A stretch of 64,000 bases of DNA from Ferruginibacter sp. (lineage in GTDB: Bacteria; Bacteroidota; Bacteroidia; Chitinophagales; Chitinophagaceae), in assembly GCA_013141435.1 (NCBI GenBank), contig JABFQZ010000018.1:1-64000 (forward strand), in the 5' to 3' direction. The notes below the pieces were generated by a model, which was not told the DNA's origin, searched no databases, and saw only the letters and a list, made by a program, of their open reading frames with translations. Made by a program: the position numbers and the translations under genes. Within the stretch, counting starts at the first letter, position 1, and each line of letters opens with the position of its first letter. Shown here piece after piece: positions 1-64,000 of this stretch.

Positions 1-2578
1 TAATAATTTGAAGTTTGTAAGAAAAAACGGCACATAACAAGTGGTTTGGCAAAATACCGCCACAAGCCTTTGTACTATAATTCAACATTCTGCAAGGCGG
101 TACTTCGCCAAGCCACCAAACGTTGGCAGCACCTCTATCGCCACGTACAAAAAGCATATAGCCCATATCGTTGGCTATTTTGGTAGTAGTGGTGTTGGTT
201 AATTCTACCCAAGTATTGCTACTAGCATTGTAGTATTTCATAGAGCCACGCTGGGTATAATAATCTAACTCGGCATTTGGACCCGATGGACCTGTAATGG
301 CAGTGCCATATCCGGTAGATGAAAGGGCACTAACGTTTTCTCTCCATGATTGTGCAACATAGGGAGAAGTAGATATAACCAATGGTGTAGCCAAAAAACG
401 CCAAGACTTATACCCAGGTAAATAACGCTCTATTACAAATCGTCTATCGTTCCAACTGTAATTTATTGTTTGTGTTATAGGATTGCCCATATCTGCAATA
501 TGAGCAGTATTACTACTAGTAGATCGTAAAATTATATCAGTACTATAATGAAAAAATAAATTGGAATTGCTATTTAATTTTAATTCGTTTAAAATAGCTA
601 TATTTTTGTTGCCATTTTCAGAATTTATTGTTAACCCACTTGAAAATGTATTATTATTGGTTAGGTTATAAAAATCAGACCTTACAGCAGCATCTACAGA
701 ATAGTCTTCAAAATAAGCTTGAGCTTTTGTTGAAGAAGAAAACACAACTCTACCATTTTGTGCATCAAAGGTTGCATTTTTTCTAATAAAATCACCGTTT
801 AAAACTAAATCACCATCAGCAGCATTAGGTAATGTTTTTAAAGGGCTACCACTTACTCCATCATTATTAAATCGAGCAATACCAATATTGTTGTATGTAC
901 GTCCTCTAATAGTTTGAGCTCCATCGCCATCAAAAGCAATATACCCACCTGTAATATTATAAGTAGTATTTGTAAATTCGGGTACTATTACTCCTGTTTT
1001 GCCCAAATACAAATTGCCTCCACTAATATTTAATAGTGTTGAAGCAGTTGTACTTTTTAATGAATTTGCAATAGTTGGATATGATTGTGTGGTTTGCCAA
1101 TCACCTGCACTCATATTATATTCGTTGGCTACACGTATTTCGCATATTTGGGTTAAATACCCAGTGTTGGACTTATACAATTTATAAAAATCTTCACCAC
1201 CGCCACCAGCTACTTTAATTGCTGGATATCCAGTTCCCCAAAAATGTACTTTAGATGTACCTTCATCAAAATTAGCTGTTGTACCTAAATTATTCCATAC
1301 ATTCCAAATACTTGCTGTATAATTTAGTAATTTAAAAACTGTTGTGCTAGCACCTATAGTTATATCACCATCTACACCACTTGTAGCAGGTGAGCTTACT
1401 CCTGTACTAAAATTACCAGTTGCAATTTTATTGCCTGGTTTAAAAAATTCTACATTGCCATAAGGTACAGCCATTACATATTGGTCTGATGAAGTAGGTA
1501 TAGCATAAGAAGGGTCATTTTTTTGATAAGATACAGTGCCTCCAAGTAAATGAGTAGTTGAAGGAGCAATAAAATTTTGATAATGATTTGTAAAAAAACC
1601 ACCATCTTTCAAAACAATATCATCTCTTACACTAATATTGCCTACACAATCTAAAACTCTAAATGTAGTATATACTTTATTTTGTACTATTACTGTACTA
1701 AATTTTAAGCCTGTAGCATGTGTAGTGTATAAATATGTTTCTACATTAGCAGAGTAAAGGCTTGTATTGCCATTTAAAGTTAAGGCAATAGGATCGCCAG
1801 CAGCAGTATGTATTTGAGAATTGCCATTTGTAAATAGCTTTGCCCATGGGTAAGTATAATTTGCAGGGTAACCATTTGCAGGTATATAGCCTGCTTGTGA
1901 GCCCGAAGTTTCTAAAGTAATAAAAGAACTTGTGTTGGCAGCTTGTAAATTTGTGCCAGCAAGAATTAAATCGCCTCTATTTATAATGATGCTACTAAAT
2001 GTAATTGTTGAAGATGGGAAACTAAAGTTTCTATAATATTCTTTATCTATAATAACATTGTATAAGTTTACATTATTACCTGCATTATTAATTGTTCTAT
2101 TATCTAAACCTGATGTATAAATGGCATCTACAAAAAGTTTAAAAATAATTTTTGCTGTACCTCCACCCCAGTTTTGAAATGGTATTGTATTTGTACCATT
2201 ACAATCTATATTACCATAAATGGATAATACTTGATTGGCAGAAACAGTTACATTATCTGAAGCATTATTATCTTCAAAAATTAAATTAAAACAAGCAGCT
2301 GTAGCCACATCTACTGTAATTACCGAGCCTGATTTTATATAAACACTAGGTACAGTAGTATAGCCACCACTAAGAGTTACAAAAGGGGTTTGCCCACTTG
2401 TAGCAGCTACCCAAGTACCACCACTATATATGTTCCAAGAATTGTAGTCACTCCAGTTTCCGGTGCTATTTTTTGTTTGAAAATCGCCAGCTACTTGGGC
2501 TATTGAGCTACTACCAAAAAACAAAATTGTGCATACAAGTAGTGTTATTTTTAGTACTGCAAAAATTTCTTTTTTCAC
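1..2578 (-). CDS. Large secreted surface protein, C-terminus beyond window edge
   Basis: An open frame of 859 codons runs from a GTG start at 2578 to the window edge without a stop. An in-frame TAA lies just upstream and no in-frame ATG is near, so GTG is the best start. Residues 1-29 form a signal peptide ending in SSSIAQ. The rest is rich in Gly, Asn, Thr and Ser with repeated short beta-strand-like stretches, and near residues 760-820 it has the run IERYLPGYKSWRFLATPL followed by YMLFVRGDR, which is common in large Bacteroidota T9SS-exported proteins. The last ~40 codons before the edge are encoded by a palindromic repeat, so the native C-terminus may be lost. The function is probably adhesin-like or structural, but this is not established. 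It lies just downstream of another secreted protein on the same strand. Confidence 0.75.
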   Translation of the reverse strand, partial: MKKEIFAVLKITLLVCTILFFGSSSIAQVAGDFQTKNSTGNWSDYNSWNIYSGGTWVAATSGQTPFVTLSGGYTTVPSVYIKSGSVITVDVATAACFNLIFEDNNASDNVTVSANQVLSIYGNIDCNGTNTIPFQNWGGGTAKIIFKLFVDAIYTSGLDNRTINNAGNNVNLYNVIIDKEYYRNFSFPSSTITFSSIIINRGDLILAGTNLQAANTSSFITLETSGSQAGYIPANGYPANYTYPWAKLFTNGNSQIHTAAGDPIALTLNGNTSLYSANVETYLYTTHATGLKFSTVIVQNKVYTTFRVLDCVGNISVRDDIVLKDGGFFTNHYQNFIAPSTTHLLGGTVSYQKNDPSYAIPTSSDQYVMAVPYGNVEFFKPGNKIATGNFSTGVSSPATSGVDGDITIGASTTVFKLLNYTASIWNVWNNLGTTANFDEGTSKVHFWGTGYPAIKVAGGGGEDFYKLYKSNTGYLTQICEIRVANEYNMSAGDWQTTQSYPTIANSLKSTTASTLLNISGGNLYLGKTGVIVPEFTNTTYNITGGYIAFDGDGAQTIRGRTYNNIGIARFNNDGVSGSPLKTLPNAADGDLVLNGDFIRKNATFDAQNGRVVFSSSTKAQAYFEDYSVDAAVRSDFYNLTNNNTFSSGLTINSENGNKNIAILNELKLNSNSNLFFHYSTDIILRSTSSNTAHIADMGNPITQTINYSWNDRRFVIERYLPGYKSWRFLATPLVISTSPYVAQSWRENVSALSSTGYGTAITGPSGPNAELDYYTQRGSMKYYNASSNTWVELTNTTTTKIANDMGYMLFVRGDRGAANVWWLGEVPPCRMLNYSTKACGGILPNHLLCAVFSYKLQII
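42..118. repeat. Palindromic repeat element inside the 3' part of a coding frame
   Basis: The arms at 42-61 and 96-118 are imperfect inverted copies (TGGTTTGGCAAAATACCGCC against GGCGGTACTTCGCCAAGCCA), separated by about 34 bases. The word GGTTTGGCAAAAT recurs at 24551-24563 in another repeat-rich stretch. The element is in frame with the minus-strand gene covering it and supplies codons without a stop up to the window edge. It looks like a non-autonomous intergenic palindromic element that landed in the gene. Confidence 0.6.
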
Positions 2579-2619
2579 TATTAATTGTTTTATTTATTGC
2601 AAAAAAATTAAAATTCTTT

Positions 2620-5463
2620 TTATTGTTTAACGAATTTTTGTACCATTTTGTTTTCGTTATTTATCATTATTACAAAATAAATACCTTTAGCTAAGTTAGA
2701 AATATCAATTACTTTACTATTATTAGATGTAAATTGATAAACCGTTTTGCCATTTTCGTTTACAATTTTAAATGCAGAATTATTTGCAAAAGTATTAATA
2801 TTTATTTTTATACTATTTTGTGCAAATGCTGGTGTAATGGTAAAATAGTTGTTATTTTTTGTTTCGCAATTATTTAAAGAAATGATTTTAGAAAAATAGA
2901 AGCTACCATCTTTATCGGTTTGTTTAATTCTATAAAAAGATAATCCGTTTAGTTTTTCATTATCATTAAATGTATAAGTTTTATTTGCCGAAAAAACTTT
3001 TCCAATTTTTTTCCAAATATTACCGTCTTCACTTTTTTCAACTTCAAAATAATCGTTGTTTATTTCAGAAGTTGTTTTCCAATTTAATTGTGCATATTGG
3101 TTATTGCAAATGGCAGTAAAACTTTCAAATTTTACGGGCAATACAGTACTCAAACTACCTATTTTCATACCATTGCCAAAGCTTGTAACCCACATTTTAT
3201 CGGTATCAAAAGGGTTAAAAAATACCTTTAAAGGGTTTTTAAATTCATAGCCCAAAACTCTTGTAAAACTTGGCGCAGCTGTACCTCTAGCGTTTATGTT
3301 ACTACTCATCCAAAGTCCTAACCCTTCGGTTGTAAAGTACAATTCGTTGGGGTTTGTAGGGTTAAATGTGCAAGATTCTACTCTATCAATTATAGGGTCG
3401 GTAAGTCTTATCCAAGTAGAGCCTCTATTTATGGTTTTATATAAACCTCCTGTACCTGCTGGTGCACCACCCCAGCCACTTGCTACACAGGCATACCAAG
3501 TGTTTTGAGTAGCATCGTTGGGGTCTATTACTACTTCTTTTGTCCAATAAATCATATTCACAGGGTCCGATACATCTGCCCAAGTATTGGTAGTAGGGTT
3601 ATATGTAAATACACCAGAGCTTGAAGCAAAAACTGGCACGCCAGATGTATTTCTACGTCCAGAAAAAGCAGCAACTACAGTACCATCGTTAAGTACCTCT
3701 AACGACGCAGGGTGTTTTTGAGTACGAGGAGGGTCAGCCAAAAGTGTCCATGTAGAAGTGGCAAGATTACTTAAATCATCACATCTATAAACGCCACCAA
3801 CACCAGCGCCTGCTGCATAATGTATTACACTTGCATAAGCTCTATTGGTATTGTTTGGGTCTAAAGCTATCCAATATACTGGGTGTCCAAAAAGTTTTAA
3901 TAAATTCCAAGTTTGCCCATTATTGGTAGAGTAAATTAATTTACCGTTTGGGTCTGCATTATCTAAAGGTATATCTTTTAGCCTAGTACTTTGGTACATA
4001 TCATGAACGTTAGACGTAGCCGCAATTAATGTGCCACTTGAAGTTTTTACAGTACGATAAGCTGTATTTGCTAAATGTCCAGTGTAATTAAAAGACCATT
4101 TGTTGCCAGCATCTGTACTTCTCATTCCTCTCACATCGGAATAAGAAGCCCATAAATTTGTAGCATTAGCCCAAGTTACTTGCCAGCAGGTTGTATTTTC
4201 TAAACCAATGCTTTTGTAGCTTTGAAACTGTGGGGTAGCTGCATTCATTGAGTTTTGTTCTGCTACATCTACATATCCTTGGCTCCATGAAGAGCCACCA
4301 TTGGTTGTTTTATGCGGAAACCCAAAATCGGTGATTATTACTTTATTGGCATCTGTAGCACAAACATCGAACCCTAAAGCACATTCACCATAACTCCATT
4401 GTCTATCTCCCAAATGACCAGCCCAACCAGTAAATACATTTTGGTTATTATTTACAATTAAAGAATTTGTCCATGTGCTACCTGCATTAACAGATTTGAG
4501 AACCATAGGCTCTCCCCAAGAGCCTCCAGATGCTTTTATACTACTGCCAGCCACATATACAGTATTAATATCATTTTCGGCACAATCTATATACATTGGA
4601 TATTCACCATTTGTAATATCAATCCCAGTTGCAATTGATGTCCAATTATTAGTACCACCATGTATATAATCTACGGTATAAACTCCTTTTGTAAAACCCC
4701 AATAATCTAATCCTTTTACACCTACATAGGTATTACCAGCTGCACCAGTAATACAATAAAACCTAGTGGTAGAGCCAACTTTTGCAATAGCAAAGCTCCA
4801 AATACGTTCGTTTATTGGCAAACCTCCAATAGGTGTTATAGCCCAAGTATAACCACCATTTGTAGATACCAATACACCATCGTTGGTAGCAATGTACACC
4901 CTATTGCTAGTATTATCGAAGAAAAAGCCACTCAAAATACAACCAGATCCACCATCTAAAGCAGTATGTTCCAAATCTACAGTTGCACCACCATCATGAG
5001 TAACAAATACTTGGCCATAATTAGAAAATACAACCAAATCGGGGTCGCTTGTACTTGAATATATTGATACAAAATTTTCGCCAGAGGCAGAAACAGGCAA
5101 TACAAATGGTACCCATGTAAGTCCATTATCGATACTTTTTACTGGTACATTATTACCAGCTACGGGGTCTAAAATTGTTAAAGAGTATAGTAACCCTGGA
5201 GTGCTTGTAAAACAAACTTTTGCATCTGCATTGCCATTAATATTAGCCGAGTTTAATTGTGTATATGAATTTCCAAAATTGGTGGTGTGAAATTGCTCTC
5301 CCATATCGCATGCCACAAAATACTCATTGGTGTTAAAAGGATTTATAGTAGGATAAAATAATGCACCACCACCACCAATACCTCTGGCTTGCCAAGATAT
5401 TGGTTGAGAAAAAGAAACAATTGAAAGTGTAGCGAAAATGAAATTAAGTACCAGTTTTTTCAT
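2620..5463 (-). CDS. T9SS-exported beta-propeller (BNR/sortilin-like) protein
   Basis: A 947-residue secreted protein. It has a signal peptide (residues 1-19, ending SFSQ) and then about 750 residues carrying repeated Asp/Asn-Gly-Gly-x-Thr-Trp Asp-box motifs (HDGGAT, TNGGYTW, NAGSTW, TNGGSSW, NNGQTW, NRGSTW). These are the signature of BNR, sortilin or GH74-like beta-propellers. A fibronectin-like stretch starting VLPVKFESF and a T9SS type A sorting domain ending KGIYFVIMINNENKMVQKFVKQ follow. T9SS cargo is released or anchored at the outer surface. A glycoside hydrolase (GH74-like) or binding role is possible, but no catalytic pair was assigned. The gene is 41 bases upstream of the next large secreted gene on the same strand, so the two may be co-transcribed. 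Confidence 0.88.
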   Translation of the reverse strand: MKKLVLNFIFATLSIVSFSQPISWQARGIGGGGALFYPTINPFNTNEYFVACDMGEQFHTTNFGNSYTQLNSANINGNADAKVCFTSTPGLLYSLTILDPVAGNNVPVKSIDNGLTWVPFVLPVSASGENFVSIYSSTSDPDLVVFSNYGQVFVTHDGGATVDLEHTALDGGSGCILSGFFFDNTSNRVYIATNDGVLVSTNGGYTWAITPIGGLPINERIWSFAIAKVGSTTRFYCITGAAGNTYVGVKGLDYWGFTKGVYTVDYIHGGTNNWTSIATGIDITNGEYPMYIDCAENDINTVYVAGSSIKASGGSWGEPMVLKSVNAGSTWTNSLIVNNNQNVFTGWAGHLGDRQWSYGECALGFDVCATDANKVIITDFGFPHKTTNGGSSWSQGYVDVAEQNSMNAATPQFQSYKSIGLENTTCWQVTWANATNLWASYSDVRGMRSTDAGNKWSFNYTGHLANTAYRTVKTSSGTLIAATSNVHDMYQSTRLKDIPLDNADPNGKLIYSTNNGQTWNLLKLFGHPVYWIALDPNNTNRAYASVIHYAAGAGVGGVYRCDDLSNLATSTWTLLADPPRTQKHPASLEVLNDGTVVAAFSGRRNTSGVPVFASSSGVFTYNPTTNTWADVSDPVNMIYWTKEVVIDPNDATQNTWYACVASGWGGAPAGTGGLYKTINRGSTWIRLTDPIIDRVESCTFNPTNPNELYFTTEGLGLWMSSNINARGTAAPSFTRVLGYEFKNPLKVFFNPFDTDKMWVTSFGNGMKIGSLSTVLPVKFESFTAICNNQYAQLNWKTTSEINNDYFEVEKSEDGNIWKKIGKVFSANKTYTFNDNEKLNGLSFYRIKQTDKDGSFYFSKIISLNNCETKNNNYFTITPAFAQNSIKININTFANNSAFKIVNENGKTVYQFTSNNSKVIDISNLAKGIYFVIMINNENKMVQKFVKQ

Positions 5464-5571
5464 TATTATTAATTAAGATTACTTGAATATATAAGACGAT
5501 ATCACCTCTTTAACGGTTTTATTATTTATACAACGAATTTGTTAATTTTTTATTGTGTTAATTTTTTGTAA

Positions 5572-5811
5572 CTATTCAGTTCCAAAAGTAGCTATAGTAT
5601 TAGCTACCCAAGTAAGGTTATTTGTAATGAGCTCTATTACTTGCTTGTTTTTATTATCCCCTATAGATACTTTTCGTAATTGTTTTGGGTACTTATTTTT
5701 TGAACCTTCTTTTTTTAGAGGTACACTTAAATTTAGAAACAGTTTTATAAATTTTGAAATCAGAGCAATCGGTATTAATTTACAACATTCTCCATTTTTG
5801 CACTTATCGTT
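5572..5811 (-). pseudogene. Relic of an IS4-family transposase
   Basis: This minus-strand open frame of 79 codons has no ATG and sits between two stops. It encodes PKQLRKVSIGDNKNKQVIEL followed by ITNNLTWVANTIA. That is the recognisable stretch of IS4-type DDE transposases just before the catalytic-glutamate region (typically ITNN-W-A-TIA-LY-RW-IE-FF). The RWxIExFF segment is missing and the frame ends a few residues later (TFGTE), so the gene is internally deleted and dead. No terminal inverted repeats were found. It explains the ~395-base gap between the neighbouring genes. The assignment rests on motif recall only. Confidence 0.5.
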
Positions 5812-5858
5812 TTATTTGTTGTATCAATAAATGGTGCTTTAATTTATGGAATCAATGT

Positions 5859-6965
5859 TTAACCAATGCCATCTTTTACATCTACAGCATCTCTTAAAGC
5901 AGTACCCAACAAATTAAAAGCCAATACCAACAGCATAATTGCAAAGCCAGGTATTAGTGCTTGCATGGCATTATTAGTAATTATTAAATTGTAGTTTTCT
6001 TTTATCATTAATCCCCAGCTTGGTTGTGGCGGTTGCACACCAATACCTAAAAAGCTAAGTCCTGCCTCTACAATAATGGCAGTAGCAAAATTGCCTGCTG
6101 CTATTACCAATACAGGGCCAATAATGTTGGGCAAAATATGTTTAAAAATTATTCTGAAATCTTTAAAACCCAATGCCTTTGCAGCTTGTACATACTCTAA
6201 TTCTTTTACAGCCATTACTTGCCCACGTACAAGGCGTGCTACACTTACCCATAGAGTAAGCCCTACTGCAATAAATATTTGCCAAAAGCCTTTGCCCAAA
6301 GCAAGGGTTATTGCAAATACTAATAAAAGTGTAGGAATACTCCATGTTACATTTATAAACCACATAATAAATGTATCAGTCTTGCCTTTATAATAACCAG
6401 CAAAAGCACCCAACAAAACACCTATACTCAACGAAATTATAACAGCAACCAAACCCACCATCATACTTACCCTTGTGCCAATAATAAGCCTGCTCAATAA
6501 ATCTCTACCGAAGGCATCTGTACCTAACCAATATTTTTTTGTAATAATTTGAGTCAATATTTTTTCTGGCTGCTTATTCGTTATTTCAACTATACTGTAA
6601 TTTTGCACTACCGAAGTGTCATCATCTACATATTTATTTACACTAATGTTTTGGCCATTTATAGTAAAACTTTTTATTGGCAAAAATTTATGAGTAGTTG
6701 ATCTCCCAAAAAATAAATTATAAAAAAAAGAAGATTGTGTTTTATTGTTTATAGGTATTTTTAAAAACAGTTGAGTGTAACCTAATGGTTTAGATTGTAT
6801 TTCTATTGTTTGCAAATCAGCATCTGTACTATCATCTGGCGCAATAATGTATCCAAAAAAACTTACCAGTACTGCAAGCACAATAATGCACAAGCCTACT
6901 ATTCCCGATTTTTTTCGGCAAAGTTTTTTCCATATAGTTTTTCCCGTATGTTTTGTATTATTCAT
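5859..6965 (-). CDS. ABC transporter permease, DppC/OppC type
   Basis: A 368-residue inner-membrane permease of the peptide/nickel ABC importer class. The N-terminal membrane helix (residues ~20-42) is followed by a periplasmic insert (~45-145) that is much longer than in E. coli DppC. Next come the conserved LGTDAFGRDLLSRL (147-160), five further helices, and the cytoplasmic EAA loop (EYVQAAKALGF, ~257-267) that contacts the ATPase. The C-terminus LAFNLLGTALRDAVDV is typical of DppC. No partner permease, ATPase or binding protein is adjacent, so the gene is an orphan here, as often seen in Bacteroidota. The substrate cannot be named. Confidence 0.88.
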   Translation of the reverse strand: MNNTKHTGKTIWKKLCRKKSGIVGLCIIVLAVLVSFFGYIIAPDDSTDADLQTIEIQSKPLGYTQLFLKIPINNKTQSSFFYNLFFGRSTTHKFLPIKSFTINGQNISVNKYVDDDTSVVQNYSIVEITNKQPEKILTQIITKKYWLGTDAFGRDLLSRLIIGTRVSMMVGLVAVIISLSIGVLLGAFAGYYKGKTDTFIMWFINVTWSIPTLLLVFAITLALGKGFWQIFIAVGLTLWVSVARLVRGQVMAVKELEYVQAAKALGFKDFRIIFKHILPNIIGPVLVIAAGNFATAIIVEAGLSFLGIGVQPPQPSWGLMIKENYNLIITNNAMQALIPGFAIMLLVLAFNLLGTALRDAVDVKDGIG

Positions 6966-7056
6966 TATTTATTACCACAAAATAGGCTAAAGTAACTAAT
7001 ATTTATAGCAATTTTTGCGCTCTTTGTTTACATTGTCACTTTTTATGAAACAAAAT

Positions 7057-8538
7057 TTACAATTCCAATAATCTCGTAGTTCGTACTCTAACGGCATTAC
7101 AAAGAGCTGCATCTTCCGATAATTTTTGCCCATAAGATGGTATCATATTTTTTAGTTTTGTTTGCCAGTCTTTACTTTCCATTTGCACAGCAAAACATTT
7201 TTTCAATACATCTATCATCACATATACAGATGTAGATGCACCTGGTGATGCACCTAGTAAAGCAGCAATTGATCCATCTTTGGAAGCTACTATTTCTGTA
7301 CCAAATTCTAATACTCCACCTTTATCTTCATTTTTTTTTATTACTTGCACTCTTTGCCCTGCTATAGCAAGTTCCCAATCTTCTGCAATTGCTTTTGGTA
7401 AGTATTTTTTTAGTGCATCTATTCTGTCTTTATCAGATTGTGCTACTTGTTTTATTAAATATTTTGTGAGCTCCAAATTGTGCCAACCTGCCGATAGCAT
7501 TGGGTAAATATTAGCAAACTCAATGCTTAAAGGCAAATCCATAAATGAACCTTGTTTTAAAAACTTAGTACTAAAGCCTGCAAAAGGGCCAAACAATAAA
7601 GCCTTTTTTTTATTTATTATACGAGTATCCAAATGTGGCACACTCATAGGTGGTGCACCTACACTTGCTTTGCCATATACTTTTGCTGCATGTTTTTCTA
7701 TTATAGTTTTATTGTTGCACCTAAGCCACTGTCCACTTATTGGAAATCCACCATAGCCCTCAGCTTCCTCAATGTTCGATTTTTCTAACAACGGTAATGA
7801 GCCACCTCCAGCCCCTATAAAAACAAATGGAGATACAAAAGCTGTCTTTTCATCGTTCAATAAATCTTTTACTTTTATTTGCCATGTTCCATCGCTTTCT
7901 TTTTCTAAATCTCTCACTTCATGGTTGCAATAAAGTGTTACGTTTTCTTGCTCTTGCAAATGTTTTATCATAACCCTTGTAAGTGCCCCAAAATTTACAT
8001 CGGTACCAATATCTATTTTTGTTGCAGCTACTTTTTCATTGGCGTTTCTGCCTTCCATTACAAGCGGAATCCATTCATTAATTTTTGTAGCATTATCCGA
8101 AAATTGCATACCAGCAAACAATGCATTTTGTGTAAGTGCCTCAAATCTTTTTTTAAGATATTGTACATTATCGGCTCCCCACACAAAACTAATATGTGGT
8201 ATATTATTAATAAAATCTTGAGGGTTACTAAAATATTTTTGTTCAACCAAATAACTCCAAAACTGTTTGCTCATTTCAAAATGCGCAGCAATTTTTAATG
8301 CCTTAGAAATATCAATTGAGCCATCTTCATTTTCTGGAGTATAATTTAGTTCACAAAATGCCGAATGCCCAGTGCCTGCATTATTCCAAGCGTCGGAGCT
8401 TTCTAATGCCACACCATCTAATCTTTCAAAAATGGCAATAGAAATATTTGGCTCCAACTCTTTTAAAATTACGCCAAGTGTGGCACTCATTATGCCAGCA
8501 CCTATCAAAACAACATCTGTTTTTTTAATATTTACCAT
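7057..8538 (-). CDS. mqo: Malate:quinone oxidoreductase
   Basis: This 493-residue peripheral membrane flavoprotein oxidises malate to oxaloacetate and passes electrons to the quinone pool, replacing or bypassing NAD malate dehydrogenase in the TCA cycle. The N-terminal FAD-binding motif VVLIGAGIMSATLG (residues ~9-22) and the family-typical SSDAWNNAGTGHSAFCELNYTP (~47-68) are clear. The length matches the family. The ATG at 8538 directly precedes the FAD strand, so it is taken as the start. The gene stands alone: a 158-base gap with a hairpin separates it from aat upstream, and the ABC permease lies 91 bases downstream. Confidence 0.96.
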   Translation of the reverse strand: MVNIKKTDVVLIGAGIMSATLGVILKELEPNISIAIFERLDGVALESSDAWNNAGTGHSAFCELNYTPENEDGSIDISKALKIAAHFEMSKQFWSYLVEQKYFSNPQDFINNIPHISFVWGADNVQYLKKRFEALTQNALFAGMQFSDNATKINEWIPLVMEGRNANEKVAATKIDIGTDVNFGALTRVMIKHLQEQENVTLYCNHEVRDLEKESDGTWQIKVKDLLNDEKTAFVSPFVFIGAGGGSLPLLEKSNIEEAEGYGGFPISGQWLRCNNKTIIEKHAAKVYGKASVGAPPMSVPHLDTRIINKKKALLFGPFAGFSTKFLKQGSFMDLPLSIEFANIYPMLSAGWHNLELTKYLIKQVAQSDKDRIDALKKYLPKAIAEDWELAIAGQRVQVIKKNEDKGGVLEFGTEIVASKDGSIAALLGASPGASTSVYVMIDVLKKCFAVQMESKDWQTKLKNMIPSYGQKLSEDAALCNAVRVRTTRLLEL

Positions 8539-8623
8539 TATTCATCGTATTATTCATTTTTTTTAACTTGGGGCTGTTAGCTAAATAAAATGTATGAACA
8601 TTTGTACGCTGCCCGCCTACAAT

Positions 8624-8652
8624 CTTTTTGTTAGCTAAAGCTATACAAAAAG
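8624..8652. terminator. Hairpin between aat and mqo, probable aat terminator
   Basis: A near-perfect 29-bp inverted repeat has CTTTTTGTTAGCT in one arm and AGCTATACAAAAAG in the other. It lies 45 bases past the aat stop on the minus strand and upstream of mqo. On the minus strand it ends in a run of T. It may also be part of a longer palindromic intergenic repeat covering 8570-8690. Confidence 0.45.
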
Positions 8653-8696
8653 GATTTTCGGCTAAGCATCGCAGCCCTTCGTCAGCATATCTTTTT

Positions 8697-9335
8697 TCAA
8701 CTTTTATTATGCAATATATTAAGATACTCTGCTCTTTCTATCATTTCTGCACCCATGCTAATAAGGTGTTCGGTTCTTATTTGGCAATCTATTACTTTAT
8801 AGTTATTTTCTTTGCAAAGCCATATCAGTGCAGCTTTTGATGCATTACTTACTTTGCTAAACATACTTTCGCCACAAAAAACATTATTTATTTCTAACCC
8901 ATACAAACCGCCTACAAGTTCCTTATTTTGCCAAACCTCTACACTTTTTGCAATACCCATTTTGTGTAAATTTATGTATGCTTTTTGCATGTCATTTGTT
9001 ATCCATGTTCCATCTTGGTCTTTGCGATTTGTATTGGCACAATATTGTATTACAGTTTCAAAAACAGTATTAAATGTAATTGTAAAACTTTTTTTATTTA
9101 AAATTTGTTGCATGCTTTTACTCACAAAAATCTTATTTGAAAATAATACACAACGTTCTGGCGGAGCATACCAGCATATGGGTTCATCATCGCTATACCA
9201 AGGGAAAATGCCGTTTTTATAAGCTAGCAAAAGCCGCTCTGAGCTTAAATCTCCGCCAATTGCAAGCAAGCCATCAGGCTCCGCCATTGCACTATCCGGA
9301 AAAGAAATATCAATATTGTGTAATTCAAAAATCAT
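8697..9335 (-). CDS. aat: Leucyl/phenylalanyl-tRNA-protein transferase
   Basis: A 212-residue cytoplasmic enzyme that adds Leu or Phe from aminoacyl-tRNA to the N-terminus of proteins with basic N-terminal residues, marking them for ClpS/ClpAP degradation (N-degron pathway). Family motifs present are FPDSAMAEPDGLLAIGGDLS, GIFPWYSDDEPICWYAPPERCVL, DGTWITNDMQKAY and GGLYGLEINNVFCGESMFS. The start at 9335 (MIFELHN) is preferred over 9362 because it sits one base after the stop of the upstream helicase gene, giving tight coupling. The 9362 start would add nine unconserved residues. Confidence 0.95.
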   Translation of the reverse strand: MIFELHNIDISFPDSAMAEPDGLLAIGGDLSSERLLLAYKNGIFPWYSDDEPICWYAPPERCVLFSNKIFVSKSMQQILNKKSFTITFNTVFETVIQYCANTNRKDQDGTWITNDMQKAYINLHKMGIAKSVEVWQNKELVGGLYGLEINNVFCGESMFSKVSNASKAALIWLCKENNYKVIDCQIRTEHLISMGAEMIERAEYLNILHNKS

Positions 9336-9336
9336 A

Positions 9337-11835
9337 TTATTTTTTGCTAACATCAATAGCACTAAAATATTTTACTGCAGCTTCAGCCATTTTCATTTCA
9401 CCAAAGCCAATAGAAGGGTTCTGTGCCTTTATTTCGGTCAATGTTTTTTCGCCTCTGTCTTTCATTATTAAAGCTACCATATTATACCGTTCTATGCTCA
9501 TTACCTCTTCAATTTCTATTAACCCTTTTTCTACACAAGCAGCTATATGCCCTTCTATTGTGCTTACTGCTAGTTTTCTTTCAGTAGCTATTTCTTCTAT
9601 GCTTTTTCCTTTTTTTAATAAATTGTATGAAGAGTCTTGCGTACTTTCTTTAGCCGGTTTTTTATTAACGTTTATTTTTTTTTCTTTTTTTGTAATTGGT
9701 TTTTTTTGCAATACTTCTACTACAATATCGTACTTGTCACAAAAATCATTCACAGCATTACAAATTTCATCTCCATATTTATCTATTTTGGCTTTCCCAA
9801 AACCACTAATAAGCAATAAATCTCTTTTCGTTTTTGGTAAATATGTACAAATATCTTTTAGCATAGTATGTGTTGCTACCATAAATATTGGAGAGTCATC
9901 TTCCTCACATACGCTATCTCTCCATAGCTTTAAGGAGTTGTATAGTTCAGCATTTGGAGAATCGGTATTATTATTTCTTTGGCTGCTAGCGTAGCAACTT
10001 ATACCAAATTTTACTTGAGCATAATTTAATTTATGTTGTAAAAATGTAGTAACCGAAAAGTTTTTTTTGCAGTAAAACAAATTATAACCGGTTGCATGCA
10101 AAGCATTAGCTGCAGCCAATAATTGTTCGTTTACAGGGTCGGCAGCTTCTTTATGCTCCGTAATTATTGGCTGATCTTTTATGGCATCTAAAAAATATAT
10201 AAACTTAGCTACAAAATGGTTTGCTGCGGCAATAATTCTATTTTGCAAGGCTTCGTTATGTTCAGCAATTGGCTCATTTTTTAGTAAGGTATAAATTTGC
10301 CTAATAAATTTAATACCATTCATTTTTTCTACAGTAAACTCCTGTACCAAATTTGCTATCCATTCTCTTGCACCATTATTAAGTTTACCACTATTAGCAT
10401 CTATTACATATCTAAGCTGAGCCATAGCCTCATCAATTTCATAAAATGCAAAAGTTTCTTCTAACAATTGTTGTGTATATACTTGCCTAGCTCCTTCAAA
10501 CCTTTCGGCAAGCGAGCCTTTGTGAGTAAGGTTTTGTTGCCCTTTATTAACTTGCTCATTATCTTTAATAGCATGTTGTGGAATTTTATTTAATAACACA
10601 ATGCCAGCCAAACTTGTACAACGGCTAAGCGCTACATACACTTGCCCACTACTAAAAGCACTAGCAGCATCTATCATTACTTTATCAAAAGTTAGGCCTT
10701 GGCTTTTGTGTATTGTTATAGCCCAAGCCAATCGCAATGGAAACTGAGTAAAACTACCAACTACTTCTTGTTCCAATTTGCCATCGGTTCTATTCAATGT
10801 ATATTTACTGTTTTCCCAGCTATCTTGCTTTACCTCAATTTCTACACCATCACTTTCTACTACAATTTTTTCATGATCCAAATATTTTACAACACCTATT
10901 TTACCGTTAAAATATTTTTTTTCTATAAGGTCGTTTTTCAAAAACATTACTTGTGCATCTTTTTTCAATAACAGCGATGCATCTACTGGGTACATACTTT
11001 CCGGAAAATCATTTTCAATTTCGGCTCTATATATAAAAGGAGTGGTTAATAGCTTTTCTATTTCGCTATTGTTTATAATATTTGCTTGGTTATTGTGGCT
11101 AGTTAAAGTTATATATTTTTCATCGTACGTTGGTCTAAAAGCCGCAATATATCTATCATTCAGCATGTCAAAATCCTCGGCTGTCATACTATTCGTTCGT
11201 ACACTGTTTAATAAATCTACAAACGATTGTTCCTTTTGTCTGTATATTTTATTTAACTCTATAAGCACTGGCTGTTGTTCTTTTATAGCTATACTATCAA
11301 AGAAAAATGGCGATGCATAATACTCTTGCAAAATATTCCATTCATGATTTTGCGCTACAGGAGGCAACTGATGTAAATCGCCAATACACAACAATTGTAC
11401 ACCGCCAAATGGCGTATTAAAATTTTTACGTACACTTTTCAAAAGCGTATCTATAGCGTCCATAACATCGCAGCGCACCATACTTATTTCATCAATTACC
11501 AGCACTTCCATTTTGCGTAGCAATTGTAAGCGTTGCTTATTATATTTCATTTTTTTTAGCAACTCTTCTCTATTATTTGCTGTAGGCAAAAATGGGTAAA
11601 ATGGTAATTGAAACAAACTGTGCAACGTAACGCCTCCAGCATTTATAGCCGCTACACCAGTAGGTGCTGCCACAATCATATTCTTGGTACAATGCTCTTT
11701 TAAATACTTCAAAAAAGTTGTTTTACCTGTACCAGCCTTGCCCGTCAAAAAAATATTTTCGCCGGTTTCTGTTACAAAGCGGTATGCCAATTCAAATACT
11801 TCGTTGCGTTCAATAGTAGGGTTCACATCTGCCAT
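9337..11835 (-). CDS. PIF1/RecD-like helicase with HRDC and C-terminal HTH domain
   Basis: An 832-residue superfamily 1 helicase. Walker A GKAGTGKTTF is at residues ~32-41, Walker B VLVIDEISMV is near 110, and AWAITIHKSQGLTFDKVMID (~370) is the motif V/VI region of PIF1/RecD-type enzymes. The C-terminal part carries an HRDC-like nucleic-acid binding domain (about 650-715, MVATHTMLKDICTYLP) and a helix-turn-helix segment (EEIATERKLAVSTIEGHI, ~765-785). The family is annotated in Bacteroidota as an HTH-containing AAA ATPase. A role in DNA repair or replication-fork processing is inferred from the domains. It forms a two-gene unit with aat. Confidence 0.88.
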   Translation of the reverse strand: MADVNPTIERNEVFELAYRFVTETGENIFLTGKAGTGKTTFLKYLKEHCTKNMIVAAPTGVAAINAGGVTLHSLFQLPFYPFLPTANNREELLKKMKYNKQRLQLLRKMEVLVIDEISMVRCDVMDAIDTLLKSVRKNFNTPFGGVQLLCIGDLHQLPPVAQNHEWNILQEYYASPFFFDSIAIKEQQPVLIELNKIYRQKEQSFVDLLNSVRTNSMTAEDFDMLNDRYIAAFRPTYDEKYITLTSHNNQANIINNSEIEKLLTTPFIYRAEIENDFPESMYPVDASLLLKKDAQVMFLKNDLIEKKYFNGKIGVVKYLDHEKIVVESDGVEIEVKQDSWENSKYTLNRTDGKLEQEVVGSFTQFPLRLAWAITIHKSQGLTFDKVMIDAASAFSSGQVYVALSRCTSLAGIVLLNKIPQHAIKDNEQVNKGQQNLTHKGSLAERFEGARQVYTQQLLEETFAFYEIDEAMAQLRYVIDANSGKLNNGAREWIANLVQEFTVEKMNGIKFIRQIYTLLKNEPIAEHNEALQNRIIAAANHFVAKFIYFLDAIKDQPIITEHKEAADPVNEQLLAAANALHATGYNLFYCKKNFSVTTFLQHKLNYAQVKFGISCYASSQRNNNTDSPNAELYNSLKLWRDSVCEEDDSPIFMVATHTMLKDICTYLPKTKRDLLLISGFGKAKIDKYGDEICNAVNDFCDKYDIVVEVLQKKPITKKEKKINVNKKPAKESTQDSSYNLLKKGKSIEEIATERKLAVSTIEGHIAACVEKGLIEIEEVMSIERYNMVALIMKDRGEKTLTEIKAQNPSIGFGEMKMAEAAVKYFSAIDVSKK

Positions 11836-12254
11836 AAATAATTATAATATTGTAGATTTTTTATTTATGTACAATAAATAAAAAAATTGAATTGTAAAAA
11901 TACCGATTCCATTTTTTAGGAGCATCAACATTTTTATTTTAATTTGCATTTGTTATCTTGCTATATGTTACATTCTTTTCTTTATTCCTCAAAAAAAGAT
12001 TTTCACTCCTATCAAGGCTAGTTTCCACATCAGGTTTTCAATCATTATATATTAAAGCATATCCAGCCATTGAGTACAATTTTAAAAATTAAAAAATGAT
12101 AAGCATTTGAATTTCTCAAAACTACAAAGTACTTCCTCATTAGTAACCTCAATTTAAACTTGTGAGTACTAAACAAGCAGCAACCACTAGTACATAAATT
12201 ACAAAAACCAACAATGCGATGAGGGTACATATTGCACACCTCATCACACATTTA
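11836..12254. other. Intergenic stretch without a gene; small inverted repeat near ssb end
   Basis: No frame here has convincing codon structure. The only visible structure is the inverted repeat GATGAGG (12218-12224) / CCTCATC (12239-12245), ten bases past the ssb stop on the minus strand, which could be a weak terminator for ssb (a short T-run follows on that strand). The rest is AT-rich and includes the upstream region of the helicase gene, in which no clear TAnnTTTG box was found. Confidence 0.4.
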
Positions 12255-12608
12255 TTACGCCACCATACTTCCAGTAGCCCTTCCAAGCATCAATAATTCG
12301 TTTACTTGTATTTCGGTTATATATTTTTTATTGCCCTCTTTATCCATATAGTTTCTGTTTACCAATTTTCCTTCTATTGCTACTTCAGCACCTTTTACCA
12401 AAAATTTTTCGGCAATGTCAGCAATTTTTCCCCAGGCAATTAAGTTGTGCCACTGTGTTTCAGTTACTTTTTCGCCACTAGCATTTTTATATTGTTCGTT
12501 TGTAGCTACCGAAAATCGTACAAGTTTTTTACCACTTTCAGTGTTTCTTACTTCTGGTGCGTTACCCAAATTACCAATTAATTGAACTTTGTTTTTTAAT
12601 GCGTACAT
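12255..12608 (-). CDS. ssb: Single-stranded DNA-binding protein (short form)
   Basis: A 117-residue OB-fold protein that coats single-stranded DNA in replication, repair and recombination. The whole protein is the OB domain: VQLIGNLGNAPEVRNTESGK, LVRFSVATNEQYKN, WHNLIAWGKIADIAEKFLVKG and EIQVNELLMLG. It ends in RATGSMVA and lacks the acidic DDDLPF-type tail used by typical SSBs to recruit partners, so it may be an accessory SSB, with a tailed copy expected elsewhere in the genome. The leader contains a perfect 10-bp inverted repeat. It is transcribed divergently from the zinc-ribbon gene at 12837. Confidence 0.93.
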   Translation of the reverse strand: MYALKNKVQLIGNLGNAPEVRNTESGKKLVRFSVATNEQYKNASGEKVTETQWHNLIAWGKIADIAEKFLVKGAEVAIEGKLVNRNYMDKEGNKKYITEIQVNELLMLGRATGSMVA

Positions 12609-12623
12609 AATCTTTCGTTTTGT

Positions 12624-12659
12624 GCATTACCCAACTACAATTTTGAGTATGGGTAATGC
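12624..12659 (-). promoter_or_regulatory. Perfect inverted repeat in ssb leader
   Basis: GCATTACCCA (12624-12633) and TGGGTAATGC (12650-12659) are perfect 10-bp inverted repeats separated by 16 bases, 15 bases upstream of the ssb ATG. The spacing suits either an mRNA hairpin that could control ssb translation or a dimeric repressor operator. A weak -7-like box (CATCTTTG on the minus strand) at 12711-12718 would put the repeat inside the transcribed leader. Confidence 0.5.
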
Positions 12660-12764
12660 GGTTTAAAAATTTATTTATTTCAGTAAACCATTGTTTTTGG
12701 TTAGACAATGCAAAGATGTAGCTACAAAAAAACAATACCTGTATTTTAAACTTTTACTTACCTT

Positions 12765-12788
12765 TATAGCCGTATGTAAACGGTTATA
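12765..12788. promoter_or_regulatory. Imperfect palindrome between divergent genes
   Basis: TATAGCCGT (12765-12773) and ACGGTTATA (12780-12788) form a 9-bp inverted repeat with one mismatch and a 6-base centre, located between ssb and the zinc-ribbon gene. This is operator-like geometry; no regulator can be assigned. Confidence 0.3.
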
Positions 12789-12836
12789 CTTAGTAAATAA
12801 TGTATATTTTATTTTTACAAAAGCTAATACAGTATT

Positions 12837-13211
12837 ATGTTACAAAAAAATGAAAGTAAAAATTGTCTTGCTTGCAGCAAAATTGTAAGAGGTCGTTCAG
12901 ATAAAAAATTTTGTGATGATTACTGCCGTGTTGCTTATAATAATGAACTAAAAAGCCCTGCAAATAATTTTATTCGCAATGTAAATAATGCCTTAAGCAA
13001 AAACCGACGTATATTAGAAAGCCTAATACCTTCAGGGCAAGATACAGCAAAAGCAAGTGGCGAAAAGCTATTAGCAAAAGGGTTTCAATTCAAATATGGC
13101 ACACACAGTTATACCAACAAAAAAGGCGATGTATACTTCTTTTGTTACGATATGGGATTTTTACCCTTAGAAAACGATTGGTATTTATTGGTAAAACGAA
13201 GAGAAGATTAA
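12837..13211 (+). CDS. Small zinc-ribbon protein of unknown function
   Basis: A 124-residue cytoplasmic protein with an N-terminal zinc-ribbon-like set of cysteines (C10, C13, C26, C30, in CLAC and FCDDYC), in a context resembling DUF2116-type zinc ribbons with an invariant GRSDKKFC. The middle is basic and probably helical (SPANNFIRNVNNALSKNRR). The C-terminal part (GDVYFFCYDMGFLPLENDWY) is compact and aromatic. A nucleic-acid binding role is plausible from the ribbon but unproven. The last 95 bases of the gene and its flank recur at 24616-24710 with one synonymous change. Confidence 0.75.
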   Translation: MLQKNESKNCLACSKIVRGRSDKKFCDDYCRVAYNNELKSPANNFIRNVNNALSKNRRILESLIPSGQDTAKASGEKLLAKGFQFKYGTHSYTNKKGDVYFFCYDMGFLPLENDWYLLVKRRED

Positions 13212-13301
13212 GATAATACAATTGTTGTACGTCACCCTATCGGAAAAGCTACACAATTCAAAATTTTCTGACAATATGCACAAAGACTGCCTACCCTTCG
13301 C

Positions 13302-13369
13302 AAAATTAAAAGAGCTGTAAAGCCAACACACAAAAGCCGAAACACAATTTGCAGCACATTTAATTTTGA
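13302..13369. repeat. Palindromic element with shared 19-nt loop, copy 1
   Basis: CAAAATTAAA (13302-13311) and TTTAATTTTG (13360-13369) are inverted arms enclosing AAAGCCAACACACAAAAGC (13320-13338). The same 19-base loop word occurs at 24422-24440 inside a different pair of arms. It is intergenic, downstream of the zinc-ribbon gene. Confidence 0.5.
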
Positions 13370-13461
13370 CCCAACGCACCCATGCCCACCCAACACACCA
13401 AAAACATTAATCCATTATACATTAATCAAAATATTTTATCTTGCTTTAAAACTACTTGCTA

Positions 13462-15420
13462 ATGAGACAACTTATTTTAATCGCATTGATTTCTCCGTTA
13501 TATCTTTTTGCTCAACCTCAAAAAATTGACAGCTTAAAATTAATTTTAAAATCAAATCCCAAAAATGTAGAAACCTTGTCTGCTATTGGATTAGAATATT
13601 CAAAAAACAATAAAGATTCGTTTAAATTTTATGCTAATTATGCAAATCAATTGGCGAAAACAGATTGCGAAAAATCATATTCACTAAACGCCATTGGAGG
13701 CTATTTAATTACAAATAGCAAAATAGACTCTGCAATTTTTTCCTATAAAGAAGCTATAGAAAATGCTAAGAAATGTGGAAATAAGCAACAACAAGCACAA
13801 ATACTAATAAACTTATCGTTTGTGTATATTTTAAAAGGCGAAAACGATACTACAATTGAATTAACCACAAATGCTATTAAAATATTAGAAACCATAAAAT
13901 TAAATGAAGCCATACAATTGCTAATTTGTAAAGCATTAAAATATAAAGGTGACGCCTATAGCAGATTGGGGCAGTACGATAAAGCAACCGAAAATTTATT
14001 TGAGGCAAAAAAGCAGAACAACAATAGCAATTTAGATATGGAAGCTTCCATTAATGGGAGCTTAGGTAGTTTATACACAAATAAGTTGGAGCTAGACAAA
14101 GCCATTACATATACAAAGCTGTCAGCCGAAAAGTTTGAAAAATTAAATAATATTGTAAATGCAGAGATGCAGTTTTCTAACCTTGCAAACGAGTATATTG
14201 AATATAAAAAATATGATAGTGCAGCTTACTATTTAAAAAAATGCGAACCACTATTGCAGCATATTAATAACCCAACTAAACAAGCATATGTTAATAAAAG
14301 TTGGGCAAGATTATTTTTAGCTAAAAAAAATTTAGGGCAAGCACTTGTATATTATGATAAAGCTATTTCTAATTACACCGAAGCGGGCGAAGATGTTTTA
14401 CTTGCCGATTGTTTTTATGGGAAAGCTGAAACCTATGCCAAACAAAATAACTATACATTGGCCAAAATATTCTTTTTGAAAACAGAAACACTATACATAG
14501 AAAATGAAATGCCCAATGAACTATCTGGCTTATACTACGATTTAGCAAAGCTCGAAAGTAAAAAAGGCGCATATAATAATGCGTATAATTATTTAAGTAA
14601 GTCGTACGATATTGAAGATTCATTAAGAAGCGAAAAAATAATTGAAGCCGAAAAAAATGCAGAGCAGAAATATGAAGCATCTTTAAAAGAAGCAACTATT
14701 ACTAAGCAAAACGTTGAAATAAAAACACAAAAACAAAAAAACTTTTGGCTTATTACAGGTTCAGTTATTGCTGCATTAGTAGCTTTTATTTTAGGTTTGT
14801 TGTACAAAAGAATTAGAGGGCAAAAGAAACAAATTGAAGTTCAAAAACAAGAAATTCTACACAATAATAGAAATAATATTCAACAGTTAATTAGCATTTT
14901 TAATAGGCAATCGGAAACTGAAGGGCTAAAAGAAAATTCTTTAGCTAATCAAGAAAGGCTTTATACATTGAACCTCCTTAACAAATTGTTATATGAAAGC
15001 GGAGAAAATAATAAAGCCGATATAAAAGAATATCTTACGCAACTTTCGTCTGCTAAAGAAATAGGAAGTGGCAAATTAGTAAAAATAAAATTAGACACTC
15101 CCAACATAAAATTAAAAAGCAATCTATTAAAAGATATTGGGCTAATTGTAAATGAATTAACTACAAACGCAATTAAATATGCTTTTAAAAATAATGAAAA
15201 TCCTTTAATTGCAATAAAAGTCAATTATGACGATGCCCAAAATATTAATTTGCACATAGCTGATAATGGAAATGGTTTACCAGAGGGCTTTAATTTACTT
15301 CAAGAAAGAAAATCATTTGGGTTGGAATTTGTAAACGATTTGGTTACACAACATCATGGCACAATTAAAGCATACAATAACAACGGGACTTGTTTTGACA
15401 TTAGCCTTAAAGTCAGATAG
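13462..15420 (+). CDS. TPR-containing sensor histidine kinase (TCS1 kinase)
   Basis: A 652-residue inner-membrane sensor. A signal peptide (MRQLILIALISPLYLFAQ) leads into about 380 periplasmic residues of tetratricopeptide repeats, then one membrane helix (WLITGSVIAALVAFILGLLY, ~426-445), a coiled linker, a dimerisation/phosphoacceptor segment EILHNNRNNIQQLISIFNRQ, and a HATPase domain with N-box LIVNELTTNAIKYAF and G1 box DNGNGLP. The segment resembles HisKA_2 (EIHHRVKNNLQ); the histidine of LHNN aligns with its phosphoacceptor while the following RV is replaced by NN. The ATG at 13462 is chosen over TTG at 13456. It is followed at 67 bases by a LytTR response regulator, its likely partner. 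Confidence 0.88.
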   Translation: MRQLILIALISPLYLFAQPQKIDSLKLILKSNPKNVETLSAIGLEYSKNNKDSFKFYANYANQLAKTDCEKSYSLNAIGGYLITNSKIDSAIFSYKEAIENAKKCGNKQQQAQILINLSFVYILKGENDTTIELTTNAIKILETIKLNEAIQLLICKALKYKGDAYSRLGQYDKATENLFEAKKQNNNSNLDMEASINGSLGSLYTNKLELDKAITYTKLSAEKFEKLNNIVNAEMQFSNLANEYIEYKKYDSAAYYLKKCEPLLQHINNPTKQAYVNKSWARLFLAKKNLGQALVYYDKAISNYTEAGEDVLLADCFYGKAETYAKQNNYTLAKIFFLKTETLYIENEMPNELSGLYYDLAKLESKKGAYNNAYNYLSKSYDIEDSLRSEKIIEAEKNAEQKYEASLKEATITKQNVEIKTQKQKNFWLITGSVIAALVAFILGLLYKRIRGQKKQIEVQKQEILHNNRNNIQQLISIFNRQSETEGLKENSLANQERLYTLNLLNKLLYESGENNKADIKEYLTQLSSAKEIGSGKLVKIKLDTPNIKLKSNLLKDIGLIVNELTTNAIKYAFKNNENPLIAIKVNYDDAQNINLHIADNGNGLPEGFNLLQERKSFGLEFVNDLVTQHHGTIKAYNNNGTCFDISLKVR

Positions 15421-15446
15421 GTACTTATTAACTACAAATGGGTACA
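15413..15446 (+). promoter_or_regulatory. Putative LytTR operator pair 1 of TCS1
   Basis: TCAGATAGGTACT (15413-15425) and ACAAATGGGTACA (15434-15446) are direct repeats with starts 21 bp apart. They overlap the kinase stop and lie 41 bases upstream of the regulator ATG. They match the repeats at 16244-16277 and 19742-19775. A -7-like TAATTTAC starts 29 bases after the pair. Inferred autoregulatory site. Confidence 0.5.
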
Positions 15447-15487
15447 TAATTATGTTGATTTAAAATTCATGTTTTAATTTACGCATT

Positions 15488-16240
15488 ATGCTTAAAATAC
15501 TCATTGTAGATGATAATTTAATTTTTGCGAAAGACTTAGCCAAAGGTGTTCAAAAATATAATTGTGAGGTTGTAGGCATAGCTGCATCTGCAGAAAAAGC
15601 TATTGAATTGTTTGAAAGTAAAGAACCAAACCTTGTTTTTATTGACCTTGAATTAGAAGGAGAAAAAGATGGTATTTATGTTGCCGAACACATCAATAAA
15701 ACATGCCGAGTACCTTTTATTTTTCTTACAGATAATTTTGGCTCATCTAATAAATATTTTAAAAAAGCTACCAATACACTTCCTGCAAACTATTTACCTA
15801 AAGGCACTTTTTTACCAAATCAGCTTTGGCATTTTGTAGAAGCAGCCATGAGCAATTACTCAAAAGCAGGTGGACTTTTAATTAATGAAGATGAACCAAG
15901 TGCATTTATTCGCAATCAATTTTTTGTAAAAAGCAAAGGCGTTTGGGAAAAACTTACCGCAGAAGATATTACGCATATAACTGTAAATAAACCTTACTGC
16001 GAAATACATACTACCAAAAGTCTTAAAAAATATTTAGTTCGTAAACCACTTGACTTTACAGTTTTACAATTCAATTCAGTAAAATTAATTCGTATTCACC
16101 AGAGCCATGCTGTAAATATTAATTTTATTTGCAAGTACGATTATACAAAAAGTAAAATTATCCTAACCACAAAAAATGAATTGGAAGTTGGTAGAACTTA
16201 CAAAAAATCACTCCCAAGCCAAGTGTTGTTTTTAGATTAA
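15488..16240 (+). CDS. LytTR-family response regulator (TCS1 regulator)
   Basis: A 250-residue cytoplasmic response regulator. The receiver domain (1-120) has the acidic pair D8-D9, phospho-acceptor D53 (FIDLEL) and the switch Thr in FIFLTDN. The LytTR DNA-binding domain occupies ~145-250 (FFVKSKGVWEKLTAEDITHI, IRIHQSHAVNINFI, LEVGRTYKK). LytTR dimers bind two direct repeats on one DNA face. Three such repeat pairs, 21 bp in period, occur next to this gene, before the gene at 16416 and before the metalloprotease at 19831, suggesting a local regulon of secreted proteins. Its probable partner is the upstream histidine kinase. Confidence 0.92.
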   Translation: MLKILIVDDNLIFAKDLAKGVQKYNCEVVGIAASAEKAIELFESKEPNLVFIDLELEGEKDGIYVAEHINKTCRVPFIFLTDNFGSSNKYFKKATNTLPANYLPKGTFLPNQLWHFVEAAMSNYSKAGGLLINEDEPSAFIRNQFFVKSKGVWEKLTAEDITHITVNKPYCEIHTTKSLKKYLVRKPLDFTVLQFNSVKLIRIHQSHAVNINFICKYDYTKSKIILTTKNELEVGRTYKKSLPSQVLFLD

Positions 16241-16243
16241 GGT

Positions 16244-16277
16244 ACAAATAGATACACTATTTTACCAAATAGTAACA
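16244..16277 (+). promoter_or_regulatory. Putative LytTR operator pair 2 of TCS1
   Basis: ACAAATAGATACA (16244-16256) and CCAAATAGTAACA (16265-16277) are direct repeats 21 bp apart start to start, immediately after the regulator gene and upstream of the secreted-protein gene at 16416. A -7-like TTATTTTG begins 29 bases downstream (16306-16313). The left repeat is identical to the left repeat at 19742. Confidence 0.6.
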
Positions 16278-16415
16278 TACTTAAATTTTAATAAATAGTT
16301 GTTAATTATTTTGTGAAGAATAATTAGCACAACTAATTAAAGAAAGGAGGCACTCTTTTAGAGGTGTAAAATATATATATGCAAAACGGCATATAGAAAT
16401 TTAAAAATATTTGTA

Positions 16416-17318
16416 ATGAAAATGAAAATGAAAATTAAAAAACTTAAAATCTTGAGAAAAATTGCTAATACAATTTTACTGTTATTTATTTTTATTTTGC
16501 ACAGTTTTGCACAAAAAAATATTAAATTTATAGAAAAAACTAGAGTAGAAGCTGCGTTATACACTACTCCATTAAAAGAGAAAGAAATTCAAAAAGCTTT
16601 GCAAAATTACATTAGTGCTGGTGTATTATCTTGCAAATACTTAGGGCAAGTAGCAAAGGATTCAATAAAAGCTCAGCTTAAAAGAAACGAATTGCATGGC
16701 ATGGTAAGGGTAATGCCATACAAAACACCAGGATTAATGGGTATTCCATTTCCGTCAATAATATTAAATTATAAAATACAGATTACTATTGTAGAAAATG
16801 AAGTAAAAGTAGCATTTAGCGATTTTAGTATGCAAAATTTTAATTTGTTTGAAATATATAACGATTCAAAAGATTTTAAAATTAAAATAAAATTACGAGA
16901 GTTAGATGAAAAAAATTATGATAGTGTATACAACAGAAACGATTTAAGTTCAACAGAATATTACGAAGGAATTCAAAAACTTATTAATCAAAATAGAGGA
17001 GGTTATTTGATGCCAGAACAAGAAAGCTTGGCTAGAAGAAATTCATCTACTGGTATTCAAAAAAGCTTTGATAAAATTGGTCAAAAGAGCGAAGCAAATT
17101 TTCAGAGTAATTTTCTCACGGTTAACGAAAAATGGTGGGATGCAAATGCTTATGATGTAATAAAAATGGAGTTTAAAAAAATAGCAGAATTGCTAAAAGC
17201 AAAAATAACTGCAGTAGCTACTAATGGTGAAGTAAAGTACAAAGTTGAAAATGAAAAATTACTTCCGATTGATGAAAAGGAAAAGGCAAAATGGTTAAAG
17301 AAAAGTATCAATTTTTAA
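16416..17318 (+). CDS. Secreted protein of unknown function, possibly DUF4468-like
   Basis: A 300-residue protein with a basic N-terminus, a hydrophobic signal segment (residues ~16-31) and a predicted cleavage after HSFAQ. Several in-frame ATGs at 16416, 16422 and 16428 are possible starts. The mature part is mixed alpha/beta, polar and lysine-rich, with a beta-strand region IILNYKIQITIVENEVKVAF that resembles the TBP-like fold of DUF4468 proteins; this is a tentative likeness. Its stop overlaps the ATG of the next gene (TAATG), so the two are translationally coupled. It is preceded by a putative TCS1 operator. The function is unknown. Confidence 0.6.
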   Translation: MKMKMKIKKLKILRKIANTILLLFIFILHSFAQKNIKFIEKTRVEAALYTTPLKEKEIQKALQNYISAGVLSCKYLGQVAKDSIKAQLKRNELHGMVRVMPYKTPGLMGIPFPSIILNYKIQITIVENEVKVAFSDFSMQNFNLFEIYNDSKDFKIKIKLRELDEKNYDSVYNRNDLSSTEYYEGIQKLINQNRGGYLMPEQESLARRNSSTGIQKSFDKIGQKSEANFQSNFLTVNEKWWDANAYDVIKMEFKKIAELLKAKITAVATNGEVKYKVENEKLLPIDEKEKAKWLKKSINF

Positions 17319-19492
17319 TGAAAAAGATAATATTTTTAATTTTTTGTATTTTGTTTTGTATGAGAATAATTTTTGCTCAAAATAAATTATTATCATTTGA
17401 AGAAGATAAAAAAACTGTTGCCTCTTATAAAAAAGTAAAAGGCATAAATTTAGATGAGTATTTAAGTAACGAAAAACTGTTATCATTTAAAGAAAAAGTA
17501 ATTAAGGAACCTTCGTTAAGCAATTCAGTGGCTACATTTACCTATGAGCCACCATTTGAGCCAAGTCAAAAAATAGAAGCTCCAATTTTAATAGACGCTA
17601 TAGATAAATACTTTAATAACAATTTATCAATAGAATTCATTGATATTCTTTTGGCAAATGGTGCAGATGCTTTTGCAACAGGCTTTAAAATACCACCACT
17701 ATATCTTATAAATTCTTATGCAATAAACAATGTAGAAAAATCAATTTCATTGTACGAATTGTTTTTAAAAAATAAGACAAATTTCGAGCAAATTTCAAAA
17801 AATAGGATTAGCATATTTTCAGATTATATTACTAAAACTGAAGAAATATTGCGAAGTAAAAAAATTGTTTCTTTCTTTTTAAATGCAGGGTGTTATGTAA
17901 ATACTCCCAACGAATACGGCACTCCATTAATAATAAGTGCTATTGAAAATAATGATATTGCAATAGTAGAGTTATTGTTGCAAAATAGTGCTGATGTAAA
18001 TATGAGAGCTTCTAATAATTTATTACCTATTGTTGCAGCTATTGATAATAACAACGAAGTAATATTTAATTTGCTTGTAGGAAAAAATGCTATACTGAAC
18101 AAAGCTATTTTGGAAGAAACTAATTTTGCCATTAAAAACTTAAATTGTACAGTTTCATTTTCGCAAAAATTAGCAAATCTATATTTAATAGAAGTAAGTA
18201 ATATTTCAGATGCAAAAAGGTTCACAATTTTATTTACTAATTATTCTAATAAAATTTTTGTGAAGGTTTGTAATTTGGTAAATAATTATTCCGATTTAAA
18301 ATATTTTGTACAGAACTGTACTGGATTCAAATGCACATCTAAAAATTATATTATAGAAAATGAGTTAGATAAGTTATATATTGATGAGTTGGTATGGGTG
18401 GCTAATACATTTAAAAGTGAAGACATAGGTAAAAAAGCTGCCATAAGATATGTTGGTTTTTCTAATACAGTAGAAGAGTTTATAAAAAATATAAATAGTG
18501 GAGTAATAGCTGGTGCGCCTCATATTTCGTATGCAAATTTTGATAATGAGCAATCTGTTTATAATACTGCCGAAGAAATCAAACATTTATCCAAATATTT
18601 TGCACAAGAAAAACTAAACAAATTTGCAGATCAAATTATTGGAAAATATTTGCAAACAAGAATAATATTTACCGATAAGCCAGAGTACTGGGTAGCTGAT
18701 GGAGATAGAGGTTGGCTCGATGATTTTGCTGAGCAAAACAGACAATATTTTTCTGGTGGAAATAAGTTTAATATTTTTTCGGTAGGATTAGTAAAAAATA
18801 CTACAAGTAAAAACCTAAAACTAAAATTGAATATTGAATTTAATCTTTTAGTAACAACTAACATTTCTATTTTAACAAGTACAGATTCAAAAAAAATTGT
18901 TGAACCATTTTATGTAGAAATTGCTGCAGGACAAACCGTTCCTTTTATAAGTTTATTTAGAAATGTATCGGATGGTTTTAATGTTGGTAATAGTGTTCTA
19001 ATGAGTATGGGTAGCAATGTAAATATTGATACAAAAGAGCCTGTTACATTAAGTGTAGAAAATGTATCTACTGAATTTCCTTTAGATAAATTACAATGGC
19101 AAAAAAAATTGATAGAGCTTTTTTTGAGTGGTAAATCTAATATAGAAACCAGTAAAAGCAGTAAGGATAAAATGGATATTTTTTCTAAAAAATTGGCTGA
19201 AAAATTAACAGGTACAAAAATAGGAGAAAACACAGGTGTGTATGTTCATTTTAATAATCCAAACAAAGCATGTGTTATCAATTTATTAGATGCTAACAAT
19301 AATGCTATTGAAAGCAAATCTTTTTCTAATGAGGGAGAATGCACATATTATTACTCTGCACAATCTAACAAACAATACAAAATTTATTTGAGTTATTGTA
19401 ATAAGCCAGTAATTTTAACTCCCAAAGGCAAATTGATAAGTGTAATGATAAGTAAAGATTGTAAGAGCAGAATAGATTTGGAAGATAGGTAA
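17318..19492 (+). CDS. Secreted ankyrin-repeat protein
   Basis: The start at 17318 (MKKIIFLIFCILFCMRIIFAQ) is chosen because it gives a clean signal peptide and a one-base overlap with the upstream stop. A frame from 17291 would add nine residues inside the previous gene. The protein is 724 residues. Ankyrin-like repeats lie in the first third: AIDKYFNNNLSIEFIDILLA and TPLIISAIENNDIAIVELLL, followed by LLPIVAAIDNNNEVIFNLLV. The C-terminal half is beta-rich, without recognised domains, and ends in a small cysteine-containing region. Periplasmic or surface location is inferred. It is co-transcribed with the gene at 16416 and probably controlled by TCS1. Confidence 0.7.
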   Translation: MKKIIFLIFCILFCMRIIFAQNKLLSFEEDKKTVASYKKVKGINLDEYLSNEKLLSFKEKVIKEPSLSNSVATFTYEPPFEPSQKIEAPILIDAIDKYFNNNLSIEFIDILLANGADAFATGFKIPPLYLINSYAINNVEKSISLYELFLKNKTNFEQISKNRISIFSDYITKTEEILRSKKIVSFFLNAGCYVNTPNEYGTPLIISAIENNDIAIVELLLQNSADVNMRASNNLLPIVAAIDNNNEVIFNLLVGKNAILNKAILEETNFAIKNLNCTVSFSQKLANLYLIEVSNISDAKRFTILFTNYSNKIFVKVCNLVNNYSDLKYFVQNCTGFKCTSKNYIIENELDKLYIDELVWVANTFKSEDIGKKAAIRYVGFSNTVEEFIKNINSGVIAGAPHISYANFDNEQSVYNTAEEIKHLSKYFAQEKLNKFADQIIGKYLQTRIIFTDKPEYWVADGDRGWLDDFAEQNRQYFSGGNKFNIFSVGLVKNTTSKNLKLKLNIEFNLLVTTNISILTSTDSKKIVEPFYVEIAAGQTVPFISLFRNVSDGFNVGNSVLMSMGSNVNIDTKEPVTLSVENVSTEFPLDKLQWQKKLIELFLSGKSNIETSKSSKDKMDIFSKKLAEKLTGTKIGENTGVYVHFNNPNKACVINLLDANNNAIESKSFSNEGECTYYYSAQSNKQYKIYLSYCNKPVILTPKGKLISVMISKDCKSRIDLEDR

Positions 19493-19575
19493 CAAATGTG
19501 TTTAGTTAATTACAAAGTAAAATATCAAATTTTGATGTTTTAATGTTTTGAGAATATAAAATTGAATTTTGCTAA

Positions 19576-19701
19576 TTTAAAATTTATAAAAATCAGTTAC
19601 CAGGTAAAATAACAGTTTCATATCAAGAAACGTATGACAGCCCAATAAATATCGTAGAATTGGTAATCAAAAAAGGAGGCTATTATACCATGAATATTTG
19701 A
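19576..19701 (+). pseudogene. Possible coding remnant without a start
   Basis: Within the 338-base gap, one frame between stops reads as plausible protein with no start codon: LPGKITVSYQETYDSPINIV, then ELVIKKGGYYTMNI and TGA. The amino-acid composition is protein-like rather than random for such AT-rich DNA. No family was recognised. It could be the decayed end of a duplicated secreted protein. Confidence 0.25.
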
Positions 19702-19741
19702 TAGTAAAACATTTATAGTACTATATTTTTTTATAAAAATT

Positions 19742-19775
19742 ACAAATAGATACATTATATAACTGTATAGATACA
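19742..19775 (+). promoter_or_regulatory. Putative LytTR operator pair 3 of TCS1
   Basis: ACAAATAGATACA (19742-19754) and CTGTATAGATACA (19763-19775) share ATAGATACA exactly, with starts 21 bp apart. The pair ends 55 bases upstream of the metalloprotease ATG. A -7-like ATTACTTG begins 28 bases downstream. The left half is identical over 13 bases to that at 16244, 3.5 kb away. Confidence 0.62.
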
Positions 19776-19830
19776 ACTCACAAATAATCCATGTAAATAT
19801 TTATTACTTGCAGTTATTAAAATAACTGTT

Positions 19831-22800
19831 ATGAATAAATATTTACTCTCTTTCTTTTTTGTAATTTCCTTTTCAATCTGTGCCTACAGTCAAAATGAAG
19901 TAACAACTCTTCAATTTGAAAAAACAACTTTTACCGATGTGAAACTTACTACTAAGTTTCACAAGTTCGATTTATGGAAGTTAATATCAAATACCAGCGT
20001 TGCTAATAAAAGCAATGAATTAAAATTAAAATTTGGAGATAGTATTATCTCATTTACCGTAGAACATAATAATAATTTAATCAAATCCGATTTTGTGATA
20101 ACAGCAAATGGTAAACACTTTTCAAAAGATGCTTCGCTAGTACATTTAAACACAAAAAAGGGTGCAGAAAATGAATGCCGAATTTCATTAGCAAAAGATT
20201 TTATTTTAGGAAGTTTTACTATTGGCAAAGAAAAATATATTATTGAACAAGCAAGAAATTTCATAAAAGATACAGAAAAAGATTTTGTAATTATTTATAA
20301 TGAAAAAGATGAAATAAAGGTGGATGTAAAATGTGGAACAGAAACAGTAAGTAATGCTAAAAATGTAAATAATTTATCGAGTAATTCTAATCAAGTATTG
20401 AATGGTATTTGTAGAGTAATTGATTATGCCATTGCTGTCGATTATTCAAGTTTTCAGAATCACGGAAGTAGTATTAACCAAACTTCAAATTATATTCTTT
20501 CTATAATGAATATGGTAGAGGGTAATTATGTGGGTGTTTTTACAGACGACTTATTTTATAAAATTTCAGAAATTGTAATTTTTACAAGCCCACAAGTTAA
20601 TCCATGGTTGTTCACACATGACATAAATACAAACCTAAGTTCGTTTACGGGATGGGCTACTACAGGTTTTACCAAACCGTTTGACGATGCTTCATACTGG
20701 TTCAATTCTGGATCCTGGTCGGGAACTGTTGGGTTAGCTTGGCTAAATACAACTTGTCAAGCCAATGGCTATAATACTAATGCAATCCGGGAATTTGGGG
20801 TTGGCGTAAATACAATGCGTTGTTTAATTTCACATGAAATTGGACATAATTTTGGGTGTGCACACACAACTGGATTTATTATGAACCCCTCAGTTAATAA
20901 TGCTACTACATGGGCTCCAGAATCGATTACAACTGTTAATAATAGAATAGCAGGGACAGGCGGCACTTGTATTACTCCTTGTAGTTATATTCCTTGTGAA
21001 AAATTACAGGCTGAAAATGTAGCCGTTGCTGATAATGGTTCGCAACTTATTGTAAGTTGGAATGCAAATACAAACCCAGTAAAAGTAGAATATCGTCAAT
21101 CGACTTCAGGACCTTTTTCGTTAGTTGGCACATTCAACTCTCCAATCAACTCAACTTCAATAACACATAATTCAAACTGCGGGGTTACAGAGTATTTTCA
21201 AGTTAGGGTAACTCCTATTTGCCCTAATACAAATACAGGAGTTCCTTTAATTATTGTTAAACAGTCTATAGGTGGTATTCCCCCAACTCCAACAATTTCA
21301 ATAACAGCCAATAGTACTATTTTTTGCGGTGGTACAAATGCTACTTTTAATGCAGCAATAACAAGTGGCGGTACTTCGCCAATTTATCAATGGAAGGTTA
21401 ATGGTATAAACGTTAGTACTAATGTGAGTTCTTATTCTACAACTACTTTGAACCATAATGACATTGTTACTTGTGTTTTAACTTCATCCATTAGTTGTGT
21501 TACATCTAATAATATTGTAAGTAATGCTATAACAATAGCCCTTAATCCTCCAATTTCTAATTTTAATTTTACAAAAGTAGGTTTAGCCGTCAATTTTTCA
21601 AATTCAAGCACTTGTGCTGCAAGTTATAGTTGGAATTTCGGAGATGGCTCAACTTCTACTTCTGCTAATCCAACACATACATACGCTACTAACGGTATTT
21701 ACAATGTTTGTTTAACTGTTACCAATGTAAATGGTTCTAATCAAAAGTGCTTACAAATTCCTGTATTTAATGCTTGGGTTGATAACATGAATGATGCAAC
21801 GAACGGAATAGGGCAAGCCATTACTTTTCAAAACAGTTTATGTGACAGAGCCTCAGAATTTAAAATAAACAGTACTTCAAACCCACAGTTAAATCCGAGT
21901 ATTGAATATCCTTTTGATTTATGGATACCCAAAAAGGGAACAATAGAATTTCTTTGTAGAATTACAGGAGGATACGGTAGTTTTGGAATTAGTCCAAATA
22001 GTGGTACTTTATTTCAAATAGGTAGTGGTTTTTTAGGAGGACAAGTAATTAGAAAACTTGAAGTAACATCAGGTGGAACTATTAATTTTTTAGGAACAGT
22101 TGGTGGTAATTATTCAAATCTACAAGCATTGGGTACACCATTTAGATTTAACGAATGGCATGTAGTTTCTATTTCGTATGGTACACAAGGTTATAAAATT
22201 GCTGTAAATGGTATAATAAGAGCTAGTAATACAGTGCAAATCACAGGCCTAGATAGCGCCAGAGTACAATTAGGTGAAATTTGGTATCCTTCAAATACAA
22301 GATGGGAAGGCATTACAGGACTTGTAGATAAAGTGAGATTTTCCTACGCAGAATCTGATTTTGTACTTTCATTGCCGACTTTACCACCCACTGCAACTAT
22401 TTTGACATCAACAAATAATATATGCTTTGGTACACCCGTAACTTTTACAGCTACTACAAATGCACCAACTGCCAATTATCAATGGAAAAAAAATGGAGTA
22501 AATGTAGGTGGCAATAGCCCAACCTATGTTGACAATGGTTTGCTAAATGGTAATTTAATTAACTGTGTTGTAACCGCAACAAGTGGCTGTTTTGGTACTC
22601 CAACAAATACAAGTAATACAATAAATATGGTTGTAAATACTCCTGTTGCACCAGTATCTACAATTACAGCTTCTGCAAATAATATTTGCCCAGGTACTTC
22701 TGTAACATTTACCGCTACCACAAATGCGTCTATAGCCAATTATCAATGGAAAAAGAACGGTGTTAATGTAGGAACGAACACTAATACTTTTACAGATAAC

Positions 22801-24177
22801 ACACTATTAAATAACGACCAAATAACTTGTTTTGTTTCAGCAACATCAGGTTGTTTTAGTACAACAGCAACAGCAGCAAATACCATCACAATAAGTGTTG
22901 TAGTTCCAGTAACACCGTCAATTAGTATAACAGCAAGCAGAACAAATCCATGTGTTGGCGAAAATGTAATCTTTACAGCTACTTCAACAAACAGTGGTGC
23001 AACACCAACTTATCAATGGAAAAGAAATGGCATAAATGTTGGCAATGGCATTACTTACTCCACAACAACATTGGTGAATAGTGATATTATTTCTTGTGTA
23101 CTTACAAGCTCATTAATTTGTGTAACCTCAACAACTGCTAACAGCAATAGTATTAATATAACTGTAAGACCAATAATTACTCCAGCAGCAAGTATAGCAA
23201 CTATAGCAACTACAATTTGCCAAAATTCTAATATAACTTTTACTGCTTTAACCAATATAATAAACCCTATTTATCAATGGAAAGTTAATAATATAAATAC
23301 AGCTACAAATAATGATACATTTACAAGTAGCAGCCTAAACAATAATGATGTGGTAAGCTGTACAATTACTGCACCAGCATTAGATTGCTATTCAACATAT
23401 ATAACAAACAGTAATAATATTTCTATTACTGTTAGACCATTACTAACACCCACAATTACGATTATAAGTAATGATGTTGATAATATTTTATGCGAAGGAC
23501 AATTAATTACTTTTATAGCTACATCAACAAATGGTGGCTCAGCTCCAGTTTATCAATGGAAGAAAAATGGTTTAAATGTTGGCTCAAATTCTGCAACTTT
23601 TAACTTAGCAACTCCTTCAAATAATGATGAAGTATCTTGTATAATTACAAGTAATGAAAATTGCCTTACATCAAATAATATTGAAAGTAACAAAGTGAAA
23701 ATTGAAGTTGTGCAGGTAAACCCAACGATAACAAAAAATGGCTTTACGATTACAGTAACCCCACAAAGAATTGGAGCAGCATGGCAATGGTATAAAGATG
23801 GACAAATAATTGCAGGTGCAACGAATGCCACATTTGATGCTTCAATATTTGGCAATTACACAGTAAAAGAAACATTTAAAACTTGCACTAAATATAGTAC
23901 TGCTGTAGCAATACTTCCTTTTACAAACAATAATGAAGATGATATAAAAATATACCCTAACCCAGCAAATGAACTTTTATTTGCCCAGAGTAGAACGACA
24001 GATATAACCATAAAATCTGTAACTATTTTTGATGAGACGGGTAAACGTATATTAAGCCAGTCACTTCCGAATACAAATCTAGTAAAAGTAAATCTTTCCA
24101 CTCTTTCAAATTCAGTTTACATAGCAGTTTTTGAAACAAATGGTAAAACAGTTAGAACAAAATTTATTAAACAATAG
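19831..24177 (+). CDS. T9SS-exported metzincin metalloprotease with PKD, LamG-like and Ig-like repeats
   Basis: A 1448-residue secreted protease. A signal peptide (residues 1-21) and a prodomain-like region (~25-180) precede a reprolysin-like metzincin catalytic domain with zinc motif HEIGHNFGCAH (H335, E336, H339, H345) and a Met-turn at FIM351. A fibronectin-like module, an Ig-like domain (~490-575), a PKD domain (YSWNFGDGSTSTSANPTHTY, ~600-640) and a LamG/concanavalin-like domain (~655-860) follow. Five Ig-like repeats of 84-93 residues come next, each with a YQWKxNGxNVG-type core. A final WQWYKDG domain and a T9SS type A sorting domain (IYPNPANE..., ~1370-1448) close the protein. It probably degrades extracellular protein. 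It is preceded by TCS1 operator pair 3. Confidence 0.92.
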   Translation: MNKYLLSFFFVISFSICAYSQNEVTTLQFEKTTFTDVKLTTKFHKFDLWKLISNTSVANKSNELKLKFGDSIISFTVEHNNNLIKSDFVITANGKHFSKDASLVHLNTKKGAENECRISLAKDFILGSFTIGKEKYIIEQARNFIKDTEKDFVIIYNEKDEIKVDVKCGTETVSNAKNVNNLSSNSNQVLNGICRVIDYAIAVDYSSFQNHGSSINQTSNYILSIMNMVEGNYVGVFTDDLFYKISEIVIFTSPQVNPWLFTHDINTNLSSFTGWATTGFTKPFDDASYWFNSGSWSGTVGLAWLNTTCQANGYNTNAIREFGVGVNTMRCLISHEIGHNFGCAHTTGFIMNPSVNNATTWAPESITTVNNRIAGTGGTCITPCSYIPCEKLQAENVAVADNGSQLIVSWNANTNPVKVEYRQSTSGPFSLVGTFNSPINSTSITHNSNCGVTEYFQVRVTPICPNTNTGVPLIIVKQSIGGIPPTPTISITANSTIFCGGTNATFNAAITSGGTSPIYQWKVNGINVSTNVSSYSTTTLNHNDIVTCVLTSSISCVTSNNIVSNAITIALNPPISNFNFTKVGLAVNFSNSSTCAASYSWNFGDGSTSTSANPTHTYATNGIYNVCLTVTNVNGSNQKCLQIPVFNAWVDNMNDATNGIGQAITFQNSLCDRASEFKINSTSNPQLNPSIEYPFDLWIPKKGTIEFLCRITGGYGSFGISPNSGTLFQIGSGFLGGQVIRKLEVTSGGTINFLGTVGGNYSNLQALGTPFRFNEWHVVSISYGTQGYKIAVNGIIRASNTVQITGLDSARVQLGEIWYPSNTRWEGITGLVDKVRFSYAESDFVLSLPTLPPTATILTSTNNICFGTPVTFTATTNAPTANYQWKKNGVNVGGNSPTYVDNGLLNGNLINCVVTATSGCFGTPTNTSNTINMVVNTPVAPVSTITASANNICPGTSVTFTATTNASIANYQWKKNGVNVGTNTNTFTDNTLLNNDQITCFVSATSGCFSTTATAANTITISVVVPVTPSISITASRTNPCVGENVIFTATSTNSGATPTYQWKRNGINVGNGITYSTTTLVNSDIISCVLTSSLICVTSTTANSNSINITVRPIITPAASIATIATTICQNSNITFTALTNIINPIYQWKVNNINTATNNDTFTSSSLNNNDVVSCTITAPALDCYSTYITNSNNISITVRPLLTPTITIISNDVDNILCEGQLITFIATSTNGGSAPVYQWKKNGLNVGSNSATFNLATPSNNDEVSCIITSNENCLTSNNIESNKVKIEVVQVNPTITKNGFTITVTPQRIGAAWQWYKDGQIIAGATNATFDASIFGNYTVKETFKTCTKYSTAVAILPFTNNNEDDIKIYPNPANELLFAQSRTTDITIKSVTIFDETGKRILSQSLPNTNLVKVNLSTLSNSVYIAVFETNGKTVRTKFIKQ
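22380..23730 (+). repeat. Tandem Ig-like domain repeats inside the metalloprotease gene
   Basis: Five coding repeats of about 255-280 bases are each marked by TATCAATGGAAA near 22477, 22741, 23010, 23272 and 23550 (approximate). Conservation is at the protein level (YQWK core, NNSD/NNDxV-SC-IT pattern) with considerable DNA divergence, so they are old duplications rather than fresh copies. Confidence 0.7.
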
Positions 24178-24190
24178 TAAAATTAAATCT

Positions 24191-24343
24191 ATGTCAGCTT
24201 CAGAAAAAAAATTAATAATAGCAGAAATTAAGAGACTTCAAGAATTAATAGACGAATGTTATGACCCCAATAATCCTGACCTAGAAAGGTGGAAACAATC
24301 CATAAAAAATTTAAGGGCTAGTTTAGCAACGTATGACGAATAA
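24191..24343 (+). CDS. Small charged helical protein, unknown
   Basis: A 50-residue frame starting MSASEKKLIIAEIKRLQELI and ending LRASLATYDE, highly charged and probably two helices with coiled-coil character. It begins 13 bases after the stop of the metalloprotease gene, so it may be co-transcribed with it. A longer frame from 24131 would overlap the protease sorting domain and is rejected. No family was recognised. The coding potential is supported by composition and by the ordered charge pattern only. Confidence 0.5.
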   Translation: MSASEKKLIIAEIKRLQELIDECYDPNNPDLERWKQSIKNLRASLATYDE

Positions 24344-24390
24344 TACCACTATATTTATTCCAAATACTAGACATTCTGAACATAGCCAAC

Positions 24391-24468
24391 GCACCAAGTC
24401 AGGCACATTTGCAAGGTACACAAAGCCAACACACAAAAGCTAACCTTGCAAAAGAGCCTGCCTTGTGC
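24391..24468. repeat. Palindromic element with shared 19-nt loop, copy 2
   Basis: Imperfect 26-bp arms (24391-24416 and 24443-24468, ends GCACCAAG... and ...CTTGTGC, inner ends GCAAGGT/ACCTTGC) enclose AAAGCCAACACACAAAAGC (24422-24440), the same 19-base word found in the loop of the element at 13302-13369. A second small hairpin, CTCTG/CAGAG, follows near 24487-24505. The word GGTTTGGCAAAAT at 24551 links this stretch to the repeat at 42-118. Confidence 0.6.
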
Positions 24469-24615
24469 CAACGCTGCATGGATACTCTCTGCTTCGTTGA
24501 ACAGAGAACAAAATACAGCAGTCCGAGAAGAAGGGTGAACGTACAACAGGGGGTTTGGCAAAATTTGGGCAGAATAAAGTCCAATGAGCATTAGTAATTC
24601 TATCAGAATTCGTTC

Positions 24616-24702
24616 GGCGATGTATACTTTTTTTGTTACGATATGGGATTTTTACCCTTAGAAAACGATTGGTATTTATTGGTAAAACGAAGAGAAGATT
24701 AA
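24616..24702 (+). pseudogene. Duplicated 3' fragment of the zinc-ribbon gene
   Basis: Bases 24616-24710 match 13125-13219 at 94 of 95 positions; the only difference is a synonymous C-to-T in a Phe codon. The fragment encodes the last 28 residues (GDVYFFCYDMGFLPLENDWY plus LLVKRRED) and the stop, with no start, so it is a dead piece. Similarity ends sharply on both sides. It lies close to palindromic element copy 2, as the parent lies close to copy 1. Confidence 0.9.
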
Positions 24703-24715
24703 GATAATACCATAA

Positions 24716-24946
24716 TTATTTCACATCTTCATAATCAATATAATCTCCTTTAGATACAGTAGAAGATTTCTTGCTTGGCTCAGCAGTAGTATTAGCATGA
24801 GCCCTTTGCTGTTCTTGCATTTTAGCATTAAAATCAGTCATTTTACCCTTCATTTGCTTGGTTGTGTTATATAATGGTATTACAAAGTCAAAAATTACTT
24901 TATATAGAATGTACACAAATACTAACTCACCTATTATTTTAAACAT
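24716..24946 (-). CDS. DUF4834 family small membrane protein
   Basis: A 76-residue protein with one N-terminal membrane helix (IIGELVFVYILYKVIFDFVIPLY, residues ~4-26) followed by a polar, lysine- and glutamine-rich tail that ends in GDYIDYEDVK. This arrangement and the acidic DYIDYE end are typical of DUF4834, a Bacteroidota-only family of unknown function. It is transcribed divergently from rimP, and a TAnnTTTG box lies 45 bases upstream. Confidence 0.8.
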   Translation of the reverse strand: MFKIIGELVFVYILYKVIFDFVIPLYNTTKQMKGKMTDFNAKMQEQQRAHANTTAEPSKKSSTVSKGDYIDYEDVK

Positions 24947-24990
24947 TTTATTTATTTTTATTCTTCAAAGAATCAAACCTACTTAAAATA

Positions 24991-24998
24991 CAAAGTTA
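24991..24998 (-). promoter_or_regulatory. -7 box for DUF4834 gene
   Basis: On the minus strand this reads TAACTTTG, matching TAnnTTTG. A TTG at the right -33 distance was not found. It is placed 45 bases upstream of the ATG at 24946. Confidence 0.4.
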
Positions 24999-25054
24999 TT
25001 GCACCATCGTAAATATTCATGTTAAATTTTACGAAAGGTAAAAATATCAATATT

Positions 25055-25085
25055 TTGGCTATTAAAATAATGATATGTATATTTG
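25055..25085 (+). promoter_or_regulatory. Promoter of the rimP-nusA-infB operon
   Basis: TTG at 25055-25057, a 20-base spacer, then TATATTTG at 25078-25085 exactly fit the Bacteroidota housekeeping promoter. Transcription would start near 25090, leaving a leader of about 60 bases that contains the hairpin at 25105-25133. Confidence 0.8.
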
Positions 25086-25104
25086 CATCAGATAAAGAAA
25101 CAGT

Positions 25105-25137
25105 GAAGAAGGGAACCAATGGTTCCCTTCTTCTTTT
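25105..25137 (+). terminator. Terminator-like hairpin in the rimP leader
   Basis: GAAGAAGGGAACCA (25105-25118) and TGGTTCCCTTCTTC (25120-25133) are perfect 14-bp inverted repeats followed by TTTT, between the promoter and the rimP ATG at 25149. It has intrinsic-terminator form but sits inside the operon leader, so attenuation or leader control is inferred. It could otherwise terminate a short upstream transcript. Confidence 0.65.
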
Positions 25138-25148
25138 ATCAACAAATT

Positions 25149-25613
25149 ATGAGTACAGAAAAAAACATAGAACTGGTAAAACAAATATTACTATCTAAGT
25201 TATACGACGATATTTTTTTGGTAGAAATGAAAGTAAAACCAATAAATAATTTCAAAATATATTTAGATGCAGATAGTGGGTTGGGTATAGAAAAATGCAT
25301 TAAAATAAATAGAGCTTTATACAAGCAGTTAGAAGAAATGGGTATGTACCCCGAAGGCGATTTTTCTTTAGAAGTATCAAGCCCAGGTATAGATGAACCA
25401 TTAAAAATGATAAGGCAATATGTAAAAAACATTGGCAGATTTGTAGAAATAACTTTGAACGATGATACAATAAAAGAAGGTAAGTTGTTAGATGCTACCG
25501 AAATAGAAATAACAATAGAATACACCGAAGGAAAAGGAAAAAAAGCGCTTACTACAAAACTTATAATACCATTTTTAGATATAAAACAAACAATAGTACA
25601 AATAAAATTTTAA
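25149..25613 (+). CDS. rimP: Ribosome maturation factor RimP
   Basis: A 154-residue cytoplasmic factor needed for maturation of the 30S subunit. Recognisable parts are the N-terminal alpha/beta domain with LDADSGLGIEKCIKINRALY, the family hallmark SLEVSSPGIDEPLK, and the C-terminal SH3-like domain (RFVEITLNDDTIKEGKLLDA). The start at 25149 (MSTEKNIELV) is used because the ATG at 25119 lies in the centre of the leader hairpin. First gene of the rimP-nusA-infB operon, 46 bases before nusA. Position and order match the usual bacterial arrangement. Confidence 0.95.
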   Translation: MSTEKNIELVKQILLSKLYDDIFLVEMKVKPINNFKIYLDADSGLGIEKCIKINRALYKQLEEMGMYPEGDFSLEVSSPGIDEPLKMIRQYVKNIGRFVEITLNDDTIKEGKLLDATEIEITIEYTEGKGKKALTTKLIIPFLDIKQTIVQIKF

Positions 25614-25659
25614 ATAAAAACCCTAGCCAATAGGGCAATAATTACAAAAGACAAGTAAT

Positions 25660-26910
25660 ATGGCAAGTATTAATTTAATAGATTCATTCCAAGAGTTTAA
25701 AGAAGCAGAAAACATTGATAGGCCTACGCTTATGAAAGTAATGGAAGATGTTTTTAAAACATTGATTCGTAAAAAATATGGTAGCGACGAAAATTTTGAT
25801 GTAATCGTAAATGACCAAAAAGGTGATTTGGAAATTTTTCGCCGTCGTACAATTGTAGATAACGACGATTTGTACAGCACACTTTCCGAAATAGAATTAA
25901 AAGACGCCATACTTATAGAACCTGATTATACAGTTGGCGAAGAATTGTACGAAGAAGTAGATATTCAAAAAGAATTTGGTCGTAGAGCAATACTAGCAGG
26001 TAAGCAAACACTTGCAGCCCGTATTGGCGATCTTAAAAAGAATATTCTTATTAAAAAATACGAAGAGCGTATAGGCGAAATAGTAAGTGGCGAAGTACAC
26101 CAAGTATGGAAAAAAGAAGTATTGGTATTAGACGAAGATGGAAACGAAATGTTGTTGCCAAAATCTGAGCAAATAGCAGCAGATTACTTTAAAAAAGGCG
26201 ACACAGTAAGAGCAGTAGTAAAAAAAGTAGAGCTAAAAAATAGCCAAGCTATTATTATTTTGTCTCGTACTAGCCCAATGTTTTTAGAAAAATTATTAGA
26301 AATTGAAGTTCCTGAAATTTTTGATGGCTTAATAGTGGTTAAAAAAATTGTACGTGACCCTGGAGAAAGAGCAAAAGTAGCTGTAGAAAGTTTTGATGAT
26401 CGTATAGACCCTGTTGGAGCTTGTGTGGGTATGAAAGGTAGCAGAATACACGGAATTGTAAGAGAGCTTAAAAACGAAAATATAGATGTAATAAATTGGA
26501 CAGCCAATACACAATTACTTATACAACGTTCACTAACACCAGCAAAAATTACCAGCATGGAATTGGATAATGAAACCATGCATGCAAAAGTATTTTTAAA
26601 AGCCGATCAAGTATCGCTTGCAATTGGTCGCCGTGGTGTAAATATTAAATTGGCTTGTGAGCTTACTGGCTACAATATTGATGTATTTAGAGATGCCGAA
26701 GGCGATGAAGATGATTTTGATATTGATTTAGAAGAATTCTCAGATGAAATTGAACCATGGGTAATCGAAATTTTGAAAAAAGTAGGTTGCGATACTGCAC
26801 GTTCGGTTTTAGACCTTACAAACGAAGAAATAGAAAGAAGAACAGATCTTGAAAAAGAAACAATAGCCGATGTGAAAAAAGTTTTAAGCGATGAATTTGA
26901 AAAAGAATAA
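25660..26910 (+). CDS. nusA: Transcription termination/antitermination factor NusA
   Basis: A 416-residue RNA polymerase-binding factor controlling pausing, termination and antitermination. The N-terminal RNAP-binding domain (1-~125) leads into an S1 domain (EERIGEIVSGEVHQVWKKEV, ~130-200) and two KH domains (VGACVGMKGSRIHGIVREL and SLAIGRRGVNIKLACELTG), ending in an acidic linker with one helical C-terminal unit (EILKKVGCDTARSVLDLTNE). The length is typical for non-proteobacterial NusA. It lies between rimP and infB, 75 bases before infB. Confidence 0.97.
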   Translation: MASINLIDSFQEFKEAENIDRPTLMKVMEDVFKTLIRKKYGSDENFDVIVNDQKGDLEIFRRRTIVDNDDLYSTLSEIELKDAILIEPDYTVGEELYEEVDIQKEFGRRAILAGKQTLAARIGDLKKNILIKKYEERIGEIVSGEVHQVWKKEVLVLDEDGNEMLLPKSEQIAADYFKKGDTVRAVVKKVELKNSQAIIILSRTSPMFLEKLLEIEVPEIFDGLIVVKKIVRDPGERAKVAVESFDDRIDPVGACVGMKGSRIHGIVRELKNENIDVINWTANTQLLIQRSLTPAKITSMELDNETMHAKVFLKADQVSLAIGRRGVNIKLACELTGYNIDVFRDAEGDEDDFDIDLEEFSDEIEPWVIEILKKVGCDTARSVLDLTNEEIERRTDLEKETIADVKKVLSDEFEKE

Positions 26911-26985
26911 AACCATACGCTTATGATTTAAAGAAATAATTAAAAAATAGGTTTCAATAAATAGTTGAAACTATAAAAACTACGA

Positions 26986-29934
26986 ATGTCAGAATTAAAT
27001 ACACCAAGGTTGATGGCAGCCGCCAAAGAATTTAACATAGGAGCACATACTCTTATAGAATTTCTTGTGTCAAAAAAATTAAGCGGTACCGACGATCTAA
27101 AACCAACTTCTAAGCTGTCTGGCGAAATGTATCAAGTACTTCAAAACGAGTACCAAGGCGACAAAACTGCAAAAGAAAAGGCCGATAAAGTTGAACTAAT
27201 AAAATCTGTAGCTGGAGATCCTAAAAAGAAAAAAGATGAACAAGATTTATCTTTTAAAAAGAAAGAAGAAAAGGTAAAAGAAGAGCCAAAACCAGTTGTA
27301 GAAGAAAAAGTAGAAATACTTGCTGTGGAAATACCTGTAGTAAAACTTACTGTTGTTGAGCAGCCAGTAATTGAAGAACCTGTGATAGTAAAAGCAGAAA
27401 AAAAGGTAAAACCGCCAGCTCCAAAAGCCGTAGCTCCATTGCCTGTAAAAGAAGTAATTACTAAAATAGAAGCTCCCGAATTAGAAGGACCAAAAATTTT
27501 AGACAAAATAGATTTATCAAGCATAGATTCATCTACAAGGCCTAAAAAAGGTGCACCTAAAAAGGAAGAACCTAAAAAAGAAGAAGTAGCACCTAAAAGA
27601 ACAAGTGCCGAAATAAAAGAAACCATTTCGATAGCTACCAAAATTGAAGAACCCCAAAAGGTAGAACCAAAAAAAGAAGAGCCTAAAGAAGTAATCCCTG
27701 TGATTGAAAATATACAATCGGAAAAACTTACTGGGCCAAAAATTCTTGGAAAAATTGAATTACCAGTAGAAAACGATACAAGGCCAAAAAGAGACGATGC
27801 CAATAAGCGGAAACGGATTCCAATGCAAAAGAAACCAGGCGCACCTAATACACCTGCCCCAAGTTTTCCAAGGCCAATAATTGGAGATGGGGGCGCTAAT
27901 AGAGGTGCTGGAGGCCAAAATAGAGGACCACAACAAGGTGGTGGAAATAGAGTACCACAGCAGGGAAGTGGCGGCAATCGTTTTCAACGACCAGGCCAAG
28001 GAGGTGCAGCGCCACGTAGAGAGGATAAAATAATAGATGCTAAAGAAATAGCTGAAAAACTAAAACAAACACAAGCAAAACTTGCTGGCGCTGGTGGTCG
28101 TGGAAAAAGCTCAAAAGCTAAATATAGAAAAGAAAAAAGAGATTTATTTAACGAAGCTCAAAGTAATAGACCCGAAGAAGGAAACAAACTTCAAGTTACC
28201 GAATTTATTTCGGTAAGTGAGCTTGCAGGTTTAATGGATGTAAGCTTTGCTGATATAATAGGAAAGTGTATGAACCTTGGTATAATGGTATCCATAAACC
28301 AACGTTTAGAAGCCGATGTAATAGAATTGGTAGCAAGCGAATTTGATTACGAAGTAGAATTTATAGGAGTAGACGATGCAGCAGAGTTGGCTTTGGAAGA
28401 AGAAATAGACGACCCAGCTTTACTAAAAGATAGAGCTCCAATTGTAACCATAATGGGACATGTGGATCATGGTAAAACATCATTGCTAGATTATATAAGA
28501 AACACCAATGTAATAGCAGGCGAAGCTGGCGGAATTACCCAACATATTGGTGCCTACGAAGTTACTTTACCAAGTGGCAGAGCCATTACTTTTTTAGATA
28601 CTCCAGGGCATGAGGCATTTACTGCCATGCGTGCCCGTGGTGCAAAAGTAACCGATATAGCGGTAATAGTAGTAGCTGCCGACGATGCTGTAATGCCACA
28701 AACAAAAGAAGCAATATCTCATGCTCAAGCAGCTAATGTGCCCATGATATTTGCAATAAATAAAGTAGATAAAGACGGTGCCGACCCAGAAAGAATAAAA
28801 CAACAACTTTCTTCTATGAATATATTAGTAGAAAGTTGGGGAGGTAAATTTCAAAGCCAAGAAATAAGTGCCAAAAAAGGTGAAAATATAGATTTACTTT
28901 TAGAGAAAATATTGTTAGAAACCGATATTTTAGAACTTAAAGCCAATCCAGATAAAGGAGCAAGCGGTACAGTGATAGAAGCATCATTAGATAAAGGGCG
29001 TGGATATGTAGCAACCATACTTGTACAAAATGGCACTTTAAAGCAAGGGGATATGATTGTATCTGGTCAGTTTTTTGGTAAAGTAAAAGCAATGTATAAT
29101 GAGCGTAACCAGCGTTCCAATGCTGCACCACCATCTACACCAGTATTAATATTAGGCTTAAATGGCGCCCCGCAAGCAGGCGAAACCTTTAAAGTATTTG
29201 CTAACGAAAGCGATGCAAGAGAAAATGCTTACAAGCGTGGGCAAATATTACGTGAGCAAGGTATGCGTGCAAGAAAACATATTACATTAGAAGAAATAGG
29301 GCGCCGTTTGGCATTAGGCAACTTTAAAGAGTTGAACGTAATTTTAAAAGGAGATGTGGATGGATCTGTAGAAGCATTGAGCGATTCTTTACAAAAACTA
29401 AGTACCGAAGAAATTGTAGTAAAAGTAATACATAAAGCAGTAGGTGCCATTACCGAAAATGATGTAAACTTGGCCGCAGGTTCTGATGCTATTATTATTG
29501 GATTTAATGTACGCCCAAGTATTCAGGCAGCTCGTTTGGCCGAAAACGAAGCAATAGAAATAAAAATGTACTCTATTATTTACAACGCTATAGAAGAAAT
29601 TAAGAGTGCCATGGAAGGTATGCTTGAACCTACAGTAGAAGAAAAAATACTAGGTAATGTAGAAATTAAAGAAACATACCGTTTTGATAAAGCCACAGTG
29701 GCAGGTTGTATGGTGTTAGATGGTAAAATGGCTCGTAACAATCGCATACGATTAGTAAGAGAAGGTATAGTAATACACACTGGTGAGCTTAGTAGCCTAA
29801 AACGTTATAGAGACGATGCTAAAGAAGTAACCAATGGTATGGAGTGTGGTTTAGTTATAAAAAACTACAACGATATAAAAATGGGCGATATTGTAGAAGC
29901 ATTTGAAGAAGTAGAAGTAAAAAGAACATTGTAA
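26986..29934 (+). CDS. infB: Translation initiation factor IF-2
   Basis: A 982-residue GTPase that brings initiator tRNA to the ribosome. The N-terminal helical IF2_N unit ([20 protein letters not shown]) is followed by a long low-complexity Lys/Glu/Pro region (~85-280) and a Gly/Gln/Arg-rich stretch (~300-345). A second IF2_N module ([20 protein letters not shown]) and the G domain with G1 [16 protein letters not shown]3 DTPGHEAF and G4 NKVDK come next. Domains II-IV follow, with the usual C-terminal [20 protein letters not shown]. Last gene of the rimP operon. The minus-strand frame inside its repeats (27141-27977) is a shadow. Confidence 0.98.
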
Positions 29935-30048
29935 TTAAAAGAATAATATTTTTTGATTACCAGCATTAGTTCCCTGATTAAACTTCGGTGGCGACGCTCC
30001 GTTCAAAAATTGTACTACTATTTAGCTTTTATTATAGCTAAGTTTTAC

Positions 30049-30093
30049 ATTACAAAAAAAAATAAATCTTTAAGGGGTAACTTTTTTTGTAAT
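30049..30093 (+). terminator. Inverted repeat after infB, probable operon terminator
   Basis: ATTACAAAAAAA (30049-30060) and TTTTTTTGTAAT (30082-30093) are perfect 12-bp arms with a 21-base loop, 115 bases after the infB stop. A further TTAGCT/AGCTAA hairpin lies just before it. Together with the hairpin at 30111 this gap contains structure but no gene. Confidence 0.5.
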
Positions 30094-30110
30094 ACAAAAT
30101 ATTAGAACTA

Positions 30111-30146
30111 AAAAATTGCAGCATATTTTCTTTGCTGCAATTTTTT
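30111..30146. terminator. Intrinsic terminator hairpin
   Basis: AAAAATTGCAGCA (30111-30123) and TGCTGCAATTTTT (30133-30145) form a perfect 13-bp stem with a 9-base loop and a T-run. It is the strongest terminator candidate between the rimP-nusA-infB operon and the SurA-like gene. Confidence 0.75.
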
Positions 30147-30188
30147 GTTAAATAATAATCAAAGAAACCGTACAATTGTTTGTACACT

Positions 30189-30196
30189 TAACTTTG
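30189..30196 (+). promoter_or_regulatory. -7 box upstream of the SurA-like gene
   Basis: TAACTTTG matches TAnnTTTG, 124 bases upstream of the ATG at 30320; no convincing TTG at -33. The remaining ~100 bases are leader. Confidence 0.35.
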
Positions 30197-30319
30197 AAAA
30201 ATATACAACCCATATTTAAAAAATGTAAACTTTACACACTATATAATTAAAAAAGCATTAAAAAACTCTTTGTAAATATTGCAGCCGTTGTTGTAGTGTG
30301 CAAAACTAAAAATAAACTA

Positions 30320-31684
30320 ATGAAGAAAAAACTTTTACTACTATCAAGCTTTGTAGCAATATGCATAATATCATTTGCACAACCCAATAAAGTAACCGCC
30401 GATAAAATAATAGGCGTAATAGGCAATAAACTAATTTTAAAAAGCGATGTTGAAGATAGATTGCTCGACATTAAGCGCCAAGGTGGCGAAGTGCCAGAAA
30501 ATGGCAAATGCTTTATAATGCAAGAATTAATGGGCACAAAAACATTAGTACTGCAAGCCGAAAAAGATTCTTTACCAGTAACCGACGAAGATGTAGAAAG
30601 CGATGTAGATAATAGAATACGACAATACTTAAACCAATTTGGAGGAAAAGAGGAATTAGAAAAAATAGCAGGCAAAACAGTATATCAATTAAAAGAAGAT
30701 ATGCGTGACCCTATAAAAGACCAAAAATTAGCAGCAGCAATGCGAAATAAAATTGTAGGAGATATACGCATAACCCCATTTGAAGTAAAAAAATATTTTT
30801 CAAAAATACCAACCGATAGTTTACCACTTTACGAATCGGAGGTAGAAATAGGACAACTTATAAACTACCCAAGAGCCAGCAGAGATGCCGAAGATTATTG
30901 TAAAGAACAACTTGCAGGGTACAAAGTATCTATAGAAACAGGTAAACTAGATTTTAAAAGAGGTGCAGCTTTATACTCCGATGAGCCAGGTGCCAAAGAA
31001 CGTTTTGGGCAAATGGAAATAAATAGAGAACAAAGAGATATAGATCCTACATTTATGGCAAAAGCCTTTACGCTAAAAGAAGGCCAAATATCTAACCCAT
31101 TTAAAAGTAAATTTGGTTACCATATAATACAACTTGTAAGCCGAAATGGTAACGATGCAGTAGTAAGACATATAATAAAAATACCACAAGTAACAGCATT
31201 TGAACTAAAAGATGGCTTTGAAAAATTAGATACTGCCAGAGCTAAACTAATAGCAGGTACAATAGATTTTGGGGGAGCCATTGCTAAATATAGCAATGAC
31301 GAAAACAGCAAGTTTACTGCAGGTATGATGCAAAGCCCAAGTGGTGGCACTTTTCTTACAATAGACCAATTAGATAAAGATGTATTACCAATATTAAACA
31401 CTCTAAAACCAGGTGGTTACTCTCAACCTTTAGAGTTTACAGATGCGCAGGGCAAAAGAGGTGTAAGAATAATATACCTAAAAACAAAAACCGAGCCACA
31501 CAGAGAAAACCTAAAAGACGATTACAGCAAAATTTCGGAAAAAGCTTTAGCAGAAAAAAAAGAAGATGCTTTAGGAAAATGGTTTAGCACAAAACTAGGT
31601 GCATATTATATAATGTTAGATCCAGAATATAGCAATTGCGAATCCCTAAAAGTATGGACTGATGCAATGGGTAACAAAAAATAG
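30320..31684 (+). CDS. SurA-like periplasmic peptidyl-prolyl isomerase
   Basis: A 454-residue periplasmic chaperone/foldase for outer-membrane proteins. The start at 30320 gives the signal peptide MKKKLLLLSSFVAICIISFA; the ATG-equivalent at 30296 would lengthen it. The N-terminal SurA-type helical domain starts VTADKIIGVIGNKLILKSDV. Two parvulin-type PPIC domains follow: VEIGQLINYPRASRDAEDYC to NPFKSKFGYHIIQLVSR, and VRHIIKIPQVTA to the PLEFTDAQGKRGVRIIYLKT end. This is the expected SurA order. It is a single gene, convergent with ruvC. The 180-base gap behind it is T-rich and holds only a weak inverted repeat. Confidence 0.9.
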   Translation: MKKKLLLLSSFVAICIISFAQPNKVTADKIIGVIGNKLILKSDVEDRLLDIKRQGGEVPENGKCFIMQELMGTKTLVLQAEKDSLPVTDEDVESDVDNRIRQYLNQFGGKEELEKIAGKTVYQLKEDMRDPIKDQKLAAAMRNKIVGDIRITPFEVKKYFSKIPTDSLPLYESEVEIGQLINYPRASRDAEDYCKEQLAGYKVSIETGKLDFKRGAALYSDEPGAKERFGQMEINREQRDIDPTFMAKAFTLKEGQISNPFKSKFGYHIIQLVSRNGNDAVVRHIIKIPQVTAFELKDGFEKLDTARAKLIAGTIDFGGAIAKYSNDENSKFTAGMMQSPSGGTFLTIDQLDKDVLPILNTLKPGGYSQPLEFTDAQGKRGVRIIYLKTKTEPHRENLKDDYSKISEKALAEKKEDALGKWFSTKLGAYYIMLDPEYSNCESLKVWTDAMGNKK

Positions 31685-31863
31685 ATATTTTTTGGCATTG
31701 TATCAAAAAGTAGGCAAGTAAAAAATATTTGATTGAAAAATTGAGTCTTTTAAAATTTAATCAAAAATTTCAACGTTGTGTAATTTATACCAGACTCAGG
31801 TTTAGAGTAAAAATGTTTAGGATTGCTACCTAAATATTTTTTTTGAAACAAATAGTCCAATTT

Positions 31864-32424
31864 TTATTTTATTCTACTAGGATTGTTGGCAACAAAACTT
31901 TTCCAATCGTTTTTTGCTGCACTTGAGCCAAGTAGTACATTGCTCTGTTGGTAATGGTGGCATAATGCTACAGCCAAAGCATCTGAAGCATCAAAAGTAT
32001 TTTTTTCGGCCTCAAATTTTAAAATTGTTTGCAGCATTTTTAAAACTTGCAATTTATCGGCATTACCATTGCCTGTAACCGATTGCTTTACTTTTTTGGG
32101 AGAGTATTCAGTTACACTCAAGCCAGCTTGCATAGCAGCAGCAATAGCTACACCCTGTGCTCTACCTAGCTTTAACATACTTTGTACATTTTTGCCAAAA
32201 AAAGGTGCTTCAATAGCAAAGCTAGTAGGTTTGTGTTGTTTTATTATATCTACCACTTTTTGATGTATGGTTTGAAGTCGCTCATAAGCATCTTGCTTTG
32301 CCAATAATTTAAGCACCCCCATATCTAATAACGATACTACATTATTTTTTACAAGTATAACCCCATAGCCCATTATTATGGTACCAGGATCTATGCCTAA
32401 AATTATTTTTGTTGTCTTTTGCAA
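31864..32424 (-). CDS. ruvC: Crossover junction endodeoxyribonuclease RuvC
   Basis: A 186-residue Holliday-junction resolvase acting with RuvAB in recombination. The acidic catalytic residues are all present: D12 (LGIDPGT), E72 (AIEAPFFGKN), and D145/D148 (FDASDALAVALCH). The conserved GRAQGVAIAAA and YSPKKVKQSVTGNG blocks are also there. The length is usual for Bacteroidota. It is transcribed divergently from the flippase-like gene, with only 30 bases between starts, so the two promoters must overlap neighbouring coding sequence or each other. Confidence 0.96.
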   Translation of the reverse strand: MQKTTKIILGIDPGTIIMGYGVILVKNNVVSLLDMGVLKLLAKQDAYERLQTIHQKVVDIIKQHKPTSFAIEAPFFGKNVQSMLKLGRAQGVAIAAAMQAGLSVTEYSPKKVKQSVTGNGNADKLQVLKMLQTILKFEAEKNTFDASDALAVALCHHYQQSNVLLGSSAAKNDWKSFVANNPSRIK

Positions 32425-32454
32425 TAGGGAACTTATTTTTACAAAAAAAAATAT

Positions 32455-33432
32455 TTGAGCAAAAGTATCAAAATATTATTCAATTGGTTTTTAGGTCCAG
32501 TTTTTTTTATAATTCTTTCGTGGAGTTTGTATAAACAAATTATGGCACAGCCCGATTTAGAAAGCAGGTGGCTACAAATAAAGGACAGTGTGCAAGCGCC
32601 AGCATTGTGGCTTTCGTGTGTGCTTATGTTGCTAAACTGGGGTATAGAAGCTCTAAAATGGCAAATACAATTAGCACCCTTACAAAAGCTGTCGTTTGCA
32701 AATGCTTACAAAAGTGTACTTGCAGGTTGTAGCATAACTATGCTTACTCCAAATAGGGTAGGAGAGTATGGTGGAAGAATATTGTATGTAAGTGAAAATA
32801 ACAGAATAGATGCTATACCACTTACAATTTTGGGTAGTATAAGCCAATTGTTTGTTACGTTATTTATTGGCATGTTAGCTTTATTATCTTTTGTTTGCAA
32901 TAGTACCAATACCTTGCATTTTAAATTTATGCCAACTTATTCAATAGAGATATTGTTATACGTAAGTATAAGTGCTACTGTTTTTTTTATGTTGTTATAT
33001 TTTAGAGTAGGCTTACTCGTAAATTTTTTAAGTAAAATTTCTTTTCTAAAAAAATACGCATCACATTTTCAGTTATTACATTCGTTTTCACGTAAACAAT
33101 TGTTAAGAATTTTATTTTTGTCTTTTTTAAGGTATTCAGTATTTATTTTGCAATATATATTGTTATTGCAGGTAATGAATGTACAATTAAGTTTTTTTTT
33201 AGGGTTTAAGTTGTTGGCAATATTTTACTTACTAATGGCTGTAGCTCCTACAATAGGTATTACCGAATTGCCAACAAGGGCAATAATAGGAGTAGAAATA
33301 TTGCAATTATACAGTAGTAATATTATTGGCATACAAGTAGCATTTTTTGCTATATTTATTATAAATTTAGTAATACCAGCTATTGCAGGTAGTTTACTTA
33401 TTATTGGAGTTAAAATTTTAAAAGAAAAATGA
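32455..33432 (+). CDS. Flippase-like integral membrane protein (LPG-synthase TM family)
   Basis: A 325-residue polytopic inner-membrane protein with about eight helices. The TTG start at 32455 is preferred because it keeps the first helix (ILFNWFLGPVFFIILSWSLY); the first in-frame ATG (residue ~30) would remove it. The segment NAYKSVLAGCSITMLTPNRVGEYGGRILYV matches the conserved core (TP-R-GE) of the lysylphosphatidylglycerol synthase TM / UPF0104 flippase family, and the late helix contains APTIGITELPTRA. Lipid or glycolipid translocation is the family-level inference. It overlaps the next gene by four bases (ATGA). Confidence 0.82.
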   Translation: MSKSIKILFNWFLGPVFFIILSWSLYKQIMAQPDLESRWLQIKDSVQAPALWLSCVLMLLNWGIEALKWQIQLAPLQKLSFANAYKSVLAGCSITMLTPNRVGEYGGRILYVSENNRIDAIPLTILGSISQLFVTLFIGMLALLSFVCNSTNTLHFKFMPTYSIEILLYVSISATVFFMLLYFRVGLLVNFLSKISFLKKYASHFQLLHSFSRKQLLRILFLSFLRYSVFILQYILLLQVMNVQLSFFLGFKLLAIFYLLMAVAPTIGITELPTRAIIGVEILQLYSSNIIGIQVAFFAIFIINLVIPAIAGSLLIIGVKILKEK

Positions 33433-34235
33433 TAAAAACAACCAAACCACTTTTACTTTTTGTATTTTTTATAATTTTTACAAATAATTTAATTGCTCAA
33501 AAAGGGGAGTTTTGTAATATAAAAAATACTGTTTTTCAAGCAGGCGAAAAACTAGTAATGAAAGTTTTTTATAATGCTTTAGGCTCATATATAGGAGCTG
33601 GTGAAGCTGTTTTTACAACAGCTATAGATAGGTTTAATGGTAAGCCAGTTTACCACTGTGTAGGCGAAGGTAAAACCTATCCATTTTTTGATAAAATTTT
33701 TAAAGTAAGAGATAGGTACGAAAGTTATATAGATATGGAAACCATGTCGCCATATAAATTTATAAGAAATGTAGATGAAGGTGGGTATAAAATATACAAC
33801 AACGTAACCTTTAACCAAGCAGCAAACACAGCTGTAAGCAATAATGGTGTTTTTAAAATTACTGATTGTATGCAAGATGTGGTAAGCTCCATGTATTATG
33901 CTCGTAATATAGATTGGAATAAATATAAAGTAGGCGATAAAGTGCCATTTGACATGTTTTTAGACGACGAAATTTATCATTTATACATACGCTATTTAGG
34001 CAAAGAAAAAATAAAAACCCAGTACGGAAAATTTAATGCCATCAAATTTAAACCTCTGCTTATTAAAGGCACTATTTTTGAAGGAGGCGAAAAAATGAAT
34101 GTATGGGTAAGCGACGATCCTAATCATATTATTTTGAGAGTAGAAAGCCCAATATCGGTAGGTACAATAAAAGTAGATATGATGGGATATAGTGGGTTGC
34201 GATATCCACTAACATCTTTAATTTCGTTTAGGTAA
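33429..34235 (+). CDS. DUF3108 domain secreted protein
   Basis: A 268-residue protein with a signal peptide (residues ~1-23, ending NLIAQ) and one DUF3108 domain. Family landmarks are GEKLVMKVFYNALGSYIGAG near the N-terminus, FKVRDRYESYIDMETMSPYKF, and the lipocalin-like C-terminal strands GEKMNVWVSDDPNHIILRVE with SPISVGTIKVDMM. DUF3108 proteins are periplasmic/outer-membrane barrel-like proteins of unknown function. It is translationally coupled to the flippase-like gene (ATGA overlap), suggesting a joint envelope role. Confidence 0.85.
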   Translation: MIKTTKPLLLFVFFIIFTNNLIAQKGEFCNIKNTVFQAGEKLVMKVFYNALGSYIGAGEAVFTTAIDRFNGKPVYHCVGEGKTYPFFDKIFKVRDRYESYIDMETMSPYKFIRNVDEGGYKIYNNVTFNQAANTAVSNNGVFKITDCMQDVVSSMYYARNIDWNKYKVGDKVPFDMFLDDEIYHLYIRYLGKEKIKTQYGKFNAIKFKPLLIKGTIFEGGEKMNVWVSDDPNHIILRVESPISVGTIKVDMMGYSGLRYPLTSLISFR

Positions 34236-34252
34236 AATAATAGCCCTTGCTT

Positions 34253-37093
34253 TTATTTACTCAAATGCATACTCCTTTCTTTATATAGTTGTCTAAAATA
34301 TGGGTCACGCAGGTCTTTTATAAAACGAATGGCTTCGCCAGTGCTTTTCATTTCGGGCCCAAGTTCTTTATTTACTCCCGGAAATTTATTGAAAGAAAAT
34401 ACAGGCTCTTTTATGGCAAATCCATTTAAGTTTTTTTCAAAAGTAAAGTCTTTTAATTTAGCTACTCCAAGCATTACTTTTGTGGCAATATTCAAATAAG
34501 GAATACCATAAGCTTTTGCTATAAAAGGTGTAGTGCGGCTGGCTCGTGGGTTTGCTTCTATTACATATACTTTGCCATCTTTTATGGCAAACTGAATGTT
34601 TATTAGCCCTTTTATATTTAACGTTCTAGCAATTTTTTCTGCATATTCTTCCATGGCATGTACTACCAAAGGTGTAAGATTAAATTGAGGTAATACCGCA
34701 TTGCTATCTCCACTATGAATACCTGCAGGTTCTATATGCTCCATTAATCCCATTACATGAAAATCTTCGCCATCAAAAATGGCATCTATTTCTGCTTCTT
34801 GACAACGATCTAAAAAATGGTCAATCAAAATTTTATTGCCAGGCAAATGTTTTAGTAGGCTCAATACACCACTTTCTAATTCATCATCGTTGAGTACAAT
34901 ACGCATACGCTGCCCACCAAGCACATAGCTAGGGCGAAGCAGTACTGGATAGCCTACTTCTTTGGCAACCTCAATAGCTTCGTCGGTATCATAAGCAGTA
35001 CCATAGTTTGGATAAGGAATTTCTAACTCTTTTAAAATATCGCTAAATCGTCCTCTATCTTCTGCTATATCCATGCTATCGAAAGATGTGCCAATAATTT
35101 TTATTCCTTTTTCGGTCAATTTTTTTGCAAGCTTTAAAGCTGTTTGTCCACCCAGTTGTACAATAACACCTTCGGGTTTTTCATGCTCTATTATTTCCCA
35201 AATATGCTCCCAATACACAGGTTCAAAATATAATTTATCCGCCATGTCAAAATCGGTACTCACTGTTTCAGGATTACAGTTTACCATTATGGCTTCCATG
35301 CCAGCTTCTTTTATAGCAAGCAAACCATGCACACAGCAGTAATCAAACTCTATACCTTGCCCAATACGGTTTGGTCCACTACCTAGTACAATTATTTTTT
35401 TCTTATCCGTTACCATCGATTCATTCGACAATAAATTTGAAATGGTATCATTGTTTTCAAAAGTGGAATAGAAATACGGCGTTTTCGCCTCAAACTCAGC
35501 ACTACAAGTATCCACCATTTTAAATACTCTAGTTATGCCTAAAGATTTTCTGCGTTCATACATAGCATCGGCATCTCCATCTTGCATTATTCGTACCATT
35601 TGTTCATCGCTAAAGCCAAGCATTTTTGCCTCTCTTAATAATGCTTCGGGCAGCGATGCAAAATTGTATTTAACAATCTCTTTTTCACAATCTGCTATTT
35701 TTTGTATTTGATAAATAAACCATCTGTCTATTTTTGTGCTTTCACAAATACGCTTTACACTTACACCCGCCATTAGTGCATCTTTTATGCGAAACACTCT
35801 ATCCCATTTAGGAATTTTGATGTACTCAATTAATTCTTCGCTATGCATTACACTCTTGCCGTAATAACCCAAACCAACTGCTTCGTTTTCTAAACTCACA
35901 CAAGCTTTTTGTATGGCTTCGGCAAAGCTTCTGCCAATAGCCATTACTTCGCCCACACTTTTCATTTGAAAACCAAGTGTATCATTAGCACCTTTAAATT
36001 TATCAAAATTCCAACGAGGGATTTTTACAATTACATAATCCAACGCAGGCTCAAAGTATGCCGAAGTAGATTGTGTAATTTGATTTTTCAATTCGTCTAA
36101 ATTGTAACCTATTGCTAATTTAGCAGCAATTTTTGCAATAGGGTAACCAGTAGCTTTGCTTGCTAGCGCTGAGCTGCGGCTTACTCTAGGGTTTATTTCT
36201 ACTACAATTATTTCTTCGGTATGTGGGTTAAGTGCAAACTGTACATTACAACCACCGGCAAAATTCCCCAAATTGCGCATCATAGAAATGGCAGTATTTC
36301 GCATTAATTGATATGCTGTATCACTCAATGTCATAGCAGGCGCTACCGTTATGCTATCTCCTGTATGTATGCCCATTGGGTCAAAATTTTCTACGGTGCA
36401 AATAATGGCAACATTGTCTGCATTATCTCTCAATAATTCCAATTCAAATTCTTTCCAACCTATAATGGCTTTTTCTACAAGTACCTCATGTATTGGGCTA
36501 GCAGTAAGTGCATTGTTAAGTGCTTCATCTAATTCTTCTTTTTTAAAAACAATACCACCACCGCTACCACCAAGTGTAAATGATGGACGAAGCACTAGCG
36601 GAAAACCAATTTCTTGTGCAAATTCTTTACCCTCTAAAAATGAATTTGCAATATGTGCTTGGCATACTGGAATGCCCATTTCTATCATCCACAATCTAAA
36701 CTTTTCTCTATCTTCAGCTTTGTCTATTGCTTTAATATCTACACCTATTAAGGCTACATTATTTTTTTTCCAAATACCCAATTCATCTACCTCTTTACAC
36801 AAATTTAAAGCTGTTTGTCCGCCCATAGTTGGGAGTACGGCATCTATTTGGTTTTCTTCTAAAATTTGCTCTATGCTTTCTACAGTAAGTGGCAGTAAGT
36901 AAACCCTATCAGCCATCATAGGGTCGGTCATAATGGTAGCAGGATTACTATTAATTAAAATAACCTTTACACCTTCTTCACGCAGGCTACGAGCGGCTTG
37001 AGTACCACTATAATCAAATTCGCAGGCTTGTCCAATTACAATAGGCCCGCTTCCAATAATTAAAACTGATTGTATTTTTTCGTTCTTTGGCAT
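34253..37093 (-). CDS. carB: Carbamoyl-phosphate synthase large subunit without MGS domain
   Basis: A 946-residue subunit that forms carbamoyl phosphate from ammonia, bicarbonate and two ATP for pyrimidine and arginine synthesis. Both ATP-grasp halves are complete (SVLIIGSGPIVIGQACEFDY and IIVLGSGPNRIGQGIEFDYC, with VLRPSFTLGGSGGG and LLRPSYVLGGQRM). The protein ends at EAIRFIKDLRDPYFRQLYKE, roughly 120 residues shorter than E. coli CarB. The missing part is the C-terminal MGS-like domain that binds UMP, IMP and ornithine. Other Bacteroidota also have the short form, so this is a lineage feature and not damage. It has a clear promoter at 37120-37150. Confidence 0.97.
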   Translation of the reverse strand: MPKNEKIQSVLIIGSGPIVIGQACEFDYSGTQAARSLREEGVKVILINSNPATIMTDPMMADRVYLLPLTVESIEQILEENQIDAVLPTMGGQTALNLCKEVDELGIWKKNNVALIGVDIKAIDKAEDREKFRLWMIEMGIPVCQAHIANSFLEGKEFAQEIGFPLVLRPSFTLGGSGGGIVFKKEELDEALNNALTASPIHEVLVEKAIIGWKEFELELLRDNADNVAIICTVENFDPMGIHTGDSITVAPAMTLSDTAYQLMRNTAISMMRNLGNFAGGCNVQFALNPHTEEIIVVEINPRVSRSSALASKATGYPIAKIAAKLAIGYNLDELKNQITQSTSAYFEPALDYVIVKIPRWNFDKFKGANDTLGFQMKSVGEVMAIGRSFAEAIQKACVSLENEAVGLGYYGKSVMHSEELIEYIKIPKWDRVFRIKDALMAGVSVKRICESTKIDRWFIYQIQKIADCEKEIVKYNFASLPEALLREAKMLGFSDEQMVRIMQDGDADAMYERRKSLGITRVFKMVDTCSAEFEAKTPYFYSTFENNDTISNLLSNESMVTDKKKIIVLGSGPNRIGQGIEFDYCCVHGLLAIKEAGMEAIMVNCNPETVSTDFDMADKLYFEPVYWEHIWEIIEHEKPEGVIVQLGGQTALKLAKKLTEKGIKIIGTSFDSMDIAEDRGRFSDILKELEIPYPNYGTAYDTDEAIEVAKEVGYPVLLRPSYVLGGQRMRIVLNDDELESGVLSLLKHLPGNKILIDHFLDRCQEAEIDAIFDGEDFHVMGLMEHIEPAGIHSGDSNAVLPQFNLTPLVVHAMEEYAEKIARTLNIKGLINIQFAIKDGKVYVIEANPRASRTTPFIAKAYGIPYLNIATKVMLGVAKLKDFTFEKNLNGFAIKEPVFSFNKFPGVNKELGPEMKSTGEAIRFIKDLRDPYFRQLYKERSMHLSK

Positions 37094-37119
37094 GTAAAAA
37101 TTGCCTTTTGTGTGGCGTG

Positions 37120-37150
37120 CAAAAGTAATGGGAATCTAAGAAAAAATCAA
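37120..37150 (-). promoter_or_regulatory. Promoter of carB
   Basis: On the minus strand, TTG (37150-37148), a 20-base spacer and TACTTTTG (37127-37120) fit the Bacteroidota consensus. The -7 box ends 27 bases upstream of the carB ATG. Confidence 0.8.
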
Positions 37151-37191
37151 ATACTATGTTTTTAATAAATTAAGGTACTATAAAAATGCTT

Positions 37192-37219
37192 TTGAAACTA
37201 CTTAAGTTGTTTAATTTTG
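37192..37219 (+). promoter_or_regulatory. Promoter of membrane LytTR gene, probably leaderless
   Basis: TTG (37192-37194), a 17-base spacer (slightly short) and TAATTTTG (37212-37219). The final G is five bases before the A of the ATG at 37224, so the transcript would begin at or next to the start codon. Confidence 0.55.
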
Positions 37220-37223
37220 TAAT

Positions 37224-38048
37224 ATGAATAAACAACTTTACTTAAATATAAAATTTAACGATAAACTTTTGTGGCTAATAAGCTACTTTATAATTTCATT
37301 ATCATTTATATTTTTTGCAAACGATAATTCGTTACCTGTTTTAGTAAAAATGCCATTGTTTTATGCAGATATATTATTTGCAGTAAGTGTAACTTTTACA
37401 ACTGGGTTTTATTTAAAAAAATTAAATGAAAAATTAAATAAAACAATTTCATGGCAGCATTCTTTTAAAGGTAGATTATTAAAGCAATTTTTATACGGTG
37501 TGTTAATTCCTCTATTTGTTGCAATGGCTTTAGAAGTTTTTTATTTGTATTGTATAAATATTTCAATTGCAAAAAGTGCTATTCTTAATTTAGAGCTGCC
37601 TTTGGCTTTTATATTTTTGGTGCTTATTAACTTAGTATATTTAGTTACATATCTTCTTAAAAACAAACAAAAGGAAACAGTAACCGAAAAAGTATTTGTA
37701 AAATCTATCGAAAAATTAGAATTTATAAAAGTGCAAAAAGGTTATGTAGAAGAAAAAATAGAAATTAATAAATGTGCCTATATAAAAAGTGCAAACAAAT
37801 TATTATGGTTGCAAACTTTTGATGGCGAAAAATATCGTTTGCAAGGCACTTTAGAGGAATGGGAACTTAAATTATCGACCTCTAATTTTTATAGAATTAA
37901 TAGACAATATCTTGCAGCCTCTAAAGCAATTAAATCTGTAGAACAAACGGCAACTAGAAAACTGAAAGTAAATTTTATATTACCTAGCGAAGAAGTGTAC
38001 ATTTCGAAGCCTAATGTTGCCAGCTTTAGACAATGGTGGAAACAATAA
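37224..38048 (+). CDS. Membrane-anchored LytTR transcriptional regulator
   Basis: A 274-residue protein with four predicted membrane helices in the first half (LLWLISYFIISLSFIFFA, LFYADILFAVSVTFTTGFYL, LLKQFLYGVLIPLFVAMALE, LAFIFLVLINLVYLVTYLL) and a C-terminal LytTR DNA-binding domain (about 165-274: FIKVQKGYVEEKIEINKCAY, FYRINRQYLAASKAIKSV, VYISKPNVASFRQWW). There is no receiver domain or phosphorylatable Asp, so sensing is probably direct through the membrane part. It lies upstream of a barrel protein and a serine-hydrolase lipoprotein on the same strand and may control them. Confidence 0.85.
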   Translation: MNKQLYLNIKFNDKLLWLISYFIISLSFIFFANDNSLPVLVKMPLFYADILFAVSVTFTTGFYLKKLNEKLNKTISWQHSFKGRLLKQFLYGVLIPLFVAMALEVFYLYCINISIAKSAILNLELPLAFIFLVLINLVYLVTYLLKNKQKETVTEKVFVKSIEKLEFIKVQKGYVEEKIEINKCAYIKSANKLLWLQTFDGEKYRLQGTLEEWELKLSTSNFYRINRQYLAASKAIKSVEQTATRKLKVNFILPSEEVYISKPNVASFRQWWKQ

Positions 38049-38162
38049 TGGTCAACTGAATTGGTTTATTGTCCACTTCGGTATTAAATGTAGGTTTTAA
38101 AATAGTTTTAGAATAAAATTATTTCATTTTTGCTAAATATATTATCAAAAGTATTTCGCAAA

Positions 38163-38768
38163 ATGATTAATAAACTATTGCTATTTTTATTACTTAGCAC
38201 TTCATTGTGGTGTAGTGCACAAACAAAATCTTATCCAATTACAATTTCTCTTTTTAATGAAAGCACAGCAATTCCTTTTACAAAATTTGTAACAACTCCT
38301 TTACACCCAGGTTTGCAAATTGGCACCGAATTTAATTATAAAAGCAAAACTCATGCTCGTATTTTTCAAACAGTAAATGCATCTTATTTTTATCATCGAT
38401 ATTTAGCACATGGCATTGGCTTAACTACCGAATTAGGGTATGAATATCGTTTAAAAAATGGATTAGCATTTTCATCGCTTTTGGGTGTAGGCTATCTGCA
38501 TACTTTTGCAACTGCAGAAGAATTTATTTTTCAAAATGGAGAGTATGTAAAAAAAGCTGATAGAGGAAATGCAAGAATAAATCCTTCATTATCTTTTGAT
38601 GTAGGCTACTATTTAAACCCCAAAAGCAAAAAAAGTAATAAAATATTTTTACGATACCAATCTTGGGCTGAGTACCCGTATTCGCCAAATTTTATTCCAG
38701 TAATGGCTCATATAAATTTACATATTGGGGCTAAATTTTTTATCTCAAAAAACATAAAAAAACAATGA
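38163..38768 (+). CDS. Small outer-membrane beta-barrel-like protein, unknown
   Basis: The start at 38163 gives a signal peptide (MINKLLLFLLLSTSLWCSAQ); the frame from 38130 would put eleven basic residues before it. The mature ~180 residues alternate polar and aromatic residues in strands typical of a small barrel (IGTEFNYKSKTHARIFQTVN, LTTELGYEYRLKNGLAFSS, HINLHIGAKFFISKNI). The closing strand is aromatic-poor, so porin function is not implied. It overlaps the next gene by four bases (ATGA), suggesting joint expression with the serine hydrolase. No family name can be given. Confidence 0.65.
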   Translation: MINKLLLFLLLSTSLWCSAQTKSYPITISLFNESTAIPFTKFVTTPLHPGLQIGTEFNYKSKTHARIFQTVNASYFYHRYLAHGIGLTTELGYEYRLKNGLAFSSLLGVGYLHTFATAEEFIFQNGEYVKKADRGNARINPSLSFDVGYYLNPKSKKSNKIFLRYQSWAEYPYSPNFIPVMAHINLHIGAKFFISKNIKKQ

Positions 38769-39943
38769 AAAAACTAATCGTCTTTTTAATAATAATTTTA
38801 ATATTTCTGTCTTGCAAAAAAGGGAAAGAATTACCTACTACATTTTATAATTGCAATTTGAATTATGTAGATAGTAGTTTTAAAAACAGTAATAATTTAA
38901 AATATCAAAATTTATTGAATAGCATTACTGCCGATGGTGTAGTAGGAATTACTTTATCGGTATATAAACCTAATGCTGGTATGTGGCTTGGCGCAAGTGG
39001 TAAAGCCGATTTGCATAATGATATAGCTATGAAAGCCTGTAATATAACAAGAGTTGGCTCTACTGTAAAAACTTTTGTAGCCACAATTATACTAAAACTG
39101 CAAGAAGAAGGAAAACTAAATATCGATGACAAAATTTCTAAATATTTGCAAGGAAATAATATTAGTAAAATAAAAAATGCCCATATTGCTACTATCAGAC
39201 AATTGATGCAACACAGCAGTGGTATCAATAATTATATACAAGATTTAAAATTTCAAACAGCATCTTTAAACAATTGGATAAAAGAATGGAATGCAGATGA
39301 GTTATTAAAATACTCATACAACAAAGCGCCATATTTTAGCCCAGATGAAGATGTACGCTATTCAAATACTTGCTACATATTACTGGGTTTATTAATTGAA
39401 AAAATAGAAGGCAAACAATTGTACAAAGTTTTTGAAGAAAAAATTATTACTCCACTTGGTTTAGCGAATACGCAATTTGCTGGAAAAAACCCTGTGCCAG
39501 ATGGTATTGTAAGAGGTTATATAGATATGTACAGTAACTTTAACGTAATAGAAAGTACATACTTTAGTGGTTGGGATTATTACACTGCCGATGGAAGTTT
39601 AATTTCTAATGTTTATGATATGAATGTATTTATTAGGGCTTTAATACAAGGGAAAATAATAAATGCAAGCTCCTTAAATAAAATGCTAAGTTGGAAAACA
39701 CCAAATGAAGTTGCTGTAGATTTTTTTTCGATAAGTTATGGACTTGGTATTTTTAAAATAGAAACCTCTAAAGGTATTGCTTATATGCACAGTGGGGATG
39801 CTGTTGGCTACCATGCAGATATGTTTTATTTTCCAAACGATAGCACAACAATTGTAAGTACTTTTAATAGCAATTATGGTAAAATTGAGCCATTAGTTTC
39901 TAGTAAAAACTCTATGGAAAAAATTATAAATTCTATTAAATAA
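38765..39943 (+). CDS. Beta-lactamase-family serine hydrolase, lipoprotein
   Basis: A 392-residue lipoprotein with a lipobox FLSC (Cys17) after a short hydrophobic leader. The class C/serine-hydrolase motifs are in order: SxxK as S99-TV-K102 (RVGSTVKTFVA), YxN as YSN in VRYSNTCYILLG, and HSG in YMHSGDAVGYHAD. The family includes D-Ala-D-Ala carboxypeptidases, esterases and beta-lactamases; which activity applies cannot be decided. It is probably periplasmic or at the outer membrane, translationally coupled to the barrel protein upstream. Confidence 0.9.
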   Translation: MKKLIVFLIIILIFLSCKKGKELPTTFYNCNLNYVDSSFKNSNNLKYQNLLNSITADGVVGITLSVYKPNAGMWLGASGKADLHNDIAMKACNITRVGSTVKTFVATIILKLQEEGKLNIDDKISKYLQGNNISKIKNAHIATIRQLMQHSSGINNYIQDLKFQTASLNNWIKEWNADELLKYSYNKAPYFSPDEDVRYSNTCYILLGLLIEKIEGKQLYKVFEEKIITPLGLANTQFAGKNPVPDGIVRGYIDMYSNFNVIESTYFSGWDYYTADGSLISNVYDMNVFIRALIQGKIINASSLNKMLSWKTPNEVAVDFFSISYGLGIFKIETSKGIAYMHSGDAVGYHADMFYFPNDSTTIVSTFNSNYGKIEPLVSSKNSMEKIINSIK

Positions 39944-39960
39944 TTTTTAATTTTACAAAT

Positions 39961-40650
39961 ATGGAAAATACAACTCAAAATTTATTTATTGCTGAGCAAA
40001 AAGCGAAGGACTTGTTTAGTATTGTAGAACAAAGAGGCTTAATACAATCTGGCAAAACAGAGCAACAACTTTGCAATGAAATATTGCAAATTGCACAAAC
40101 CGAATTTAATGTAGCAAATCATTGGGGCAAAAAAATAGTACGCACAGGTGTAAATACATTGCAGCCTTATATTGCTAATGCGCCAGACTTAATTATTAAA
40201 GAAGATGATATTTTGTTTTTTGATTTTCACCCAATATTTGATGGTTGGGAAGCTGACCTGGGTAGAACTTATGTGCTAGGGAATGATGCATTGAAATTAA
40301 AAATAAAACAAGATGTAGAAGCTGCTTGGTACGAAGGAAATAATTGGTACCACAAGCAAACAAACCTTACTGGTGAAGCATTCTTTAATTATGCCTGCGA
40401 ACTTGCAAAAAAATATGGCTACGAATTTGGCAATGCAATATCTGGGCATATTATAGGAAAATACCCACACGAACAGCCTGATGATCCTAATGATTTATGT
40501 TTAGATGTACACCCTGATAACCATACAGATATTTTACAATTAGATAAAAATGGCAATAAAAGACATTGGATGTTAGAATTGCATTTTATAGATAAAGAAA
40601 ATAATATTGGTGCTTTTTTTGAACAATTACTTAATAAAGATTTGTGTTAA
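39961..40650 (+). CDS. M24-family metallopeptidase-like protein
   Basis: A 229-residue cytoplasmic protein of the pita-bread M24 fold. Metal-site-like features are FFDFHPIFDGWEADLGRTYV (two Asp), the histidine of AISGHIIGKYPHEQ, and the Glu of WMLELHFIDK. It lacks the N-terminal creatinase domain of prolidases, consistent with the short Xaa-Pro aminopeptidase-like proteins. The precise substrate is unknown. It begins 17 bases after the serine hydrolase and precedes the DUF1272 gene by 18 bases, so an operon is likely. Confidence 0.85.
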   Translation: MENTTQNLFIAEQKAKDLFSIVEQRGLIQSGKTEQQLCNEILQIAQTEFNVANHWGKKIVRTGVNTLQPYIANAPDLIIKEDDILFFDFHPIFDGWEADLGRTYVLGNDALKLKIKQDVEAAWYEGNNWYHKQTNLTGEAFFNYACELAKKYGYEFGNAISGHIIGKYPHEQPDDPNDLCLDVHPDNHTDILQLDKNGNKRHWMLELHFIDKENNIGAFFEQLLNKDLC

Positions 40651-40668
40651 TTTTTAAAAATAAATATT

Positions 40669-40959
40669 ATGTTAGCGTTAAAACCAATTTGCGAAAACTG
40701 TGCAAAATCATTACCAAACGAAAGCAATGAGGCTATGATTTGCACCTATGAATGTACTTTTTGTAAAGATTGTGTAAGCAATGTTCTTGATAATGTATGC
40801 CCAAACTGTGGAGGTGGTTTTGAAAAAAGACCTACTAGACCAAAACAACTTTTAGCAAAAGACCCTGCAAGCACAAAAGAACATCACAAACCTGTTGTGC
40901 AAGAAATATTTATAAAGATGATAGATAAATATAAAAACATTGAACCAAGAAACCGATGA
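40669..40959 (+). CDS. DUF1272 zinc-binding protein
   Basis: A 96-residue protein with a RING-like cysteine pattern (ICENCAK, MICTYECTFCKDCV, VCPNCGGGF) characteristic of DUF1272. The first ~60 residues are the domain; the remainder is a basic tail (RPTRPKQLLAKDP). The family is a small zinc-ribbon group of unknown function. It lies within a run of closely spaced plus-strand genes. Confidence 0.88.
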   Translation: MLALKPICENCAKSLPNESNEAMICTYECTFCKDCVSNVLDNVCPNCGGGFEKRPTRPKQLLAKDPASTKEHHKPVVQEIFIKMIDKYKNIEPRNR

Positions 40960-40971
40960 ATTTTTTTTTAG

Positions 40972-41346
40972 ATGAAACAAAAAAGCATTAATTTATTTTT
41001 AATTATTAGTTCTCTTTTAGGTTATTTAGAATGGAGTGGTGGTAACAATATTTTTTTATTAAAAGCAGAGATAGAAATATTTTCAAAATTATTTAGTAAT
41101 CCTTTATCTGTATTGCACCCATTGATACTAATACCTGTGATTGGGCAAGTATTTTTAACAATTACTTTGTTTCAAAATAAGCCAAGCAAAGGTTTAACAT
41201 ATATTGGCATTGGGTGTATAATTTTATTATTTTTATTGATGTTATTTATAGGGATCTCTACCAAAAATTATAAGATATTACTATCCACTATTCCTTTTTT
41301 ATTTTTTTCTGTAATGGCTTTCCTTCAATTTAAAAAAACACCATAA
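40972..41346 (+). CDS. Small integral membrane protein, unknown
   Basis: A 124-residue protein with four predicted membrane helices (SINLFLIISSLLGYLEW, HPLILIPVIGQVFLTITLF, YIGIGCIILLFLLMLFIGI, ILLSTIPFLFFSVMAFLQF). There are no catalytic motifs. It fills the space between DUF1272 and the racemase with 12 and 7 bases of spacing, so co-transcription is likely. No family was recognised. Confidence 0.65.
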   Translation: MKQKSINLFLIISSLLGYLEWSGGNNIFLLKAEIEIFSKLFSNPLSVLHPLILIPVIGQVFLTITLFQNKPSKGLTYIGIGCIILLFLLMLFIGISTKNYKILLSTIPFLFFSVMAFLQFKKTP

Positions 41347-41353
41347 AAAAAAC

Positions 41354-42034
41354 ATGAAAAAAATTGGATTAGTTGGTGGAATAAGTTGGACATCAACAAT
41401 AGATTATTACAAATACATAAATGAAAAAGTAAATACTAAATTAGGCGGATTTAACTTTGCCGAGTGTATAATTTACTCTTTAAATTTTGGCGATATACAA
41501 CGGCAGGGTTGGGAAAATTCGTTCGATTTATTACTAGCAGCTTGTACAAGTTTAAAAAAAAGTGGAGCAAATTGTATTGTACTATGTGCCAATACTGCAC
41601 ATATTTTTGCAGACCAGCTCAAAGCAAAAATTGATTTACCTTTTATACATATTGTAGAAGAAACTGCTAAAGAAATAACGAAACTAAAATTAAAAAAAGT
41701 AGGGTTAATTGGTACAAAAGTTACAATGGAAAATGATTTTTACAAAAAAAAATTAAATGAGTATGGGTTAGAGGTTGTAATACCTCAAAAACAAAGCACC
41801 AGAGATTATATACAGCAAACACTAAAAGAAGAATTAGGAATTGGTACTATTAATGCAAGCACAAAAACTAATTATATTTCTATAATAAATGAAATGATAA
41901 CCCAAGGTGCAGAGTGCATTGTTTTTGGGTGTACAGAAATCCCAATGCTTTTAAGCCAAAATGATTTTAATATACCAGTTTTTGATACAACAAAAATTCA
42001 TTCTGATGCTATTGTAGCCTTTGCTTTAGCCTAA
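41354..42034 (+). CDS. Aspartate/glutamate racemase family protein
   Basis: A 226-residue PLP-independent amino-acid racemase. It has the N-terminal KKIGLVGGISWTSTIDYYKY, the first catalytic Cys in IVLCANTAHIF and the second in CIVFGCTEIPML, i.e. both members of the two-cysteine pair. The length and GGxSWxST motif match the YgeA/RacX-like amino-acid racemases rather than MurI. The product is probably D-aspartate or another D-amino acid; specificity is not readable. Convergent with the YtxH gene, 10 bases away. Confidence 0.9.
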   Translation: MKKIGLVGGISWTSTIDYYKYINEKVNTKLGGFNFAECIIYSLNFGDIQRQGWENSFDLLLAACTSLKKSGANCIVLCANTAHIFADQLKAKIDLPFIHIVEETAKEITKLKLKKVGLIGTKVTMENDFYKKKLNEYGLEVVIPQKQSTRDYIQQTLKEELGIGTINASTKTNYISIINEMITQGAECIVFGCTEIPMLLSQNDFNIPVFDTTKIHSDAIVAFALA

Positions 42035-42044
42035 TAAAATTTTT

Positions 42045-42341
42045 TTAAGATACAGTACTGTTTCCTTCTGCTTTTTTATCAAATAGTTCACCCATCATTT
42101 TTTCGGCATCGGCCAAGTGCTCTTTAAGTGTGGCAGTACCTTTTGTTTTCAATTCGTCAAAATAGTCTTTAGCCTTATCTGCAAAATTTTCGGCTTCTGT
42201 TTTTAATTCGTTTGCTTTATCTTTTAATGTATCTGCTAGTTTTTCTTTTTCTTCGGGGCTCATGTTCATATATTTATTTGCAGCAAGTGCAGCAGCAGCT
42301 CCTAGCAAAAATGTAGCAATGTGTTTTGAATTTACACTCAT
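42045..42341 (-). CDS. YtxH domain-containing protein
   Basis: A 98-residue protein with a short N-terminal hydrophobic stretch (HIATFLLGAAAALAANKYM) and a long lysine/glutamate/alanine-rich amphipathic helix (KEKLADTLKDKANELKTEAE and following), the layout of YtxH-type proteins. These are stress-associated small proteins of unknown function. It is divergent from the M23 peptidase gene. Confidence 0.8.
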   Translation of the reverse strand: MSVNSKHIATFLLGAAAALAANKYMNMSPEEKEKLADTLKDKANELKTEAENFADKAKDYFDELKTKGTATLKEHLADAEKMMGELFDKKAEGNSTVS

Positions 42342-42346
42342 ATTTT

Positions 42347-42378
42347 TTGTTTTTTAAGGGTTTAATAAATTAGTTTTG
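42347..42378 (+). promoter_or_regulatory. Promoter of the M23 peptidase gene
   Basis: TTG (42347-42349), a 21-base spacer and TAGTTTTG (42371-42378), ending 17 bases before the ATG at 42396. Good match to the Bacteroidota consensus. Confidence 0.7.
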
Positions 42379-42395
42379 CAACCATAATTAAAGAT

Positions 42396-44096
42396 ATGAA
42401 TTTTTTAAAGTTTTGGTTAAGTATTTTTTTTAGTGTTGCAATAGGTTTTATACAAGCACAAAATTTTTCTATAAAAGGCTATCCTCAAAATTATTTTATA
42501 TGGCCAGTAGGTGCAAAAGCTAGCATAGTAGCAAATTTTGGTGAGCTTAGGCCAAACCATTACCACATGGGTTTAGATTGCCGTACCGACCAGCACGAAA
42601 ATGCCCCAATATACGCTGCAGCAAGTGGCTACGTTGCAAAGGTAAAAATAGAACCTTATGGCTTTGGTAGATGCATTTACATAAACCATCCTAATGGGTT
42701 AACCACCGTATATGCACACTTAAATACATTTGAGCCTGATTTAGAAAAATATGTAAAAGAACAACAATATAAGTTGCAACAATGGAAAGTTTTTTTAGAT
42801 ATACCTGCCAATTTATTTAAAGTAAACCAAGGCGAATATATTGCTGCAAGTGGCAATACTGGCGGCTCACAAGGCCCACACTTGCACTTTGAGGTAAGAG
42901 ATACAAAATCGGATAAATGTCTGAATGGCTTAATGTTTGGCCTGCCTATAGAAGATAATATAGCTCCCAATATTATACGACTTGCTTTGTACGACCGCAC
43001 AAAAAGCACCTACAACCAAACACCAAAAATATACATGCTCAAAAACAACAATGGTGTGTACACAGTAGTTGGTGGCAAAATAATTGCACCATCGGGCAAG
43101 GTTAGTTTTGCCATTACTTCGTTTGATAGATATACAGGCAGTAGCAACCAAAATGGTATATATGCGGCAGCTGTATTGGATAATGAAACTCAAATTAGCA
43201 AATTTGAAATAGATAGTATTAGCTATGCCGAAACCCGATACCTCAATGCACATATAGATCACAAAGTACGAAGCAATGGTGGTCCGTGGTTGCAACATTT
43301 ATCTCCATTGCCAGGTTACGAAAATTATATTTACAAAACCGACAATAATAATGGTGTTGTTATGTTAAAAGATAGCGAAACACATCATATTAAAATTGTA
43401 GTTTCTGATGCAAATAAAAATGTAGCAACCATAAAATTTGATTTAGCAAATGGTATTTCATTCGCAAAAAGTGAAATAAAATCTACACAAAAATTTATTC
43501 CTAATTATGTAAATATTTTTGAAAACAGTAAAGTGCATTTTTATTTGCCCGAAAATGCATTGTACGATACTGTAAATTTTGAATATCAAGAAATAAAAGC
43601 AACCGATGGAAAAACCATTTACCAATTGCACCATGCCGATGTGCCTGTACAAAGTATGTACCCAATAAGCATTAAAGAAAATTTTGCCATAGAAGATTCG
43701 GGAAAGATAGTAATGGAACGATTTTACGGAAGTAAAAAAGATTTTGCAAAAGCAATTTATAATAAAGGTTGGTACACAGCATCATTTAGAGAGTTTGGTA
43801 ATTTTAGATTATTAATAGACAAAGAACCACCGACCATTGTACCTATTGGCTTTAAAGATGGAATGAATACAGCAGCATTAAAAAGAATATTATTTAAAGT
43901 AAAAGATAACACAGAAGATATAGTAAATTTTACAGCATTGCTTGATGGGAATTGGTTAAGATTTAGCAACGATAAAGGCATTAATTTTATTTATAATTTT
44001 GATGAACGATGCCAGCCTGGAGAGCATGAATTAAAAATTTATGCAACAGACCAAGTAGGAAATGTAGCGGAGAGAGTTTATAAATTTAGTAGGTAA
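42396..44096 (+). CDS. M23-family (LytM) metallopeptidase
   Basis: A 566-residue secreted protein. The signal peptide (1-21) is followed directly by the LytM domain: HxxxD at H57-D61 (HYHMGLDC), H108 (AHLN) and the HxH motif H162/H164 (GPHLHFEV), so the zinc site is complete. About 390 further residues form beta-sandwich-like repeats, ending in an Ig-like region (IYATDQVGNVAERVYKF). M23 enzymes cut peptidoglycan cross-links or act as scaffolds; this N-terminal-peptidase arrangement is common in Bacteroidota. It is a single gene with its own promoter. Confidence 0.9.
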   Translation: MNFLKFWLSIFFSVAIGFIQAQNFSIKGYPQNYFIWPVGAKASIVANFGELRPNHYHMGLDCRTDQHENAPIYAAASGYVAKVKIEPYGFGRCIYINHPNGLTTVYAHLNTFEPDLEKYVKEQQYKLQQWKVFLDIPANLFKVNQGEYIAASGNTGGSQGPHLHFEVRDTKSDKCLNGLMFGLPIEDNIAPNIIRLALYDRTKSTYNQTPKIYMLKNNNGVYTVVGGKIIAPSGKVSFAITSFDRYTGSSNQNGIYAAAVLDNETQISKFEIDSISYAETRYLNAHIDHKVRSNGGPWLQHLSPLPGYENYIYKTDNNNGVVMLKDSETHHIKIVVSDANKNVATIKFDLANGISFAKSEIKSTQKFIPNYVNIFENSKVHFYLPENALYDTVNFEYQEIKATDGKTIYQLHHADVPVQSMYPISIKENFAIEDSGKIVMERFYGSKKDFAKAIYNKGWYTASFREFGNFRLLIDKEPPTIVPIGFKDGMNTAALKRILFKVKDNTEDIVNFTALLDGNWLRFSNDKGINFIYNFDERCQPGEHELKIYATDQVGNVAERVYKFSR

Positions 44097-44175
44097 AAAA
44101 ATACAATAATTGTTAACTAAATTTCTTTGTACTTATTGCAAACAAACTTTACGTTCTTTGCAGTAAATTAATAAA

Positions 44176-44661
44176 ATGAAAACCGATACTCCACCTTTTG
44201 GCAATTTAAAAATTGGTAAGCTTGCACCTGCATTTTATGGAATAGATCAAAATGGTGAAACTATTGCCCTAAAAGACTTTGAAGGTAAAAAAACTATAAT
44301 TTATTTTTACCCAAAAGATGATACACCTGGTTGTACAGCCCAAGCTTGCAATCTTAGAGATAATTATACAAACCTTTTGCAAGATGGATTTGAAATAATA
44401 GGCATAAGTCCTGATCCAGTAAAAAAACATAAAAAATTTGAAGAGAAATATGAATTGCCTTTTGCACTTATTGCCGATGAAGACCATTCTATTGCCGAAA
44501 AATACGGAGTGTGGGGTACAAAACAATTTATGGGCAAAACCTATGATGGCATACACCGTACTACATTTTTAATAAACGAAGATGGTAAAATAAAAAATAT
44601 AATTACCAAGCCCGATACCAAAAACCATACCGACGAAATTTTGGCAGCATGGTATGAATAA
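44176..44661 (+). CDS. bcp: Thioredoxin-dependent thiol peroxidase (Bcp/PrxQ)
   Basis: A 161-residue cytoplasmic peroxiredoxin that reduces hydroperoxides using thioredoxin. The active-site motif YPKDDTPGCTAQAC holds the peroxidatic C53 and the resolving C58 five residues on, which defines the Bcp/PrxQ type. The C-terminal RTTFLINEDGKI and length fit. It is convergent with the DUF2480 gene, with 26 bases between. No clear promoter box was found. Confidence 0.95.
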   Translation: MKTDTPPFGNLKIGKLAPAFYGIDQNGETIALKDFEGKKTIIYFYPKDDTPGCTAQACNLRDNYTNLLQDGFEIIGISPDPVKKHKKFEEKYELPFALIADEDHSIAEKYGVWGTKQFMGKTYDGIHRTTFLINEDGKIKNIITKPDTKNHTDEILAAWYE

Positions 44662-44687
44662 ATTGAGTAAAAAGAAAAGTTATTCTA

Positions 44688-45194
44688 CTATTTTTTTTTG
44701 AAAACGGGTACAGTGCTACAAGGCTCGCCATACATTATACTTTTTACAATTGGCCTCAATTTTTTTGTAATGGCTATATAGGCTACTTCTGCTATTGGCA
44801 ATTCGCCACAGCCTTTTATTACAATACGAGCATCTAGATAAGGTGTAGTATCTATAGCTTCTATATTTTTAAGTAAAATAGTTTCTTTAGTATATGCAAC
44901 TGTGCCAAATATAATTTCTTTTGCAATTGGTTGCAATAAACTAGACACCAGCATATATGCCCACATAGGTATTACAGCATCGGCGCTACATGTAAGCGCT
45001 ACAATTTTATTTTCAAAAATATTAGTGTCCAATATTTTTAATGCTTCTCTAAAATCTTTTTCTTTTAATATTAATCCCATAAAAAGATGGTCTTTCATAT
45101 CAAAAAGTAAAATATCTTCTTTAGGAAAATAATTTTCTAAATTTATTGTTATAATACCACTTTCTGCAACTTTATTTACAAACGTATTTTCCAT
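44688..45194 (-). CDS. DUF2480 family protein
   Basis: A 168-residue cytoplasmic protein of the Bacteroidota family DUF2480: FVNKVAESGIITINLENYFP, GLILKEKDFREALK, ADAVIPMWAYMLVSSLL and VIKGCGELPIAEVAYIAI. Function unknown; the family is nearly universal in the phylum, which suggests a housekeeping role. A TAnnTTTG box ends five bases before the ATG, implying a leaderless transcript. Confidence 0.9.
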   Translation of the reverse strand: MENTFVNKVAESGIITINLENYFPKEDILLFDMKDHLFMGLILKEKDFREALKILDTNIFENKIVALTCSADAVIPMWAYMLVSSLLQPIAKEIIFGTVAYTKETILLKNIEAIDTTPYLDARIVIKGCGELPIAEVAYIAITKKLRPIVKSIMYGEPCSTVPVFKKK

Positions 45195-45198
45195 AAAG

Positions 45199-45206
45199 CA
45201 AAAGTA
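45199..45206 (-). promoter_or_regulatory. -7 box of DUF2480 gene, leaderless geometry
   Basis: On the minus strand this reads TACTTTTG, with the final G at 45199 and the A of the ATG at 45194, i.e. five bases. No TTG at -33 distance was found. Confidence 0.5.
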
Positions 45207-45297
45207 GTACTTTTAGTTGGGCTTATAAATGTATCTAAATTTGAAGATTAAAATTTACTTTAAATTATAAAATTACTTATTAGGCACCTATATTTTC

Positions 45298-45367
45298 CTG
45301 TTTAGCATCAAAATTTGCTTATTCAGCAAATTTATAATTGCAAAAAAATAGAAATTAGTTATTTTTA
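45298..45367 (+). promoter_or_regulatory. Putative LytTR operator pair and promoter of the cytochrome/YceI operon
   Basis: Direct repeats CTGTTTAGCA (45298-45307) and TTATTCAGCA (45319-45328) start 21 bp apart. They are followed by TTG (45338-45340), a 19-base spacer and TATTTTTA (45360-45367), 16 bases before the ATG at 45384. The same arrangement, with the same 31-base distance between the second repeat and the -7 box, occurs at 52283-52352. An inverted repeat AAATTTGCT/AGCAAATTT overlaps the right half-site. Inferred target of the LytTR regulator at 51512. Confidence 0.65.
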
Positions 45368-45383
45368 AAACTAATTGTTAAAA

Positions 45384-46085
45384 ATGAGCAAAATGAAAAA
45401 AACTTTAATAATTCTAGCAGCAATTTTTTGTAGTATTATTTTAACTAATTCGTGCAAACACGAAGAACCAATTGCAATAATAGATACAACACCAATTGCC
45501 GGATCTGTTGTAAATAATGGCGTATGTTTTGAAAGTGAAATTTTACCTATTTTTCAAAGCAATTGTGCAAAATCAGGCTGTCATAATATTGGTACTCATG
45601 CCAGCGATTTGGTTTTAGATAATTTTTCTAACATTACTAGAAAATATATAACTCCTTACAATGCAAATTTGAGTAAAATGTATAAAGTTTTATTTGAAAC
45701 AGGTAGCGATAAAATGCCACAAATTCCAAATCCTGATTTAACATCTTCACAAAAAACATTAATAGGCAAATGGATAAATGAAGGTGCAAAAAACACTGTA
45801 AACTGCAACTCAAATTGCGATAGCTCACAATTTAAATTTGCTGCAAATATTACACCTCTTTTAAATACTTATTGCGTGGGTTGCCATGGTGGCACTAGTC
45901 CATCTGCTAATATTAATTTGAGCATTTATAATGGTGTAAAGCAGCAAGCAGTAAATGGAAGATTAGTAGGTGCTATTACCCATGCGCCTGGTTTTAGCCC
46001 AATGCCTCAGGCTATTAGTAAGCTTAGCGATTGTCAGATTGCTCAAGTAAAAAAATGGGTAGCTGCTGGTGCTTTAAACAATTAA
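45384..46085 (+). CDS. c-type cytochrome lipoprotein, two heme-like sites
   Basis: A 233-residue lipoprotein (lipobox LTNSC at the end of a hydrophobic leader). ATGs at 45384 and 45393 are both possible starts. There are two heme-attachment-like motifs: CAKSGCH (CX4CH, non-canonical) in the first half and CVGCH (canonical CXXCH) in the second. Each is followed by a region ending in a methionine-containing PxMPQ segment (DKMPQIPNP and FSPMPQAISKL) that could supply the axial ligand. It looks like two cytochrome modules of the planctomycete-type PSCyt class. First gene of an apparent six-gene operon ending with the TCS2 regulator. Confidence 0.85.
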   Translation: MSKMKKTLIILAAIFCSIILTNSCKHEEPIAIIDTTPIAGSVVNNGVCFESEILPIFQSNCAKSGCHNIGTHASDLVLDNFSNITRKYITPYNANLSKMYKVLFETGSDKMPQIPNPDLTSSQKTLIGKWINEGAKNTVNCNSNCDSSQFKFAANITPLLNTYCVGCHGGTSPSANINLSIYNGVKQQAVNGRLVGAITHAPGFSPMPQAISKLSDCQIAQVKKWVAAGALNN

Positions 46086-46096
46086 AATTAGAGATA

Positions 46097-46492
46097 ATGA
46101 CAAGTTTAATTTTTAATAAAAAAATAATAAATACTATTACAATTATTGTATTGGTGGTTTTTGTATCTATTTCAAGCAGTTGTTATAACGATGCTGAAGA
46201 ATTATTATATCCTCAAGCTGCTTGTGATACAAGCAATGTAACCTATAACCGAATTGTTTTACCAATATTAAGTTCTAATTGTTTAAGTTGCCATGGCGGT
46301 AACACTCCTTCATCTAGCATAAGGCTCGATGATTATTTAAGTTTAAAAACCTATGTAGATAATGGCAGGTTATGGGGCTCAGTTTCGCATGCTGCTAGTT
46401 ATTCTCCCATGCCCAAAAATGCAACAAAATTAAGCACATGCAATTTAAGAAAAATAAAAATATGGATAGATTCAGGAGCTCCAAACAATTAA
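46097..46492 (+). CDS. c-type cytochrome, single heme
   Basis: A 131-residue exported cytochrome. The start at 46097 (MTSLIFNKKIINTITIIVLV) is chosen over 46031, which would overlap the previous gene. A hydrophobic leader ends in a lipobox-like SSSC. One CXXCH motif (CLSCHGG) and a later PMPKNATKL methionine match the second module of the upstream cytochrome closely, so the gene is probably a duplicate of that half. It lies 11 bases after that gene and 10 before the first YceI gene. It probably carries electrons in the periplasm or on the outer membrane. Confidence 0.85.
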   Translation: MTSLIFNKKIINTITIIVLVVFVSISSSCYNDAEELLYPQAACDTSNVTYNRIVLPILSSNCLSCHGGNTPSSSIRLDDYLSLKTYVDNGRLWGSVSHAASYSPMPKNATKLSTCNLRKIKIWIDSGAPNN

Positions 46493-46502
46493 AAATATAA
46501 AA

Positions 46503-47060
46503 ATGAATTCAAAATATTATTTACCAATATGCTGTGGTTTTATATTGTTAGCCAATGTTGCCTTTGGGCAAAGTATTTTTACGAAGAATGGAAAAACCTT
46601 ATTTTTTTCTACTACAAGTGTTGAAGATATTAAGGCTACTAATAATCAAACAATATGTTTGCTCAATTTGCAAACTGGTGAGCTTCAATTCTCAATTTTA
46701 AATAAAGGTTTTCGATTTAGAAAAGCGTTAATGGAAGAGCATTTTAATGAAAATTATATAGAAAGCAACAAATACCCAAAATCCACTTTCAAAGGTACTT
46801 TACTAGATATTGATAAAATTAATTTTACAAAAGATGGAGTATATGCAGTAACTGCAATTGGAGATCTTTTTATACATGGAATAACGCAAAAAGTTTCTGC
46901 CGTTGGAAACATGAATATAAGTAAAGGGCTTGTAACAATTATATCTAAATTTAAAATAGTGCTTTCCGACTATAACATATCAATACCTAAAACCGTTTTA
47001 AAAAATATTTCACCAAATATTGAAATTTCAATAAACTGTAACTTAGACCAAAAAAGATAG
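46503..47060 (+). CDS. YceI-family protein (copy 1)
   Basis: A 185-residue exported protein (signal peptide ending VAFGQ) of the YceI lipocalin-like fold, a family whose characterised members bind polyisoprenoid chains. Family landmarks are MEEHFNENYIESNKYPKSTF followed by KGTL, and FIHGITQKVSAVGNM. The strongest relative in this window is the YceI copy at 48038, with which it shares EHFNENY-ESNKY. It lies in the cytochrome operon, 25 bases before the DUF5777 barrel. A quinone or isoprenoid carrier role is an inference from the family. Confidence 0.85.
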   Translation: MNSKYYLPICCGFILLANVAFGQSIFTKNGKTLFFSTTSVEDIKATNNQTICLLNLQTGELQFSILNKGFRFRKALMEEHFNENYIESNKYPKSTFKGTLLDIDKINFTKDGVYAVTAIGDLFIHGITQKVSAVGNMNISKGLVTIISKFKIVLSDYNISIPKTVLKNISPNIEISINCNLDQKR

Positions 47061-47084
47061 CTCACTTTTTATACCAAAATAACC

Positions 47085-47984
47085 ATGCGTTTCAAAAAAA
47101 CATTACTTATTACTATACATTTTTTTCTAATGATTTTAAAAATATCTGCACAAGATACTTCGGATATTATGAAAGAATTGGAAAAAGAAATACAACAAAA
47201 AAAAGAATTTGTAACTGCTACATTTAAAACTACTCGGCTTATTAATGGACATACAGTAGAAAACGTTGGTAAAGGAGTTTTGGATATTAAAATATCGCAC
47301 AGATTTGGACAAATAAACGAAGGCAGTTATGAACTTTTTGGATTAGACGAAGCTACAATACGTATTGGTGGCGATTTTGGCATTACAAATAATTTAATGG
47401 TTGGAATAGGTAGAAGTACTTTTCAAAAAACTTATGATGCCTTTTTTAAATTAAAATTATTACGCCAATCAAGTGGTAATAATAGTGTGCCTATTACTTT
47501 AAGTTATATACCAACAATTGCTTTAAAAACATTAAAATTTGAAGACCCTAGTAGAAAAAATTACTTTAGTTCTCGTATTTCATACACACATCAATTAATT
47601 ATTGCTCGCAAGTTTTCAAAAAACACTTCATTGCAACTGATGCCTACCTATATTCATAAAAACTTAGTGCTACTAGCAGCCGATCCAAATAATTTATTTG
47701 CTTTAGGTATTGGAGGAAGGCAAAAACTCACCAAAAGAGTAAGTATAAATGTGGAGTATTATTATCAATTACCAAAATATAAAATGCCAAATACAACTAA
47801 TTCACTTTCGATAGGATTTGATATAGAAACTGGTGGCCATGTTTTTCAACTACATTTTACTAACTCAAAAGGCATGACAGAAAAAAACTTAATTACCGAA
47901 ACTGCTGGAGATTGGGCTAAAGGAGATATATTATTTGGCTTTAATATATCTAGGGTATTTACTATTGGAAATAGAAGTAAATAA
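47085..47984 (+). CDS. DUF5777 family outer-membrane beta-barrel protein
   Basis: A 299-residue exported protein (signal peptide to KISAQ) with a strongly alternating strand pattern: LDIKISHRFGQINEGSYELF, ATIRIGGDFGITNNLMVGIG and NVEYYYQLPKYK. These are the landmarks of DUF5777, a Bacteroidota barrel family found with YceI and cytochrome genes. The C-terminus FGFNISRVFTIGNRSK is compatible with a barrel end. No ligand is known. It lies between the two YceI genes and is probably in the same transcript as the upstream genes. Confidence 0.85.
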   Translation: MRFKKTLLITIHFFLMILKISAQDTSDIMKELEKEIQQKKEFVTATFKTTRLINGHTVENVGKGVLDIKISHRFGQINEGSYELFGLDEATIRIGGDFGITNNLMVGIGRSTFQKTYDAFFKLKLLRQSSGNNSVPITLSYIPTIALKTLKFEDPSRKNYFSSRISYTHQLIIARKFSKNTSLQLMPTYIHKNLVLLAADPNNLFALGIGGRQKLTKRVSINVEYYYQLPKYKMPNTTNSLSIGFDIETGGHVFQLHFTNSKGMTEKNLITETAGDWAKGDILFGFNISRVFTIGNRSK

Positions 47985-48003
47985 ATACGTATGCAAAAGT
48001 GTA

Positions 48004-48033
48004 TTGTATCATAAACACATTGTTATAAATTTG
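48004..48033 (+). promoter_or_regulatory. Internal promoter before YceI copy 2, leaderless geometry
   Basis: TTG (48004-48006), a 19-base spacer and TAAATTTG (48026-48033) fit the consensus fully. The G is five bases before the ATG at 48038. It would give YceI copy 2 and the TCS2 genes basal expression independent of the operon promoter. Confidence 0.7.
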
Positions 48034-48037
48034 CCTT

Positions 48038-48595
48038 ATGCTAAAAAAAAATACTACTTTATTTTTAATTTTAATAACACTATTTGTAAGCAACACTTTT
48101 GCACAGCAAAATGATTATAAAGTAAAATCAGGTACAATATCTTTTAAATCGGAAGCATTGCTAGAGTTAATAAAAGCCCAGAGTAAAGAGTTAAAAGGTA
48201 TTGTACTTGCAAGTAAAAAGCAATTCGCATTTATTGTTAGTATTAGCTCTTTTAAGGGGTTTAATAGCCCATTACAGCAAGAGCATTTTAACGAAAATTA
48301 TTTAGAAAGTAATAAATATAGTACAGCCTCCTTTGAAGGGAAAATTATAGAGGATATAGACTTTAGTAAAGATGGTGTTTATTCTATAAGAGCTAAAGGT
48401 AATTTAACAGTACATGGTGTAGTACAAGAAAGGATTATAAAAAGTGATGTTATCGTTAAACACAATACTATAAGTTTAAAATCTAATTTTACAGTTTTAC
48501 TTGCAGATCATAATATATCTATACCAAAGGTAGTGCATGAAAAATTAGCATCGGAAATAAATGTAGAAATAAAAGCAGATTTAATAGTTAAATAA
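48038..48595 (+). CDS. YceI-family protein (copy 2)
   Basis: A 185-residue exported protein (signal peptide ending NTFAQ), paralogous and equal in length to the copy at 46503. QEHFNENYLESNKYSTASFE and LTVHGVVQERIIKSD mark the YceI fold, and both copies end with a similar LADHNISIPKVV / LSDYNISIPKTV strand. It has its own promoter and lies 12 bases before the sensor kinase, linking the family to TCS2. Confidence 0.86.
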   Translation: MLKKNTTLFLILITLFVSNTFAQQNDYKVKSGTISFKSEALLELIKAQSKELKGIVLASKKQFAFIVSISSFKGFNSPLQQEHFNENYLESNKYSTASFEGKIIEDIDFSKDGVYSIRAKGNLTVHGVVQERIIKSDVIVKHNTISLKSNFTVLLADHNISIPKVVHEKLASEINVEIKADLIVK

Positions 48596-48607
48596 ACAAA
48601 AGTTTTT

Positions 48608-51511
48608 ATGAGGCTAAATAAATATTGCATTCTATTTTTAATGTTAAATTTCTTTCAAAAAAATTATGCACAAAATAAAATACAAGCTAGTTTTTCGCTA
48701 ATTGACAATAATCAAGCAGTTAAAATAAATACTTTATACAAAGCAAAAGATGGTTACATTTTTGCTGGCACCACCAATGGGCTTTATACTTTTGATGGCG
48801 TAAAATTTGAAAAAATTAACTTTGTAAATTCTACAATAAAAGATACAGTAACTGCAATATTTGAAGATGTTGATTTAACGATTTGGGTAGGCTTTAAAAA
48901 TGGCAAAATTGCTACTTTAATACACAACAAATTACAATATTTAACAATAGAAGAAGGTTTTTCTAAAGTGCCTATTACTGCTTTTTTGCAAGACAAGCAA
49001 AAAAATATATGGTTTGCTACAAATGGCGAAGGTGTGTATTTTTTTAAAAACAAACATTTGTATTTGTTTAATGAAACCGAAGGTCTAAGCGATACTTATG
49101 TGCATGCATTAGCGCTTGCAAAAAATGGAGATGTACTAGCAGCAACCGATCAAGGATTAAATATTTGCAAACTAGTAGGCAATAAAAAAATAGTGGAAGT
49201 AATAGGGCAAAAAAATGGATTGCCCGATTATTACATAACCACAATAGCACCTTTACAAAATAATACTTTTTTATTAGGTACACAAGAAAAAGGATATTGC
49301 ATATTTGATTGCAATACAAAATTAATTACAATACCCAATGCTAGTACTAATTGGAAGTATGGTCAAATAAATACATTATTACCTACACAAAATAATTTGT
49401 GGATAAGCACACAAGAAAATGGACTATTAAAAAAATCAGCTATTACTGAAATTATAGCTCAAGAAAACTTTAGCAAAGATGAAAAAAATATAAACGCTAT
49501 TGTGCAAGACGACGAAGGTAATATTTGGAGCACTTGTGCAAATAAATTAAGTGTTAGTAATGCAAATAAAATACAATTATTACCATTGTATAGTAATGAA
49601 ATGTATGAAACTATACATGCCATAGTTTCCGATAATAAAAATAATATATGGACAGGTACTGATGGTGGAATAATAAAATATACAGCCAATGATGAGTATA
49701 AAACAAAGCAATTTTATAAAATAGCAGGCCTTACAAAAAGCACCGATATTACTGGATTGTATCAAGATGCATATACAAATATTTGGATTACAACCATGGG
49801 TGAAGGTGTTTTTGTATTAAACCCTTTTAATGGAGCTTATAGAAATATTAATGAAAATGTATTATTAAAAAATGCCAGTATTTTATCTGTAACGGGTACA
49901 GATAATACGGTTTGTATTGGAGGTTTAGAGGGTGTTGCAACCATCTTCGAATTAACAGAAAAAAATAAAAATATTTCAGAAAAATATTCATTCATTAACT
50001 ACAACAATATTCCTAATATTGGCAATAACTATATTCATATTGTATATAAAGATAAACAAGGTAGGGTTTGGTTTGGTACAGATGGAAAGGGAATTACTGT
50101 TTTGCAAAATGATAAATTTATTACTTACAATAAAAAGAACGGATTAGAAGATGAACATATTTACTCAATTGTAGAAGATAAAAAAGGGCGTATTTGGTTT
50201 AATACAAAAGATGCTGGCATTTATAGTTTTGAAAATAAAAAATTTAAAAACTATTCATTGCAAGATGGTATAAGTAATTTAAAAATAAATAAACTTATTA
50301 CTGATAAATTTGGCAATATTGTTATTGTAAATGAAACAGGAGTAGATATACTAAACCCAGAAACTGGCTATATTTCTTACCAAAATTCTGCTCAAGGGAT
50401 TAATAATATTAATACAGGAATAGGCAGTGTGGTAAACAATAAAGAAGGAGATGTATTATTAACAACACAGCAAGGCATTATTGTTTACTCGGCTCTTAAT
50501 AGAACAAGCCAACAACCCAAAACAATTATTAACTCTATACAATTATTTTTACAAACAATTGATAAAGACAGTAGCACTTTTTTTAAGTATTACGAAAACG
50601 GATTTACTTTTAATTTTACAGGTTTATATTACTCAAATCCAAGTAGCGTAAACTACCAATATAAATTAGAAGGTTTTAATGCAAATTGGATAACAACAAA
50701 AGATCAAAGAATTTACTTCCCTAATTTAAGACCAGGAAAATATAATTTTAAAGTTCGATCTGCCCTTAGCAATGTATTTGAAAATGCCAGTGAAGCTAAT
50801 TATAGTTTTACAATTACCTTGCCATTTTGGAAACGATATTGGTTTATTGCTTTGTGTACCTTATTAGGTGCAGCAATACTTTACTGGTATATAAAATTAA
50901 GGGAAGCTCATGTAAAAAAATTGCAAAAATTAGAAAATGAAAAAATTCAATTTCAATTTGAAGTTTTACGAAACCAAGTAAACCCTCATTTTTTGTTTAA
51001 CAGTTTTAATACTTTAATTTCTACAATAGAAGATGACCCAAAAGTAGCAGTCGATTATGTAGAGCACCTCTCTAACTTTTTTAGAAATATTGTAAATTAC
51101 AGAGATGTTGATGTTATAACATTAAAAGAAGAAGTGAAATTATTGCAAACATTTTATTATTTGCAACATAAAAGATATGGCGATAGTTTAAAACTTAAAA
51201 TAAACATAGCAGAAGCTGATCAAGATGCTATTTATATTGCACCATTAACTTTACAATTGCTTTTGGAAAATGCTATAAAGCATAATGCAGTTTCAAAAGA
51301 AGCTATATTATTGGTAGAATTAATATTGGAAGATAAAAATAATTTATTGGTTCGCAATAATATCAATTCAAAGATATCGAATGAAATTAGCACTGGCATG
51401 GGTTTACAAAACATAACACAACGGTACAAAATCTTGAGTAAACAAGCCGTTAAAATACATAATGATGGCAAATATTTTAGCGTAATAATTCCAACTTTAA
51501 AAAATTTATAA
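48608..51511 (+). CDS. Sensor histidine kinase with periplasmic beta-propeller (TCS2 kinase)
   Basis: A 967-residue membrane sensor. A signal peptide (1-21, ending NYAQ) leads into a large two-component-regulator propeller domain of Reg_prop repeats (~40-640; e.g. IWVGFKNGKIATL, NIWFATNGEGVYFF, RVWFGTDGKGITVL). A Y_Y_Y domain (~650-750), one membrane helix (WFIALCTLLGAAILYWYIKL), and a LytS-type kinase core with phosphoacceptor H794 in NQVNPHFLFNSFNTLIS and an HATPase N-box (LQLLLENAIKHNAV) follow. This hybrid-free architecture resembles polysaccharide or metabolite sensors of Bacteroidota. The stop is directly adjacent to the start of the LytTR regulator, so the two are coupled. Confidence 0.93.
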   Translation: MRLNKYCILFLMLNFFQKNYAQNKIQASFSLIDNNQAVKINTLYKAKDGYIFAGTTNGLYTFDGVKFEKINFVNSTIKDTVTAIFEDVDLTIWVGFKNGKIATLIHNKLQYLTIEEGFSKVPITAFLQDKQKNIWFATNGEGVYFFKNKHLYLFNETEGLSDTYVHALALAKNGDVLAATDQGLNICKLVGNKKIVEVIGQKNGLPDYYITTIAPLQNNTFLLGTQEKGYCIFDCNTKLITIPNASTNWKYGQINTLLPTQNNLWISTQENGLLKKSAITEIIAQENFSKDEKNINAIVQDDEGNIWSTCANKLSVSNANKIQLLPLYSNEMYETIHAIVSDNKNNIWTGTDGGIIKYTANDEYKTKQFYKIAGLTKSTDITGLYQDAYTNIWITTMGEGVFVLNPFNGAYRNINENVLLKNASILSVTGTDNTVCIGGLEGVATIFELTEKNKNISEKYSFINYNNIPNIGNNYIHIVYKDKQGRVWFGTDGKGITVLQNDKFITYNKKNGLEDEHIYSIVEDKKGRIWFNTKDAGIYSFENKKFKNYSLQDGISNLKINKLITDKFGNIVIVNETGVDILNPETGYISYQNSAQGINNINTGIGSVVNNKEGDVLLTTQQGIIVYSALNRTSQQPKTIINSIQLFLQTIDKDSSTFFKYYENGFTFNFTGLYYSNPSSVNYQYKLEGFNANWITTKDQRIYFPNLRPGKYNFKVRSALSNVFENASEANYSFTITLPFWKRYWFIALCTLLGAAILYWYIKLREAHVKKLQKLENEKIQFQFEVLRNQVNPHFLFNSFNTLISTIEDDPKVAVDYVEHLSNFFRNIVNYRDVDVITLKEEVKLLQTFYYLQHKRYGDSLKLKINIAEADQDAIYIAPLTLQLLLENAIKHNAVSKEAILLVELILEDKNNLLVRNNINSKISNEISTGMGLQNITQRYKILSKQAVKIHNDGKYFSVIIPTLKNL

Positions 51512-52273
51512 ATGAAAGTATTAATTATTGAAGACGAAGAGCCAGCAGCAAAAAGATTACAAAAAATGATTGTAGAAATTGCACCTAATGCTGAAATATT
51601 AGATACTATTGTAAGCGTAACTTCGGCAATAAGGTGGTTTAACGAAAACAAAATGCCTGATTTAATATTGTCGGACATTCAATTATCGGATGGTATTAGT
51701 TTCGATATTTTTAAATCTATTGAAGTTACATGCCCAGTAATTTTTACAACTGCTTTTGATCAGTATGCTATAGATGCATTTAAAATAAATACCATTGATT
51801 ATTTATTAAAACCAATAAAAAAAGAAGCCTTACAAGAGGCTTTAGTAAAGCATAATAAATTATCTACAAAAAATACTGCCATTGATTTTAAACAATTTTT
51901 GGAAACATATAATAGCCCAACTATAACTTATAAAAAAAGATTTGTAGTGCGCTATGGAGAGCATATTAAAACCATAAATATTGATGAGGTAGCCTTTTTT
52001 TTTACAGAAGACAAAGTGAATTTTTTAACTACAACAGAAGGACGTAGATATACAATTGAGTACAATTTAGATTCGTTAGAAACTATCATAGATCCTAAAA
52101 CATATTTTAGAATAAACCGCCAATATATAATTGGCATACATGCTATAACAGAAATGTTTGCATACACAAAAAGTAGGGTATTAATAAAATTAAACCCACC
52201 AGCAAAGCATGAAACCATAGTTAGTACCGAGCGTTCAGCCGAATTTAAACTTTGGCTTGGCGATGAAAAGTAG
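51512..52273 (+). CDS. LytTR-family response regulator (TCS2 regulator)
   Basis: A 253-residue regulator. The receiver has E7-D8-E9, phospho-acceptor D55 (LILSDIQLSDG), the Thr of IFTTAFDQYAIDAF and Lys of YLLKPIKKEA, all standard. The LytTR domain (~140-250) contains RFVVRYGEHIKTINIDEVAF, FRINRQYIIGIHAI and TERSAEFKLWLG. It is the partner of the upstream kinase, with start and stop abutting. Direct repeats with 21-bp period lie before the operon and immediately after this gene, suggesting auto-regulation of its operon and control of the lipoprotein at 52387. Confidence 0.94.
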   Translation: MKVLIIEDEEPAAKRLQKMIVEIAPNAEILDTIVSVTSAIRWFNENKMPDLILSDIQLSDGISFDIFKSIEVTCPVIFTTAFDQYAIDAFKINTIDYLLKPIKKEALQEALVKHNKLSTKNTAIDFKQFLETYNSPTITYKKRFVVRYGEHIKTINIDEVAFFFTEDKVNFLTTTEGRRYTIEYNLDSLETIIDPKTYFRINRQYIIGIHAITEMFAYTKSRVLIKLNPPAKHETIVSTERSAEFKLWLGDEK

Positions 52274-52282
52274 CCAATAAAC

Positions 52283-52352
52283 TTATTCAGTACCAAAAAA
52301 TACCTGCTCAGTAATATAGAGTTTTATACAAATCATATTTGTTGCATTTTTA
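52283..52352 (+). promoter_or_regulatory. Putative LytTR operator pair and promoter of the small lipoprotein gene
   Basis: Direct repeats TTATTCAGTA (52283-52292) and CTGCTCAGTA (52304-52313) start 21 bp apart with an 11-base spacer. Thirty-one bases later CATTTTTA (52345-52352) is in the -7 position. Spacing and sequence match the promoter at 45298-45367, with the two half-site types in reversed order. No TTG at -33. Confidence 0.62.
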
Positions 52353-52386
52353 CATTATAAATTTTAACACTGTAAAAATTACAATT

Positions 52387-52812
52387 ATGACACACTCAAA
52401 AAAAAACAGAAGCCTTTCTTTTACGTTAGTAATTGTTATGCTAACAATTTTCACTTCTCTACAATCATCTACCTGCTCTAAAAGTGATGATATTGCTACC
52501 ATAAATGCCGCTCCAATTGCTGGAAGCTGGCGTGTAAGTTATTATTGGGATAAAAAAGATGAAACCAACAATTTTGCTGGTTACAACTTTTCGTTTAATG
52601 CTAATGGTCAAATTTCGGCTACCAATGGAACGAATACAATAACTGGCGCTTGGAGCCAAACAAGCTCAAGGTTTGTTGTAAATTTTGGCAATACACTTAT
52701 TTTTAGCGATATTAATGGCGATTGGCAAATTGTAGAAAAAACTGCAAACAGCATTAAATTAAAAGATGATAATCCTTTGCAAGATGATCAAATAACTTTT
52801 ACAAAAAATTAA
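52387..52812 (+). CDS. Small lipocalin-like secreted protein, TCS2 target candidate
   Basis: A 141-residue protein with a basic N-terminus, hydrophobic leader and cysteine-containing cleavage region (SSTCSKSDD), possibly a lipoprotein. The start at 52387 (MTHSKKNRSLSF) follows the promoter; the frame from 52339 would run into it. The mature part has lipocalin-like strands (IAGSWRVSYYWDKKDETNNF, ISATNGTNTITGAWSQ and NSIKLKDDNPLQDDQITF). The fold resembles small calycin/lipocalin-like proteins; no family name is certain. It follows the TCS2 regulator gene after 113 bases that contain the operator pair. Confidence 0.72.
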   Translation: MTHSKKNRSLSFTLVIVMLTIFTSLQSSTCSKSDDIATINAAPIAGSWRVSYYWDKKDETNNFAGYNFSFNANGQISATNGTNTITGAWSQTSSRFVVNFGNTLIFSDINGDWQIVEKTANSIKLKDDNPLQDDQITFTKN

Positions 52813-52877
52813 GCTAAAGCCTGTATCAATCCAAATCCAAATATCCAATTCCAATATCCGATTAGAGCTTTTAAAAT

Positions 52878-52914
52878 AAAGTAATGCAAACACAAAAACC
52901 TTGCATTACTTTTT
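52878..52914 (+). terminator. Intrinsic terminator after the small lipoprotein gene
   Basis: AAAGTAATGCAA (52878-52889) and TTGCATTACTTT (52901-52912) are perfect 12-bp arms with an 11-base loop, followed by TT. It closes the TCS2 region. The 60 bases before it contain short tandem ATCCAA-type words. Confidence 0.8.
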
Positions 52915-52946
52915 AAACCTCTCACAAAATCTTTAAAAATTAACCG

Positions 52947-53417
52947 ATGAAAAGCCTAATAATAACAACATTTCTTTTTATTCTTTGCGCAGAAACTTTT
53001 GCACAACCCTATGTTCAAAAAACTGCTTTTGATAACGAATCTATTTTAGCACAAGTAGATAGTTTAAAAACAGAATTTGCGAAACAAAATTTTGTTGCAG
53101 TAAAAGAAGCATCAATGGTAATGGATAGCGAATATGAAATTCCAGTAATTGTTCCATTAAAGGAAGGTACTTGGTATCGCATTATTTTTATTGGTGATAT
53201 TACTTCAAGATTATATGAAGTACGTATGTTTGATTGGAACGAAAAGCAAGTAGTATATCAAAAAAAAATGTGGGGAGATGTAGATGGTAATATTATTAAC
53301 TATGACTACATACCTAGATTTTCGGAATACCACATGATAAAACCTGTGCAAATAAACAAAAAGAAAGAACAAATTGGTGGTTATTTTATCATTTTTAAAA
53401 AGATTATAAAACCATAA
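52947..53417 (+). CDS. Secreted protein of unknown function
   Basis: A 156-residue protein with a signal peptide (MKSLIITTFLFILCAETFAQ). The mature part has no recognised domain; it is beta-rich, with IPVIVPLKEGTWYRIIFIGD and LYEVRMFDWNEKQVVYQK. No catalytic motif. It stands between a terminator and an ECF sigma factor gene, 70 bases before the latter, so linkage to either is uncertain. Confidence 0.65.
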   Translation: MKSLIITTFLFILCAETFAQPYVQKTAFDNESILAQVDSLKTEFAKQNFVAVKEASMVMDSEYEIPVIVPLKEGTWYRIIFIGDITSRLYEVRMFDWNEKQVVYQKKMWGDVDGNIINYDYIPRFSEYHMIKPVQINKKKEQIGGYFIIFKKIIKP

Positions 53418-53487
53418 TTTAATTCGTATTTCATTTTCTTTTATTTTCTTAACTCTTCTTTTTTAATCCTATATAATTTTAAAACCA

Positions 53488-54069
53488 ATGATAGAAAATT
53501 TACCTACTAACGATAGCCAATTAATTAATAAATATTTGAATGGCGAACAATATGCATTTGAAATAATTGTAAATAAGTATAAAGATCGAATTTTTACTTC
53601 AATACAATTTATGGTAAAAGATATATATTTAGCTGAGGATATTTTTCAAGAAACTTTTATAAAAATTATTGATTCAATTAAAAAAGGTGGATATATCGAT
53701 TCTGGAAAATTTTTGCCTTGGGCAATAAGTATTGCTAGAAATCTTTGCTTAGATTATTTTAGAACTGTAAAAAGGAAAACTGTAATAACAACGATTAACG
53801 GTACAAGTATTTTTGATACACTTTCTTTTTCTGAAGAAAATATAGAGTTGCAATTAATGAAAACTCAATCAGCGGAAAAAGTCAGAATTTTGATAGATAA
53901 ATTACCACAAGATTTAAGAGAAGTTGTAATACTTAGGCATTATGCCAACCTAAGTTTTAAAGAGATAGCACAAATTACAAATACAACAATAAGTACAAGT
54001 ATTGGCAGAATGCGTTATGCGCTACAAAATACACGAAAACTCATTGCCGAAAAACAAATATCGCTATAG
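53488..54069 (+). CDS. ECF-type RNA polymerase sigma factor
   Basis: A 193-residue sigma-70 family protein with region 2 (AFEIIVNKYKDRIFTSIQFM, LAEDIFQETFIKIIDSI, WAISIARNLCLDYFR) and region 4 (LPQDLREVVILRHYANLSFKEIAQITNTTISTSIGRMRYAL). Region 1 and 3 are absent, as in ECF sigmas. An anti-sigma factor is not adjacent. Region 4 helix-turn-helix is intact. The targets are unknown. It is followed by a bidirectional terminator. Confidence 0.93.
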   Translation: MIENLPTNDSQLINKYLNGEQYAFEIIVNKYKDRIFTSIQFMVKDIYLAEDIFQETFIKIIDSIKKGGYIDSGKFLPWAISIARNLCLDYFRTVKRKTVITTINGTSIFDTLSFSEENIELQLMKTQSAEKVRILIDKLPQDLREVVILRHYANLSFKEIAQITNTTISTSIGRMRYALQNTRKLIAEKQISL

Positions 54070-54087
54070 TTTTATGATTGATTGATG

Positions 54088-54119
54088 AAAAAAACCTTAC
54101 TAAAATTGTAAGGTTTTTT
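54088..54119. terminator. Bidirectional terminator between convergent genes
   Basis: AAAAAACCTTAC (54089-54100) and GTAAGGTTTTTT (54108-54119) form a 12-bp stem with a 7-base loop between the ECF sigma gene and the T9SS gene on the opposite strand. T-runs are present for both directions. Confidence 0.85.
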
Positions 54120-54123
54120 ATTG

Positions 54124-55335
54124 CTATTTAATAAATTTCCCTATAATTATATTGTTATTTTTTTCTTGTATTCTTATAAAATAATATCCAGAAGCAAGCA
54201 TGTGTACATCAATTATTTCTGAATTTAATACGCCAGCTAAAACAGTATTGCCAAAATTATTTACTATGAAATATTTATTTCCTTTAGATACAATAAATTT
54301 CTTTAAAATAATTTTATCCTTAACTGGATTTGGGAAAACATTAAAAAAAGATGAATTGATTTTGTTTGAAAGAGTAATTATTGAGGAGTAATTTATTCTG
54401 CCATCAAAATCTGTTTGTGCTAAGCGATAAAAGTTTTTTTCTTCTAAAACATTTTTGTGCAAAAAAGAATAAGTGTGCCTTACTGTTGTGCTTCCGTTAG
54501 CAATAATTTTTCCTATAGGCAAAAAGTTAACACCATCTAAACTATGCTCTATTACAAAAAATGCATTGTTTATTTCTTGTGCTGTTACCCAAAATAATTT
54601 ATTACCATTTTTAGTATGCTCACCTTCAAACGAAGATAACGTTACTGGTAAAGTGCTATAAGTTACAGTTAGTGTTGGCCTGTTTGCTATTGTAGCATTT
54701 TCTCTAGATGCAAATCTATTGGCAGATCCGGTAGCTACTTCATCGCCAATTACAATCCATCCAAAGTTAGAAGCAGGTGTGTTGTGCCAATTTTGAACAT
54801 CAGATTTTATTTGGGTAGACGTCCAAGTATAATTTCCTATCGATGGACCTACTATTGTGGAAGCAGAAGCTGTTGATGTGTAGTCTCCGCCAGATACTGT
54901 CCAAGCTGTAGTACAACCACCTACACCATCTGCAAAACTACAAGGCCATGTAGCATCAGATACTAAGGCACTTATTCCAGCACCATCACTAGATGTTCCT
55001 GCATTCGATGCTCCTTCTCCCCAATTCGATAACAATTTATGAACTTTTACGGTTGTAGCGGAGCCTCTACTTTTATTCATATTTAAAGTAAGTGTTGCAC
55101 TACTAAATACTGCACCCGCAGGTATTACAGATAAATCAAATTTAAGTAAAGCTCTTCGAGGGCTTGGAGGAGCAAAATTTGTAGTGCCAGTAAAAAGATT
55201 TTGGCCTTTGCCATTACTATTAGTTGGCGCATCTTCATATATAGAATTATCAGCTTGGGCAGTAATTACAACAGTTTGCGCATTTAATGTTAAAATAGAA
55301 AAAAAGGTAAAAAATAAAAAGTAAAAAGATTTCAT
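54124..55335 (-). CDS. T9SS-exported DNRLRE-type adhesion/binding protein
   Basis: A 403-residue secreted protein. A signal peptide (1-19, LNAQ) is followed by a DNRLRE/CBM96-like domain (~20-225; QADNSIYED, ALLKFDLSVIPAGAVFSSAT, TLTLNMNKS, NFGWIVIGDEVATGSANRFA, SRENATIANRPTLTVTY), a domain usually seen in bacterial cell-surface and carbohydrate-binding proteins. A fibronectin-like linker beginning LPVTLSSFEGEHTKNGNKLF and a T9SS type A sorting domain (FNVFPNPVKDKIILKK ... YYFIRIQEKNNNIIIGKFIK) complete it. It has no catalytic domain. Its upstream region carries a 26-bp palindrome. Confidence 0.9.
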   Translation of the reverse strand: MKSFYFLFFTFFSILTLNAQTVVITAQADNSIYEDAPTNSNGKGQNLFTGTTNFAPPSPRRALLKFDLSVIPAGAVFSSATLTLNMNKSRGSATTVKVHKLLSNWGEGASNAGTSSDGAGISALVSDATWPCSFADGVGGCTTAWTVSGGDYTSTASASTIVGPSIGNYTWTSTQIKSDVQNWHNTPASNFGWIVIGDEVATGSANRFASRENATIANRPTLTVTYSTLPVTLSSFEGEHTKNGNKLFWVTAQEINNAFFVIEHSLDGVNFLPIGKIIANGSTTVRHTYSFLHKNVLEEKNFYRLAQTDFDGRINYSSIITLSNKINSSFFNVFPNPVKDKIILKKFIVSKGNKYFIVNNFGNTVLAGVLNSEIIDVHMLASGYYFIRIQEKNNNIIIGKFIK

Positions 55336-55352
55336 AAGTAATGATTTTTTTA

Positions 55353-55378
55353 TTAATTAAAGTTACAACTTTAATTAA
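55353..55378 (-). promoter_or_regulatory. 26-bp palindrome upstream of the T9SS gene
   Basis: TTAATTAAAGTT (55353-55364) and AACTTTAATTAA (55367-55378) are perfect 12-bp arms with a 2-base centre, 17 bases upstream of the T9SS gene ATG at 55335. The position suits a repressor operator or an mRNA leader hairpin. The remaining gap up to 55646 is AT-rich with no gene seen. Confidence 0.5.
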
Positions 55379-55646
55379 ATACATCATATCAAAGAATAGT
55401 AGCTTTTGGAAAATATTATGCTAAAAAGGTAAAATCTTTATTTCACTTTTTTCTTTTTAAGTACAGTTTTATTAAACCCATTATTTTAAAGCATGTTTAT
55501 AATACATTCACCATTCTTTTTATAAGATAAAAGTAAACGACTATCATTTTTGTGCTATTTTGGGCATTTTAGGTATAAAACAGATGTTCATTAAATAAAA
55601 TACTTGCCTCTGTTAAATTTATTTACATTATTTCCTAATATTTTAT

Positions 55647-55654
55647 TACTTTTG
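55647..55654 (+). promoter_or_regulatory. -7 box of the rpmH promoter
   Basis: TACTTTTG matches TAnnTTTG; no clear TTG at -33 distance. It predicts a leader of about 80 bases before the rpmH ATG, containing AGAG/CTCT as a weak hairpin. Confidence 0.5.
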
Positions 55655-55738
55655 CAGTCCTTTCACAAGCGGTAGAGATGGTGCTCTGCATGCGATAATG
55701 AATTTAACAATATTTGTAAAAGGAAAAAAACATAAAAA

Positions 55739-55906
55739 ATGCCAGGAAAAAAAAGAACCTACCAACCCCACAAACGTCGTAGAAAATCTGTTCACGGATT
55801 TCGTGAGCGTATGAGCACTGCAAATGGCCGTAAGGTATTAGCAAGCCGTAGAGCTAAGGGTCGTCATAAACTTACAGTTTCTGATGAGCATGGTTCAAAA
55901 AAATAA
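55739..55906 (+). CDS. rpmH: 50S ribosomal protein L34
   Basis: A 55-residue highly basic ribosomal protein. After the N-terminal [17 protein letters not shown] it has the invariant core [20 protein letters not shown] followed by [10 protein letters not shown], the hallmark of L34. The usual MKRTFQPS N-terminus is slightly extended by MPG. It is too short for many gene finders. A terminator follows 37 bases after the stop. No rnpA follows, unlike the usual rpmH-rnpA arrangement. Confidence 0.96.
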
Positions 55907-55942
55907 ACACAGATAATTTAGCCTTTGTGCCAAAATATTTAC

Positions 55943-55971
55943 AAGCCCTACATTTTTGTAGGGCTTTTTTT
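55943..55971 (+). terminator. Intrinsic terminator of rpmH
   Basis: AAGCCCTACA (55943-55952) and TGTAGGGCTT (55957-55966) form a perfect 10-bp GC-containing stem with a 4-base loop and a T-run. Also usable for the convergent helicase gene from the other side. Confidence 0.92.
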
Positions 55972-56043
55972 ATAAAGCAAATTTGTAAGGCTACTAAAAG
56001 TGTTATGATTTTTAATTCTTTACAATGAAAAAGTTGCTTAAAA

Positions 56044-58389
56044 CTATCCCACAATCATCAATTTTGCATAGTTCAACATTATTTTCTTTTCGCCATTTAT
56101 TTCAAAGTTAATGGTAGCAATAGGGTTGTGTGCCGCTCCTTCCATTTTTTCGATAACACCAAAGCCAAATTTTTGGTGTTCAATTTTTTGCCCTTCGGCT
56201 AATTCGGCCGTTTTGTTTGGGGTAAAATTAGATGATATACTGTGCTCTTTTGTTTGAGGTTTTACTGGTATAGCATACGAAGGTTTGCTTGCTTCTTTTT
56301 TGGCAAACATACTTCCTTGGTTGCCACCAGTATTTTCAAAGCCTCTACCCATGCGCTCAAAGGCAGTACCACGGCTACCTGTTGTAGTAGCATTGTTTCG
56401 AGCAGCTGCACCTGCATAGCTTTTATCAATGTTTTCTTCTGGCATTTCGTCAATAAAACGACTTGGCTCATTTTGTTGCAATTGTCCAAACCTATAACGA
56501 GCATTACTGTAACTTAAATACAGCTTCGCTTTTGCCCTTGTTATTGCTACATAAAATAAACGCCTTTCTTCTTCCAATTCTTCCCTTGTATTTATAGCCA
56601 TTGCATTCGGAAAAAGAGTTTCTTCTAATCCTCCTACAAAAACTACCGGAAATTCTAATCCCTTTGCAGCATGTATTGTCATTAGTTTTACCACATCTTG
56701 GTTTGTATCATCGCCGTCTTTATCGGCATCGGTAAGTAATACAATTTGTTGTAAATATCCTCCAAGGCTTTTATCACCTACTTCTCCATCTTCTTCATTT
56801 TGTGGGGTTTCGGTAAATTCTTTTATTGAGTTTAGCAACTCTTGTACGTTTTCGTACCTTGCTAAACCTTCAGTGGTTTTATCATTAAACAATTCTTTTA
56901 CCAATCCACAATTTTTACCTACCAAAAATGCCAAATCGTAAGCGTTCTTTTTTGGCATTTCGCTTTGAAACATTTTTATCATTGTTACAAAGTTGTCAAT
57001 GGCTTCTAATGTGCCGCTCTTAAAGCCATACATAGCGGCGTTACAAGCAATATCCCACATACTAAGGTTTTGCTCATTTGCAAACAAAACCAATTTATCA
57101 ATTGTAGTTTTTCCTATTGCACGTACTGGGTAATTTATGATTCTTTTTAAAGCCTCTTCATCTCTTGGGTTTACCACTATTCTCAAATAACTAATTAAAT
57201 CTTTTACTTCTTTGCGTTGGTAAAAACTTAAGCCTCCGTATATGCGATATGCAATACCCATGCGCCTTAAAGCTTCCTCAAAGCTTCTACTTTGTGCATT
57301 GGTACGGTACAAAATAGCAAAGTCTTGATTAAAATAATGGTTTCGTAATTTATTTTCTTGTATTGCATCTGCCACCATTTTACCCTCGTCGTTATCAGTC
57401 ATGGTACGCACAAGTTTTATTTTTTCGCCTTGGCTATTATCAGTAAATAAGTTTTTTTCTATTTGTCCTTTATTATTTCCAATAATTTGGTTTGCTACAC
57501 TAATTATATTTTTTGTACTCCTATAATTTTGTTCCAACTTTACCACTTTCACATCATCATAATCTTTTTCAAACTGCAAAATATTTTCAATAGTTGCTCC
57601 TCTAAAGCTATAAATACTTTGAGCATCATCGCCTACTACACATACGTTTTCGTGCATGGCACCAAGTAATTTTATTATTTCGTATTGTGCAGTGTTGGTA
57701 TCCTGATATTCATCTATCATTAAGTATTTAAACTTGTGTTGGTATTTGCTTAAACTTTGGGGTACATTTTTTAAAAGTATATAAAATTTAAAAAGTAAAT
57801 CATCAAAATCCATAGCGCCGTTTTTGTAACAACGCTTGGCGTATGCATCGTAAATTTGCCCTTGCATTGGTCGGTTTGCTCTAGCATCTTCTTGCTGTAA
57901 GGTGTAATCATTAGCATATTCTGCAGGGCCTACTAATGCATTTTTTGCTGATGATATTCTGTTGTAAACAACATTCGGTTTATATTGTTTATCATCTAAC
58001 TCTAATTCTTTAATTACTGTTTTTACTACACTTTTTGCATCATCAGTGTCGTATATTGTAAAGTTGCTTGGGTAACCAATGTTTGGGGCTTCGGTGCGAA
58101 GGATACGAGCAAAAACGCTGTGAAAAGTGCCAATATATAAATTTCTAGCTTCGTTATTTCCCAATATCCTTTCTACCCTTTCTTTCATTTCTTTGGCAGC
58201 TTTATTGGTAAATGTAAGTGCCAAAATATTAAAAGCATCTACCCCATAATGGCTCATCAAATGGGTAATACGAGTAGTAAGCACTTTTGTTTTTCCACTT
58301 CCGGCACCTGCTATTATCATTATTGGACCATCTTTGTGCAATACGGCTTCTTTTTGTGGAGCATTTAATTCTTCTAAATATTTGGGCAT
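56044..58389 (-). CDS. UvrD/PcrA-type DNA helicase
   Basis: A 781-residue superfamily 1A 3'-5' helicase of nucleotide-excision and mismatch repair or replication-fork rescue. Walker A AGAGSGKTKVLTTRI, motif II YLMIDEYQDTNTAQYE, motif III VVGDDAQSIYSFRGA, motif IV LEQNYRSTKNI, motif V MTIHAAKGLEFPVVFV and motif VI LFYVAITRAKAKLYL are all present. The C-terminus has the linker and a UvrD-type tail with KIEHQKFGFGVIEKMEG. The start at 58389 (MPKYLEELNAPQ) is preferred over 58416, because a -7 box at 58394-58401 places transcription start at that codon. Named by family; PcrA versus UvrD cannot be decided. Confidence 0.94.
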   Translation of the reverse strand: MPKYLEELNAPQKEAVLHKDGPIMIIAGAGSGKTKVLTTRITHLMSHYGVDAFNILALTFTNKAAKEMKERVERILGNNEARNLYIGTFHSVFARILRTEAPNIGYPSNFTIYDTDDAKSVVKTVIKELELDDKQYKPNVVYNRISSAKNALVGPAEYANDYTLQQEDARANRPMQGQIYDAYAKRCYKNGAMDFDDLLFKFYILLKNVPQSLSKYQHKFKYLMIDEYQDTNTAQYEIIKLLGAMHENVCVVGDDAQSIYSFRGATIENILQFEKDYDDVKVVKLEQNYRSTKNIISVANQIIGNNKGQIEKNLFTDNSQGEKIKLVRTMTDNDEGKMVADAIQENKLRNHYFNQDFAILYRTNAQSRSFEEALRRMGIAYRIYGGLSFYQRKEVKDLISYLRIVVNPRDEEALKRIINYPVRAIGKTTIDKLVLFANEQNLSMWDIACNAAMYGFKSGTLEAIDNFVTMIKMFQSEMPKKNAYDLAFLVGKNCGLVKELFNDKTTEGLARYENVQELLNSIKEFTETPQNEEDGEVGDKSLGGYLQQIVLLTDADKDGDDTNQDVVKLMTIHAAKGLEFPVVFVGGLEETLFPNAMAINTREELEEERRLFYVAITRAKAKLYLSYSNARYRFGQLQQNEPSRFIDEMPEENIDKSYAGAAARNNATTTGSRGTAFERMGRGFENTGGNQGSMFAKKEASKPSYAIPVKPQTKEHSISSNFTPNKTAELAEGQKIEHQKFGFGVIEKMEGAAHNPIATINFEINGEKKIMLNYAKLMIVG

Positions 58390-58393
58390 GTTG

Positions 58394-58401
58394 CAAAGGT
58401 A
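58394..58401 (-). promoter_or_regulatory. -7 box of the UvrD/PcrA gene, leaderless geometry
   Basis: On the minus strand this reads TACCTTTG; its G at 58394 is five bases from the A of the ATG at 58389. No TTG at -33 was found. Confidence 0.5.
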
Positions 58402-58485
58402 ATTTTTTAAATGCAAAATATTATTTTGAAAAAGAATATCTCTAAAATTGCAGCATTCAAATTTCTATATTCCCTCATCTACCCT

Positions 58486-58493
58486 TATCTTTG
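58486..58493 (+). promoter_or_regulatory. -7 box of the atp operon promoter
   Basis: TATCTTTG matches TAnnTTTG and ends 20 bases before the atpB ATG at 58514. No clear TTG lies at the -33 distance. Confidence 0.55.
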
Positions 58494-58513
58494 CGCCAAA
58501 ATTGAGGGTGTAT

Positions 58514-59611
58514 ATGTTACAAAAGAGCATCAAATATATATTGGCATTGGCTTTTAGCCTTTTTTTAACCACTTTTGGCACTGCAAGTTTTGCGCAAGAA
58601 ACTGAGCATAACGGTGGGCATGAGCCTAAGGAAGAAAAGTTAGATCCAGCTAAAATAATAATGGATCATATTAAAGATGCCCATGAGTTTCATTTTTTTA
58701 CAGCCGGTAATTTTCATGCTACCATACCATTACCAATAATTTTATATTCCCCTTCAAAAGGTATATCGCTATTTTCTTCTAGCCGTTTTGGCCATGAGGG
58801 AGAAGAAACTTATAATGGCTTTAAATTAAATGAGCATAAAGAAATTGTAGCTGAAGATGGAGCAAAAGTTTACGATTTATCTATTACTAAAAATGTAGTA
58901 CAGCTTTTATTAGCGCTATCGGTTTTAGTGTTTTTAATGATAAGTATTGCAAAAAAATATGCAAAAGGAGTAGGGGTTACAAGTGCGCCAAAGGGCTGGC
59001 AAAACGCTGTAGAGCCTGTAATTACATTTGTAAGAGATGAAGTGGCAAAGCCAAACCTAGGTAAAAAATGGACAAAGTACATGCCATATTTACTTACGGT
59101 TTTCTTTTTTATACTTATCAATAATTTATTTGGTTTATTGCCAGGGTCGGCTAATGTTACTGGTAATACTGCATTTACAGCTGTATTAGGTATTTTATCA
59201 TTGGTAGTAATATTATTTAGCACCAATTCGCATTTTTGGGCTCATATATTTTGGCCTCCAGGAGTTCCTATTTTTGTAAAAATTATTTTAATACCAATAG
59301 AGCTTTTGGGTGTATTAGTAATTAAACCTGCGGCACTTATTATTCGTTTGTTTGCCAATATGGTAGCTGGGCATATTATAATTTTAAGCTTTATATCGTT
59401 AATATTTATATTTGGTGCAATGGCTAAAGGAGCAGGCTGGGGTTTTTCGCCAATATCAATTTTATTTACGGTATTTATTTATTTTATAGAGTTACTTGTA
59501 GCATTTATACAGGCTTTTATATTTACTAACCTTACAGCAGTATTTATTGGGCAAGCATTTGAAGGTGGGCATGATGATGTAGATGGGCATACAGATGCAG
59601 TAATAATATAA
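58514..59611 (+). CDS. atpB: ATP synthase F0 subunit a
   Basis: A 365-residue membrane subunit forming the proton half-channels of F0. The start at 58514 (MLQKSIKYILALAFSL) is favoured over 58448, which lies upstream of the promoter box. The N-terminal signal-like helix and long His/Glu-rich segment (~25-125) typical of Bacteroidota precede the membrane part. The essential helix with the catalytic arginine (AALIIRLFANMVAGHIIILS) and the C-terminal VAFIQAFIFTNLTAVFIGQA are clear. The protein ends with a His/Asp-rich tail. First gene of atpBEFH. Subunit I/Z genes are not adjacent. Confidence 0.97.
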   Translation: MLQKSIKYILALAFSLFLTTFGTASFAQETEHNGGHEPKEEKLDPAKIIMDHIKDAHEFHFFTAGNFHATIPLPIILYSPSKGISLFSSSRFGHEGEETYNGFKLNEHKEIVAEDGAKVYDLSITKNVVQLLLALSVLVFLMISIAKKYAKGVGVTSAPKGWQNAVEPVITFVRDEVAKPNLGKKWTKYMPYLLTVFFFILINNLFGLLPGSANVTGNTAFTAVLGILSLVVILFSTNSHFWAHIFWPPGVPIFVKIILIPIELLGVLVIKPAALIIRLFANMVAGHIIILSFISLIFIFGAMAKGAGWGFSPISILFTVFIYFIELLVAFIQAFIFTNLTAVFIGQAFEGGHDDVDGHTDAVII

Positions 59612-60021
<410 letters not shown>

Positions 60022-60082
60022 GCCATGCACAAAAAACATTACTGCACCTAAAGCATAGGGCTGAGGGTGCAGTATTTTTAGC

Positions 60083-60226
60083 ATTTAGATAAATACTAGT
60101 ATTGAGATATGAGATTGCTCAATTTATAGTTTTTCAAATTATTAACATCTAAATACTAAATACAATAACCCAAATACAATAATCTAAATACTATTATATT
60201 AATACTCAATACTAACATCTAAATAC
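60083..60226 (+). repeat. Inverted repeat between atpE and atpF
   Basis: Arms ATTTAGAT...AGTATTGAG (60083-60110) and CTCAATACTAACATCTAAAT (60204-60223) are inverted. The centre holds tandem CTAAATAC/CAATA words. Same word family as the neighbouring repeats but not a copy of them. Confidence 0.6.
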
Positions 60227-60234
60227 ATATTAAA

Positions 60235-60729
60235 ATGGATTTATTACTTCCACATCTTGGTCTTTTTATTTGGGTTTTACTAGCCTTTATTATAGTTTTT
60301 TTAATATTAAAAAAATACGCTTGGGGTCCAATTTTGAAAGGTCTTAACGATAGAGAAACAAATATTGCAGAGTCAATAGCATCTGCCGAAAAAGTGAAGC
60401 AAGAAATGGCACAACTAAAAGGTGAAAATGAAGCATTACTAGCATCTGCCCGTGATGAAAGAGCTACTATGATAAAAGAAGCTAAAGCTACCAAAGATAA
60501 AATGATAGCCGAAGCTAAAGAAGAAGCAAAAATACAAGCTGCAAAAATTTTAACTGATGCACATGCTGCAATACAACAACAAAAAATGGCAGCAATTACC
60601 GATATTAAAAACCAAGTGGGTAAATTGGTAATAGAAGTAAGCGAAAAAGTTTTAAGAAAAGAATTAGCCAATAAGCCAGAGCAAGAAAATTTCATAAATC
60701 AATTGGCGCAAGAAATTAAACTGAATTAG
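60235..60729 (+). CDS. atpF: ATP synthase F0 subunit b
   Basis: A 164-residue peripheral-stalk subunit. One N-terminal membrane helix (LGLFIWVLLAFIIVFLILKK, ~7-26) is followed by a long charged amphipathic coiled coil (RETNIAESIASAEKVKQEMA through QVGKLVIEVSEKVLRKELA), as in all b subunits. The C-terminus ends in NFINQLAQEIKLN, a helical contact for delta. The start at 60235 is immediately after the inverted repeat. It precedes atpH by 184 bases that are again repeat-rich. Confidence 0.97.
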   Translation: MDLLLPHLGLFIWVLLAFIIVFLILKKYAWGPILKGLNDRETNIAESIASAEKVKQEMAQLKGENEALLASARDERATMIKEAKATKDKMIAEAKEEAKIQAAKILTDAHAAIQQQKMAAITDIKNQVGKLVIEVSEKVLRKELANKPEQENFINQLAQEIKLN

Positions 60730-60740
60730 ATATTAATATA

Positions 60741-60893
60741 GAGATATTAGTATCAAGATATGAGTATCAAGATATGAGTATTAAGATAACTAAACCCAAA
60801 CCTTTTTTATATTATAGAAATATAAGTAAAGAAAAAAAGTTCAAACTTGGTTATCTCAATACTCAATACTAATATCTCAATACTCAATACTTG
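60741..60893 (+). repeat. Inverted repeat between atpF and atpH
   Basis: The left arm (60741-60790) is three tandem copies of a unit like GATATTAGTATCAAGATATGAG, and the right arm (60849-60893) is the complement-type CTCAATACTAATATCTCAAT. The arms are imperfectly complementary and could pair in mRNA. Same word family as at 59612 and 60083. Confidence 0.7.
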
Positions 60894-60913
60894 TTTTATA
60901 AATAAATTACATT

Positions 60914-61474
60914 ATGCAAAACCCACGTTTAGCTGCACGATACGCAAAAAGTTTATTGGATTTAGCCATAGAGCAAAATCAATTAGATGCAGTATATGCT
61001 GATATGAAATGGTTGCAACAAGTAAACAAATCAAATCCTGATTTTGTAGCTTTATTGCGTAGCCCAATTATAACATCCGATAAAAAAGACAAAATAATTG
61101 AAGCTATTATTGGCAGCAAAGTAAGCAAGCTTACCATGCTTTTTACCAATTTACTTACTACCAAAACAAGAGAGAGTAATATGCCCGAAATTGTAACTGC
61201 TTTTATAGAGCAGTACAATAAATTAAAAAATATACAAACTGTAAAACTAACTACCGCTGTTGCAATAAGCGAAGAGCTAAAACAAAATATAGTAGCTAAA
61301 GTAAGAACGAACACAAGTACTGCGGTAGAAATAGAAACTTTGGTAAAAGAAGAATTAATAGGTGGTTTTAAACTTGAGGTTGGCGGCACATTAATAGACG
61401 CATCTATTTTACGTGACTTAAACGATATAAAAAAACAATTTTTAAATAACGAATACATTCATAGTATTCGCTAA
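60914..61474 (+). CDS. atpH: ATP synthase F1 subunit delta
   Basis: A 186-residue F1 subunit linking the peripheral stalk to the alpha3beta3 head. The N-terminal helical bundle starts NPRLAARYAKSLLDLAIEQN. The conserved C-terminal block ELIGGFKLEVGGTLIDASIL, then DLNDIKKQF, is diagnostic. It is the last atp gene here: a strong terminator follows and the next gene is on the opposite strand, so alpha and gamma (usually next in order) must be encoded elsewhere. Confidence 0.96.
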   Translation: MQNPRLAARYAKSLLDLAIEQNQLDAVYADMKWLQQVNKSNPDFVALLRSPIITSDKKDKIIEAIIGSKVSKLTMLFTNLLTTKTRESNMPEIVTAFIEQYNKLKNIQTVKLTTAVAISEELKQNIVAKVRTNTSTAVEIETLVKEELIGGFKLEVGGTLIDASILRDLNDIKKQFLNNEYIHSIR

Positions 61475-61501
61475 TTTTTTCCAAAAAAGGTTTTACAAAC
61501 T

Positions 61502-61541
61502 AAAAAGAGGCTAACTTAAAAATATGAGTTAGCCTCTTTTT
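61502..61541. terminator. Bidirectional terminator after atpH
   Basis: AAAAAGAGGCTAACT (61502-61516) and AGTTAGCCTCTTTTT (61527-61541) are perfect 15-bp arms with a 10-base loop. It serves atpH and, on the minus strand, asnS. Confidence 0.93.
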
Positions 61542-61557
61542 AGTTTCCAATTATTTT

Positions 61558-63000
61558 TTAAAATGCGGCACTCTTTGGGTATCTAGGAAAAGGTATTACA
61601 TCTCTAATATTTGTCATGCCTGTAACAAATAAAATTAAACGCTCAAACCCAAGCCCAAAGCCAGCATGCGGACAAGCTCCAAACCTACGAGTATCCAAAT
61701 AAAAACTCATTTCGTCGGTAGGTATATGCATTTCGTTCATACGCTGTGTAAGCTTATCTAATCGTTCTTCTCTTTGGCTACCACCTACCATTTCGCCAAT
61801 GCCTGGCACCAATATATCCATAGCAGCTACTGTTTTGCCATCGTCGTTTTGGCGCATATAAAAAGCCTTAATATCTTTTGGGTAATTGGTAAGTATTACT
61901 GGTTTTTTAAAATGTTTTTCTACTAAATAACGCTCATGTTCGCTTTGCAAATCTATTCCCCAGCCATCTATTAAGTACTGAAATTTTTTCTTTTTATTGT
62001 GGTTACTCTCTCTCAAAATATCAATAGCCTCGGTATATGTTACCCTTTCAAAATCATTATTTACTACAAAATTTAATTTTTCTAACAAGCCCATTTCGCT
62101 ACGCTCATTAGTAGGTTTTTGTTTTTCCTCTTCCTCCAATCGTTGTGCCAAAAAAGCCAAATCATCGGCATTGTGCTCCATTGCATAAGTAATTATGTAT
62201 TTTATAAAATCTTCGGCAAGGTTCATATTATCTTCCAAATCGTTAAAAGCTACTTCTGGCTCTATCATCCAAAACTCAGCCAAATGCCTTGTGGTATTAC
62301 TATTTTCGGCTCTAAAAGTAGGGCCAAAAGTATATACTTCGCTAAAAGCCATTGCAGCAAGCTCACCTTCCAATTGTCCACTCACAGTAAGGTTGGTGCT
62401 TTTTCCAAAAAAATCTTCTTTAAAATTTATGCTACCATCATCATTTTTAGCAGCAGTACCATCAAGCGGTAGCGTAGTTACTTTAAACATTTCGCCAGCA
62501 CCTTCAGCATCGCTGCCTGTAATAATGGGCGTATGCATGTACACAAAACCTCTATCGTTATAAAATTTATGAATAGCATATGCCAAACTATGGCGCACCC
62601 TAAATATGGCACCAAACGTATTGGTACGCATACGTAAATGAGCTATTTCTCTCAAAAATTCGAGGCTATGTTTTTTGGGCTGCAGAGGAAATTTTTCAGC
62701 ATCGCTATCGCCTAATATTTCTATTGCAGTAGCCTTCAATTCGTATTTTTGCCCTTTGCCCAACGAGGCTACTATTTGCCCAGTAGCTTTTACACAAGCC
62801 CCAGTGGTAATGCGTTTTATGGTTTCATCGGTTAATAAACCAAGCTCTACCATTACTTGTATATTGCTATTTGTACTACCATCGTTTAGGGCAATAAACT
62901 GGTTGTTTCTAAATGTACGTACCCAACCCATTACTGTGGCTTCGTAGTTTGCATTTTCGCTTTGTAAAATTGCTTTTATTTTTGTTCTTATATTAAACAT
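61558..63000 (-). CDS. asnS: Asparaginyl-tRNA synthetase
   Basis: A 480-residue class IIb synthetase charging tRNA-Asn. The N-terminal OB-fold anticodon domain ([20 protein letters not shown], residues ~20-40) is followed by a catalytic core with motif 2 ([25 protein letters not shown]) and motif 3 ([16 protein letters not shown]), ending [11 protein letters not shown]. The NTTRHLAEF of AsnRS (rather than DxxxEF of AspRS) separates it from aspS. The start at 63000 ([16 protein letters not shown]) is preferred over 63021 because the -7 box at 63019-63026 would put transcription inside the longer frame. Confidence 0.97.
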
Positions 63001-63018
63001 ACTTTGCTTTTGTGGCTG

Positions 63019-63026
63019 CAAATATA
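63019..63026 (-). promoter_or_regulatory. -7 box of asnS
   Basis: On the minus strand this reads TATATTTG, 18 bases before the ATG at 63000; no TTG found at the -33 distance. Confidence 0.45.
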
Positions 63027-63074
63027 ACCATTAATAAAGTAGGGTGTAGTTTTGGCGGTCAATATTAATTCATT

Positions 63075-63165
63075 TGGCAGCAGTAGTTCGGGCTAATCGC
63101 TTCAATCTTTTTTGCTTCAAAGGCAATCAAAAAAGTATTTCCGCTACTATCCCGCCGCTTTTTGG
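63075..63165. repeat. Palindromic intergenic repeat upstream of asnS
   Basis: Arms CTTTTTTG (63107-63114) and CAAAAAAG (63128-63135) enclose a short loop, with AGTAG (about 63082-63086) and CTACT (63144-63148) as outer pairing. It is GC-richer than its surroundings, in the manner of the other palindromic elements in this window, and lies between the divergent asnS and aminotransferase genes. No gene is present. Confidence 0.5.
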
Positions 63166-63219
63166 CATTTTGCTTTTGGCAACATTTATAAAAGCAAAAA
63201 GAAAATCGTAATTTTAACT

Positions 63220-64000
63220 ATGCAGCAAAATAATTTAAAAGAACAATTTTTATTACGAAACGATATTACATTTTTAAACTTTGGTTCATTTGGTGCTTGT
63301 GTAAAACCAGTTTTTGAAAAATACCAGCAATTTCAATTAGAATTAGAGCAAGAGCCTGTAGAATTTATTGCAAACAAAAGTTTAGAATATTTAAAACTAT
63401 CGAGGCAAACTTTGGGTAATTATATACATTGTCACCAAGATGATTTGGTATTTATACCAAACCCATCGTATGCGGTAAATATTATAGCCAAAAGTTTAAA
63501 ACTACAAGTAGGCGACGAAATTTTAACAACTAATTTGGAGTATGGCGCATGCGATAAAACTTGGAAATACTATTGCCAACAAAGTGGCGCAAAATATGTA
63601 CAGCAACCTATAATACTGCCACTGCAAAGCAAAGAAGATTTTGTAACACAATTTTTTAAAGGACTTACCAATAAAACAAAACTCATTTTTATAAGCCACA
63701 TTACAAGCACTACAGGCTTGCTTTTGCCGGTAGAAGAAATTTGTAAAATTGCTAAAGAAAAAGGCATTTTAACTTTTATAGATGGCGCACATGCACCTGG
63801 GCAAGTGCCACTTAATGTAAGCACTTTGCAAGCCGATATTTATACAGGTGCTTGCCATAAATGGATGATGACACCAAAAGGAAGTTCGTTTTTATATGTA
63901 AAAAAAGAATTGCAACATTTGTTTGATCCATTGGTTGTAAGCTGGGGTTATGATTCGGCAACTCCATCGCATTCGCAATTTTTAGATTACCATCAAACTC
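63220..64000 (+). CDS. Class-V aminotransferase family protein, partial
   Basis: An open frame of 260 codons from ATG at 63220 to the window end, with no stop. It is the N-terminal part of a PLP-dependent fold-type I enzyme: LNFGSFGACVKPVFEKYQQF, PNPSYAVNIIAKSLKLQVGD, TTNLEYGACDKTWKYYCQ, the PLP Asp in TFIDGAHAPGQVP and the Schiff-base Lys in YTGACHKWMMTPKGSSFLYV. The NFGSFGA start and DGAHAPGQ motif match isopenicillin-N epimerase-like proteins, a branch of the cysteine desulfurase superfamily. The substrate cannot be named. It is transcribed divergently from asnS. Confidence 0.9.
   Translation, partial: MQQNNLKEQFLLRNDITFLNFGSFGACVKPVFEKYQQFQLELEQEPVEFIANKSLEYLKLSRQTLGNYIHCHQDDLVFIPNPSYAVNIIAKSLKLQVGDEILTTNLEYGACDKTWKYYCQQSGAKYVQQPIILPLQSKEDFVTQFFKGLTNKTKLIFISHITSTTGLLLPVEEICKIAKEKGILTFIDGAHAPGQVPLNVSTLQADIYTGACHKWMMTPKGSSFLYVKKELQHLFDPLVVSWGYDSATPSHSQFLDYHQT

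Follow-up and report, generated by a model that had tools for sequence, protein, structure and literature searches.

Direct-repeat pairs with a 21-bp period as candidate operators of a LytTR two-component system in Ferruginibacter sp.

Three direct-repeat pairs around a two-component system (TCS1) of Ferruginibacter sp. are real and form a clearly delimited set of candidate operators. They lie in a 64,000-nucleotide stretch of DNA (the window), and are likely to be the operators of the neighboring response regulator, in an autoregulated local regulon from which three transcripts are activated. An earlier reading of this DNA (the sequence-only reading) had described the three pairs, each exactly 21 bp apart, and all are present. 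Pair A (15413..15446, plus strand) is a direct repeat of 13+8+13 bases with half-sites TCAGATAGGTACT at 15413 and ACAAATGGGTACA at 15434; pair B (16244..16277, plus strand) has ACAAATAGATACA at 16244 and CCAAATAGTAACA at 16265; and pair C (19742..19775, plus strand) has ACAAATAGATACA at 19742 and CTGTATAGATACA at 19763, each with a period of 21. Pairs B and C indeed share the same 13 bases in their left halves (16244 and 19742), and the conserved core of the half-sites spans about 10–12 nt.

The TCS1 sensor histidine kinase (13456..15420, plus strand) contains Pfam TPR_12 (1.4e-10), HATPase_c (2.8e-10) and HisKA_2 (6.2e-5) domains and, judged by eye, a signal-peptide-like N terminus and one transmembrane stretch. 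The response regulator (15488..16240, plus strand) combines a receiver (Response_reg, 5.6e-12; 46.2 bits, cut-off 30.2) and a LytTR DNA-binding domain (2.8e-10; 40.7 bits, cut-off 22.6) in one protein. Residues D9, D53 and K105, which take the receiver roles of acidic residue, phospho-acceptor aspartate and lysine, are invariant across four aligned regulators. A 300-aa protein (16416..17318, plus strand) and an ankyrin-repeat protein (17318..19492, plus strand; ORF listed from 17291; Pfam Ank_2, 1.8e-7) are encoded next, both with an N terminus that looks by eye like a signal peptide. For the 300-aa protein, neither Pfam nor NCBIfam gave a family, and a search of 395 other genomes from the order returned nothing at E<=1e-4; G006, G077 and G073, the Ferruginibacter genomes taken up below, likewise had no match. 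The ATG of the 17318 gene overlaps the stop codon of the 16416 gene (TAATG), which suggests translational coupling of the two. Further downstream, a 1448-aa reprolysin-like metalloprotease (19831..24177, plus strand; Reprolysin_5, 5.7e-12) carries PKD (PKD_4, 4e-20) and Ig-like domains and a type A C-terminal sorting domain of the type IX secretion system (T9SS), recognized by both Por_Secre_tail (3.8e-9; 37.1 bits, cut-off 27) and TIGR04183 (6.6e-11; 42 bits, cut-off 23).

The kinase stop codon falls within pair A, and 41 bp separate the pair from the regulator ATG; because the pair leads from there into the regulator gene, the latter probably has its own promoter. Between pair B and the ATG that opens the 300-aa protein gene lie 138 bp, a distance that counts against the mechanism proposed below, and pair C stands 55 bp before the metalloprotease ATG. 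These coordinates bear out the placement proposed earlier, namely before the regulator gene, before the coupled genes for putatively exported proteins and before the T9SS metalloprotease. The sensor kinase had also been counted in the regulon; as a site-bearing member it is not supported, as a window scan at spacing 21 detected no fourth pair upstream of its gene.

The evidence is the motif common to the three pairs; a single pair is unremarkable. Within-pair identity is only 9–10/13 for each, and a repeat survey based on within-pair similarity alone did not detect them. The search pattern CARATRGRTAC-N10-CARATRGRTACA, designed from the sites themselves and allowing up to 3 mismatches, has 3 matches in the window and 0 in 100 dinucleotide shuffles. 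A leave-one-out scan, in which a matrix built from two pairs scores the third on both strands at spacing 21, avoids this circularity. Each pair, when held out, ranked 1 of 127,934 positions, with scores of 17.0 (A), 24.6 (B) and 20.7 bits (C) against runners-up of 15.5–15.8. At 47 other spacings, the held-out score was reached at 12 positions for pair A and at 0 for pairs B and C. With the matrix from all three, pairs A–C score 28.1–30.4 bits, and the next-best spacing-21 position in the window, at 31009, scores 15.8.

The genome that contains the window comprises 3,056,910 bases in 43 contigs. Throughout it, the same pattern at up to 3 mismatches occurs at 4 places (reversed control, 0) and a looser one at 18 (reversed control, 5). 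A model built from the three pairs on sequence alone, with 150 of 1079 first-look candidates scored, recovered them at E 1.4e-4, 1.6e-4 and 3.5e-4, followed by a match at E 0.147 (C21:191913). This match is also the fourth place of the pattern; it falls within a 366-aa coding sequence and was taken as chance rather than as a further genomic site. PWM scans for TCS1-type pairs elsewhere gave at most 13.2 bits in stretches L037–L042 and at most 15.2 bits in L050–L055. A random distribution over the genome, against which the sequence-only reading had proposed to check the pairs, is excluded, as only pairs A–C lie at E<0.001 in 3.06 Mb. Within reach of the searches run, the candidate operator letters are private to the TCS1 locus.

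A -7-like box had been proposed 28–29 bases after each pair, which did not hold up. When the -7 element consensus TAnnTTTG was tested at offsets 0–59 after each of pairs A–C, no common offset appeared: at offset 28 there are 2 mismatches at pair A and 1 at pair B, and pair C has no TAnnTTTG with <=2 mismatches at offsets 28–29. The consensus at <=2 mismatches is found at 8.1% of plus-strand window positions. A sigma-70-type promoter scan gave 55 observed matches vs. 64.0 expected from shuffles. In the literature, an element of the TAnnTTTG type is given as TATCTTTG (PMC6193735).

From the domains and the positions of the pairs, a mechanism can be proposed. The TPR sensor kinase would phosphorylate the REC-LytTR regulator, which would bind as a dimer with one LytTR domain per half-site, its target being two copies of approximately CAAATAGATACA that lie on the same face of the helix at a distance of two turns. 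From its position 41–138 bp ahead of the start codons, it would activate its own gene, the overlapping genes 16416 and 17318 as one transcript, and the T9SS metalloprotease transcript at 19831. Activation of its own and adjacent exported-protein genes is the likeliest outcome, because the regulator has the parts of published LytTR systems. We infer from the sequence that the 15488 regulator binds pairs A–C. A LytTR-type operator code specific to TCS1, the central proposal of the sequence-only reading, is supported by the genome-wide restriction of the letters, the published operator format and the recurrence of 21-bp repeats beside LytTR genes.

The pairs could instead serve another DNA-binding protein, be it another LytTR protein or a member of another family, with the neighboring regulator a bystander. 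The genome has 13 LytTR matches from which such a binder could come; however, the sole strong matches to the pairs in 3.06 Mb sit at this locus, before the regulator and its neighbors, and the other LytTR loci of this genome (L070, L071, L072 and TCS2) carry letters unlike those of TCS1, which makes a foreign binder unlikely. Only slightly less improbable is a repressor switch, in which the sites belong to the regulator and some or all of its targets are repressed. Pair A lies very close to the regulator ATG, promoter elements were not located after the pairs in the TAnnTTTG scan, and for one gene, bsaA, AgrA reportedly acts as a repressor, its site being located downstream of the promoter (PMC4227749), all of which would suit repression. 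Yet in the described cases LytTR repeats precede the promoters of activated operons (AgrA P2/P3, PMC4227749; HdrR, PMC6193735), and pairs B and C leave 55–138 bp for a promoter.

That the pairs are chance AT-rich coincidences or copies of a mobile or dispersed repeat is very improbable. Their modest within-pair identity and the 68% A+T content of the DNA would allow for chance, but the empty shuffles and the three first ranks in the leave-one-out scan argue against it, and the strong further copies expected of a dispersed repeat were not found in the genome searches. Activation by the neighboring regulator thus remains the preferred reading.

LytTR operators have been described as two repeats of 9–11 nt with 11–13 nt between them and no common consensus (PMC4847170). 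Pairs A–C, with their period of 21, fit this format, and since the formats are the same, they are most likely a new example of an arrangement of a kind already known from other bacteria. YpdB of E. coli acts on a distant transporter gene and through other letters, whereas the putative TCS1 targets are the regulator's own gene and those adjacent to it. The two are alike in that YpdB, too, is a response regulator of the LytTR type whose site is a direct repeat, GGCATTTCAT, at PyhjX (PMC4847170).

The segment LIRIHQS of the 15488 regulator fits a DNA-contact motif of the FhRhHRS type, with L in place of F and Q in place of the second R; at the position of this Q, AgrA of S. aureus itself has N. 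AgrA serves quorum sensing, and half-sites of the AgrA/ComE type have a GTT core. In contrast, this AgrA-type consensus, which comes from other phyla, is not seen in TCS1, as GTT is absent from all six half-sites and its complement AAC is present in one (16265). AgrA shares the FhRhHRS-type motif, and is described as a dimer on two direct repeats upstream of the promoters P2 and P3 of its own operon (PMC4227749).

Regulators of the LytTR Regulatory Systems (LRS) are reported to autoregulate via repeats just upstream of their promoter, and both these and the Bacteroides "LRS-like" systems resemble TCS1 in having direct repeats with system-specific letters just upstream of a LytTR operon (PMC6193735). 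LRS regulators are without a receiver domain and are paired with a membrane inhibitor, whereas in TCS1 the receiver is present and a histidine kinase gene precedes the regulator. The nearest case in the literature consulted is the predicted LRS-like repeat of B. thetaiotaomicron, TCCGGTATTCA-11 bp-ACCGGAAATCA, which has a period of 22 and a readable TATCTTTG (PMC6193735), as opposed to the period of 21 and no readable -7 element in TCS1. Among the titles and abstract openings listed in the literature searches, none described an experimentally mapped site of a LytTR response regulator in Bacteroidota.

A match to the regulator at E<=1e-20 is present in 7 of 93 genomes of the genus, its own included. 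The nearest ortholog (39% identity) is found in G006, where the gene order is kinase, regulator and then a gene for an ankyrin protein, as is the product of 17318. The best spacing-21 pair by the TCS1 matrix there, ACGAATAGCTACA-N8-TAGAATAGCAACT (17.3 bits), lies 50 bp before this ankyrin-protein gene. Its score is within reach of chance, because 18.4 bits is attained at spacing 15 within the same 16 kb, and at spacing 21 a score of 17.9 bits occurs within coding DNA, in an unrelated stretch of the window's own genome (L035:14685). When G006 was searched with the letters of this pair itself, the hits were the pair and one place with 3 mismatches, and the reversed control returned one. The three-pair model gave four matches in G006 at E<=10 (150 of 468 candidates scored), the pair before the ankyrin gene not among them, and none at E<=10 in G077 (150 of 548 scored) or G073 (137 of 137 scored). 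PWM scans of the contexts in G077 (two loci), G073, G069, G092 and G064 reached at most 15.2 bits. The G006 pair suggests a similar site at one orthologous locus; its place and its target speak for it, and its score does not settle the matter. For the expectation that the pairs would recur at orthologous loci the outcome is mixed: G006 has a weakly similar pair in a fitting place, but the model omits it, and G077 and G073 yield none. G077 has a different, perfect pair (TGCAGAATTGCA twice) before a gene encoding a LytTR domain only, which is the sole match to its own letters (<=3 mismatches) in that genome. If orthologous regulators use repeats, their operator letters drift fast. A search for related loci among genome contigs returned one distant match, in Psychrobacillus.

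The 21-bp spacing was surveyed at 126 LytTR loci, made up of 100 survey loci, 13 own-genome loci and 13 fetched earlier. The survey loci were hand-picked, roughly top down with some rows skipped, among the LytTR matches listed at E<=1e-12 for 56 genomes that are at least 95% complete. Two loci (L075 and L078) were dropped, as a home-made HMM detected no LytTR gene in them, which left 124 of 126. In a first ranking with all intergenic DNA of each locus, spacing 21 was top in 17 of 126 loci and spacing 14 in 10; because spacing 14 was also raised, a tandem filter, a split into adjacent and far DNA, and a low-complexity filter were added. A segment was counted when it held a spacing-21 repeat over 11.5 bits, and counts were compared with those at 46 other spacings (14–60).

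Intergenic DNA touching a LytTR gene or operon (57.0 kb) contains 22 spacing-21 segments, vs. a mean of 1.98 and a maximum of 6 at the other spacings (Poisson P 4e-16), with spacings 20 and 22 at one segment each. Far intergenic DNA (66.0 kb) contains 7, vs. a mean of 2.17 and a maximum of 9 (Poisson P 0.007). Some of the 22 segments are A/T-rich runs, L128 and L134 are near-duplicates, and L122 and L136 look related. The low-complexity filter leaves 16 of the 22 (other spacings: mean 1.76, maximum 5). Figures for the survey loci were kept apart, because some of the 26 other loci had been looked at by eye before the statistic was set up. These 100 loci have 11 segments vs. 1.52, and with low-complexity windows removed 6 vs. 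1.33 (maximum 5; P 0.0025), their far DNA giving 5 vs. 0.78 under the same filter. The own-genome subset (11 of 13 loci) has 5 segments, TCS1 among them, vs. a mean of 0.09 and a maximum of 1. The adjacency of 21-bp repeats to LytTR genes stands out clearly across the whole set and in the own genome, and is weaker in the filtered survey. What transfers within the genus is a frame of exactly 21 bp next to LytTR genes, with letters that vary by regulator.

It is conceivable, and offered tentatively, that LytTR two-component systems of this Bacteroidota lineage are modular, each having its own letters in a fixed 21-bp frame and mostly adjacent exported-protein targets, and that they duplicate and diverge as a unit. 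If true, the regulons of otherwise unreadable regulators could be read via exact 21-bp repeats. LytTR proteins are numerous in this genome. A fixed frame with regulator-specific letters would also allow direct prediction of targets and direct tests of specificity swaps, and would connect one particular sensor with the T9SS protease and with exported orphan proteins.

The second system of the window, TCS2, taken as a comparator, has a candidate operator of three half-sites 21 bp apart (45276, 45297 and 45318; 45276..45328, plus strand), 55 bp upstream of the 45384 gene, and a candidate pair (52282/52303; 52282..52313, plus strand), below the survey threshold, between its regulator (51512–52273) and the ORF at 52387. 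As the sequence-only reading had it, the letters differ from those of TCS1, the TCS2 half-sites being CNTATTCAGYA. At other own-genome loci, L071 (C22:179007) has ACCAAA-type half-sites at 5302, 5323 and 5344, after the regulator gene, and L072 (C28) has a perfect 12-base pair between the regulator and the next gene. A CNTATTCAGYA-based pattern, designed from the sites, occurs at 4 places genome-wide (reversed control, 0): the two window sites, a third at a paralogous C22 locus and a fourth within a coding sequence of C34. The C22 paralog regulator is 32% identical to that of TCS2. A matrix built from the four half-sites of TCS2 in the window was used to scan a 10.5-kb stretch of C22 at spacing 21; the two top places scored 20.1 and 19.9 bits and the next 14.2. 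They lie after the regulator and upstream of the gene that opens its cluster, which matches the layout in the window. Both sites are thus kept in TCS2 and in the C22 paralog alike, an observation cited for duplication of the module as a unit.

The second LytTR two-component system in the window, TCS2, has two candidate operators built from the half-site CNTATTCAGYA: three half-sites in a row, in 21-bp steps, at 45276-45328, before the gene at 45384, and a further site with a 21-bp step at 52282-52313. Counterparts of both occupy the equivalent two positions in a paralogous two-component locus of the same genome (L070; contig C22, 50000-60500), where the TCS2-type candidate sites lie at locus positions 4886-4917 and 9567-9598; the regulators of the two loci are 32% identical.

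Another LytTR locus on this contig (L071) contains three ACCAAA-type half-sites in 21-bp steps (5302-5355), immediately 3' of a LytTR regulator gene and 5' of a gene whose product has a start resembling a signal peptide. In a relative's genome, G077, a perfect 12-base pair, TGCAGAATTGCA, with a spacing of 21, precedes a LytTR-domain-only gene (locus L050, 6792-6824, minus strand), and is the sole match in that genome at ≤3 mismatches when searched with the pair's own letters.

A protein with a LytTR match is also encoded at 37224-38048. Judged by eye, it has hydrophobic stretches at the N terminus and its start is not receiver-like; it is possibly a membrane-bound LytTR regulator. Between the ankyrin-repeat protein gene and the candidate TCS1 operator at 19742 (pair C), a short open frame (19575-19700) that lacks a good start ends in KITVSYQETYDSPINIVELVIKKGGYYTMNI, and may be a gene remnant. 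Short intergenic TATTGAGTATTGAGATA-type repeats, opposite in orientation, occur at 59607-59645, after 58514-59611, and at 60852-60889, before 60914-61474; letters resembling them are present in L072, a LytTR-gene locus elsewhere in the genome (contig C28).
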